A stretch of DNA of 64,000 nt, taken from NCBI RefSeq assembly GCF_008831285.2, contig NC_045141.1, positions 19,650,848 through 19,714,847 of the forward strand, written 5' to 3'. Below the pieces are notes generated by a model. It saw nothing but the letters and a program-made list of their open reading frames with translations, was not told where the DNA came from and did not search any database. Numbering within the stretch: the first letter of the stretch is position 1; each line of letters begins with the position of its first letter. Positions 1-64,000 of this stretch are shown one piece after another. The translations under genes were made by a program, and so were the position numbers. The DNA is from Nymphaea colorata. Its lineage: Eukaryota > Streptophyta > Magnoliopsida > Nymphaeales > Nymphaeaceae.

Positions 1-442
1 CCAGCGACGGGTCTCCGGCAGAGCTCCCACCAGACTCAGTTCCCCCCAAGATCCCAATGTCTCTGGCAAGGTGGTTCCGTGATTGTTCTCCTTCGGCTCC
101 CATTAAGCAAAAGTTGTGAACACGATTTGCAGCAGGAAACGCCTTTTGATTCTCGTTTTTATCCTGTGTGTTCTGCAAAACCAAGCAAAGGATTCCTTTG
201 ATTTCATCAATACTTCTGGTTGCGACAGCAAGATCCTGCCTCATACGGGTGATTTCAGAGTCATGCCTCACCAGAGTCTGCTGTACAACTTCTTGATTAT
301 CTTCTTTTGCTTGCACGATTTCTGTTTGATTTTTCTCATTTGCATTTGATGCAGACTCTGTAACTCTTTTCCCTGTAGCAGCAGCATCGTTTAACTTTTC
401 TTTTTCCTTTGGTTCTTTTGCAGCCATTTCTCTTGTAGCCAT
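1..442 (-). mobile_element. Ty3/gypsy-type element, gag start (runs off left edge)
   Basis: Downstream of the primer site at 470-481, a reading frame begins at 442 on the minus strand (MATREMAAKEPK...) and stays open to the window edge. It is rich in Lys, Glu, Gln and Asn and has a heptad-like stretch (EITRMRQDLAVATRSIDEIK), as is common at the N-terminus of Ty3/gypsy gag proteins. The family call rests on this composition and on the position just after the primer site; no pol domain is in view. The element lies in the inverse direction, with its 5' LTR at 485-798. Only this end is visible, so wholeness cannot be judged. Confidence 0.6.
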
Positions 443-469
443 GGCACGACAGGGCAGGGGCGAAGCCTT

Positions 470-481
470 GCTCTGATACCA
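470..481 (-). other. Primer-binding site for tRNA-Met
   Basis: The minus strand reads TGGTATCAGAGC, the common complement of the 3' end of plant initiator tRNA-Met. It lies three bases from the LTR end and 28 bases before the gag start codon. This fixes the direction of the element. Confidence 0.8.
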
Positions 482-484
482 ATT

Positions 485-798
485 TGATGCAAACCAACTT
501 GCAGATGAGCTAAAAGTAACTTGCAGATGACTGAAAATAACTTGCAGATGAACGAAGCTTCAAAACTAAGATACTTACGCTAAAAGACAACAAGGAAGAC
601 AACGTAAACAAAATAACCTTTTTTTCTTCATTAGACATCAATCCCATACAAAATAGCTTTGTCGTCCATTTATACGGACGTGAATAGCAACGGGTCGGGT
701 CCTGAACAAGTGCCAGAATCCAAACAGACTCACTTAGATACCAAATGAGTATACTAACAAAATGGATAGCAAAATAACATAAGTAAACCAAATTTACA
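485..798 (-). mobile_element. 5' LTR of the gypsy-type element
   Basis: The 314-bp segment is bounded by TG...CA (minus strand TGTAAATTTGG to GGTTTGCATCA). It contains a TATA-like CGTATAAATGG in mid-LTR. Near its end, at about 487-560, are three tandem copies of a 21-bp unit (TCATCTGCAAGTTA...). The outer boundary abuts Copia-like sequence, so this LTR seems to have inserted into an older element. Confidence 0.65.
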
Positions 799-1064
799 GT
801 TCAACCCTTGGTTCGCCTTGAGTATCTACGCAGAGGAACCTCCTCTCGCGTAAGCTCTGGGTCCACAGGGGATCCCACGACTGAAGGCTTAAGGACTGCA
901 CTGATGCCCGAGGGTGGAACCTGAGGCGAGGAACTGGACCCAGGAAAGTGACGGGTCTGGTCCTGCCCTGCATCAGCCAGTCTCACAGAAAAATGGTTCC
1001 TGAGATTGGATGTGACCAACAGGAACCAAATTACTTTATATGAATTATAAATCATAAAATGCAT
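799..1064 (-). mobile_element. Copia polyprotein remnant
   Basis: The minus-strand translation runs through a proline- and serine-rich stretch (HFPGSSSSPQVPPSGI) to PLRRYSRRTKG. The latter resembles the basic 'P-L-R-R-S-x-R' signature that in Ty1/Copia polyproteins lies between integrase and reverse transcriptase. It is a short fossil cut by the LTR at 485-798. No other Copia domain is recognisable next to it. Confidence 0.45.
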
Positions 1065-1548
1065 ATCCTATTATTCTGTATGATGTATACTTTTTAATAT
1101 ACATGAGTATAAATAGGATAAAGGAAACAATTCAAGAAAACTAAAATACATAAATAAATAAATATATATAAGAACAGAAGGCATTTTGTTGGATTGCCTC
1201 CAGAAGAGATGAAAATTAAGGGAGGTATCCAATTTCGTTACATGGCAGAATTCATGAATCTTCTGTTTGATCCAGGAGTCTTCTTATTGAAATTTGTAGA
1301 ATTCATGAATCTTTTGTTTACGAGTCTTTTGTTGAAATTGTGTTGTCTTGGGAATTCATAGATCTACTGTTTGATCCACTATGTTGTCTTGGGAAGGAAA
1401 ATCACACTGAAGGTATCATGTCGTCTTCTGTTTATCATATACGACGGACACAAAAGATGTCCATTTTTTGGCAACTACTTTGTTGTCCGTGTTTGATCCA
1501 TAGCTAGTAATTGTTGCTGAATTATTTGCTTATTTCTGTTTATTTAGA
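1065..1548. repeat. AT-rich spacer with imperfect direct repeats
   Basis: No gene is seen. Between about 1248 and 1400 the motif GAATTCATGAATCTT(C/T)TGTTT and the phrases TGTTTGATCCA and GTTGTCTTGGGAA each recur with small changes, giving a short degenerate repeat tract. A poly-AT stretch at 1140-1170 precedes it. Confidence 0.4.
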
Positions 1549-1621
1549 TGTTGGTATAACTGAATGCTTACAAGAATCCACGGTGAGTTTTGTTCACTCT
1601 TTGTTGATTTGATTGGTGCAG

Positions 1622-1713
1622 CTGGACTGCTCACGAGGGATCCACGTGTTGTGGAAAGGAAAAAGCCTGGGAAAGCTAAAGCTAGGAAGAGCTTTCAATG
1701 GGTTAAAAGATGA
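1622..1713 (+). CDS. Last exon of organellar ribosomal protein S9 (partial gene)
   Basis: After an acceptor (ttggtgcag) at 1620-1621 the exon reads (A)[16 protein letters not shown], then [13 protein letters not shown] and TGA at 1711-1713. This is the conserved C-terminus of bacterial-type S9, a small-subunit protein whose basic tail reaches the ribosomal P site; the plant nuclear form for mitochondria ends in the same way. The ending is intact. Upstream, 1549-1583 could encode [12 protein letters not shown], vaguely like the S9 segment GISRALQNW, but its splice phase does not fit. No other S9 exon is in view, and LTR elements lie at 1-1064. Either the rest of the gene is left of the window, beyond an intronic insertion, or this is an orphan 3' fragment. 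Confidence 0.6.
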
Positions 1714-3240
1714 AATGGTCCTAGATTTTGCATCATTTATTCATCAACCTTGGTTTTATGAAGTGCTCTGAAAATTGCGTGCGGCCAACAGGAGCATTTT
1801 CTTCTCGGCTTTGGGTCATCAATTTTGACTTGGCCAGTCGCTGTTTTGTAAAGTTCACCTGTCCACCCTCAAGGAGTAGCTTTTTTTCTTTTTGGGTGAA
1901 AATGTAGGACGGTACAGGTGAAAATAAAGTGTTCATTTTGATACTTACGATGCTTTGCATATCTGTTCTGGGGTTATTCCTTCAGTTCTGAACTTAAGCA
2001 ACTTCAATCGTTTGATGTACTTGTCGATAGCCTATTGACGTGGAAGTGGACTAAAATTTAAATTCATAATTATGATCTGACGTGCAATTTCCTGAGGCAG
2101 TGTTACGTGGGTTAGAAGAATTTTCATGACTAAATTTAGAGATCTTTTCCGCTGTATTGACAGGGATTTAGTGGTTCATTCTTCTAGCATGCGTCTGTCT
2201 ATTTGAGAAGAGTCCTCTTCCGAAATCTGAATATTTCTATAAATGTAACAACATGCTGATATCGTCTAAGGCATCATATGAAAATCGTGAAATTTTCTAT
2301 TGCCTGATGCTCTTTGGTGATGGCACTGTCAAGCTGCTGTCTTATTTAAATCTTATAGGGCATTTCATACGTTTCCTTTCCATATACCGCAGGATTTTTT
2401 TCTCCTTTGCAGCTACACCTAGTGTCACGTTAACACGTTTATGTTATTCAGAATGATCACTCAGGCTTTCTTTCATGTAATGGTAATTTTTGCTGTCTCG
2501 AGTTGTACAGAGTTTGATTTTCGTGGAATTTGGACTTGTGAGGAATTGAAGGTGTGTCCGAGAAGTGGCAGCGTCTCTTCGCCCAGACGACAGTATCTTA
2601 CCTAAATAATCCATGAATTGCACCATCGACGACCATTGAACTGCATCCAGAAAGCTTGGCTACCTAGCTTCATCGGCTTTGCGTTGCCACGAAGACTCTG
2701 TTTGCTTGTGCATGAAGATTTGATAAAGTATGCAATGATCTGAGATCATCAGTGGCTCTATGTACGAGAAATACCTATATACTATATATTTGGATGAGAA
2801 GTTTAATATATGTGGCTTTTTGTTCTCCTTGATCACCCATCAATACCAAACTACTCCTTTAGTACAAGTGAAGGGAGGGCCTCAGTCCGGGTGAAGAGGA
2901 CCAATACCCATCTTCAGTAAGTTGATCCAGTCATTGGATCACCTTAAGCTAATGCATAAAGAGAGTATTCCACAACATGATAACGAACCAGTCGGCAGGC
3001 TCCATGACTCTCATGTTGCCATGCTTCTAACTTGCACCCAGTAAATAAAGTCTTCAATATTGTTAGGGGAGGTTGGACCACCATCTCATCTCCAAATCAT
3101 TAGTGTGACAAATGACACTAGGACGTGACAGCATAAAGACTTAGCCTAAACTGGTCTGGCTGGCAGGCCGGTAAGCAGGGCAGAGGGGCTCTCGCTTAGG
3201 CTAGGCTATGGTCTGATCTCAGCTAACTAAAAAAATTAAA
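1714..3240. other. Spacer with no recognised gene
   Basis: The first part is probably the 3' untranslated region after the S9 stop codon. The short open frames here have no recognisable similarity. No RNA gene was seen. Confidence 0.4.
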
Positions 3241-3794
3241 AATTTTTAATTATGTGAAGTATTTTTTGAATTCAAGTTTAAATTGACACTACTCAAATAA
3301 ATTAAACCCACCCCCCTCGGTATACCAAAGGGATCACACACTTGCCCATGGCCGTTTGCTTTAAAAGGCAGCTCGTTGGGACTATCAAATTTGTGGCGGA
3401 GAAATTTACAATGCAACGGCCAACTGGGACTATGAACCAGAGTAAATGGTACCATTATTTCAAGATAAGTATCTGAAATCAGATTCCTGCTTAGTTCTTG
3501 ACAATAGATGAAATGCCTTCCATGCACCTATCGACGTTACAGACCCAAAAACAGAAAAAAAAAAAAAAAGAGAAAAAAGTTTCCCAACAAAGTTGTGCCA
3601 AAGTACAAAATTGCCCAGAAAATTTACAGCAGCCTCTACAGCTGGTCAAGCAATCAAGGCATCACCGCAAACATCAGTGCAGATACTTCACTCCTTCGTG
3701 GAGTTGTGAATTCTCAAAATCTGTTTCACAGAGTTGTGAATTTCCCAAATCTGAAAAATCTGCAAGATATTGATCTGGTGGCCCCCTCACAGTC

Positions 3795-6700
3795 TCATGT
3801 CTCCATGTTACTCCCTGCTTCTTCCATTTTAGTGGAATCAGTTTCAGATGCCTAGAACAACCAACGAACATAAACGATGGTAAGCACTAAGCAAGCATAC
3901 AAGGGAAACAGGCAATAAGGAAATATTAGCATGTGTGCATGTGTGCATATATATACATGTATATATATATTCACACACACACACACACACACAGGGTATT
4001 ATGAGTGCACTTACCATGCGAATAGATTTTGTCCATTGGTCGAGATGAGAAAGAGATTTAACACAGCTAATAAAAGGGGGACGAGAAAGAGATGGGCGTG
4101 CAGGATCATATAAGCCAATAAAGGAAACAAACTAGGAGCGTCCTTCTCCTTTAGCATGAAGCTAACTCTTTATATCTCACAACTAATTACCTTTACATAT
4201 ATGTCAACGTAGTGTGCACACCACATGGAACCATATTCACACCGCACCCTTTCACCGTATCATGTATACCGAATTCCTATTATAATGTCAGCACTGTAGT
4301 TCCTGCTGGAGCTGGCATATAGTCCCTTTGTAGCTGATCTAGTCGGACCTGATGCCGACTGCAGCTCCGATACCTTAAAGTCTAAATCCCTGTTAGGACC
4401 TACTAAACTCTCGTTCTGAGTCTGCGACACATGATATACTTGGGTATCTGATTGCATCCAACTTGCAAAGCTTTAGATCACGAAGAGAAATCCTAGAAAC
4501 TAAGTCCTGGCAACCCAATGCTGGGGACAACTGGGTCAATACCCTCCATCTTTCATGAATTTCTATCTATCTATAATTTTTGCCTGTAATTCGTTCTTAG
4601 ATCTATATCTCAGCATTTATCTACTGAACTGTCACATTCACGTTACCTAGGAATAAGAGACCGGTAAAAATGCATAATCCATAGGACAGCTATCCAATCA
4701 ATCATGAATATACGCTGTTTCTGTGGCTAGCTCCTCCCCAGGGCTTGTGCCGAGGCATTTATACAAACTAGGGATTTAGGGTCTCACCTTTGAATACATT
4801 GTGTCTTCTAGCATCAAGTCTACTTTCGTGTTTTCTGGCCCAACTTCTTTTGCTAATTCCTGACAAGTGCAAATAAAGAAGAAAGAAGGTCAATTACGAC
4901 AAAAAAAAAAAAAACAAAGAAGGCATTCTAACCTACACAGTTAAAGGCTTACAGGGTCGGACTAATTTTGATTCTAGATCAGGCGTGCAGGTAAGAGGAA
5001 ATAGAGTAATTAAAATAAAGAGCACAATACAGGAATTTTCAAGATTTCAAACTGTTTTAGGTCCCATTTTATCTTGAAGCTGATTTAAAGCAGCCAATGT
5101 TTTTCCTACACAATAACTAAAACAATTTTACCAAGTATCAATTGGCTCGATGTTTTTCCCGCTTCCCCCAGAGCCGCAACAAAAAGTAGCAAGGTGTAAT
5201 AGAAATAAAAAGTTCAGCTAATATTCTCAGTTGACAAGATAGAGAATCAACAACCTTTGCTTGAAAATGTAGTTTTATTGGAGAGTGGTACAGCTTGTAG
5301 CAGCAACAGGTTAGCAGATACCCCAGATCATTTCTTTAATACTGTTCAGAAGAATTTACATCTGTATGCCTAAGAATGTTCGTCTCATCGAACTAGATAA
5401 CTTAAGTTTAGGCTACACAGGCATTCTGTAACATAGAAAGGTATTAGCCCTCCTGCCAGTCAAGCAACTTGTTGGATGCCCAGAACCAGCAATGGAGCCG
5501 CCTGCTGCAGATTGCCTAAGCAGTTTGGCATTCAGATTAGGAAAGTTTCCAGTTTTCCAGGATTCTCTACTATTATTTTTCAACCCATATGTATGAGCTC
5601 ATTTCTATCACCACACCTACTGTGATTCCCATACGTTCTACAAACCATCATCAGTTTATCATCTTTCTACGGTCCAAAGAATAGTCTAGTTGAAATCATT
5701 AGCTAAAAATAACACTATAACAGAAAATAGAAGGCAATAAGAAGCTTGTAGGTACCACGTCTTTAGGGTCAGTCTCCATTTTCACATGTTGGATACCACT
5801 CGGTGCAGGCTTCCTACAAAAAGGTTGTATATAATCAGAATGCCACAAAAAAGCAACTAAAAGAAGCAAGCACATGCACCACAATTGAAATATATACTAC
5901 CGCAGAGTTTCATCAAAATGCTTTGGATCACCATTTTCATTGTCAGAATCAGGATCCCACCTCTCATCCTTCATGTCATGATCATCGTCCTCCTGGTAAA
6001 AATCAGTAACTAGTCAAACAATGCCTGATCGCTTGCATACTAAACAGAGAACACAACGCCGCCAGCAAAGCAAAGGGATATATTTGTCATCCAAGCAGAT
6101 ATATAGTTAATACGGTGTCACTCGGTCAATAAAAGATCCAACAGACTAACAAGAAACTGACGAAATACACATTCTCAAAAATAGATAAAAGTACTGACTT
6201 CTGTCTACATCTTTTCCCCTTATATCACAACAATAAATTCAAAATGGGATAAGCCAACAAGATCATGACTCTGTTAATCATATCCAAGACAAACTTTAAA
6301 TGCATTTCCCAAGCTACACTTGCATTTGCAGGACCAGGAAAATTTGTGGAAAGAGAGATCATAGGTACACGAATGTCAACAAACCTCTGGTAGCTCAGTT
6401 TCTGGTGGCCTTTCCTGAAACTGTACACTGGGCGCATGCCTAAGCTTTGATAGGTTTTCAAGCAACTTTGCTCTAATCTCGTCCAACATCTGTTTGGAGT
6501 TCTTGTTCTCCATGTTACTTGGAACAACATGAAGAGCATAATCTGGACCAAAGTATTCATAGTACTCATGGATTGGCAACTTATCATCGAGTTCAATACC
6601 AAGTGCAACACCTGTCTGCTCAAAATAAAAATATATGTCACATTTAAAGTTTAACAGGTTAAAACTAAAAACACTGATAATAAATGCCCTCAAAACAAGA

Positions 6701-8629
6701 TATCAAATTTCAGGCAACACAAAACAACACAAGAAACTTTACAAGAAAACATGGATGAATGTCCTAATTTTGAGATGGTATGCATAGGCTGTTTCTAATT
6801 TCCTAGATGGCGCGCATATGATTATCCTAATTCCTAGAAATAATTACCTGACCATGCCACTGTACCATCACAGAAACAAAAACAAAGGCAATAACAACTT
6901 GCTATTAATTTTGGAATAAGGTCAAGAAAGAATCTGTGTACTGACATGTTAAACAGAATAAGCTTATGTACTGTAGCCACAAGCTTTTGATTCATAATCT
7001 GCTAAGAACTGCAAGACATTTGAGATGATCTGACAGAAATTTTGTAATTTGTCAATTACCTCATAGCACCAACATCGAGCAACATTTCTGATTGTATATC
7101 CACCTCCACCCAGTAACAACAATGGAACGTTGAAGGATCTCATATATTTAACACAGTCAGCATGGCCTTTGATGGAGAGGTTGAAGCAGCCCAACCGATC
7201 ACCTGATAAGGAGTCAGCGCCACATTGAAGGACGACAGCTCCAGGCCGAAACATTTCCATCACTTTCTCCATTATCGGCTTAAACAAAAACTGATAGCTC
7301 TCATCATCAATTCCATCATCTAGAGGGACATTGAGGGAGTAATATTTCCCTTTTCCAGTTCCTACGTCACGAATGTCACCTGTTCCAGGAAAGTAGTCTC
7401 CAAACTTGTGAAAAGAAACTGTCATGACTCTATCAGTTGTATAAAAGGCCTCTTCAACACCATCCCCATGATGGATATCTATATCAACATAGAGAACTCG
7501 CTGCAATATGTAGATGCAGAAAACCAGAAACAATAATAGTTTAGCCAATGAAAACAAGAAAATTGAACAAAATATTGTAATTCTCATAAAGTGTTACACA
7601 TAGAAAAGGAGAGCATAAGAAATTGATTACAAAAAGCCTTATATACTGTATACAATACTACAAAAAAACCTATTGAAATATCCAGATATAGGTTCAAAGG
7701 AATGAAATTCCGTAGAGAGTAAGAAACACTTTGGCAAATTTCATAAACTTCAGGTAAAGAAGAACAGTACTCAAAGATGCTGAACCACGTTAGACCTTAT
7801 CTAGGAAAGTTCTAAAGGTCCACTGAGAAATACATGCAACATTTCAGTATTCAGAAGCAAAAACATAATTACATAAAGGTGGTAAAAAGAAACATGAAAC
7901 AACCCTTCCTCCTGCAAAGAACAAGAAGACTTGTAGCAAAGTGTAGGATAAAAATATGAGAAATGCAATGAAATACACATATACATGGAAATATTCAGAA
8001 ACATCCGGAATTAGAATCAATTACGGGCATTGATATGCAGCTGCATTCAATTTTAGCGTGTAAATAGAACCCAAAATAGTCAAATTAAGTAAAACACAAA
8101 CCTCATGCTGCTTAAGAAGCTCCAGTATGGCTAGTACTATATCATTAACATAACAGAATCCAGAAGCTTCACACTTCTTAGCATGATGAAGGCCACCAGA
8201 CCAATTGATTGCAATATCACAAAGGCCATGATTTAACTTAACGGAACCACCTACTGAACCACCAGCATAAGTCTGACAAAAGGAATACAGACCATCAAAG
8301 ACTGGGCAATCTTCTCCAACGTTGAACCTTTTCAATTGTCTCATTTGGTCCTGCTGAGTCTCAGGAGTTATTCCTCTCAGAAATGCCACATAATCATCTG
8401 CATGGAACCTGCATAAATCTCTGTCTCTAGCAGGAAATGGCTTAAAAACTTGCATGTGCTGAAGCAAGCCATAGTTAGCCAGGAGAGCATGAGTCATTCG
8501 CATACGATGTGGCTTCATGGGATGACCTTGTCCATAATAATAATTACCAATCTCGGGATCATAAAAGTACGCTACTTTCCTCTTCACTCCATCAGGGCCA
8601 GATGCAAGAGAGTGTCCACCAGATTCCAT
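3795..8629 (-). CDS. HDA19: Class I (RPD3-type) histone deacetylase, HDA19-like
   Basis: A zinc-dependent lysine deacetylase acting on histone tails in nuclear corepressor complexes. Seven coding exons: 8629-8102, 7500-7060, 6615-6385, 5992-5901, 5813-5756, 4859-4788 and 3851-3795. All junctions keep phase and use GT-AG, giving 492 residues (Arabidopsis HDA19 has 501). The start [19 protein letters not shown] matches the family. Catalytic His148-His149 lie in GGLHHAKK; zinc ligands are Asp184 and His186 (DIDIHHGDG) and Asp272 ([11 protein letters not shown]); Tyr311 is in [14 protein letters not shown]. The tail from about residue 400 is acidic ([17 protein letters not shown]) and diverges from Arabidopsis, ending in a short exon with [13 protein letters not shown]. 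Exon 3 supplies the conserved [10 protein letters not shown]. The gene looks intact. HDA19 rather than HDA6 is chosen from the N-terminus and the tail. Confidence 0.95.
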
Positions 8630-9491
8630 TTAAAAGGAGGTCAGATCTATTATCTGAAAAGTTAACAGAAGAAAAAGATAATCAAATGGACTGGTTACAA
8701 AAGGTCGTCTCAGGGAAAATAAGCGAGATGAACAATTGACAACCGCACCACCTTTACATAAAAAGGTCTTAGCATTTCAAGACTCAATAGGCCGGATAAG
8801 GTTTATCATCACACAGTTATTTAAGTGTTAACCCTACCGCTCTTAGTCCTAAATTAACGTATAATAAGTTGGATAAATTCTCTAACCTTCGCCATAGCGA
8901 TTAATATCTCAAACTCCCAACGTTTTCCAGAGAATAACTGCAAAAATATGCTCTGTTTCTGTCTAATTTATCTTATCTAGCAGATGTAGATACCATGACC
9001 CAGATACCAGTTCTCAGAAACATGAATAGTTGATCGATTCTAGTTACGAGAATCGACGTCCTCCCCCGTTGATGCCACCATTAACGATAGTTTGACTCAT
9101 ACTCCTTCAAGCTTTGGTCATGAGCTTGAGGGCACATACCCATCTACTGATTTAGACAGCTCAGACGTTACAAGCACAGATACAAATAATAATCTCATTT
9201 AGCTGGACAATTGGGTGCGTCTGAACATATCACATTCAGTACAGTGCATTCCCATCAGCCTAAACATCCCTCTCTCTCACACACACACACACGCACACGC
9301 ATACACACACTGGCTCACACAAACAGACGAGGAGTAACAACCCTTCAAAAAGAGATTTCTCTTCTGAGAAAAGGAAAGCAACAAACTTGCCCAAACAATG
9401 AGTGTATCATATTTGGCTGGCCAATTTCTATTGAAACAACAAAAGCAGGCTCTAACTTCCGACTCTAAAATGAGAAGGCAAAACAGAGACA

Positions 9492-9534
<43 letters not shown>

Positions 9535-9705
9535 CAACAACAACAAGAAGAAACTCACAAAAGTAACAAGAAACTCACCTTAACTCGGTACCTATATGAA
9601 CGCCGGAGAGAGAGGAAGAGAAAGAGAGGGAGAGAGAGAGAGAGAGAGAGAGAGAAGTTTGAGTCCCCTTCGAACCAGAGGGAAGGGACCGAGCGAAGGG
9701 AGAAA
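8630..9705 (-). promoter_or_regulatory. 5'UTR with leader intron and CT-rich start region of the deacetylase gene
   Basis: An acceptor (acttttcag) at 8655-8654 and a strong donor (AAG|GTGAGT) at 9578-9577 define a 925-bp intron in the leader. A first noncoding exon lies at about 9579-9700. That exon is a CT-rich run on the coding strand, with a (CT)n tract at about 9626-9657. A second CA/GA microsatellite (9488-9533) and an AC tract (9280-9310) lie inside the intron. Long leader introns and CT-rich leaders are common in constitutive plant genes. The transcription start is inferred. Confidence 0.6.
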
Positions 9706-9721
9706 ACTAGAGAGCGCCCGC

Positions 9722-9742
9722 AATATTTAAATATATATAAGT
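9722..9742 (-). promoter_or_regulatory. TATA box of the deacetylase gene
   Basis: The minus strand reads TTATATATATTTAAATATTG, an extended TATA element. It lies about 30 bp before the presumed start of the CT-rich leader exon. Confidence 0.5.
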
Positions 9743-10450
9743 GGAAGATGAATTGGGTTTTGCGTCTGACCTTTCCATCGTGCTCAACTTACTCACTTGA
9801 CTTCGACAACCACCTAAAAATCAAGTTGCCATCAATTCTATTCGCCGTGTTACAAACAAGTACCTCAAAACCAAAAATATCAGTTTTTACAAAATTTTCT
9901 TCTTTCTCCTTTTCATTTCCTCGGAGTGGAGGACTTATTTCTTAAACTCACTCATGCTTTCACCAAACCATTCTTCGCTCTTCACTTTGGTTGGTTGTTT
10001 TGCGCCGAACGGGTCCCGAACCATGGATCCTGTGCGCCCTTCACAAGCAGAAACGGGTTGGGTCCCTGATAAAGGGGTACACAGATTTGGAGAAGAACTA
10101 TCGGGAGCACCCCCTCTGGCGTTCTATCAGATGTTCCATCCCAAAAAGCTTTTCAAACAAAATCTGTGGATCCAGATTCTTATCAATGGGCTGCGATGCG
10201 ATGGTTTTTCTTTTTTCTAGGTAAAGGCCACGGCTTTGTGTTGTCAGTGTAGCTTGGGGTATTTTTTTATTTTTTATTTTTCTGATTATTATTCACATTT
10301 CAGCTAAAATGAATTTCTTCCTGCTAATGCTAATGCAGTTTATCAGTAGCAAGAAAGGCACGTTTCTTGGCATCTTCCAGATCACGAATACGACCAAAAT
10401 GAAGTATAAAAGTAAGCACCGTTTTCTACTAGCAAAATAATAAATTTTCA
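9743..10450. other. Intergenic; divergent spacer with one GC-richer patch
   Basis: The patch at about 9990-10220 is richer in GC than its flanks and open in two plus-strand frames. Neither translation resembles a known family. It could be an old exon or element fragment. Confidence 0.3.
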
Positions 10451-11010
10451 TTGGAAAGAACAAATGGTGTGCCTATGAAAGTGCTCCTTCTACTGCTGAC
10501 TCTACTTCAATTCTTACATGTTTTTTTCCAAGAAAAATTAGGTCCACCGCTCAAAATTGAAGATGCAATATCGTGGATTTTAGTCAAGCACGAAAAAAAA
10601 GATGTCCCCAGTCTTGATCGTCAATGTTATATATATATATATATATATATTGTGAAAGAAATGAAAGTCAGTGATGTGCAAGTTGAACGGCTTTTACCTA
10701 AGCTGCTGTGGTACAAGAAAAAAGATGTTATAGAACTTGAAAATGAAACAAGTGATTACTTATGCCAGAAGTTGCGGCATCATTTTATTCAAAAACAAAA
10801 TGAAACAAGAAGCTACTGCAAATCGCCACTCCTGTTTTAAACATCATCAAAACAACTGTTCAACCTTTTATTGATAACCCTAATGAAGTTGAAAAAAGAA
10901 TATTAAAATTGATAGTGCAAGTTAAAAGCAAGTGGAAATATGCATGACACCGATGCGTCTGTTAGAATAAGGAAGAGAAAGGGAAAAAATAAAGGAAGAA
11001 AGCTTCGGCT
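10451..11010 (+). repeat. Dispersed repeat copy carrying a captured exon (copy A)
   Basis: A 129-codon frame (10451-10840) contains CQKLRHHFIQKQNETRSY; the following bases, in another frame, encode IIKTTVQPFIDN and VEKRILKLIVQVK. The same sequence with the same flanks recurs at 50265-50545 (plus) and 37264-37475 (minus). In the 50.4 kb copy it ends at a good splice donor (AAA|GTAAGT), so it looks like an exon and part of an intron from a real gene, spread as a repeat. The source protein is not recognised. A (TA)n tract at 10626-10651 interrupts the frame. This copy stops matching soon after GTTGATCAAC-like sequence near 11030. Confidence 0.55.
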
Positions 11011-11239
11011 CTCACAAGATTAATGCTTTTGATCAACAACAACCGAAAGTATACGAATGCCCAACAACACCGCCGTCTTTCGCCGGAGTTCCAGCGAACG
11101 CTCATCGACCTCTCTTCTTTGTTGGTGAATCAAAGGGCCAGAGGGCTTGATGGATCAAACTCTCGACGCTCCGCCCTTCACCGTTCCTTGGAGCAGCTGT
11201 TTGACGATGTTTAAAGTTGAGCCTCGATCTGTGAAGAGA

Positions 11240-11400
11240 GAGAGTTGCGTGCGCCGCACTAAAAGAAAAATAAAGGCATTTTGATAATGATTAAAATTGT
11301 AATGTTGGAGAGTTTCTAGGTGCGCCGCACTACCAAACCTTTTCCTATTTGACAAAGTTTCTAGGAGTGCCAATGATTAAAATTGTAATGTTGGAGAGTA
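11240..11400. repeat. Short direct duplication
   Basis: AATGATTAAAATTGTAATGT with TGGAGAG occurs at 11286-11312 and again at 11372-11398. GTGCGCCGCACTA occurs near 11248 and 11320. The two units are 72-86 bp apart. No coding potential is seen. Confidence 0.6.
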
Positions 11401-11979
11401 TTAATTCACCTACAATCTGACAAGAGAGTCGAAGACCTCATCCTTCCCTTCCCTTAATTCAGATAAGAGTGCTACAAGCGATTTATATAGAAAAGAATAC
11501 ATGCTGTAGGTTTAGAACAACTGATCGACTCTATTATAACAGTGACGTTTTCTAACATGACCAGCATCAGGATACCCATCAGTTAGGATGCCCATTATCA
11601 TGGTGACATTTTCTATTATGGGTCTTAAAGGGCTAGGCATTGGTAAATGCCATAGGCAACTGTTTCCATGCAGTAAATGAATGCAGCATCCCTCATTCTT
11701 TACTACCATTGGTAAATTTTTGTTCCTTTTAAGTGCTACTCATGCATGCTCCCTCTCTCTCTCTTTCTCTCTCTCTCACACACGCACACACACATGCACA
11801 TTTGCACATAAGGTTCCTGCCCTTTGATGCCAGTTTCAGCAGAAAGTATTCCAGATCAACAGAAATCCAAGCATCCAAGTACATGATTATTTACAGTTTC
11901 AAGACATCGTGTAAGATAGAACGTTCCGTTTGATTTACAAGGAGTTAAAACACGTGTGTAGATACAGTGTGCAATTTTT
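11401..11979. other. 3' flank of the E2 gene with a CT/CA microsatellite
   Basis: No gene is recognised. A CT run followed by CA repeats lies at about 11752-11800. The part nearest 11980 is probably the 3' untranslated region of the minus-strand E2 gene. Confidence 0.4.
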
Positions 11980-14900
11980 TCAAGGATCAGCTTGCCCAGC
12001 CACTGCTTCATCGCTCGATGCATACTCGTCTTCACTCACGTCTTCGTCACTACTTTTTTCTTCAGGAACAATACCAACATGCTCCGGCTTGGCATATTTT
12101 TCACAATACTCTGGATGGAGAAGTGAATAACGCATCAGAAAAAACAACTCAGATTTCAATTTCTCTATGAAGGAGAAAGCAGGAATTCAGCAATTCCACT
12201 CGGCGTCATGGAAACATGAATTGAAGGCAAAGGAAGCCCCGAATTTGCTTTACTCATATGATAATAAATAATCGAAGGGCTCACAATTTCTCAAATTTTG
12301 TACTGGCGACATTTATTTTTCCAGTGTCCTTTGTGTTCAACTTTCTATAGAATATCGTAAGTAAAGCCCCATTAGAGAACATTCATGTGATGATAACTTT
12401 TTAGAAAGCTCATATCCTCAAATCTGGACTGAATGTGGTTTTGCGTTTGTTTTTCACCGTCTTTCTTAAGGATATCTACGTTAGGATGCTCTGCCAAAAT
12501 AGGTAACTATCTCAGTTAGTTCAGCTGCTGGGGGCAACGATAGATTATGGTTGCATGAAAATTTTGAGAGTTAAATGAGAAGAGTATATCCAGGTAAGAC
12601 GGGTTGCACAAATTAGTCTCATACAGATTTAATGTAGTAATAATAGTCAAACAGAAAGCAAACTTGTATTCCTTAAATATGTTAAAAAGGCAAAATCATG
12701 CAGATAAATTAGGCATTTAAAAGCTCAGTTCTATGCTGCTTCTGTGAAACAGGGTGAGCTGGAGAGAGGACATGAGGAACTAGCCAAAGCATTTCAAAGT
12801 TTTTCACTCCCAAATAAAGAAAAAAAAAAAAAAAAGCAACATGAACAGAAAATTATGAATGTGAGACGCCTTATGCGCCCGTCAAGGAAAAAGCACTGAG
12901 CGATGGGTCCCTTAAGTAAAGCAACTGAAAGTAGAAAAGATATGGGAGTAGAAAGGCTACTTATAAAGGAAACGGTTTACACGTAACCCTGGAAGGGGCA
13001 CTGTGTTCGTCACTTTGGGCAGAAAAAGGTGAGAAACACAGAAAACCGCAGCATGAGTATTGGTGCCCAACTCTTAATTCAAATCATCAGTGTATTCTGG
13101 TCTTTTTGCTATGAAAATCCACAGGTTACCACCAATAAACAGGTTGGTTACATCTCAAACAAATTTCAGTTGTCATGAATGCATGTTCATATTTAGACAG
13201 AGTTGACAGCACTCAAAAGGGGAAGTTTAATACCATTGTCAAACATACAATTTAAAAGTGAGGCTTAAGCTTAAACTTTTTTATGGGAGAACGGACAATG
13301 GACATTGAAGGAGGCCTAAAATAATAAACTTCTGAAACACCTACCTAGATAATAAGTGGTGTAACAGATTGCATACATCTCTCAGCTAACAGGTTGCTTG
13401 GGAAATGAAGCACGTCTGATCAAGGACAAGAAAGTCAAAATCCATTGACAAAATGCAGCATTTTTTTTAGCTTTAAATTTCAAAGTACAAAATAAAGATT
13501 TTCTTAACTTAGCAGCAAATTTTTAGAGAAGATTCCTTATCTCTAAAATGCGAGAAGCTGCAAGCTGCAGTTGCTTTGAGTAGTTGAGGTCTATCGTGAT
13601 TCCCCACATTTAAATTTTCTGTTATGTCAACCTTCATTCACGTGCCCATTCAAGTAACTTGTTTTACTAATCAAAACTACCAAAATCATGTCCATGATAA
13701 CTCAGATAAAGCATGCAAAACCTTCCATGGATTATACAGAAGGTTGCCACAAATAAGTATGATCTTTGATGAACCAGCATATAGTGCAGAACTCTTATCC
13801 ACTTGAATTGGCAAATTGCCAAAATAATACAACTGATAGTAAGTCTAACGATTTTCAAGGACAAAGAAACTTTGGATGACTCATGACAAGGGAAAACTTA
13901 AAAGCCACGGTAATTTTTAAACTAGTGATTCCTTACAATACCGATATTATCATTGAAATGAGGCAATTCATTGTATTTAACATGTAGGTAGCATATGAAA
14001 ACTGTAAACAAAATATCTTAATCTTATGTTCCCAAGGAAGCAGAAATTTATGAAATCAGTCAACAAGGTACCCTCCTCTTTGTTGGTGGGAAAGACTTGT
14101 TGCATTTTTTTAGCATATAAATGGATGTTCTTAAAAGAATCCATGATAATTGTAAATTGAAACAAAATGAGAAAATAAATCATTTAGAAAGTAAAATTGA
14201 AATTATCTACATGTTTTAATACAAATTCACTGAATATACCTTTAACTCTTTGCTCATAAGCAGCTCGATCACGCATCATCAAAGCAGCAGCCTCTCCATT
14301 CAATGGATCCGATGGATTGGGATATAGAAGAAGCTGGGGAAGAAATACCTCGAAAACATTGACAAGGTCTGCAAAACAATGACACTATTATGCAAGAAGA
14401 TTTTGGCATCCATTTTGACCTCAAGGAGAAACTAAGTTGTTTACAAAGTGGAAACATGGTTCAATATTATGTTACCAAACATTGGACTCCAAGTTTGGTT
14501 GATCACATCCAGGCACACTGAACCAGACCTACAATATTTTGAGAGCAATAAAAGTTCCATTACTTAACAGATTGGGTATATTTGTGTTAGACACCCCATA
14601 AATAGCACAAAAAAGACCGGTTGTTAGGAAGTCAGAACTCACATTTCGTCAACATTTGGATGATATATCTTGTTAACAAAACCTATAGATGGAGATTTGT
14701 AAGGATAGGCATCTGGCAGTTCGACCCTGATCCTCCACACTCCTCCATGGTAAGGACCTGTCATGGTGCATGTAAGTCTTCTTATCCTTGTGAACAAACT
14801 CATCCACATAAGCAACAAAGAAGGCCCAAAAAAATGGTGGCTTTCTTTCTTCGAGAACAAGCGAAACATCATATATTCTGGTGTGTAAAATCGCTTACAT

Positions 14901-16032
14901 GTGATGTAGAAATTTTGCAACGGGTGATTCGTACAGTACTAATTCAGGAGACATACAATTGGAGACTACACAATTAATGAGTCAAATCATAGACTTTGAG
15001 CAATTGATGTAGCAGAATCCATCACAGCACGAAAGATCTCATGTCGTTGAGCTCTGTTGCATCTGTGAGATTATTTTAGTGAGGGAAGATCTTTTTGCTT
15101 TTTTCGTGCTGTGATGGATTGTTTGGGTTGTTAAGTTTCTAACAGACCAATGATGCAGAATCCATCACAGCAACAGAGCTCAACGATATCACAGTAAATG
15201 TTTCCACATAACAACCCAAACAAATCCATCAACATGAGACGCAATGACGATTTTAAAATAGCCGGTAAGGATGGTAATATAAGATTTAGATTTGCAATGA
15301 AGCACGAAATTGATTATCAGAAGTGAAAAACCAGGGAGGAACTAATCCAAAACACTTTCCTCGCAAAAAAAAAAAAAAAACATTTCTTAGTACACGGGGC
15401 GAAATCCCAAAACGAGAAGCACGATATCAATGTATAAGCAAAGGAAGAACATAGGAAATCAGAATCGAAATGAACTGTGAAGACAGGATTTGATGATATG
15501 CCGTGGGTAACTTATCACGTCGCCCATAAAAGGCAACGGTGTATGCCAGAAAGAAAGGAGAAAAGGCATGTACTGAAGCTCAATACTAGAACCAGAGCCT
15601 TTGAAGGAAAAAGTGCTGCTATCAGCCAACCAACAGAAACCATTTAAACAAAAGGCAACATTAACGAAGATGATGAAGGAGGTGGCACTATGTCAAATAG
15701 AGCAACATATAAATCCACATATGTAAGCAATAATTGCAAAAAAGGAGGTACCCACATGGGGTCATGAGCAAAAGACAGTGGCATAAGAGAAAAAATAAGA
15801 TGGTCGATAAAGACTCACTCTCGTTTGGCCCATGGAAATCTACATAAAACTCTTGCATGCTATCATTAATCATCTCCACTTTGTAATCGCTCATCATTCT
15901 ACACCATTAAACAAGAGAAAGAGAAATCTAAGAAAAACCCAACAGAAGGAAAAGATAAAAGATTTTCAAAGAATCAATAGGCGGTTACAGTTTCATCAGG
16001 TCCATCTCTCGGCGTTTGCTTGGAGAAGACAT
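11980..16032 (-). CDS. Ubiquitin-conjugating enzyme E2, UBC4/5/6 group (UBE2H-like)
   Basis: An E2 that receives ubiquitin from E1 on its active cysteine and hands it to substrates with E3 ligases. Six exons: 16032-15989, 15898-15819, 14757-14643, 14528-14476, 14368-14240 and 12110-11980. All junctions keep phase, giving 183 residues (Arabidopsis UBC4/5/6 and human UBE2H have 183-187). The start is [20 protein letters not shown]. The UBC fold runs from about residue 1 to 155: HPN is at 74-76, active-site Cys85 lies in [12 protein letters not shown], and [20 protein letters not shown] follows. The tail is acidic ([20 protein letters not shown]), as in this group. Intron 5 is 2.1 kb and intron 2 holds foldback repeats. 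The gene looks intact; which paralogue of UBC4, 5 or 6 it matches cannot be told. Confidence 0.95.
15003..15235. repeat. Cluster of overlapping inverted repeats in E2 intron 2
   Basis: AATCCATCACAGCACGAAA (15016-15034) pairs perfectly with 15102-15120. CGTTGAGCTCTGTTGC (15045-15060) pairs with 15170-15185. A third, imperfect pair joins about 15113-15135 with 15208-15229. The 18-bp phrase at 15012-15029 is repeated directly at 15155-15172. The hairpins overlap, so they cannot all form at once. It could be a foldback MITE. Confidence 0.7.
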
Positions 16033-16344
16033 GGTTGCCTTCCACTTCGGCCTTCTTTCTTCAGATTTTCCTCGAGAAAATTAGACAAAAACAAAAAGTC
16101 TCTCCCTCTCTCCTCCCCCTTTCTCTTCCTTCTTGTTGGTGAGAGAGCACAGAACGAATGAGAGAAGGATGAGGAAAGCAGTAAGAGAAGCTAATGCTAA
16201 CACCTTTGTTCAGATTCCGACAACAGAGAGTGAAAAGGAGAAAAAAAAGGAGAGGGCTAAAGGCAACCGAAGGTCGGCAGGCGTTTACTCTGCTAACCAC
16301 GCAGATTTTACCAAATCCCCTTCAATGGGACTTTAAATCTCTCT

Positions 16345-16387
<43 letters not shown>

Positions 16388-16400
16388 GAACTCTGGACAG
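16033..16400 (-). promoter_or_regulatory. Leader and promoter of the E2 gene
   Basis: The 300 bp before the start codon are CT-rich on the coding strand. A TTTAAA element at 16332-16337 may act as the TATA box. Just beyond it lies a perfect (CT/GA)n tract at about 16350-16384. The transcription start is not determined. Confidence 0.35.
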
Positions 16401-24620
<8,220 letters not shown>

Positions 24621-24627
24621 AGCTCCT

Positions 24628-24794
24628 TTTTATAGTCTTCGTCACTCGGTGTGGAAGGCAAAAGGGAGGGAAAGAGGAGGTGGGCAGAGAGGGTGGAGAG
24701 ATGGCGGGAGACGCCATGTCTCCTTCTTGCTTTTTCCCTCTTCTTCTCGGAAAGGCCCTGCCGAAGACTCAACCTTAGCGTTCCTAGGAACTCG
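24628..24794 (+). promoter_or_regulatory. Probable TATA element and first (noncoding) exon of the RING-H2 gene
   Basis: TTTTTATAG at 24628-24636 is followed by a purine-rich leader. A strong donor, ACTCG|GTAAGG, lies at 24795-24796. A matching acceptor (ggtacag) near 26288 would join this exon to a short leader just before the start codon at 26338. The link is inferred from signals and spacing, without transcript data. Confidence 0.4.
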
Positions 24795-26337
24795 GTAAGG
24801 GGATCTTTTTTTTCCTCATTTTCTTGCTCAGTTTTGGGTACTCAAGGATTCCTTAGAGGTTTCACTGTTCCATTAACTTCTTTCTTTATTTTGAGTTCGG
24901 GGACACCTGTGATGAATCATGACTGCTGCTGGGGATATTGGTTTTTCGATCTTGATTGTTCTTGATGGTTTCTTGGGCGTCGATAAATTCGTTTTGCTTG
25001 TGTCCTGCTTCGGTTCTATTCGAATTGTGGATATTATTATGCCGTTTTAGTTTTCTAAAGCTTTATGTTGGTCGTCCGTTTTGGCTGTATTGTTAAATGG
25101 AATCAGGTGGAGTATCGTGGCCGTGAGATGACGTTTTTTCTTGCTTTGAGAGTTTTGTGATTATCTTGAAAATGAAAAGTAGAAGTATTCAGTGGAGAAG
25201 GGAGGCTTCTTGGCCACCCTTTATCAACTTTTCTGGTCCAGGTGAATTTCACTGAGATTTTCCTGGTCACTGGCGTGCGAAGCGGGTTCTTTTCTTCATT
25301 ATACCCCTTCCTTTTTCAAATTTGGAGGGTAGGTCCTGTCTATTACATGTTTCTATCGTGTGAACCATTTTCCTTCTTTGGCTGTTACGAAAAGCTGTAT
25401 TACTTTGGCTGCGTTCGGGTGGTTATCCTACGTGGTCCTGGGCATGAAGCAAGCGATACATATGGATGAGAGAACCGATATGCCCGATGAAGTTTGTACG
25501 TTGCCGTACTGGTCTCCAGCTACATCTTAGAAGGCCCAAGCTTGCGATAGACCTTTGAATAAAATGTTGAGTCAATTTTGACACTTAAAGATTTGGGGAA
25601 AGAAATGAAAGTTTACCGAATTAAAAACAAGAAAAATGTTTTAGATGATAAAGATTCCATAAAATTTGTGGGGTTGGTAAATCCACAAAAATGTTTGGAA
25701 ATTGGAAGGACCCTCCAAACAATTTGTGGGGTTGGAAACTCCATAAAATTGGATGGAACTTCATTACATTATATTCAAGAAATATCTCCATTTGAATGAA
25801 GAAAGCCTTCCAAAAAAGAGCCTTAAGTTCTATTTCTATAACTAATCTTGCCATGTCTTACATAATTTTTTATGAAAGGTGTGCCAAACGTTAGTTGTTT
25901 ATTTTTGCAACCAAAGATGCGTTATATCATTATCAGATATGAACTGACAGAACAAGTCACGTTATGGTGCTTCTTGTACGATTCTGTGTAGTGTGTATGC
26001 ATGCTCCCTATTGTTGCTTTCTTGATTGTCCATTTGTGAGTTTAAACCTTGTGTGGATGATTAATCACTTGTTTCTTGCCTGACCTTGTCTCCTCATTCA
26101 GCTTCATTTTCTAAATATTCTATTTTCTTAGGATGAGTATCTTTGAAGGAAGCATGCGACTATCTTGAATTTTGATTATTTGCACATTTTCTGAAAACAG
26201 ACGATTTCAATTGCCTTGATTATCTTTGATTTAGGAGTTCTGTTATTTTTTCCTTGTCTTTTTTCTTTCATGGAATAGGTCCAGGTACAGTTTGATCAGA
26301 AGAGCAGTTAGTGGACTTGAGATCAAACCCATAAATA

Positions 26338-29300
26338 ATGGGCGGTTGCTGTTTCTCTTCTAAAAGTGTTGCATTGGATGGAGGGCAACAAGGATCTCAG
26401 AATGTTCGTGTAGTCTCTACTAACTTTCTTCTTGTAGTACAATATATAGTATTTTTTGCATTGAAATACTATCATGTCCCAACCACTCCCATGTTGGGTT
26501 TGTACATGGGCTTCACCTTGGATGTAAGCTCTCTGTGTTTTTATGTGCATGTTACAAGCTTTTCTGTCTCTTTTCTTTCCTATGTTGTAGAAGTTGCTTA
26601 TAGGCACCGGATTTAGCTTGAAACCTGTCTCCTGAAAAGTTTGTTGGATATATCTCTGTTAATTAAACTGGTCCCTGTATTATTTGTTTATATTTCATTT
26701 TTCAGGGTTTTCCCTATGCTTTTTGTTATTTTGAGAAATCTACATTTTGTTTCCAAATGGACCATGCCTGTTTAGTTCTACATTTTCATGTCAAATTCAA
26801 TTCATTTTTCCTGAGAGAAAGTTCCTTTTTTCGTTTCTGTTTTCCATATTAGTAACATTAAAATACTAGAAATGTATTGAAAGTCTTCATTTTCAACTTT
26901 CAAGAACCAGATTTTCCAAGCCACTATTAGGCTTCTTTTTTTGCATTGGCAGTACGGATGGTGTTGGCAAAGGTATTTGTAAATTGTTTTAATGCATTGC
27001 TTTCCAAGTTGGAGATTAAGGCTTTGAGGTTGAAGAAATGTGGAAAAACTTGATTTTGTTGAGGTCAGGTCCGTTGTATGGTTCTATTTGTAAATACTTT
27101 AGTGCAAAAATCAATATATATATGTAGTGAGGAATGGGTGCGTTAAAGGTTCTTTTCTCCTTTTGGATGCACTAAGTTCTAAAAAAAATTAAACCACAGT
27201 AATTTATAATGCATTCTAGGCAATATTCTATGCACCTTTTTGTGGTTATAGATATTCTTCTGTTCACTTTTTTCATTTACTGAAATGAATAATGGTGAGT
27301 TTGTAAAGGAAAGACTTGTATGAAAAACAAGGGCTGTATTCCCTTCAGTGTTCCACTTGATTTGACAGTAAACAAGGAGCTACCTTCTTTTGCTGGAGCT
27401 ATTTTGATTTTATTCTATTTGCTGATGTTGGCTATCATCTCTTCCTTGCAACTACATATATCTTGGAACTCCATTGCTATCGGTTGCAGTAATTTGTGGT
27501 ATGGGAGGAGTTTGTCTGTGCATGTACTATTTGCGCTATGGGGCAGGATTTTGTGCTGTATCACACGGACACATTCAAAAGGCAGGCTGACCCTTGTCCA
27601 CACTTCATCACATGAGTGTGACTTTGCACATGGTCAGAGCCACATCAAATGTAGCAAAACACCCTTTGTGCTCTTTTGGCTAATTTTGGACTGTCAACTT
27701 TGACTGAGTCCATCTTATCTCTTTCTTCAAACCTTTTAAAACTTTTTCATATTCTTTGATTTTGTCAGTCTTTTTTACCTCTTTCTTTTCTTAAAAATTT
27801 GTGCACACACACATGCCCGCAGAGCACCTGAGTTTTTTGAAATTGCTCTGATGGCTGTACGCCTGTACCCATGCCGCACCTACACCTATCTGCACCCACA
27901 CCCATGTGATGTGGATTTTTTTTAAATTTCCCATGTATTATGACATGGCAGTTGACATTTGTTCATCATATTTGGCTTATTCTTAACTTGAAATTTGATT
28001 GAAGTTTGAATAACTTTATGCAGTACCCACATGCTTCGTTGGATCATGAACCTTTTTCACTACATGGAATCTCAGTAGAATCTACTGATGTGTTGGTTGA
28101 TACAAATCTTGGAACAAATACACAATTACTTCCATCAGCTGAAACACTAGATGTAGGACTTGTACACATACCACATGATGCTGTGGATACATCTGATAAG
28201 ACATCTCCAGTTCAAATAGCAGATGCTCAACCAATTGAAGATACTCTTAGTGGAATGCGTGAGGATCTGAAGAGATCAGATGTCAAGATCTTAGATGACC
28301 CTTTGTCTGGACCACCAGTGGATGAAAAGAACTCCAAGTTAGATGGACCTTTTCCTTTGGTTAACGATGAAGAGGATGTCTGCCCTATTTGTCTTGAAGG
28401 TACTACAATGTCTTCTTCCTTTCAGCTTACAGCAGGAAGTTATGTCCATTCAGCAGCCTAATTGAGTCTGATAAAATATAAAGGCTTCTTGGTCGGCTAT
28501 ATCTTTTTTCTGTTTTCCTATTGTTGTCTTGATAATGGTGACTTCAATTACTTTTTCCTTATTATGCTCAAGTCTCCACTTCTTTAAAGCTTTTTTCCCC
28601 TCAGGAACACATCCAAATCACATACACACACGTAACTTACATATGGGATACTTCCAGTTCTGATTATATTCTTCTGTGAGATATAAGAATGAAATGATGA
28701 AACTTGTCCAAAGAATTCCAGAAATGATTTGCTTTTCACTGTCCAGCCATTTTCAGTAAGTTTTGGGTTTTACAGTTTTAAAATTTCTTTGGGAGGTTCG
28801 TTTGTGTCTTTCTTTGCTTTTCTGTGAGAATTTACTGTTTTTGGTAACAAGCATTTGTTGCTGACTTGTACTAAGAAGTTTCCTATAGGTGTGCAAATCT
28901 TTAAATGTATGGATGGTGTTTGAAAAATGTAAACGTAACTGCACAAGCTAAAAGGAATGATGCTATCTTCTGATTTTTTTGGGAGTGTGAATGTTGTGAG
29001 AATTTTTTGTATTTCTAATTCTCTCTGTTATTCTGCAGAATATGACAAGGAGAATCCGAGAGTAGTATCCAATTGTGGGCATCATTTTCATCTTTCATGC
29101 ATTCTAGAATGGATGGAAAGGAGTGATAGCTGTGCAGTGTGCAATCAGGTTTGCTTTTTGAGAGATCCATTTTAGGATACTACCTTACCTTCTTTTGAAA
29201 CTTGAAAGGCCATGTGCCAAGTGCCTGGTTGATCAGTTAATCCTTCAGTCTTGATTTGATTTAGTTTGAAGTCAATGAAGTGTGACATACCATCTCACCT

Positions 29301-29635
29301 GACATCCATATATCAAGGCTTGCATGCTGCCTTGTATTTGTAAAATTTCTCTTTATGACATAATTTTGTATTTTATGCCCTTGACCACGTGACATGAAAA
29401 ATTCAATCTTCAGTGTCAAGCTCAACTCTTCTGTTTGTCTTTGCCTATCGTCTGAATCCTCCTGATGATATACCTGCTTCTGCCCTGTCATTGGAGATTG
29501 TCTCTTCATGATCAACTGTGACAACGATTACTTTTGTTCCTCAAGTCTCAGTAGTCACTCCACATTAAAATGCTCACAGAAAATATTTTGATCTGATGCC
29601 AGGCTATGTTATTCAATGAAGAAGACTACTTCTAG
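26338..29635 (+). CDS. RING-H2 E3 ubiquitin ligase, RHB1A-like (copy 1)
   Basis: A small E3 ligase whose RING domain recruits E2 enzymes. Exons: 26338-26403, 28024-28399, 29039-29148 and 29603-29635; phases fit and the product is about 194 residues, near the RHB1A length. The N-terminus MGGCCFSSKS suggests myristoylation at Gly2 and palmitoylation at Cys4/Cys5, hence membrane anchoring. The middle (DHEPFSLHG, DVLVDTNLGTN) matches the RHB1A linker. The RING-H2 is complete: EEDVCPICLEEYDKENP, SNCGHHFHLSCILEWMERS, DSCAVC. The end is AMLFNEEDYF. The exon 1 donor (AAT|GTTCGT) is weak; a phase-0 alternative lies six bases on. From intron 1 to beyond the stop codon, this gene is present in an inverted copy at 50991-54179. 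Confidence 0.85.
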
Positions 29636-30304
29636 CAGTTCTTATTAGTAGAGTAAGAAGAAGAAAGGCCGATATTTCAGCCGGAGGTACATACATGATG
29701 GTGCCTGTGATTCTGATTCTTCCTGAGGTTTTTCTTTTGAGCTTGAAAGGGGCTTCTAGTTTTACTGGTAGTAATAGTATGTCTTCATTCTCAAGACAGT
29801 TACATTCAGCCTGTCATCTATAGAGTAGTTTTCCCTCGTAGCTTCCTTTGTCTGTTACTGCTCAGAACTGCGGCTTGCTCACCTGCTGATGAAGGCAGAG
29901 CACATTCAGAGTTGGTTGCTGGAAGCTGAGATTGTATATGCATCATTTGTTTAATCTTTCTCTCTGTTAGTCTCTCTGTATAGCTGCTTGTGAACAGAAT
30001 CATCATTCTACGGCATTAGTTTTGTAAATTGTTCAGTTTTGTTGCCATTCCATTGCTGTAGAGAAATGTAAGCGTTCTTTTCTTTTCGATTATTGTGGGT
30101 AGTGTGCTTCTGTTAGTGGTATTGTCCCTATTGGCCCCATGGATGACAGGGACAAGATTTTATGACCTAGAAAAAGAGATGACGATGATAGCGATGTGGT
30201 ATTTTCGTCTGCTATTGTAACTAGTACCCGTGACAATAACAGCACTGACGTACTCATCAATTCACATAGCTTGCTAATGCCATGGCTGAAGTAAGGGACC
30301 TGTT
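27115..30304 (+). repeat. 3.2-kb block shared in inverse orientation with 50991-54179
   Basis: From TATATATGTAGTGAGGAATG at 27116 to GGGACCTGTT at 30295-30304 the sequence can be followed base by base in the reverse complement of 50991-54179, including introns, exons 2-4, 3'UTR and downstream DNA. Both blocks are about 3.19 kb. The left edge falls in a TA-rich microsatellite in intron 1. Confidence 0.9.
29577..30098 (+). repeat. Exon 4 and 3'UTR arm of a local inverted repeat
   Basis: This arm (CACAGAAAATATTTTGATCT to TTCGATTATTGTGG) recurs inverted at 31441-31964, with a spacer of about 1.34 kb. It includes the last exon of the RING gene. A further shortened inverted copy lies at 33105-33262. 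Confidence 0.85.
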
Positions 30305-31310
30305 TTGATGTGCTCTGGTGCTGCGGCACTAGCTATCCCAATATTGGGTATTGGCCGTTATCGCCGAACCAGTGTTCTAGAAGTCGAATTTTGAATCGAA
30401 TCAGCCAATCAGTGGATTCAGCAATTCATCTTGGCACCTCTATACTGGCCACCGAAGTGAGCCGGGTTGCCACCATTGTAACGCGGAGCCAAACTGCGTC
30501 AAATTTAAGGACTCTCTTACGGTTTTTTTTTTTTTGGGTGTATCTTTATATTGTAAGTGTCTTATCTTTCTTTTTTTCCTCTCTTCTCAGTTTCCCGTCT
30601 TGATTATAACATATCAGGTATTTAACTGTTGGCCTCTTACAGATATGAGGTTCTTGAAAATGCAGCCCCTCAATCAGTGGTTACTCTTTTAAACTCAAGG
30701 TCTTTCCCAAACATTTGCAGTTTGATGAATAGTTTCATCAAATCTTCAGTTGGCCGCAATAATGATCCCCATTTATGGATCTAAGGATCCAAATGGCTTG
30801 GATGAATCCTAGTAGTTTCTCCATTTTTTGCTGTACCGAATTGGAACCGAATCTGATTCTCTATATCATTCTGCCTATAAATATCGGCTCCATTTGTAAC
30901 CCCAAATGGGAACCTGGATTTTTTCTGCCTGTCTTTCTGTTTTCTAGGCCCACAGAATTCCTGGGGTCATGCATTCGTATGTTTTTCTTAGTGAAGTACA
31001 TGCCAAATTTTATCCAAATTCTTGCAGTTTTGTTATTTATTTTTTACGTTCATCACGCAATGTGATTTGGATTCACATGCAAAACACTATTGGATCTGCG
31101 TTCATTTATTAATCTCAGTTGGCGCTTTCACGTAAATCCCATTAAGTGGATCCAGGATTTGATCGCACATCTGGCTTGATCTGAACTGTTAGCCTCCGTG
31201 GTAACTTATAGTGCCAGAAATCACAATTTAATACTTTCTTGGAGATTGAAGCTTTAAGACAACATTCAGTTCAAATATTTTTTTAAAATATACCAAATAA
31301 GTTACATGGC
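30105..31310 (+). repeat. Duplicated noncoding modules (first copy)
   Basis: Phrases such as ACCCGTGACAATAACAGCA, GCCATGGCTGAAG, TTTCATCAAATCTTCAGTTG and TTTCTTGGAGATTGAAGC appear here and, in the same order, at about 32390-33050. Shorter pieces occur at about 50765-50990. No protein is recognised. With the inverted 3' ends at 31441 and 33105 this makes two direct copies of one composite unit. Confidence 0.6.
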
Positions 31311-31440
31311 GAAGATTAAAATCTTCAGCATGCAAAACACATATAAAAGCATGTGATACCGAAGCTTAATAAGTGCCAATAGCTTGATGTAACAAGAAAC
31401 ACCAGATAAGACAATGCAACTGCAACGGGAGTCCACCATC

Positions 31441-31964
31441 CACAATAATCGAAAAGAAAAGAACGCTTATATTTCTCTACAGCAATGGAATGGCCAGAGC
31501 AAAATTGAACAATTCACAAAATTAATGCCGTAGGATGATTCTGCTCACAAGCAGCTATACAGAGAGACCAACAGAGAGAAAGATTAAACAAATGATGCAT
31601 GTACAATCTCAGCTTCCAGCAACCAACTCTGAATGTGTTCTGTCTTCATCAGCAGGTGAACAAGCCGCAGTTCTGAGCAGCAACAGACAAAGGAAGCTAC
31701 GAGGGAAAACTACTTAATAGATGATAGGCTGAATGTAACTTTGTCTTGAAAATGAACACATACTATTACTACCAGCAAAACTAGAAGCCCCTTTCAAGCT
31801 CAAAAGAAAACCCTCAGCAATAGTCAGAAATCACAGGCATCATCATGTATGTACCTCCAGCTGAAATGTCGGCCTGTCTTCTTCTTACTCTACTAATAAG
31901 AACTGCTAGAAGTAGCCTTCTTCATTGAATATCATGGCCTGGCATCAGATCAAAATATTTTCTG
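31441..31964 (-). pseudogene. Inverted copy of RING-gene exon 4 and 3'UTR (copy 3)
   Basis: Reverse complement of 29577-30098. The last exon reads AMIFNEEGYF before its stop, against AMLFNEEDYF in copy 1. No RING domain accompanies it, so it cannot make a ligase. The match stops at 31964; after an unrelated stretch of about 50 bp, TTTTCTGTGAGCAT resumes the block's sequence for a few bases and then diverges. Confidence 0.85.
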
Positions 31965-32389
31965 CGACCATCTTGTTGTAAACTAGAGCGATTTTTGAGG
32001 CCGTTAAAAAGGGTTTTCTGTGAGCATCTAGGTTTGCATTTTAAACTTGATTTCAGATCGTCTTTCCTTGAGAACTCAGAAGTTTGGCTTGTTGGCCACC
32101 GTCGTTTGTTTGTGGGGATCACAGGCCGCGGCTATCGTTGAATGAAATTTGGTGTTTGGTGTCCTCTTTTCTTCTCACTCACTTCTCATGTATGAAAAGT
32201 CTGCCAGAAGTTCAAAGAGGCCAAGGCGCAGGCAGAGTGTCGGCTTGTGTGGGCCATTTGCCCATACGGGCCAAAACAATAATTCATTTTACTTACATAT
32301 TGGTTCATGAAGACTATTCATTTTCTTGTCAGTGCAACATCTCTCTCTACCGGTGACCGGACCTTCATTGGTACTCTCACCGTCACAGG

Positions 32390-33050
32390 TCGCCGTCCCC
32401 CTTTCCTTCAAGTTGGCCAAATGCACCTGTGAGGCCCATGGAGTACAGAGACAGCCTTCGTGGCCGAGAAAAAAAGGGGATGAAGGTGTTTTTGTCTGCT
32501 AGCACCCGTGACAATAACAGCATTAATGGAGTAACTCTTTAGTTCACACAGGTTGCCGTTGCCAACTTGCCATGGCTGAAGCAACAGCTATGTATGAGGA
32601 TGCACTAGCTCTCCAAATACTGGGTAGAAGTGTTGTAGATCAGGTATTGAACTCCTGACCTTTTTCAAATCTTAAGTTCTTAAAAGCCCAACCCCCTAAT
32701 TAGCCCGTAAATAGTTTTAACGTCAAGATCTCCCAAACTTTAGGAGTTCCATGAATTGTTTCATCAAATCTTCAGTTGGTCGTAATACTGAATTGGAAAC
32801 GAATCTGATTTTTCTCAATCACTACCAATTACAGCATTTTTCCTGCAGATCTTTGTGTTTGCAAAGACCACCAAATTCCTGGCGTCATGCAAAGACCCAG
32901 AATTGGATCAGATATCTCCCTTGCATTGCTTGATCTAAATTTTTAGTTTCTGTGGCTGACTCGGTGCAGGAATGAGGAAACCTTATTTTTTTACTTTCTT
33001 GAAGATTGAAGCCTCAAGACAAATTCAGTTCAAATTTCTGTTTCTAAGAT
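32390..33050 (+). repeat. Duplicated noncoding modules (second copy)
   Basis: A shorter, diverged direct copy of 30105-31310. It ends next to the partial inverted 3'UTR copy at 33105-33262. Confidence 0.55.
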
Positions 33051-33104
33051 GTACTATATAAATATAAGAGAATGTGATAGTGACAATACAACAGAAGTCC
33101 ACAG

Positions 33105-33262
33105 TAAGAAAAAGGCAAAGAACGCTTATATTTCTTTACAGCCTGCAATAGAATGGCGAGGTCAAGATTGAACAATTCACAAACTCGTTGGGCAGATGCC
33201 GGCCGTAGAGAGAAAGAGTAAACAAATGGTAGCACATAAAATCTGACATTCCGTCAACCAAA
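33105..33262 (-). repeat. Partial inverted copy of the RING-gene 3'UTR (copy 4)
   Basis: AAAGAACGCTTATATTTCT, then ATTGAACAATTCACAAA, GAGAGAAAGA and TAAACAAATG, follow the order of 31454-31600 with gaps. It lacks exon 4. This is the most diverged of the four copies. Confidence 0.6.
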
Positions 33263-33409
33263 GCAAAAGCAATGAAAGAAAGCTACCGGAGAAAAATTAT
33301 ATGACATTTGGAAATGTCAAGAGATGCGCAAATTCTTTCACTTTAGGTGGTCGGAACAGGATAAAAGTTTGCTCAGAAAAAAGTAGTTAAAGCTAAACAT
33401 AACATCCAC

Positions 33410-33481
33410 GGATCCGTGGCGCAATGGTAGCGCGTCTGACTCCAGATCAGAAGGTTGCGTGTTCGATTCACGTCGGGTTCA
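33410..33481 (+). tRNA. tRNA-Trp (anticodon CCA)
   Basis: The 72-nt sequence from GGATCCGTGGCGCAATGGTA to ACGTCGGGTTCA folds as a tRNA. The seven-pair acceptor stem uses G-U wobbles. The A box is TGGCGCAATGG and the B box is near GTTCGATTC. The anticodon loop CTCCAGA carries CCA, with no intron. The sequence agrees with my recollection of plant nuclear tRNA-Trp. It supplies tryptophan in translation. Confidence 0.95.
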
Positions 33482-33504
33482 AAACCCCGATCCTTGGATC
33501 CTTC

Positions 33505-33520
33505 ATTTTTTACATTTTTT
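33505..33520 (+). terminator. Pol III terminator of the tRNA-Trp gene
   Basis: A run of six T at 33506-33511, 25 bases after the tRNA end, and a second T run just beyond form the usual RNA polymerase III stop signal. Confidence 0.7.
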
Positions 33521-33867
33521 TATGATAAAAAATATTTAAGTTGACACGTTTTGTTGCATCTAGACCCCAATCTCCTGTTTCGCTCCATTTGCCCTTTTTC
33601 TTTCGTTGTCTAGCAGGTAAGAAACTTGTCATGGCGAAATTTTTAGGGGCTGTTTGGATAAAGTTAGAACACTTTATTAATATTCTGCTGAAACTTAGTG
33701 TTTTATAAATCTGCTTTTAAGTAAACACATGAAATACTCAAACTATGGTTCAACGGCCAAACTGCCTCTTAAGAATGAGGAAAGAATTTACTCTGTTGCT
33801 GAAAAGATGCCCATCATATATCATGTAGCTCCTTTGATCCACATCCGAGATCAAGAAATCTTCCCAG

Positions 33868-34130
33868 ATTTTCTGTTAAATCTGATGGTCGCAGCTGTTT
33901 TCTGAAACAGATGCAGGGAGTGCTGCTTTCTGGTAGTGAGGCCTTTGGCCTGAAATTTCCCTTTGGTTTTTCTCAATGAAGGCTTGGGAGGCCTCAGCAG
34001 GTTTGCATTGGAACTGTGGGGTCTCAGTTGAGGAGCAAGTGTGGGCAGCTGCCCACACAGTCCACAGTCCCACTCCCACAAAATTTAGCCATTCATACAT
34101 TGGTTGTCACCCAAGTATTTGCTTATTTAT
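33868..34130. repeat. Dispersed repeat with GTGGGCAGCTGCCCAC palindrome (copy 1)
   Basis: From TCTGATGGTCGCAGCTGTTT to ATTCATACATTGGT the sequence recurs at 58150-58330; diverged pieces occur near 22300 and 32240. The core contains the perfect palindrome GTGGGCAGCTGCCCAC. The family is not identified; a short non-autonomous DNA element is plausible. Confidence 0.6.
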
Positions 34131-34402
34131 ATCTAGCTCCATCCCTTTCATCCATTAAGAAGAGTGTGGAGTTCATTCATTTGACATGCATCGTGTTTGA
34201 ATGGGAGGCGTTACTGTCATGATCGAGCATAGGATAAGATTAATAAACAAAAAAATGTCTCGCAAATGAAACAATTGGAACTCAGGTAATTAATAAGGAA
34301 AAATAGTTTGACCTGATGATTTTTACAAAATTATTGCAAGTACCAACCTAAGCAAGAACTTCATACAACATATCAATCAGGAGTGAAGCGAGTATTTTTT
34401 TT

Positions 34403-34687
34403 CAGGGGCGAGCCAAACGGTCCAATGAATTTATCTGGGTAGAGTTAAACTAAACCTGAATCTAAAAAATACATTGCACAATTCAATTAGCAAGGGGCGG
34501 AGGGAAGGGGGGCCCGCCTAGGCCATGGGCCCACCCTAGCAAATGAAAAAATAAAATTACATTAAAAAAAATATAATTTTTTAAGTGCGCAATGTATTTT
34601 TTAGAGTTGAATTCAATTTGACCCTACCCAGATCCAGAGGTTAGACTGTCGGCCCTGCCTTTAAGAAAAATCATGGTTCCGCCCCTG
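34403..34687. mobile_element. hAT-like MITE / foldback element
   Basis: The 285-bp segment starts CAGGGGCGAGCC and ends with the complement of CAGGGGCGGAACC, a terminal motif common among plant hAT-type MITEs. Inside, AAAAAATACATTGC (about 34466) pairs with GCAATGTATTTTTT (about 34590). No transposase is present and no clear target duplication is visible. Confidence 0.55.
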
Positions 34688-34689
34688 CT

Positions 34690-35521
34690 AGGCAGACCCC
34701 TCCTTCCTCTGCCCCTGATATGAAGTGACCTCTTGTTATGATCTACGGGGCTTGTCCTAGCCCGCCAACTTGCCCGGTCGGGAGAAGAGCTGCGTTGCAG
34801 CCCAACAAAGTTTGGTGGTGACCCGATGTTCATACCCCATGCAAGAACTAAGATTTGATAGTGCATCTTTATACCTGATGATTATTTAAACTTCATTGCA
34901 TGACTAACGCTAGAAATCAAACCCTCAAAACCTCTTTCGAACTTAAACAAGAACTGTGTTTCGATACATTTTTCCATCTTGGGGAGCTTTTGAATGCTTA
35001 GGTCAAATCTTCAAAGAGTGTAAGTTTCTTAAAAAGAAAAAAAAAAAAAATTAAACTTGCATTTTGAAAAGTTCATGAGCTTTGTGCCCTCCGCACGGCC
35101 CAACCTCCTTTGCAGAGCTGAAGGCTTTACTTGCTCTCTGTTGAATTGCTGGATCGAACTCTCGACCTTCTTTGGCTTGGAGATTCGCTTTCTCTACAAC
35201 AAATTTGCGTCATATTCAAGAAATAAAAGATGCTGCTGCTGGAGATGACCCGCCTTACGTTTTCTAAAAAAACCAAAATTCAACAACAAGTCAATAGACT
35301 ATCAAACATACCATACAATCAAACAAACCAAATGGATAAATCTGAAGCAATTTGAACACATGTTGTAGTTTAATGTAAATATGAGAAATTAACAACCCTT
35401 GCGAATTGGATAAGAACAAAGAGTGTCCGTTGACCCATGTCTAAAGCAGGCTTTTTCAAAATGTTGAGGATTACATTTCCATCAAATGCGTGGTTTCAAT
35501 ATTCACACAAAATGTTTGCAG
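34690..35521. other. Spacer before the DUF726 fragment
   Basis: No gene is recognised. There is a poly-A tract at 35036-35050 and a short GC-richer stretch at 34690-34830 with no recognisable protein. Confidence 0.35.
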
Positions 35522-36705
35522 CGTCTAGCTGTTGGCATCATGGTCTCAGGATTTGCCTTCGAAGAGGATGATTTCTTAAGACCATGGGAAGGTCAAAGGG
35601 GATGCTTGGAGAGGTAATATCATTCTTAGGCAATTGCATTAGTTGCCTCTAGTTTATTGATATTTTTTCTTGTGAGTGTGTCTTGACTTTATTAATTTGT
35701 GATTTTTTTGTGTTATTTACTAATTATTTTCATCTTAGCTTGGACAACTGTGCAATTCTATGAATGATATAACATGCTGGCCTATCACTATATAAAATGC
35801 GTTCTTTCAAACAGTTTCTGTTGCATTATGCATTTGGCTAATTTATGATATTTGGGTTTTCGTTACCTGATAACCTTCATAGTCATATTTTGTTTCCAAA
35901 TTTTTTATAATGACACTATTTCATTCTTGAATATTATATTCATTCCCATGAAGTGGTAAAGTTGTAGATGATTTCTAGTAATGCACACTTACTACCAAAA
36001 GATGGTGGAAATAGACTGAAGATAGAAATGATTGCTTTATATTCCTTATCAAAATGATACAGTAAGATTAGTTTTTTTTTTTTTGTTTTATAATTTGGTG
36101 TCATATTAAGAAGCACCATTATTGATTATACTGTATTAAAGGCTTTAATAGTATCTTTTTTATGCTATGTTGAAGTTTAACTTTCTTTTTACAAGTTCGC
36201 TCTTGCATTTAGATATGCTTTGCAATGGGAATCAAAAAACTTGATTGCAGTAAGCACTGCGATACAGGATTGGCTGACTTCAAGTAAGTGGCATTAATTT
36301 TTTTCCTAAAAGTTCTGCTTCTTTTTTGGTTGTTGAGATGGTATTGACTTGGTTTCTTATGCAGGCCTGACAACAGAATTGATGAGACAAGGTGCCATGT
36401 TGACAGTGTTAGGTAGCCTTGTTGCTGCATTAGCCTAGCCATCCACATTACTAGCAGCAACAAATTTTATAGATAGCAAATGGGCTACTGCTGTGGACAG
36501 GTATCTGTTCATCTAAAGTGAGCATAATGTGGAAGTGCATGCTGTGGGCATTTATTCTCAGCTATTGTTGATTTACATGACACCATAGATTTGTAATGAA
36601 TGTTTAAAATTTCCTTAATCAACCAATAATTTTCATCTGGCAGATCAGATAAGGCTGGGAAGCTTCTTGCTGAAGTGTTGCAGAAGGGATTACAGGGAAA
36701 CAGGC
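35522..36705 (+). pseudogene. DUF726 (TMCO4-like) hydrolase gene fragment, four exons
   Basis: Plant DUF726 proteins are membrane proteins with an alpha/beta-hydrolase-like domain; their role is poorly known. Four exons with correct phases are seen: 35522-35613 (VGIMVSGFAFEEDDFLRPWE), 36213-36283 (YALQWESKNLIAVSTAIQDW), 36365-36500 (LMRQGAMLTVLGSLVAALA, then LLAATNFIDSKWATAVDR) and 36644 onward (SDKAGKLLAEVLQKGLQGNR). In the third exon the conserved Trp of LAWP is a stop codon (TAG at 36436-36438). After GNR the expected donor reads GC instead of GT, and the next conserved segment (PVTLVGFSLGARV) is not found intact. No exons lie upstream. A dead fragment kept with its introns, so copied as DNA. 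Confidence 0.85.
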
Positions 36706-36838
36706 ATATAACTGGAATATAGGTTACTGGTTTATTTGATTGATTGCACAGTCTCTCTATACTCTGATTTTTTGTTGTGCAACCACTGGATGATGTTCTA
36801 AACTTACATATCTCTTGCTGTGTGATTTTTTTTGTTGC

Positions 36839-37260
36839 AGATATACAGACCGGTGGCCATTTCAGCATCTGCTTTTCAATTCCGTAGCTTTGCAAAACCA
36901 GGTTATAAACTTACTCTTGATATGAACTTGTTAACAACAAACTCTGAGAATTACTTTTTTGATAATTATATAGTACAGAAGACTCGCCATTGTAGTTATT
37001 TATCTATTTGGTGTGGTTATTTATCTAATTTTTGTAAATCTGGAAAAATATTTCCTTATTATCAAACTAAGAATTAATTTTCTGGAAATCTGGAAATATA
37101 TTTCTTTATCATCAAACATAGAAATATATTTCTGGAAATATATTTCTCAATCATCACACACACATCAAAATGAGAATCGGAAAGATTTTTTCCATTCCAT
37201 TTTTTCAAGAAATATATTTTCAGAAATACATTTCCAGAAATATATTTCCAGGCCATCAAA
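36839..37260. other. Region of short inverted repeats after the DUF726 fragment
   Basis: TTTCTGGAAATATATTTC-type words repeat in both orientations between about 37060 and 37250, making several small hairpins. A possible relic of the next DUF726 exon (acag|ACCGGTGGCC at 36845) was considered; its translation PVAISASAF fits the family poorly. Confidence 0.35.
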
Positions 37261-37263
37261 CCC

Positions 37264-37475
37264 TTAGGTTTTAGTTCAAATATGATCAACTAATAAAACA
37301 TTTGAGTGTGAGCCTAAGCTTTCTTCCTTTCTTTTCTCTTTCTCCCTTATCTTCCTTGTCGGGCATATCTCCACTTACTTTAACTTGCACGATCAATTTT
37401 AATATTCTCTTTTCAACTCCATTAAATTTAACAATAAAAGGTTGAACAACTGTTTTGATGATGTCTAAAAATGAG
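37264..37475 (-). repeat. Dispersed repeat with captured exon (copy C1)
   Basis: The reverse complement matches 50325-50590: AATCTCCACTCAT, GACATCATCAAAACA, GTTGAACAACTG (as complement) and GGAAGAAAGCTT. The outer terminal stretch is missing. A second partial copy (37478-37680) abuts it directly. Confidence 0.65.
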
Positions 37476-37477
37476 TG

Positions 37478-37680
37478 GAGATTTGATGAGGATGGTTTAT
37501 ACTTAGGTTTTAGTTCAAATATGATCTACTAACAGAACATATTTATATCTTTATGGTTGTTCAAAAAAGGATTAATTTTACCATTTGAGTGTGAGCCGAA
37601 GTTTTCTTCCTTTCTTTTCTCTTTATCCCTTATCCTCCTTGTCGAGCGTATCTCCACTTACTTTTAACTTGCACTATCAA
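37478..37680 (-). repeat. Terminal part of the long-TIR repeat family (copy C2)
   Basis: Starts GATGAGGATGGTTTATACTT, the outer end of the element at 49460-50625, and runs to CTTGCACTATCAA. There the GC-rich segment begins. Confidence 0.65.
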
Positions 37681-38346
37681 ATTGAGCCGAAGCGTCTCAA
37701 AGCTCTCTCTATCGCACTCTCATTACTCTCCAACGTGGGCCTCCCTCCGCCAAATGGCCGCAGAACAGCGGGATACGATGGCTGCCATGCTAGCCATCCT
37801 CGAGGGCGGGCAGAACCAAGGCGACCTAGCCTCTGCCCCAAGGCCGTGGCACTCGTCCGCGGCAGACCACACCGAGCAGGCGGCAGCAGGGCCTCGGCCG
37901 AGGAGAACCGGAAATGCCAGGGTCTACCGGCGGTTCTACGCCACGAGGCCAGAGCCGGGGTCGTCGTCGGCCGCACCAACAGCGCGCTCAGCTAGGCCTG
38001 AGACGCCGTCGCGCAACTGGCCCCAAGCAGACGAGGTACATCAGATCTACCAGTCCTTGTACGAGCCGCCGAGCGGTCCGGGGAGTGAAGAGTCCCCTCT
38101 CCCTCTCGCCGAGCTGTTACCGGCCGTGGCAGACAGGTACCCACTGCACCTGAGTCCAGCCGACGAGTGGGTCGACCCCACGGAGCGGCGGGAGGCAGGC
38201 GCGGAACGCCATGAGTCCAAGCCAACCGGCCAACCTGGCAGGCCCAAGTCCGAGGAGCTCTCGACCGCCCGGCGCTAGCAGATCTAGGGCGAGCAGGGGG
38301 ACCGACTAGGGTGTACAGCCGGGGTCCCCGACGGCTCTTCCTACGG
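37681..38346 (+). other. GC-rich segment with a 174-codon open frame (copy 1)
   Basis: About 660 bp of strikingly GC-rich DNA in an AT-rich setting. An ATG at 37754 opens a 174-codon frame (MAAEQRDTMAAMLAILEGGQ...; later [19 protein letters not shown] and [20 protein letters not shown]). It is rich in Ala, Pro, Arg and Glu, with no recognised domain. The start resembles gag N-termini of some Ty3/gypsy elements, so a retroelement fossil is possible but unproven. The part 37994-38304 recurs at 44187-44483, nearly identical. Flanks are the long-TIR repeat on the left and AT-rich DNA on the right. Confidence 0.6.
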
Positions 38347-38349
38347 CCC

Positions 38350-40403
38350 AAGAACTAATAATCACAGTGGTGGTTCGAGTCCATTTTGTTCTATGTGTTA
38401 CTTTCAATTTTAGATAGTGAGGGGGGCTTTAGTTATTTGAATGACATTTAATATAAGTATTTCTACATGTTTAGTAAAGTTTGTGATATTTTTTATATCA
38501 TAATCTTTTGACTGTGTTATATATCCTAATCTTTTGACTGTCTTAAAAAAAAAGGGTCTATCATTGGTGGTCCTCACATGTTGCATTCGTGTTGCCTATT
38601 AAAAGATATATTATTCATGCAAATTAGACATATTTTGGAAGAACAATGGCTTTAGATGAGCAGGAATGTCCTAACACAGTGTTTTATGAATCTATCACAA
38701 TCTTCAAGATAAATTCATGAATAATGTATTAGTTTCTATTGCAAATTCTTTGAAAAAATGGTAATTTCTTATTCTGTAAAATGTATGTGTGTGTTCCTTT
38801 TTATTAAACTAGGCATGTGGATGCCATCTCTTTATTTTAAACCCCAAAAAATGTTTTGCAATGTAAAAATCAGATTTCTTTTATGGGAGCGTTCTAAAAT
38901 GAATCTATGAATGCCTGAGCTTGAATTTTGTTTGTAGAATATGATCGAGACATTGAAACAAACTTGAGTTTCTTGTTACTGCTTTGGTTTAAGAACGTAA
39001 AGATCATGTCTGCCAGTTATTTTGTTTATAAGCACTCATGAGAATCGAATAGGCTACATACATGCCTTCTGCATGTCCACCTGCACCATTTTTGCCAAAA
39101 GACTACCACCAACTTGAACCCTCGATGGCGTTCCTTAAAATTTGTTCAATTAATAACGTCCTTACTCTTTCCTACATGAAATTTTATGGTTCTTTTATTT
39201 CATTTTTTAAACGGATTTTTTAATAGGAGTTTTTACCGTTGAACATGAGCAGGTTGAAGAAAATAATTTTCATTTAATGTTTGATAATTTCCAATAATTT
39301 TTCTTTCATTTTTCGAAAAAGGCATTTGAGGATTCTCATAAGAGGGCGCTAATTCTACAAAAGGTAATTTAATCCGAGTCTCTTGTTTTTGAGAGTCGTC
39401 AAAACTTAAAACTGAAGCTTGCATCAAGAAAATAGTTAGTAAAAATATGCTGCCGTAATTTTGAGATTGTGAACATGATTTTTTTTTTCCCGAATTTCTG
39501 TGACACATCGTGTTCGTTGTGTGAGACTCTTGGTCCCAGCCAAGCTTTTGTGTACAACTTTTTCAGAAACGAGATAAAACTTCTGTAATTTTTAATAAAA
39601 ATACATTTTTCATACAAACTATCAAATAAAAAGACGAGATGAACTTCCGTTTAATTGAAAAACGAAAAGCACTAAGTACTAACTAAAATAATGATAATGT
39701 AATTTAGCATTAAAGAGTGATATTAAAAAAAGCTGTAATTGTTACAATGGACGAGTTGCTAAGGTATCAATAGTAACCGTTCCGTATGCAATCTTGCAGA
39801 ATAGTTTGCTTACTTTTGCAGATAACCAAAGAGTTGATATACATTTATTGTTCTAAAACAGCTGCAATCTGTCCATCTTGTGTTCATCACGGTCGTTTTA
39901 CATCTTATTCTCTATGGATTGATGTTTCCAATTTTTCTGTTTTTTCACTCATATACACACACATGGTTCATGAAAGCATGTTCAAGGAAAATGAGGCTAA
40001 ACCATTACTGAAATGGTGGTGACCATATTTGGTGAACTGGTTCTCAGGATTTTTAGGAAAACGAATAGAAAATGCATTTAAATTAGTCTCTGAATCCTAT
40101 ACTGGAGATTCTTATGACTATCTTGAATTTGTGCAGGATCTCTCAGAAGCAGCAAAGATTTGTGTGACTTGGTCTGACATGGTACAGAACAGGCTCACGA
40201 ATTGCTAAGGTATCAAATGTAAAACCCTGTTTTTACTCGAGACCCAATGCATCTGCACTAAGGGAATTAAATCAGATTACTTGGTTCCCATATTTTTTTG
40301 TGTGGAGAACAGCCTTGTAGGTTGTTTCCTTTTTGCCACTAATGGGGCTGGGCTGGTGAAATTTCTAGCAGGCGAAACCTGCAATCAACAACTATTTCTG
40401 CAG
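38350..40403. other. AT-rich region without recognised gene
   Basis: One open stretch (about 40030-40200, with FLGKRIENAFKLVSE and DYLEFVQDLSEAAKIC) could be an old exon but has no recognised relative. The 23-bp phrase AATTGTTACAATGGACGAGT(TGC) occurs at about 39738 and again at 40409, where it starts the coiled-coil exon. Confidence 0.35.
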
Positions 40404-43349
40404 TGAAATTGTTACAATGGACGAGTTGCACGATTTTGTGGAGCGAACAATGGAGGAAGGGTTTGAGAGATTACATAAGCAACAAAAGGCAGCTCAAGAT
40501 GAATTCAGGAAGCAGCACGAAGTAAGTGTTTCAAATTTTACTGTTCAGTGGTCAATTAAAAGGTCCTCTAGCTCCAGTGTAACTAGTGATGCAGAAACTA
40601 TAGCATGTTGAATTATGCTAATCGGACAAATGAGGAGTTTGCATCTGATCAGCCTGCCCTTCTAAATGGCAGCTTTTGTTTCTGTTCAGACTTGTACTTC
40701 ATTTAATGCTCATGATTTTTATAGTTCATCCTCACAACCTACGCAATAACAGAACAGTTTGCTAGAATCTTGGAGAGCAAGCTTGTATTAGCAAGCTAGA
40801 ATCTTGGAGAGCAACCTACGGACTTTCCACTACCCTTTGGAATCTCATATAAACCCTTATTTGCATTTAAATTGTTATAGGAGAACAAAGGGCAACGATC
40901 CACCCATACGGAGCTCAAATTAACCCTTATTTGCATTTAAATTGTTATAGGAGAACAAAGGGCAACGATCCACCCATACGGAGCTCAAATTAACCCTTAT
41001 TTGCATTTAAATTGTCATAGGAGAACAAAGGGCAACGATCCACCCATACGGAGCTCAAATTAACCCTTCTTTGCATAAAATTGTAACATGAAGACTTGAA
41101 AACAATCGAGGAGTTGCGTGATCAACTCTGGCAGGCAAAAGAAGAGAGGTATCAAGAAATGTTGAAGCATCAAAAAGCTGAACAAGATGCATTTGAGGCT
41201 GAACACAGGGTAAATTTCATAAGTTGCTGTCCTTCAGCATAAGTGACTGATACAAGTATTTTGTTTATGTTTGACAATTAAAACAATGAATTTGGAATTC
41301 ATATTTATGGCTGTCTACGTATTCAGTTACTTTATGGTGGCCATAAAACTTATGACCACTGCTGAAAGTAAATGACATCCACATGTTTTTGTGCACACCT
41401 GAGGGGGTCTGCATGTGTTTGAGAAGGGAGGGAGGGAGGGGGTGGTGGGATGTGGCAGTCTTTGAATAGTGATGAGAATCCAAAGACAAGACATTTCTGT
41501 TGCATGAGTAACGGACGTTGGTGGATCACATTCATGCACGTTTTTTAGTCTGGGCGTGATGATATTACAACAAAGCACATGGTTTTCCACGTAGATTCAC
41601 ATTGATGTACGTAACTGAACTTGGGCGTGATGGTCATGCATGGTAGAACATATGATTTTGCATGTCATTACTTTTCTGTTCAGTCTGTCTGTAGTTTCCA
41701 TCATGATATTTTTAAGTTCTCTTGGACAGGCAAGCTGGCAGAAGATCTGCTTACAGAAGAAAAGAAACAAAGGAAAGCTGTGGAGGCATCTTTGGTTAAA
41801 GAGAGACTAGAGGTAAATGTACTGAGAGAAGAGCTACGAGATGCATGGGACAAGAAACATTCACTTGGAACTGAAGTTGGCAGCTTACATTGCATCTTAG
41901 ATGAGATGCTAAGACAGCAATATGAAGGACCATCTGAAGTGGAGAATGAGTTCGGAGCGGAAACCGAACTCCAGAACTACACTATACTCACACATACAGA
42001 ATTGGTTGAGGCAACAACCAATTTTAGCCAAGGTTTAAAAATTGGTAATGGAGGTCTGGGAATTGTATACAAGGGATGGATTGACTCTAAAATGGTTGCC
42101 ATTAAGGTGCTTTGGTCAGAGTTTCCTCAGGGATTAAGGTTTCTTCGTAAGGTAAATGTCATATATAATTAAAGAGTAGCATCTAACTAGTTTTCATACA
42201 GTTAAAAAATTTCCTCACTAATTCTGTAATATGATTAAATGTGCAGCAAGCACATCAGAGAGTGAAAGTGGTGGAATAAAAATTAGAGGCAAGAAAAAAC
42301 AATTTTGAACCTATTTACTTATTATAACACACACACATACACATATATAATTTTCAGTAAACTGAAAAGTGTTTCAGTTCTGAAAATGGGACTCAAAAGC
42401 ACACATGTAGCTCATGCATGCACAAGAAGAACTGCTGTCATGGTTATTAGTGGATGTTCACAGGTTCACGTGCCTAATAAAGTAAAAGATCTCATTACAT
42501 ACTGAAAGGGCACGGTTAATAAGAATAGAAATGAGCACCCTCACATTTAGCTGCCTGCACACATACACTCGGACAAAGCTAATATTATAGCTGGTAATGG
42601 ATGTTGACAAGTTCACTTGAACATTGAATTTGGGTATATAATTAGATAGAGACAGAAAGGGACAGTTAGTAGAGAAAATTTAGAATGTACGGGAGATCTT
42701 TTAATCCAATTGCTATGGACCTCTAGATTCTTGGGAGTGTAGAGATATGGTGAGTTTGTTAGCATCTACCAAAGACCATAAAGGTTAATTTTAATAAACT
42801 GAAGTGTAGGCTTATTTATGTTCACATGTCATAAATTTGCTAGGAGACCCTTGAGGGCAATTAGTTATTATCTAGGAAACATGATGTCCTGAATTGGAAG
42901 GGATAAAATGATTTGGACAATGATCACTACTGAAAGCGACTGCTTCTGCTAGGGTCAAAATCTTTGTGGATGTAAAAACTTGTTCTTCCATCCACAAAGG
43001 CCATGGACAGTGCTAACATCAACAACCTTTTATGAATATCAGCAATTTTACCCCATTACATCCTTCTATGGATGTTAAAAAAGTTTAGCTCTAAAAGTCT
43101 TTGGAATTTTGTTGTATTGGTAGACTATTAAGATAGGTATATTTTCATATTAAAGAGTGATGTTGGGGAAGTGGCATTTCTTAGCTTTTTTCTGCATTGT
43201 GTTGAACATCATCTTTATGATATTGATGTGTCAATTTACTCTTGTATTCTCAGTGGATTAGGTTTGTCAAATGTGGCAATTTTATTGTATCCATTATTAT
43301 AAATCTCAATTTACATCTATGCTACATACATCATTGTATATATATATAT

Positions 43350-43392
<43 letters not shown>

Positions 43393-44189
43393 TGCCGCTG
43401 TGTGCCTTCAGTCAGAAGCAACTTTCTTGTGGTACAAATGGATTCAGAACACTTTTTGGTTAAATTCACGCTTTGAGTCACAATTTCTGAAGCAGAAATT
43501 TATTCTTTCAGGTCGTCAGATTTTGATGTGCTGTAAGCTGTTGATTCTCCCACATTTGGATGATGGAATTCAATATTTTTTTCCTTTTTTTTCATTAATA
43601 ATTCATGTTATCAGTTCCATCAAATTGACCCTCTGATCACTTGATTGGATATCTTTGCATGGACGCTTGTTCACATAGAACATAGTCAATCCAGCCTTGG
43701 AGATGTTCATCTTTCTTTTAGGCTGATTTTTTTTTTTTCGCTTAGTAACAACCATAAATTGTATCCCATTCTTGGAGAACAGAATGTCAGACCTTGTTCT
43801 CTTAAGAAATACTAGAATACGAATGACCTGAGGTCTCATGACTCTCATCATAGCAATAGTCAGATAAGAGATGAAAAGTGCTGGATCATGTAAACTGGGC
43901 TGCATGTTATAATGTGATGCCAAAAAGAGAGGGTTGTTTTTATTCTCCTGATGTTCTAATTTTGTGCATCAAATTGGTTTAGGATTATAACATTCAGGAT
44001 GAACTGAATAAAATGGTGTATATCATTTGTCCTATAAATCATTCGGTCAACTTTTTGATACTGTAAAAATTTGTAGTCACATCAACATTTTCTCATAAAT
44101 TTTCCAAAGTTGACAGTTAACAGCTTTTCCCTGCTACAGATGATTAATCTGCTTAAACTACAACATCGTCACCTTGCTACCCCAATAGG
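40404..44189 (+). pseudogene. U-box receptor-like kinase (PUB family) fragment: coiled coil and kinase start
   Basis: Plant U-box kinases carry an N-terminal USP domain, a coiled coil, a Ser/Thr kinase and a C-terminal U-box (E3 ligase). Readable here: 40404-40521 (HDFVERTMEEGFERLHKQQ), 41094-41209 (ELRDQLWQAKEERYQEMLK), 41730-42151 (KLAEDLLTEEKKQRKAVEA, then the glycine loop IGNGGLGIVYKG and VAIKVL) and 44140-44189 ([16 protein letters not shown]). Splice phases between the first three do not agree. The kinase ends abruptly at the GC-rich segment, before the catalytic loop, so it cannot be active. A U-box exon at 54424 may be its displaced end. The intron at 42152-44139 contains TA and GA microsatellites (about 43336-43391) and nothing else recognised. 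Confidence 0.8.
40851..41080. repeat. 70-bp tandem repeat, 3.3 copies
   Basis: The unit TAACCCTTATTTGCATTTAA...GAGCTCAAAT starts at 40851, 40921 and 40991, with a partial fourth at 41061. Copies are nearly identical, which implies recent expansion. There are no spacers, so it is not a CRISPR-like array. It lies in an intron of the kinase fragment. Confidence 0.95.
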
Positions 44190-44483
44190 CCTGAGACGCC
44201 GTCGCGCAACTGGCCCCAAGCAGACGAGGTACATCAGATCTACCAGTCCTTGTACGAGCCGCCGAGCAGTCCGGGGAGTGAAGAGTCCCCTCTCCCTCTC
44301 GCCGAGCTGTTACCGGCCGTGGTAGACAGGTACCCACTGCACCTGAGTCCAGCCGACGAGTGGGTCGACCCCACGGAGCGGCGGGAGGCAGGCGCGGAAC
44401 GCCATGGAGTCCAAGCCAACCGGCCAACCTGGCAGGCCCAAGTCCGAGGAGCTCTCGACCGCCCGGCGCTAGCAGGGGGACCG
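44187..44483 (+). other. GC-rich segment at a rearrangement junction (copy 2)
   Basis: Matches 37994-38304 almost base for base, with a handful of differences including one short length difference. On the left it joins the kinase exon at ...CCAATAGG; on the right it joins the glycosyltransferase at ACCGGCATTGG. The joins share AGG and ACCG with the ends of copy 1. The two host genes are unrelated and in opposite orientation, so this is a filler at a break rather than a simple insertion into one gene. Confidence 0.8.
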
Positions 44484-46063
44484 GCATTGGCTTTCCACAG
44501 ACCAAGCCTTCCAATGTCGAATTCCACCCGGCATGAGTAACAAAGCAGCCAACAGAGGGATGAGCCAGAACTTCCACCTGGCTGCACTACCATCCCTCTA
44601 TCCATAAACACATCATGGAACTACTAGGAAAACCACCATAGTCCTTTGGTGGTCCGACTGCCCACCCATATGAAGTAGTGCCCGACTCTATCAGTCCATA
44701 GGCAATCTCATCAATCTGAGCCACTATTAGTGTCGCCATGCTACCAAATGAAACATATACTACTGAAGCAGGCGGTTTAGTGTGTAGCCAATCGACTATG
44801 ACTTTGCCTCCATCATCTTTTTGCTTTTTGCTTACTAAGTCACCACCGAAGCTAGAATCTTTATGATCTTTCTTGCTCACGTAGGCTGTCGGAACCAACG
44901 GGCCGACAGTGATGGGATGCATGTCCAGGTCTTTCAGGGAAGATAGAGTCTCCACTTCAAGTGATTCAAAGGAATCGACAAGAACCCACCAATATTTAGA
45001 CTCTTTGATCCCTTGAAACATGTGATTAGAGGCAACGAAAGGACGAAGGGATTGTCAGGAAAGAGGAAAGATGGCAGGGAATCAGAATTGAGAGACAGTG
45101 GCAGTCCTGGGACCTTGATTTCCTTATAAACATCAAGGAAGAGATGTGGGGACAGGTGCAAGAAGTGGTAGTAGATGGCAAGAAGGGTGATTGGTTGGAT
45201 CCAGAGGAGTGTAGAAGGGATGTCGAGCTCCGAAGCAACATGAGCAACCCAAGGAAGAAGAAAGTTGTAGACTACGCAGTTGATGGGCTGGCCGGAGGCA
45301 GCAAGGGAAAGGAGATGGTCGGCAAGAGAGCGGTAGCCATGTTCTGGATCTGTTCAGGATAGTCTATGTAATGCCCCAAATGTTTTAGTCCCTTATTGAA
45401 GATTGTGAGTAATCTTCAAGGGTTTATAAAGGTGGTCATTATCATAAATGGTTGTCTTGGTTCCTAGTTAAGGTTGAACCCAAAACTATTAAGGGGCGGG
45501 TTGCGATCCGCCAAACCAGAGGCCTGAGCCCACGAGTGGGTCGGGTTGTTACAGTTGTATCAGAGCAGTTTCAATACTCGGACCTAGGGTCTCACATGTG
45601 TGGATGCGTGTGCCTTAAGGAGGGTCGATTGTATGCCCCAAATGCTTTAGTACTGTATTGAAAATTATGAGGAATCTTCAAGGATTTATAAATGGAGTCA
45701 TTACCATAAATGGTTGTCCTGGTTTCTAGACTTTTAAGGTTGGAGCCGAAACTACTAGAAGCGGGTTGAGATCCGCCAAACCAAAGGCCCGAATTAAGGA
45801 GTAGGTCGGGTTGTTAGAGTTTGGCTTGAAAATGTCAACTGTTGTTGGCTCAAAACCATCAGAGACAGAGATAGGAGGACATTCACATCGTCATTGTTGC
45901 TGCCGCAGTTGGCAGCTAAAGCAACAGTTGAGATGACTAAATGGGCATGAGTAGAGGTGACAAAGGTGGCACGAACGCCTCTGCGAGGTAAGAGCTTGGC
46001 AGGTTGAAGGGTTGGGTTGATGTGACCTTGGGCTGGGAAGGAGACCAAGAGAATGTGAGTCAT
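44480..46063 (-). pseudogene. UGT75-like UDP-glycosyltransferase pseudogene
   Basis: Family 1 glycosyltransferases add sugars from UDP-sugars to hormones and phenolics. The start MTHILLVSFPAQGHINPTLQ at 46063 is typical of UGT75/84. Further on are SDGFEPTTVD, PEQIQNMATAL, TLLWIQPITLLAIYYH, SKSLNIGGF / FESLEVETLSSLKDLD, KPPASVVYVSFGSMATL, and part of the PSPG sugar-donor box ([19 protein letters not shown], then LVCGKPMPV). These lie in different frames, with at least four frame changes and an in-frame stop just before the PSPG box. A TRIM element splits the N-terminal half (45367-45818). The gene ends inside the PSPG box at the GC-rich segment, and the rest is missing. Confidence 0.85.
45367..45818 (+). 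mobile_element. TRIM (miniature LTR retrotransposon)
   Basis: Two LTRs of 187 and 189 bp (45367-45553 and 45630-45818) start TGTAATGCCCC / TGTATGCCCC and end near GTCGGGTTGTTA(C/G)A. They flank only 76 bp. The internal part begins with a tRNA-Met-type primer site (TGTATCAGAGC) and ends with a purine tract (AAGGAGGGTCGA). There is no coding sequence, as expected for TRIMs, which rely on other elements. The flanks GTCTA and GTTTG are a weak candidate target duplication. The LTRs have diverged visibly, so the insertion is not recent. Confidence 0.85.
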
Positions 46064-47300
46064 TTTTCTTGACCTCTAGTGGACAACGGAGCTGCTTTAC
46101 TTGCTTTATATAGATTTCTTTCATAAAACTCGCCTCTATTATGGCCCCCAAGTTCATGTGCACGTCTTCTTTTTCATATGGTTCACATATTGTTTCTACC
46201 AATCTTGTGGCCAAGAGTTTCTCTACGTGGTCAAAGAATGGCTATTTGGATTGAAAGTGGGTTGCATGCACCTCAAAATTTTTCTTAAAAAAGAAATATA
46301 TCTAAATTTTAAAAAATTTTATTTGTTTTATATAAAAAATGATATTTTGACGCTAGTAAAAATTTAGAACTTTGATTCGACTCATCATAAAAAATTTATG
46401 ACTCTGCCTCGACCTGGTGCACAATTATATTTTATGTATCACTGCATATAATCAACTTCCGTTCAGCAACCAGTCAGATTAGTTTACACTCTAGCCTTTT
46501 TGTCCATAACAAATAAATTCTTAAAAATATAGGCAATTGTTTGCGTCCAGCCAACGTCGAGTATCTTTCACCTGAAGTGTTTATGGTGCAGTTAACTCAA
46601 ACCTAATCCGTTTTTTCTCATCGCTTTGAACCCGTTACATTTTTGTGCCTCAAGTCTGAGAATGTTGGATCTTAACTAGTTGGACTTGGATCTGGTTTGA
46701 GAAAACCAGACCTGAGCTCGAAGTTGGACCGGAATTTAATTGGGTCAGATCTCATTTGTGGCAGATTTGGTTGCGCTTGAGTTCAAACAGGATAGTTCAT
46801 TGACGACGTTATTTAGACGAATCGATGAAAAATGCCATCACATGAGAACCATTAGTTGCTTATAGCTTAATAACATTCACTACAAGTTGATATTATTAAT
46901 TAAACAGTGGAAGTTTTATTGCGTTAAAACACTTGTTTCAATTTTTTGTTCATTTATATGTTCCTAACTTGGTCGATTTAAAACTGTTTGAATCTTTGAA
47001 TACATAATCGTAATTGTTTCAGACCTTTTCATGGCGCCAGCTATAGTCTTTGCCGCGTGACAGCCTTTTACGGGTCAATTAGTGGATACATATGCCGTCC
47101 TACTTTTTCTCCATTAAAAATATACTTTTTAAATATAATTAATTTTAAATTAACTTAAACTACAATTTTTAAGTATAATTAAACATTTATGTTAAATAAA
47201 ACTCTCACAAAAAAAATGTGAGACCGAGTTTTGTACGTCATTCCTTGTATATAACGAGCATACGCTACTATAAAAATGCACATTTATTTTCATGGTCAAA
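46064..47300. other. AT-rich spacer
   Basis: No gene, RNA or clear repeat is recognised. The part just above 46063 would have been the glycosyltransferase promoter. Confidence 0.35.
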
Positions 47301-47319
47301 CATTGCATATGCATGTGCA

Positions 47320-47610
47320 TAAGATAACAAGTGTATGAGATAACAAATAGATATAAAAAATAAATAGATATGAGATAACAAATAATTATGAAATAATATG
47401 TGTGAAATAACAAATACGTGTGCGAAATAATGAAGATGTATGAGATAACGCTAAACATAAGTATGAGATAATGTGTATGAGATAACAAAAGATTTATGAG
47501 ATTATGAGATAACAAACAGATATATGAAATAATGTTAAACATAAGCACGAGATAATGTTTATGAGATAACAAAATATTTATGAGATAATGAGATAACGTT
47601 ATGAGCACAA
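47320..47610. repeat. Degenerate TATGAGATAAC tandem array
   Basis: Words of the type (A/T)TGAGATAAC(A)AA recur about fifteen times. A longer unit with CTAAACATAAGTATGAGAT at about 47450 is repeated near 47530. On the minus strand the tract stays open for 148 codons as a Leu/Ile/Ser/Tyr/His-rich repeat, which I regard as a by-product of the repeat. Confidence 0.75.
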
Positions 47611-48113
47611 CAAAAAAAATGGTGTTTCTTTTTACCACTTAAAGGGGTATATTGGTTATAACGGTATGCATATACGAACTGACAATTTTATAAAATCCTC
47701 AAATCTTCTTTTTGCGGTTTTCTTTTTTGTCCTTACAAAAAGATTCTTTTATATTAATTATGAACATTTTTTGTCATTATGGCGCATAAAAATTCATACA
47801 CGGGAGTATAGTATATAAACCAGCTCCGACTTAGAGTTATGGCTGGCTATGCCCTCTTTTTTAGTCAGACCAGATCTTTGGAGTTTGTGTGGCTGTATAG
47901 ACTTTCACATGGCCCACCGCCATTTGGTCGAACCCTCCTACCGACGTGCCACTTAGCCAATTGGATGTTGAGGGGCGCTACGTAGAGGTTTAGTGTGAAA
48001 AAACTATTGCTCCTTTCTAGCTCATTTTCTTTTGTCATTATTTTATCATGGAAATGCCAAAAGAGAATACGATAATGAGTTGCGTATGCTCCTATGCTAC
48101 CCTTGCCTCATTA

Positions 48114-48950
48114 TGTTAATGATAAGGTTGAAAGACAACTGTTTTAGAGAGATTCAAGGAAAAAATCCTAAAAAGATCAATCAAAATTAATGATATAGGA
48201 AAAAAAAAAATCTTTCCACAAAAATCAGATTTAGTTTCTCATGTTTATCGTTGCCAAAATTATAGTGTTAACGATAAGGTTGAAAGGCAACCATTCTAGA
48301 GAAATTCATGGAAATAATCCCAGCAAGATCAATCACAATTATTGATAAAGGAAAAATAAAATCTTTCCACAAAAATCAGATTTAGTTTTCCATTTTTATC
48401 ATTGCCAAGATTATAGGAACTTCAACTATTTAAGCTCATTCTATGCATTCTGTAACCAACGCTCATGGTGGCCTTCCATGGTGAAAAACCATGCACGTTT
48501 AATGAAAAGAATCTTTTCATTGCTGGTTTTTATTGTTTTGTTTTTTCTTTATTTTTTAACTTGGTATCAGAGTATGATGCTTGACGAAGAAGAATGAAGC
48601 CCATAGGTGGCCTATAGATGACCAAATACATCGATGCCTTCTTCACTAAAGCGAAAACTCGATCCTGTGAAGAAAAAAACCACACGTACTTCACATTCTG
48701 TGAAACGTTTTGAAAGAGAAAAGAAACTTAAAAGTTATCTTGACTCGCATAAGAATACAAGGCAATGTCAATCATATGATAGAAAATGGTTCTTTTCACT
48801 CCAAAGAGTGGGATACGCCCGAGGACGCCTAGGTCATGATTGGAAAATGGGTCTTAGTTTAGGTTCCCAAGGCAAATTTAAGGGTCAACAAGGTTAGGAT
48901 GATGCCTAAGGGAGCGGATGCTCCTAGATTCTGACATCCTGTTTGTAGGA
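48114..48950 (+). mobile_element. LTR retrotransposon remnant (5' LTR, primer site and start of internal region)
   Basis: TGGTATCAGAG at 48562-48572 is a tRNA-Met-type primer site. The sequence before it, from about TGTTAATGATAAGG at 48114, would be the 5' LTR, with a TATA-like CTATTTAAGC near 48430. The LTR contains a tandem duplication of about 152 bp (48121 and 48273). The internal region is short and no pol domain is recognised. The LTR ends are not sharply defined and no second LTR is seen. Confidence 0.5.
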
Positions 48951-49459
48951 AAATAAAGGGGCGTTTGGTTACTTTCTGTTTGAAATTCATGGATCTAATG
49001 TTCATATGAAGGCGTGACATGCTTTTGTTGATGCAGTAAAAGATTTATGGTAAATCTATGTTCACCAAATTAAGGATCATAGGTCACACTTAAGATAAGA
49101 ATCCTTATTTTACTTCTCTGTATGAAAAAAAAATCGGATTTAAGATCGGAAGGGAAAAGGTCTGATCTTAAATCCGCAGACCTTAGATGCGAGGCTATCA
49201 AATGCTCCTTGTAATCGATGTCTTCCTTCCTATCAGTTGAAAATTGAAAGGCACTTTCTAATTATGTTCACTGTTGCATATAATTTTGGAGTTTTTTTCC
49301 TGAGGCTATTTATTATCATGAAGGAAGCGTGGAACGCATTATTCAGGGCCCCACATGGGATGGACATCTACTTTTTTTTTTTTTTTTCCCAATTTGATTG
49401 AATTGCAGATTTGTTTAGTAGACATCCAAGCCGACTATCGTTCTCCAGCACAAATTTCT
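48951..49459. other. Spacer
   Basis: No gene is recognised. There is a poly-T tract at 49372-49388. Confidence 0.35.
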
Positions 49460-50625
49460 TCATAGAGATGAGGATGGTTTATACTTAGGTTTTAGTTCAA
49501 ATATGATCTATTAATAGAACATATTTATATCTTTATGGTTGATGGTTGATCAAAAAACAATTAATTTTACCATTTGAGTGTGAGCCGAGCCGAAGCTTTC
49601 TTCCTTTCTTTTCTCTTTCTCCCTTTATCCTCTTTGTGGAGCATATCTCCACTTACTTTAACTTGCACTATCAATTTTAATATTCTTAATATTATTAACT
49701 TGCATCATACCTTAGCTGTCTGGTAAAAAAGCTATTTGGAAAATACAGCCTTTTTATATAAGAAGCTTTCCACCCACCGACTTCCCCACCACCATAAAAT
49801 GTTAAAAAATCGAATATTGTAAGCAATTTAACATCTGAATATGAAAACAACATCTGATTCGATACAGATTCGGATTTAAATAAATATCTTAACAAGTATA
49901 TCCGAATCCAGAGTTAATATCCGAATCTGAATCGCAGCTTGATATTTGAATCCAAACCGCCACATCCGAATCTGATGATATCCAATCCTATAACCACATC
50001 AATTAAGCAGGATATCTTAAATAATGTATTTATTTAATTAGAAATAATTAAAAAACTTCAATCAAGAAATTTCAACAAAATGGACATTTTTAAAAATATG
50101 AAAATTAATTACAAACAAATAAAACTATTGAAATAATTTTATTTATCAAAATATAAATTATTTATTTAATCAATCAAGTAAATTGTTTTGCATAATCATA
50201 TAACATGTTCAAAAGTCTTAGGTATTTGATATATATTAAAAACAAATGTTGCCTTAGAAACCTGCCATAAGTTATGGCGCATCATTTTATTCAAAAACGG
50301 AATGAAACAACAAGCTACTAAAAATCTCCACTCATTTTTAGACATCATCAAAACGGCTGTTCAACCTTTTATTGTTAATCTTAATGGAGTTGAAAAAAGA
50401 ATATTAGAATTGATAGTGCAAGTTAAAGTAAGTGAGATATGCTCGACAAGGAGGATAAGGGAGAAAGAGAAAAGAAAGGAAGAAAGCTTCGGTTCACACT
50501 CAAATGGTAAAATTAATCCTGTTGATCAACCATCAGCCATAAAGATATAAATATGTTCTATTATTAGATCATATTTGAACTAAAACCTACGTATAAACCA
50601 TTTGCATCTCTATGTGGAGATTTGG
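49460..50625. mobile_element. Long-TIR (Mutator-like) non-autonomous element
   Basis: The left end (CATAGAGATGAGGATGGTTT...) and the complement of the right end (CATAGAGATGCAAATGGTTT...) match for about 225 bp: 49460-49690 and 50395-50625. Long TIRs of this size are typical of Mutator-like elements. There is no transposase. The interior is AT-rich and near the right TIR carries exon-like sequence (SFLDIIKTAVQPFIVN, VEKRILELIVQVK) that ends at a splice donor, as in Pack-MULEs with captured gene pieces. A 9-bp target duplication is not evident. Relatives are at 10451-11010, 37264-37475 and 37478-37680. Confidence 0.6.
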
Positions 50626-50764
50626 GATCGAGAACAAAGCTGCAAGGAAATACCACGGGATTTGGATGGAGGGAAAGAGAACAATAGTCGGGCTTGGATG
50701 TCTATAAGAGAAAGTAAAGGATTGGATTATTATTGTGTTTGGATAGAAAAGTAAAGGATTGATG

Positions 50765-50990
50765 GTGTTTTTGTCTGCTAGCACCCGTGAGCATTAAATG
50801 GAGTACTCCACAGGTTGCAGTTGCCACTTGCCATGGAACTCCCAAAACTATAGGAGTTCCATGAATTGTTTCATCAGATCTTCAGTTGGTCGCAATGCTG
50901 AATTGGAAACGAATCTGATTCTCAGTATCATTCCCAAGATGAAATGCGAGAAGCCACTTATGTTCCTGGCGTCATGCATTCGTGTTTTAT
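50765..50990 (+). repeat. Partial copy of the duplicated noncoding modules
   Basis: GGTGTTTTTGTCTGCTAGCA, then TAGGAGTTCCATGAATTGTT and GAATTGGAAACGAATCTGAT, follow the order of 32490-32820. The next bases begin the inverted RING-gene block. Confidence 0.6.
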
Positions 50991-53900
50991 AACAGGTCCC
51001 TTACTTCAGCCATGGCATTAGCAAGCTATGTGAATTGATCAGTGTCAGTGCTGTTGTTGTCACGGGTACTAGTTACAACAGCAGACGAAAATACCACATC
51101 GCTATCATCGTCATCTCTTTTTCTAGGTCATCAAAGCTTGTCCCTGTCATCCATGGGGCCAATAGGGACAATATCACTAACAGAAGCACACTGCCCACAA
51201 TAATCGAAAAGAAAAAAACGCTTATATTTCTCTACAGCAATGGAATGGCAACAAAACTGAACAATCTACAAAACTAATGCCGTAGAATGATGATTCTGTT
51301 CACAAACAGCTATACAGAGAGACTAACAGAAAGAAAGATTAAACAAATGATGCATACACAATCTCAGCTTCCAGCAACCAACTCTGAATGTGTTCTGCTT
51401 TCATCAGCAGGTGAGCAAGCCGCCGTTCTGAGCAGCAACAGACAAAGGAGGCTACGAGGGAAAACTACTCTATAGATGATAGGCTGAATGTAACTTTGCC
51501 TTGAGAATGAAGACATACTACTACTACCAGCAAAACTAGAAGCCCCTTTCAAGCTCAAAAGAAAAACCTCAGGAAGAATCAGAATCACAGGCACCATCAT
51601 GTATGTACCTCCAGCTGAAATATCGGCCTTTCTTCTTCTTACTCTACTAATAAGAACTGCTAGAAGTAGTCTTCTTCATTGAATATCATGGCCTGGCATC
51701 AGATCAAAATATTTTCTGTGAGCATTTTAATGTGAAGTGACTAGAGACTGTTGAGGAACAAAAGTAATCGTTGTCATGGTTGATGATGAAGAGACAATCT
51801 CCAATGACAGGGAAGAAGCAGGTATATCACCGGAGGATTCAGACGATAGGCAAAGACAAACAGAAGAGTTGAGCCTGACACTGAAGATTGAATTTTTCAT
51901 GTCAAGTGGACAAGGGGATAAAATACAAAATTACATGTCATAAAGAGAAATTTAACAAGTACAAGGCAGCATGCAGGCCTTGATATATTGACATGCAGAA
52001 ATGTCAAGTGAGATGGTATGTCACACTTCATTGACTTCAAACGACATCAAGTCAAGACTGAAGGATTAACTGATCAACCAGGCATTTGGCACATGGACTT
52101 TCAAGTTTCAAAAGAAGGTAAGGTAGTATCCTAAAATGGATCTCTCAAAAAGCAAACCTGATTGCACACTGCACAGCTATCACTCCTTTCCATCCATTCC
52201 AGAATGCATGAAAGATGAAAATGGTGCCCACAATTGGATACTACTTTCGGATTCTCCTTGTCATATTCTGCAGAATAACTTAGAGAATTAGAAATACAAA
52301 AAAATTTCGCAACATTCACACTCCCAAAAAAATCAGAAGATAGCGTTATTCCTTTTTAGCGTGCAGTTATGTTTACATTTTTCAAACACCATCAATACAT
52401 TTAAAGATTTGCATACCTATAGGAAACTTCTTAGTACAAGTCAGCAACAAATGCTTGTTACCGAAAACAGTAAATTCTCACAGAAAAGCAAAGAAAGACA
52501 CAAAAGAACCTCCCAAAGAAATTTTAAAACTGTAAATCCCAAAACTTACTGAAAATGGCTGGATAGTGAAAAGCAAATCATTTCTGGAATTCTTTGGACA
52601 AGTTTCATCATTTCATTCTTATATCTCACAGAAGAATATAATCAATCAGAAGTGGAAGTATCCCATATGCAAGTTATGTGTGTATGTGATTTGGATGTGT
52701 TCCTGAGGGGAAAAAAACTTTAAAGGAGTGGAGACTTGAGCATAATAAGGAAAAAGTAATTGAAGTCACCATTACCAAGATAACAATAGGAAAACAGAAA
52801 AAAGATATAGCCGACCAAGAAGCATTTATATTTTATCAGACTTGATTAGGCTGCTGAATGGACATAACTTCCTGCTGTAAGCTGAAAGGAAGAAGACATT
52901 GTAGTACCTTCAAGACAAATAGGGCAGACATTCTCTTCATCGTTAACCAAAGGAAAAAGTCCATCTAACTTGGAGTTCTTTTCATCCACTGGTGGTCCAG
53001 ACAAAGGGTCATCTAAGATCTTGACATCTGATCTCTTCAGATCCTCACGCATTCCACTAAGAGTATCTTCAATTGGTTGAGCATTTGCTATTTGAACTGG
53101 AGATGTCTTATCAGATGTATCCACAGCATCATGTGGTATGTGTACAAGTCCTACATCTAGTGTTTCAGCTGATGGAAGTAACTGTATATTTGTTCCAAGA
53201 TTTGTATCAACCAACACATCAGTAGATTCTACTGAGATTCCATGTAGTGAAAAAGGTTCATGATCCAAAGAAGCATGTGGGTACTGCATAAAGGTATTCA
53301 AACTTCAATCAAATTTCAAGTTAAGAATAAGCCAAATATGATGAACAAAAGTCAAGTGCCATGTCATAATACATGGGAAATTTAAAAAAAAATCACATCA
53401 CATGGGTGTGGGTGCAGACAGATGTAGGTGGGGCATGGGTACAGCCGTCAGAACAATTTCAAAAAACTCAGGTGCTCTGCGGGCATGTGTGTGTGCACAA
53501 GCTTTTAAGAAAAGAAAGAGGTAAAAAAGACTGACAAAATCAAAGAATATGAAAAAGTTTTAAAAGGTTTGAAGAAAGCGATAAGATTGGACTCACTCAA
53601 AGTTGACAGTCCAAAATTAGCCAAAAGAGCACAAAGGGTGTTTTGCCACATTTGATGTGGCTCTGACCATGCAAGTCACATTAGTGTCCTGAAGTGTGGA
53701 CAAGGGTCAGCCTGCCTTTTGAATGTGTCCATGTGATACAGCACAAAATCCTGCCCCATAACGGAATAGTACATGCACAGACACACTCCTCTCATACCAC
53801 AAATTACAGCAACCGATAGCAATGGCGTTCCAAGATATATGTAGTTGCAAGGAAGAGACGATAGCCAACATCAGCAAATAGAATAAAATCAAAATAGCTC

Positions 53901-54179
53901 CAGCAAAAGAAGGTAGCTCCTTGTTTACTGTCAAATCAAGTGGAATACTGAAGGGAATACAGCCCATGTTTTTCATACAAGTCTTTCCTTTACAAACTCA
54001 CCATTATTCATTTCAGTAAATGAAAAAGGTGAACAGAAGAATATCTATAACCACAAAAAGGTGCACAGAATATTGCCTAAAATGCATTATAAATTACTGT
54101 GGTTTAATTTTTTTTAGAACTTAGTGCATCCAAAAGGAGAAAAGAACCTTTAACGCACCCATTCCTCACTACATATATA
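50991..54179 (-). repeat. Inverted 3.2-kb copy of the RING-gene block
   Basis: Reverse complement of 27115-30304 over its whole length. It begins at the same TA-rich site in intron 1 and ends at the same downstream point. Confidence 0.9.
51660..53283 (-). pseudogene. RHB1A-like RING-H2 gene, 5'-truncated inverted copy (copy 2)
   Basis: Exons 2-4 are all present and open: 53283-52908, 52267-52158 and 51692-51660, each the same length as in copy 1. The RING-H2 residues are intact (VCPICLE, NCGHHFHLSCILEWMERS, DSCAVC). Differences from copy 1 are few: four residues in exon 2 (for example NIQLL for NTQLL), one in exon 3 (PKVV for PRVV) and one in exon 4 (AMIF for AMLF). Exon 1, with the start codon and the lipid-anchor motif, and the promoter are missing, because the block starts inside intron 1. 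It is either a recent pseudogene or a promoterless copy awaiting a new first exon. Confidence 0.85.
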
Positions 54180-54423
54180 CGAGTCATGAACTATAATGTA
54201 CGAAACAGACGTTTCGATTGCTGAGCTTGGTTCAGCTCGCATCTAAGCTCCTTCAAGCCTGGGACAGAGCCCTTTTTCTTTCTTTTTAATTAATCTTTCA
54301 AAAAGTGGGTTCCGTAAGGCATACACCCCACCTATCTACTCTGCTGCCTAAAAGCAAGAAACATTACTCGTATGGATGGACATGACTACCAGTGTTATGG
54401 ACTCTCACGAATGAAAATTGCAG

Positions 54424-54606
54424 GACATAATTAACGACCCACACATGGCAGCTGATGGCTACACCTATGAGAAAGAAGCAATACCAGAATGGCTGAATAG
54501 TGGGCATAGTACTTCTCCCATCACCAATCTGCCGCTCAGCCATTCCAACCTCACACCAAATCTTGCTCTTAGGTCTGCAATCCGTCAATGGCATGACAGA
54601 ATGTGA
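54424..54606 (+). pseudogene. U-box exon of a PUB kinase gene (isolated)
   Basis: After an acceptor (aaaattgcag) the exon reads DIINDPHMAADGYTYEKEAI, PEWLNSGHSTSPITNLPLS and SNLTPNLALRSAIRQWHDRM, then a stop. This is the C-terminal two thirds of a U-box, the E2-binding fold, ending as U-box kinases do. The exon is open and well conserved, yet no kinase domain precedes it: the block upstream is the inverted RING copy. It may be the displaced end of the fragment at 40404-44189. Confidence 0.8.
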
Positions 54607-54719
54607 AGAAGATTGAAGAAGACTGTTGTTCTTATTCTGTTCTGGGCAACTATGGTATCGCTATATCATGTTGTTGGATAGTGGCGCCTTCACTCCAATA
54701 CCTTATCTTCTCTTCTCTT

Positions 54720-55704
54720 TCACACGTATAGGTAAACGATATAGCCCGTCAGAAGCCAGACCAATCTCAATCTTCTTCTCCCTGTCACCAAGTCCTGCAT
54801 AACACAGCGATCAACAGAAAAGATAAGTTCGCAATTTAACTCTTTCGTGATATTGCTAACCGACAAGAGGTTCAAGAGAAGATGGGGAACATGTAGAGCA
54901 TTGTGGACTAAGAACTTGTGCAAAAGTGAGAGACTCCCTTTCCCAGTCACAGAGATAGATGAACCATCGGCAAGAAAAACACGTTCTTTTCTTGACGAAA
55001 GTTTATACCCATGAAAGACCTTAGGATCGCCGGTCATGTGGTGAGTAGCGCCACTGTCGATGATCCACTCTCCCATACGGGAACCTGCCATCACGTCAAT
55101 AGAATACCAAGGAGTGGAGAGGGCGATACTGCCTGGCGAACAACTTTGAGGGCAACCGCAAGAGGGCAGATAGACGCACGAGACGTTGGGGCGACACAAG
55201 AGGCGATGTCGTGGATGATGCTCCAGAACAATGGGGCCAAAAACAGGAACTCCACCACAGCGGAAACGAGGGCTGAACAGAAACAACTCGCCGGGCGATG
55301 GAGTAATGTCGAGCGACGTTGAGAATCTCAGGCGATGCAGCCGGCGGCGGCGGTGGTGGCAGCAGCGGCAGCAATAGCGAGAGATAGAGAAATTAGGGTT
55401 GGAACTTCACAAACCCAAAAAATTTTCCAAACTCGTCGGCTCTGATACCATGTAGAAACACGAACACAGAGAAAGAAAATACGAGGAACACGATGTAACG
55501 TGGAAAAACCCTCAACAAGAGGAAAAAAAACCACGGATGAGGAGGAGCTGGTTGCCCACTAGCCGCCAGACTCTCTCTCTCTTAAGATTTCATTTCACAT
55601 AAGGATTAAGGTTACACGACTTAAGTAATGCCCAACAAGGGCTACAAGATGGATCGGGTATGGATCCGGACCCGGTCCCAAGACCCGTCTAACATACTTC
55701 AACA
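54720..55704 (-). mobile_element. Ty1/Copia retrotransposon remnant
   Basis: A minus-strand element. The 5' LTR (55451-55704, 254 bp, TGTTGAAGTATG...TTTCTACA) is followed at once by the primer site TGGTATCAGAGCC (55438-55450). Further on comes a protease region with EWIIDSGATHHMTG, the Copia gag-protease signature. The remainder of pol and the 3' LTR are absent in this window. The element is broken, with several breaks between the gag and protease parts. Confidence 0.8.
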
Positions 55705-55709
55705 CCTTG

Positions 55710-56088
55710 ATTTAATTGCCTAGATACTCAACATAATTTCCCGTTACAAATGATGTTTGGGATTATTTTCTTAAGAAATAAAATCATGATTTTTGACCCA
55801 TATAGATTTGATGCATTGTGAAGCCTCTATTTTTTTTTTTTTTTTGCTGTTGATATTCTTCTGTGCACATTCAAGTGGTGCACTCTATTAGTTTTTATTT
55901 GTTAAAATAAACTATCTGTAACAAATTATTATTTTTATTCACTTGATCAAATGGTTTTAGGAGATACACAAGGGCACAAAAAACTTGGGGCATGCCACTC
56001 AATCAATCATCTAGTTCACTTCTTTTATGTTCTAACAATAAACAGAAGACAGTAATTGTTAGATTACTATATGTTATTTGCTGCTCAG
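55710..56088. other. Spacer
   Basis: No gene is recognised. A poly-T run lies at about 55828-55845. The last bases before 56089 form a good acceptor for the sterol acyltransferase exon. Confidence 0.35.
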
Positions 56089-56477
56089 GGGCCCCTCTTC
56101 TTGGTGCTGCTGAGACTGTTAAAGCAACTCTTTCGGGATTTACAATTGGTCTGCCAATTGGCCTACAAATATTATAAACATTGAAATTCCTTCTATGAAG
56201 GGTATGTAAAAGATCATTTTCATGTATGATTTAAATATGTTCTTTTCCCTTCCCCATGTTACTTATCTTTGTCTTGATGTTCAATGCCTTTTCAGCTATC
56301 GGTACAGCTTATCCATCATTCTCTGATGAAGCACCAGCAGTGAACTCTAATATGGAATGTGGACTTCCCATTAGGCTATCTTTTTCTGCTCGAGAAGTGT
56401 CAGATGGGACCTTTTTCAAAGCAATACAAGATTTTGACCCTGACAGCCAGAGACTACTTTATATGCTACAGAAGCAA
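56089..56477 (+). pseudogene. Phospholipid:sterol acyltransferase (PSAT1-like) gene fragment
   Basis: PSAT1 moves an acyl group from phospholipid to sterol at the endoplasmic reticulum. The first exon (56089-56201) reads GAPLLGAAETVKATLSGFTI then GLPI and jumps straight to WPTNIINIEIPSM in another frame; the family has a long segment between these (SEGTARLLFNSFASSLW...). The second exon (56296-56477) reads AYPSFSDEAPAVNS, MECGLPIRLSFSAREVSDG and FFKAIQDFDPDSQRLLYML. No exons before or after were found. An internal deletion and missing ends make it a dead fragment that still has an intron. Confidence 0.8.
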
Positions 56478-57439
56478 GTCAGCTTTTCGTCCTAAATTAT
56501 ACGTGGTGCAAAGGTGCTAATTTGAATTTTGTATTAGTATGTTGAATGGTGCAAAGTGGTGCTTGGTGTTTTGTTCACTTCTGTCCTGAGAACATTGGCT
56601 GCAGGCTGTATTTAGTGACCCTCATATTTTGTAATAGCTATGAGCCACCCATCTGGAAGGCCAAAGTACTTTGCTCTGTATGTTCCTTCAATGATTCTTG
56701 CTTTGAGCATTTACATTTCTATTTTATCATCAGGAACTGTTGTCTTTTATCTTTTTTTTCCTTCTGGAACTTCATAGAGCATGTGCACGCAGACATACTC
56801 TCTTAATATGTTTTCGATGCAGAAGTATAGAGCTGAGCAATGGGCAGCTCTTGTTTGAGTTCAGTTTGTTTAACTTGGGCTTTAAAAAAAAATACCTTTT
56901 GCTCAACTAGTGGAAAAAAGTCACGAGCTCAACATAAGGAGCTCGAGCTACTATCTTTTGTGAAGGCAACTTTGTTCATGACTTCTGCACTCATAGGAGA
57001 AACCCATCTTCTTTTACTGTTTTGCCGTGTTCCAAATGAGGATGGCAAAATGGATTCAGAATGGAAACAAAAAAGGAAAATGCTCGAGCTTGGATTTCTT
57101 TCACTTAACCGCTTAACCTGAGCTTTTTTTTTTTTTTTTACAAAAGTTTCATTTAAGAAATTAAGGCAACCACCCACAGATTAAGCTCTGTTTTTGGTGC
57201 CTTTGACATGATTATCAGTTCATGTGCTGCTTGATTCTCGCTTTCCAACATTTTATGGATTGTTTCTGTTTGATTTATTGTTTTCTTACAAATCCAGTCA
57301 AAGTCAGAACTGATTTAAGTTGGGTGCACTTGAAACTATAAAATTCTTGCCAAATCAAGTTTATTCGTTTAAATATTATTGTTATTATTCTTAGTTTTTT
57401 AAACTAGGTTTTTATCTAAAACAAGAGAGAAATTTGCAG
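56478..57439. other. Spacer with poly-T tracts
   Basis: No gene is recognised. The open frames at 56546-56806 and 56840-57121 have no familiar motif. Confidence 0.35.
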
Positions 57440-58110
57440 TTGGGGGGAAGATGCACGCTAGCAAGTTGAAGGCGTCCGAGTTAAAGGCATTCAGAGAGCT
57501 GGAGCGACAGGAGATGACGCAAGCAATTGATGGCTACTTCTTGTTTTGTGCCTCCAAAAAGGTCTCCCTCTCTCAAAATGGTTCAAAATTTACAAAGTTT
57601 CATATGTAAAATATCTTTTCAGAACAATATATTACTTGTCGTTTACCGTTTTAAAAACAATACTTTTGTACATTATAAAGCATTAATTAAATTAATTAGG
57701 TAGCTATTAATCAATTCATGTTCGCATCCTTGTGTTTACTTAATTTAGATATTTCTTGTGCACACACATCCAATGTTAAATTGCAGCTCAATGACAGAAA
57801 AGAGCTGTGTCCACCTACTAGCGATTAGAATCAATACCTTTAAATTGAATATGTTCAAGAATTCATTGCTACTGAACATCTTTAATCATAGTCCACTAAA
57901 GCTTTTCGCCTGACTCTAGCTTTCCATTAGGAAAAAAGAAAATGTAAAGAGAACTATTTCCCACCGACCTTCTGTTGGTGTTGCAGGTAGAAGCAGAACG
58001 TCTCGTTATTGAATCGGAGGACGTCGGGAAAGGAACAGTTGGAATTAGTTGCTCAACATGAGATTGGGGAGCTTGTCATGGGGGCTGCTGCTGACAAAAA
58101 CTTCTCCAAA
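57440..58110 (+). pseudogene. USP-domain exons of a U-box kinase (PUB) gene, frameshifted
   Basis: Two exons of the N-terminal universal-stress-protein-like domain of U-box kinases. 57440-57561 reads MHASKLKASELKAFRELERQ then EMTQAIDGYFLFCASKK; 57987-58110 reads VEAERLVIESEDVGKGTV, then ELVAQHEIGELVMGAAADKN and FSK in the next frame. An extra G within AGTTGGAATTAG shifts the frame in the conserved core. A donor follows at 58111. No coiled-coil or kinase exons follow in 58.1-61.1 kb. The USP domain should stand before the kinase and U-box, but here it lies after the U-box exon, so at least two broken PUB copies or one scrambled copy are present. Confidence 0.8.
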
Positions 58111-58149
58111 GTATGCATCCTTCATCCTCTTATCATTGTCGCTATTTGT

Positions 58150-58330
58150 GTTGAATCTGATGGTCGGAGCTGTTTTCTGAAACAGATGCAAGAAGTGCTG
58201 CTTTCTAGTAGTGAAGCCATTGGCTTGTAATTTCCCTTCGGTTGAGGTTTTCTCAATGGAGGTTTGAGGGGCAAGCGTGGGCAGCTGCCCACACAGTCCC
58301 ACTCGTACAAAATTTAGCTATTCATACATT
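58150..58330. repeat. Dispersed repeat with GTGGGCAGCTGCCCAC palindrome (copy 2)
   Basis: Matches 33868-34130 from TCTGATGGTCGGAGCTGTTT to ATTCATACATTGGTCGTC, lacking an inner stretch of about 60 bp. It starts 40 bp after the USP exon donor. Confidence 0.65.
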
Positions 58331-58399
58331 GGTCGTCTCCTATGTCTAGCTCCTAGCGCCCGCCCCTTAAAATTTCTGACTCCGCTAATGCAGTAAGAA

Positions 58400-61200
58400 G
58401 GGTGAGGAGTACATACATACTTTAGTAACAAGAAGAAAGAGAAGATGCTGCTCCTTCTCATTGCTGCAGATGATGACAAAAATGGGCCAGAGGACTAGCA
58501 GCTCACCTTTCTTTGCCTTACGTTTTCAGTTGCTTGACTTTAAAGAACAAGAGACTGAAATCATCTTAAAGCCCACCTTTATGAGTTTTCATATCTATAT
58601 TTTAACAACTCCAAATATCTTTTCTTCCTTCTTATGTCCTTATTAAATAATCAATACGTTGACATGTCAAAAAAAAAAAAAATTAATGAATTATCTCATG
58701 TTCAGCTTGAACGTTGAATTAAACGCACGCAGCCACATATTTAAAACAGTTTTTAAAAACAATTAAATCAATTTGGTATATATGTTTAAGAACACACAAA
58801 AAAAAACTACATAAAGATCATCCTTTGAGTTTTAGAAACTAAAAAAAGAAATCATAGTTTTGAGTGACATGCTTTATAAACGGGAGACAAATGGGGATAT
58901 CAACACACCGAATTTGAATATCGAATGTACTTTTAACCCTATTCACTTTTTCCGATATTCACATATTTAGACTTAAATATAAACAGAAAAAGTCATATCT
59001 AAATCTGAACCCCAATTATGTTATCACAATCCAAATCCAATTGTTACATTCATACAAGCGTTGGATCCACTTTGAATCCAAATTTGACCAGATACTTATG
59101 TATATCCAAATCCGAATCTAATCGGTTGTCATTTCTTAAATTCAAATATGATCCGATTCCTTAACTGGATATTAATTTTTTTATATATATATCTGATTTT
59201 TTTAGAACAGTTCAATCAAATATCCGATTCAAATTGGGCATATTGACATCCCTAAGTGAAAAACATTAAATTGAAAGCATTGAACGGTATAAATACTGAA
59301 AAATGAACCTGCTCCATTTCCATAATTGAAGGTGCCCAAACAGGGGGCCGGTTGAATGCATGTCTTTATGTGCGTGTACATATATATACATTTCTGGTCC
59401 TGCCAAAATAATGGGCTTTCCTGAATCTTCAAGCAGATTCAGTTGTCTGTAAAATCATGAGAAGAGTTATCCTCAGGTTGGATGCTTGTGACTGAAAATG
59501 AATACGAAGAACATTGTGTTCTTACATTAATATCATATTGTGATTCATCTTTATTGTAAATGGTGATTGTGCCACATTTTATTTGTGTTCAAGTTATAAA
59601 AGAGGAGGGTTTCATCCTCTTCAGGTATTTCTTTATTTTATAATGAACAACTAATAGTAATACCTACCAAAAAGTAGATAATTAATGTGCTCATAATGTT
59701 GAGTGTTATTTAAATGCACACTTGCCAAATTTATTGCTCGAAATGACTTGCCAGCACCTCCTTTGGTCCAAGAAAAGGAATAGATAATCCCTTTTTTTTT
59801 TTCTTGAAAATTTAGAAATTGCGGCTACCTACTAACCAGCAGCGATCCGACCATATATCAATCGATCGATTTACGGTCATTCTTTTTTCCGTTGTCAATT
59901 TTATTAAAAAAAAGACTATTGAACGAATATATTTTAGGTTTTATACCTTTCTTAACAACCAACCAAAGTGCATATTTAAAAAATACCAAATTTATTTTTA
60001 TTCGTTAAATAACAGTTTTCTGAAAAAAAAAATTATTGTAGCTATATGTTTACGACACTGATCGTGGATGCATCTTCGTAGTCGAGAAATAAGAAAAGAG
60101 TGCTTCGGCTCTCGTTGGAATGGTGCGCCCTATGGAGCCGCAGAGCCTTGCCATCTGGCCATGTTTTATTTGACCAAAAAGCCCACGAACCGCACCCTGA
60201 TATATCGATAGATGCCCTACCGCAATCCAGCCCGTCGTTGGGTCCACAAAGGTTGACCTCTTGCCCTGATAGTTAATGCTTCCTGTCTCCTGCCCGTATG
60301 AGCCGCAAGCTGAAATTTTGTGTTTTTATGTTTTTTTTTTGTTATATTAAATTCAATTTAAGCTTGTCCTTTTGGGACATTTAATGGAACCATTTGCAAC
60401 TTTAAATATGGAGGGTTAAGTAGGGATAGAGATAATATTGTTCGTCTCCAGCTAATTGCCGTGGGGCCATGGCGTCTACCGTCCTTGTCTTTGCCCCCGG
60501 GGGTTTAAGTATGAAAGTGACAAATTCAATTGAGATTAAAAAGCAAAATTTGCATTTAAGAAAATCCAACAGTATTTTTTATTAAACCACGTTAAAATCA
60601 ATTTTATATCAAAACTTTAAAAAGGAAAAAAAAAAAAAAAACCCTTCAATGCCAATTCAAGGGAGTGGGGCCACATAACCCAGGGATCTATTCATGTACA
60701 AGTGAAATCAAATCAGGCCGCCTTTATTGACTGAAGTGAGAAGGCAGAGATAAAGAGGGAACCCCCTTTAAAACAATATTACATTTCTATTGGCTCCAAG
60801 TTCATGACTTTGAAGTCTTCATGTTTTAAATATCAAGATCTCAAATGTTCAAAGTCGTGAAAGCACCATGGAGAGGGACATAAATTTCTTCTTTTGTCTT
60901 GTCTTAAGAATTTATCAAGAACTATTAGATGTACAAAAAGGTTAAAATTAAGTTTAAGATCATATGGAAATTCTTTTATTATCTTTATGATTAGAACTTA
61001 TAAATGTAAAGTATAAGTGTGAATTTGAAAAAGAGAGAGCGTTGAAAATTATTTGAGAATTGATTTTAGCTTGAAACGGGTATTTCAAAAATTGTATTAA
61101 ACGTTAAATGGTTCATGATAAAGTTGTAATATTAATGACGTGCAGCGAAAATGATTGAGATGGTGGAGGGTGGAATAGTAAATGTGAATTTCAAAACAGT
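58400..61200. other. AT-rich intergenic region
   Basis: No gene is recognised. The words TCCGAATC and TATCCAAATC repeat at about 58900-59240, as they do at about 49850-49990, which suggests a shared old repeat. A GC-richer patch at 60060-60260 has no recognised protein. Confidence 0.35.
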
Positions 61201-61394
61201 GACGGGAGGGAGAGAAGCAGAGCCTGCTCTTCTCTGCTTTGACTTGAAAACGTCAACAACCTCTCTCTCCTTCCTCTGTTCTTCCGCAGGAGGATGAGAA
61301 GAGAAGGGAACAAGATAGAGGGGGAGAGGCGAAAAGGTTTCCTTCTTGCTTACCGGAGTTGCAGAGAAGAGTTTCTTTCTGTACGAGTGAGAAA

Positions 61395-61795
61395 AGCTGA
61401 GGAGAATTAAGAAGAGGAATTCCAAAGGAGCGGCCTTTTGTATTTTTTCAGGAAGAAGGAGAAGAAGAAGATCGGGAACAACTAGGACTTGCCGGCGAGG
61501 GACTTCGTTCTCCTCTTGCTCTCCTTTTCTGTCAACTCCATCTCTTGGATCGGGGAAGAGAGAGGGAGCCCGACCCCCCACTCGACCCCTGAAGAAGGAG
61601 AATTAAGAAGAGAGATTCCGCAACAGCAGCTTTCTTTCTTCTTTTGCACTTTTTCAGGAAGAAAGAAGAAGATCATCCGGAACGCCGATGACTTGCAGCC
61701 GAGGGCTTTCCTTCTCTTGTTTCTCTCGTTTACTGTGAACTCCCGCACGCTGCTTTCAGACGAATATCATGGATCGGAGAGAGCAAGAGAGAGAG
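61395..61795. repeat. Tandem duplication of about 200 bp over the CRCK leader and start codon
   Basis: GGAGAATTAAGAAGAGGAAT at about 61401 is matched by GGAGAATTAAGAAGAGAGAT at about 61598. TTTTTTCAGGAAGAAGGAGA is matched by CTTTTTCAGGAAGAAAGAAG. CTGTCAACTCC is matched by CTGTGAACTCC. Finally TCTTGGATCGGGGAAGAGAG (about 61549) is matched by TCATGGATCGGAGAGAGCAA (about 61767). Only the second copy has ATG at the position of the start codon; the first has TTG. Confidence 0.8.
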
Positions 61796-64000
61796 ATGCA
61801 GAAGGCGACGCCGACACGGACGCCGATGCGGAGCTCGATGAGGAACACGTCCGTGGCTTCTTCCCGCGGGTATTGGAGCTGGGGTTCACGTTCCGGGGCG
61901 AGGTCCACTAGAAGCTCGGACTTCTCTACCGCATCCTTCACTACGGTGTCCTCCACAGGAAGCCCTGGTTCCCGATGGAATCCTGTCCGAGCCGTCGGGA
62001 TCTGCTTCGGGGGCAACCGATCCTCCGTCGCAGAAGATACGGGTGAAGAATCCGGTATAGCTCTGGCCTCTCCATTTCCTTCTTTTCTCTCTCCTTTTTT
62101 CGAACGATTATGGGAAGATCTTTCTTGAATTTGCCTGCCCCGGACGATTTTCTCTCCGAAAAATTGGACATTCGTGCTTAAAACAGTATCAACCGAAAAT
62201 CGTTCAAGAGTTCATAAAATTCCCTTCATGCTCCATAGATTCTATTCCTTCATTCAGAAATTAGTGGCTGGAAATAGCAAAATGATGATTTGGAAAATAA
62301 TTTCTCGTTGGCATAGGAGAACTTAATGTTTATGTCCAAATTGTTCATGGTGCGGACGTAGATAACGTTCCTTAGGTGTTCGGGGATTTTCTTGCTTGTT
62401 AGCCACAGCTTCACCTTGAACTTGTTTAATGTGCAAGTTAGAAACAAAGTACATGAGCATTTTTTCGTGCAAATTACCACGCTTTCGTTACCGACCAGTC
62501 TGCTTCAACCTTTATCTCTTCGGATCCGATCCGTAAAAATTATAGTCGTCGGCAGAAACGTATATTAGAAGGGAAATGATCTATTTATCGTGCTTATATT
62601 TTGCAAGGTTTTGACTGAAACGATCCAGAACCGTATGAATGAAGAGGAAGTGATTGCACTGGCAACCTCATAAATATAGTTTGTGGTTGCACAGTCCTCG
62701 GTTCTTGTGTATCCATATACCTTTCTTATTTATGCCTCTCACACTTTAAGTGGGGTTTTACAAATATAACCCCTACAAATAAATGCAAAATGTGGACGAA
62801 TATAAATGTAAAAGTATTACAAAAGGAATTGCATTGAGATGAGATTGAAGGAGCCAAACCCTTTTTTTTCTAGAATTTTGTAAAATTCGATTTAATAATT
62901 TCTTTCGTATATAATATTTTGCATTCAATTTTTATGGTTAGATTTGTGGAAAACAACATTCAGTCGCGAAATTATTAGACACGGATCTTGAAATTCTTGT
63001 GCTTTTTTACTAACTGTTTCATTGACTTTTTTTTTTTAATTCTTTTAAGCTCCGTGAGCTCTTCCAGAAAATTAGATCCATGATGCTGGGTTTGTCAAAT
63101 TTGCGGCAAATCCGTGTAAAAAATGGGGTTGTGAATTAAACTGACACTCTGTATTCTCCTTTTCTTCTTTTTAGAAGGATTTGCAAATTAAATTTATCAA
63201 GGTTATGTGGTTCATTAGTCTTTTCTTACTTTGGAACTAAGTCCGAGGAAAGGCTTGGACCTGGATATGAACCCTAATGAGAAGATGGGTGTGCACCTAC
63301 CTTTGGCTTGCGCGGAGAGTGGACGCTCATGAAAATCGAACTTACAATGGGCCGCTTATCAATCTGGCCCGCTCTGATTCTTCCTCGTCAGAAGCCATAG
63401 TATATCCTCAAATAGTTTGGTCCTGTTTCTGCCGCAGAGCTTGCAGCTTCAACGATGTAAATCTTGTTTCTAATCTACAGTTATGGCTTTAATTTGCCTT
63501 TCAATTCTTCCTCAGTTGCACCATTTTAACCGGTATTTTTCAAATATTTGTCAACTCTAATTATCGCTGCTAAACAGTCATTCAATGGGGGCAATAGCAC
63601 CTGTTGAAAGTGGAACTTTATGTTCGACTAGGCAATTAACCATTAGAGCATCCCATGCTGTCAGGGCGTGTGGGCTCTTTCATCCCCTCTCTTTAGCCGG
63701 ATAGTTGGTGGTTTCTATCGGTTGCACTGATTCGGATCATTTCACTTGCAGGGACAAGTTACAGTGCTGGAAATGGTGGGGGAATGAGTCCTGCTGCATC
63801 AACTAAGGGCCGCAATTTGCGTTCTTACAATTCTACGCTGGCAGAGCCTGGAGGTATGAAATTCACAATAAGCGACGTATGTAAAGCTACCAGAAATTTT
63901 TCTCCCTCTTGCAAGATCGGACAAGGTGGTTTTGGAATTGTTTATAAAGGCAGACTTGGGGATGGCAGTCTGGTTGCTATCAAGCGTGCAAAGAAGGTAG
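61769..64000 (+). CDS. Calmodulin-binding receptor-like cytoplasmic kinase, CRCK-type (5' part)
   Basis: A soluble kinase of the RLCK IV group, whose members bind calmodulin and act in stress and immune signalling. Exon 1, 61769-62054, encodes a basic Ser/Arg-rich N-terminus ([40 protein letters not shown]). A 1.7-kb intron follows. Exon 2, 63752-63996, gives [20 protein letters not shown], then [20 protein letters not shown], the glycine loop [11 protein letters not shown] and VAIKRAKK with the ATP-anchoring lysine. Phase is kept (531 nt, 177 codons) and the next donor (AAG|GTAG) is the last thing in the window, at the place where CRCK genes have an intron. The rest of the kinase lies outside. 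The start is the first ATG in frame, in the second copy of a tandem duplication. It looks intact as far as seen. Confidence 0.85.
62055..63751 (+). other. First intron of the CRCK-type kinase gene
   Basis: Bounded by CCG|GTATAG and CACTTGCAG|GGAC. AT-rich, with no internal gene recognised. Confidence 0.6.

Follow-up and report, generated by a model that had tools for sequence, protein, structure and literature searches.

In the 64-kb stretch of Nymphaea colorata DNA analysed here (the window), a diverged copy of a kinase locus on the plus strand and a diverged copy of a glycosyltransferase (UGT) locus on the minus strand converge on a short GC-rich block, and a near-identical sequence lies within a longer GC-rich segment about 6 kb away (Table 1).

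Table 1. Positions, within the window, of the two gene copies, the GC-rich sequences and the associated repeats
Feature	Positions	Strand	Remarks
AT-rich repeat units	37263..37683	+	interrupted at start of GC-rich source; related units at 49440-49687 and 50397-50635 (inverted pair)
GC-rich source segment	37681..38346	+	66.7% GC; CpG observed/expected 0.89; outside the filler part, once in genome
174-codon frame in source	37754..38278	+	diverged relative of a repeated long-ORF family; VYSRGPRR just after, in other frame
Filler template	37993..38304	+	internal portion of GC-rich segment; by sequence comparison
Bases missing from filler	38282..38296	+	15 bases between AGCAG words; by alignment
Kinase-locus copy, diverged	38515..44189	+	paralog C4:19559686-19552720; cut inside kinase-domain exon
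Templated filler	44186..44483	+	copy of 37993-38281, 15 bp skipped, onward to 38304; genome places: 2
UGT-locus copy, diverged	44485..48062	-	paralog C4:19018930-19022236; cut inside PSPG box; start codon 46063; UDPGT domain
TRIM-like insertion in UGT	45366..45817	.	two ~205-bp direct repeats, 79.8% alike; AGTCT/AGTTT flanks; many genome copies

On the kinase side, window positions 38515-44192 matched C4:19559686-19552720 in inverted orientation, with an identity of 86.8-94.7% depending on the block. The counterpart of the cut exon in this paralog is stop-free through the kinase domain and lies in a 317-codon open frame that scored as PK_Tyr_Ser-Thr in Pfam (E 8e-27), and it is this domain that identifies the window copy as a kinase: Pfam detected no kinase domain in the window frame 41615-42172, and an approximate kinase query had no match in the window, even with E values up to 1 allowed. 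The label "U-box" that the kinase had been given presumably reflects a resemblance to such proteins. The interval of about 160 bp that separates the GC-rich source from the kinase copy (38347-38515) contains a word, GGTTCGAGTCC, that we take to be T-arm-like, and has a 26-bp tandem repeat where it borders on the kinase copy.

On the other side, the UGT paralog (C4:19022236-19018930) has a frame that is open from start codon to stop and contains a UDPGT domain (E 2.8e-27). The window copy is interrupted by a 452-bp insertion bordered on both sides by a 5-bp near-repeat (AGTCT/AGTTT), and 49 of the 52 genome matches listed fall on this stretch; we call the insertion TRIM-like. With this insertion, whose two direct repeats are 79.8% alike, the window UGT was most likely dead before the GC-rich block arrived. 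The idea that the event itself disrupted a functional UGT is not supported, the gene having already carried a TRIM-like insertion.

The GC-rich source segment had been described as keeping a 174-codon frame of unknown family. The frame indeed had no match in Pfam, NCBIfam or PDB; relatives of it do, however, exist in the genome. A search of the genome with the source ORF at E up to 1 returned 27 matches. Three of these lie in the window; the other 24 are weak (E 0.0018 to 0.5), are mostly situated inside long open frames and all cover PRPRRTGNARVYRRFYATRP. Compared with five loci of this long-ORF family, the source scored 47.4 bits, whereas 201 controls, shuffled or reversed, stayed at or below 28.1; its tail, TRVYSRGPRRLFLRPKN, scored 28.9 bits, a value to be compared with a maximum of 21.2 among those shuffles, 193 out of 200, that produced a match at all; and the motifs PRRTGxARVYRxFY and VYSRGPRR are both present in the source, in the order in which the family has them. 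These similarities make the source a diverged and GC-rich relative of a repeated family of long ORFs, some of which have an FHA domain. Two of the six family frames scanned with Pfam (L006 and L009) contained the FHA domain, which was found neither in L013 (a partial frame), the second frame of L006, L028 and L032 nor in the source ORF. A search with the L009 frame gave at least 130 matches (65 of 310 candidates scored), with many open frames of about 870-900 codons, and many of the family matches (L006, L009, L028-L032 and the G000 matches) are located on C3:28.4-30.9 Mb and on small contigs. Direct repeats of 97-98% identity that surround the long frame of L029 look LTR-like, and L028 and L030 each repeat themselves at a distance of 7.2-7.4 kb. 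The term "FHA domain" did not occur among the matches listed for literature on LTR retrotransposons and additional ORFs.

The left end of the source breaks an AT-rich repeat unit that is not seen to resume, and the source may therefore itself lie at older repair joins. As to other origins, a bacterial, plasmid or viral derivation of the GC-rich block was rejected, given that no relative was confirmed in viral contigs, plasmids or genome contigs by scans that reach close relatives only (three pattern stretches in viral contigs and 220 in genome contigs, none of them confirmed). A structural RNA was likewise rejected: at the gathering score, the sole Rfam match was a tRNA at 33410-33481. Elsewhere in the window, weaker GC-rich spots occur near 801, 55101-55201 and 61701-61851; 27117-30304 and 50991-54179 form a 3.2-kb inverted duplication that is 95.2% identical, with a matching 152-codon frame in each copy; and 49415-50710 resembles an element with inverted terminal units (49440-49687 and 50397-50635, 88.7% alike) that recur at 37263-37683 and 10763-11037.

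The block between the two gene copies (44186/44187-44483) has a GC content of 67.7%, compared with 38.0% for the 64-kb window. Its positions 44186-44475 aligned with 37993-38281 at 287 of 290 identities (E 3e-147), the differences being two substitutions and one 1-base length difference. The 15 bases that follow in the source, between two AGCAG words, are absent from the block, the gap lying 8 bp before the UGT-side join; from the second AGCAG on, the last 13 bases of the block (44471-44483, ending in ACCG) match 38292-38304 exactly. The original prediction of a GC-rich segment of about 297 bp, nearly identical to part of the source some 6 kb off, was thus borne out. In total, filler and template differ by two substitutions in 297 aligned bases plus two length differences; an alternative alignment prints three differences (JC 0.0102), of which the third, a transition, is an effect of base placement, and we therefore used two. 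Both substitutions read as C-to-T type changes on the filler side; the sequence context is CpG for one and CHG for the other, which would be expected of methylated DNA. It was most likely the source that acquired the 1-base length difference, once the copy had been made, since the two family motifs stand in two different frames in the source and the filler keeps the frame of the second motif. A search of the genome (407,766,735 bases in 783 contigs) with the 666-base source located it in two places, both in the window; as with all repeat counts from this search, the number is a lower bound. At two places, the block does not behave like a repeated element.

Comparison with the paralogs fixed both break points: the kinase paralog and the UGT paralog diverge from the window at the two ends of the filler, to within about 1 base. 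The block accordingly begins where the kinase exon stops and ends where the UGT stops within its PSPG box, just as had been noted from the window sequence. Its ends are internal positions of the GC-rich source and not, as had also been supposed, the termini of the source. The left join shows an overlap of 4 bp, TAGG, between kinase and source: the window has CCCCAATAGG-CCTGAG where the kinase paralog has CCCCAATAGG-ACTATG and the source has CAGCTAGG-CCTGAG; the chance of an overlap of at least 4 bp at one join is 0.016 under a uniform-base model. At the right join, the window leaves the source sequence GGGGACCG at its terminal ACCG and continues through one extra G into CATTGGC, while the open UGT reads ACACCATTGGC and the source ACCGACTAGG, with no demonstrable overlap. 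Of the microhomologies originally proposed, AGG and ACCG, the first can therefore be retained and extended to TAGG, whereas ACCG represents only the last copied bases. Because of the 6-9% divergence of the paralogs, individual bases next to the joins may not be those of the lost ancestor.

Next to these joins, the 3' parts of both genes are missing. The 1516-base 3' part of the kinase paralog matched its own place in the genome, 40 bp at 90% on C11 and 125 bp at 70% on C4, and the whole-genome search found no second copy of it at a matching divergence. The corresponding 373 bases of the open UGT matched three places, namely their own locus, C4:19063418-19063630 (213 bp, 97%) and a 68% relative on C3, and again nothing genome-wide had the divergence that a second copy, derived from the UGT of the window, should have. 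Since no comparable second copy of either was found, the window's own kinase and UGT 3' parts have most likely been lost. An inversion or translocation in place of a deletion would have left these 3' ends elsewhere and was rejected, as reciprocal 3' parts of matching divergence were not found in the genome.

Together, these observations make it probable, in our judgement, that a deletion between two convergent genes was filled with a copy made in cis from the GC-rich segment. Because the kinase and the UGT are convergent, one simple deletion takes both 3' ends. One or two double-strand breaks would have occurred between the plus-strand kinase copy and the downstream, already dead UGT copy on the minus strand, with the removal of the 3' ends of both genes and everything between them. 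The kinase end would then have paired, through TAGG, with the GC-rich segment that lies some 6 kb upstream on this chromosome, either in the sister or in the same molecule, and would have been extended by about 290 bases on this template; after one slip between the AGCAG words, at which 15 bases were skipped, 8 more bases would have been copied before release, and the released end would have been joined to the UGT end with the addition of one extra base. Such a course, presumably a single event with synthesis starting from the kinase end, would amount to filler DNA formed by synthesis-dependent or polymerase-theta-type end joining. The kinase and the UGT would, on this view, once have been neighbours; the two paralog loci gave no match to each other at E 1e-10, and neither locus thus shows a kinase and UGT pair side by side. 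Points against this history are that only one of the two joins has microhomology and that a copy of 297 bp taken from 6 kb away exceeds the 1-131 bp quoted for maize fillers (PMC2686159).

An identical sequence would also result from two steps, in which 37993-44189 (about 6.2 kb) was first duplicated in tandem at TAGG and a deletion then joined position 38304 of the second copy to the UGT. The kinase/GC-rich join looks exactly like a tandem-duplication junction with 4-bp microhomology. This history is nevertheless unlikely, as it requires two independent events, and the 15-bp skip only 8 bp from the second join suggests a single tract of synthesis; moreover, no second kinase copy was found when the window was compared with itself at E 1e-20, although the later deletion would have taken such a copy away. 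GC-rich direct repeats stand on both sides of the kinase copy, an arrangement that could also have arisen if a kinase segment had been inserted, as a patch at a staggered break, into a GC-rich locus with a flanking duplication of about 300 bp, the UGT having already been joined to GC-rich DNA. We regard this as very improbable. The left GC-rich copy runs past 38304 into 38305-38346, which codes for the second family motif, so the left copy was not joined to the UGT at 38304; in addition, kinase copies and GC-rich repeats should then be equally diverged, barring gene conversion, whereas the kinase copies are 6-9% (JC) apart and the GC-rich repeats differ at 2 of 297 bases.

Placement of the block by transposition or gene capture (Pack-MULE, Helitron or LTR element) deserves even less credence and seems to us barely conceivable, notwithstanding the relationship of the source to a repeated long-ORF family. 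The additional copies with identical ends and target duplications that this explanation predicts were looked for in the genome and not found. The two places known both lie in the window, the block has ends internal to its source, and its 25-bp flanks contain no target duplication, their longest common word being CCAA (4 bp), near the left join and well away from the right one; the lone inverted pair nearby (43900-43913/43984-43997) does not flank the filler. With this outcome for copy number, termini and target duplications, and with both breaks fixed by paralogs, the original prediction of templated filler or template switching in preference to transposition is supported. An assembly or misjoin artefact, finally, is highly improbable: the 64-kb window contains no N, and two substitutions plus two length differences are unlike a collapsed or copied piece of contig.

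For the preferred history, a deletion repaired with a cis-templated copy, a relative age can be estimated. In JC distance, window and paralogs are 0.063 and 0.090 apart in two kinase blocks, 0.072 apart in the UGT coding sequence and 0.18 apart in the UGT 5' flank. Set against the kinase values, 2 differences in 297 bases would give the filler roughly a tenth of the age of the kinase duplication, a coarse ratio that depends on two substitutions only; gene conversion between filler and source could make the event seem younger than it is.

The short UGT match at C4:19063418-19063630 (L043:1501-1713) consists of 213 bp of the UGT 3' exon at 96.7% identity, with no other UGT sequence within 1.5 kb on either side; beyond a shared TTCAT, it continues with 26 bp that exactly match a site lying 2.6 kb further along the UGT locus. 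Situated 41 kb from its donor, it looks like a patch of the same kind, made with a template switch, and counts in favour of the preferred history. This two-template patch and the filler lie within 0.7 Mb of each other, and both involve the same pair of UGT copies. A broader reading would make the source a relic of a repeated family of long ORFs that is as yet undescribed (FHA in some members, the GC-rich member present once), and the region one that is recurrently patched by long cis-templated repair; it is offered tentatively, as a possibility that we rate as doubtful.

The locus is of value as a cleanly resolved natural case in which long, local templated repair fused what remained of two gene copies, and the template, both break points and the relative age are all legible in one genome. 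It shows that a filler of about 300 bp becomes recognisable when near-identical fragments close to each other are considered together with paralogs of the flanks; the understanding of repair itself is unchanged by it. Gene-bearing filler has reportedly been studied in wheat by Wicker et al.

In the literature as far as it is cited here, fillers at plant deletions and breaks are copied mainly from nearby, in cis (PMC7156093, PMC2686159, PMC10923293, PMC3014980, PMC3445842), and the Nymphaea colorata event is a repair scar of this known, ordinary kind. The maize wx, bz1, R-r and p2/p1 fillers are similar in that a two-point deletion is bridged by nearby DNA copied in cis, with chimeric genes as a possible outcome, and p2/p1 shares with our filler a single unaccounted base (PMC2686159). 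The Nymphaea filler, at 297 bp and from about 6 kb away, is a long example compared with the maize fillers, for which lengths of 1-131 bp are quoted (PMC2686159). Polymerase-theta-mediated end joining in Arabidopsis (TEBICHI), as described in PMC10923293, likewise combines deletion with templated insertion, short microhomology and template switching; its inserts at induced breaks often come from the immediate flank or from T-DNA, and at the Nymphaea filler this enzyme is the presumed one. In wheat, a gene-bearing filler formed by synthesis-dependent strand annealing is comparable in that a fragment was copied into a break and was not itself transposed, but the wheat case is one of gene movement coupled to TE insertion (PMC3445842), whereas the Nymphaea copy is short and local, with no TE insertion at its joins.
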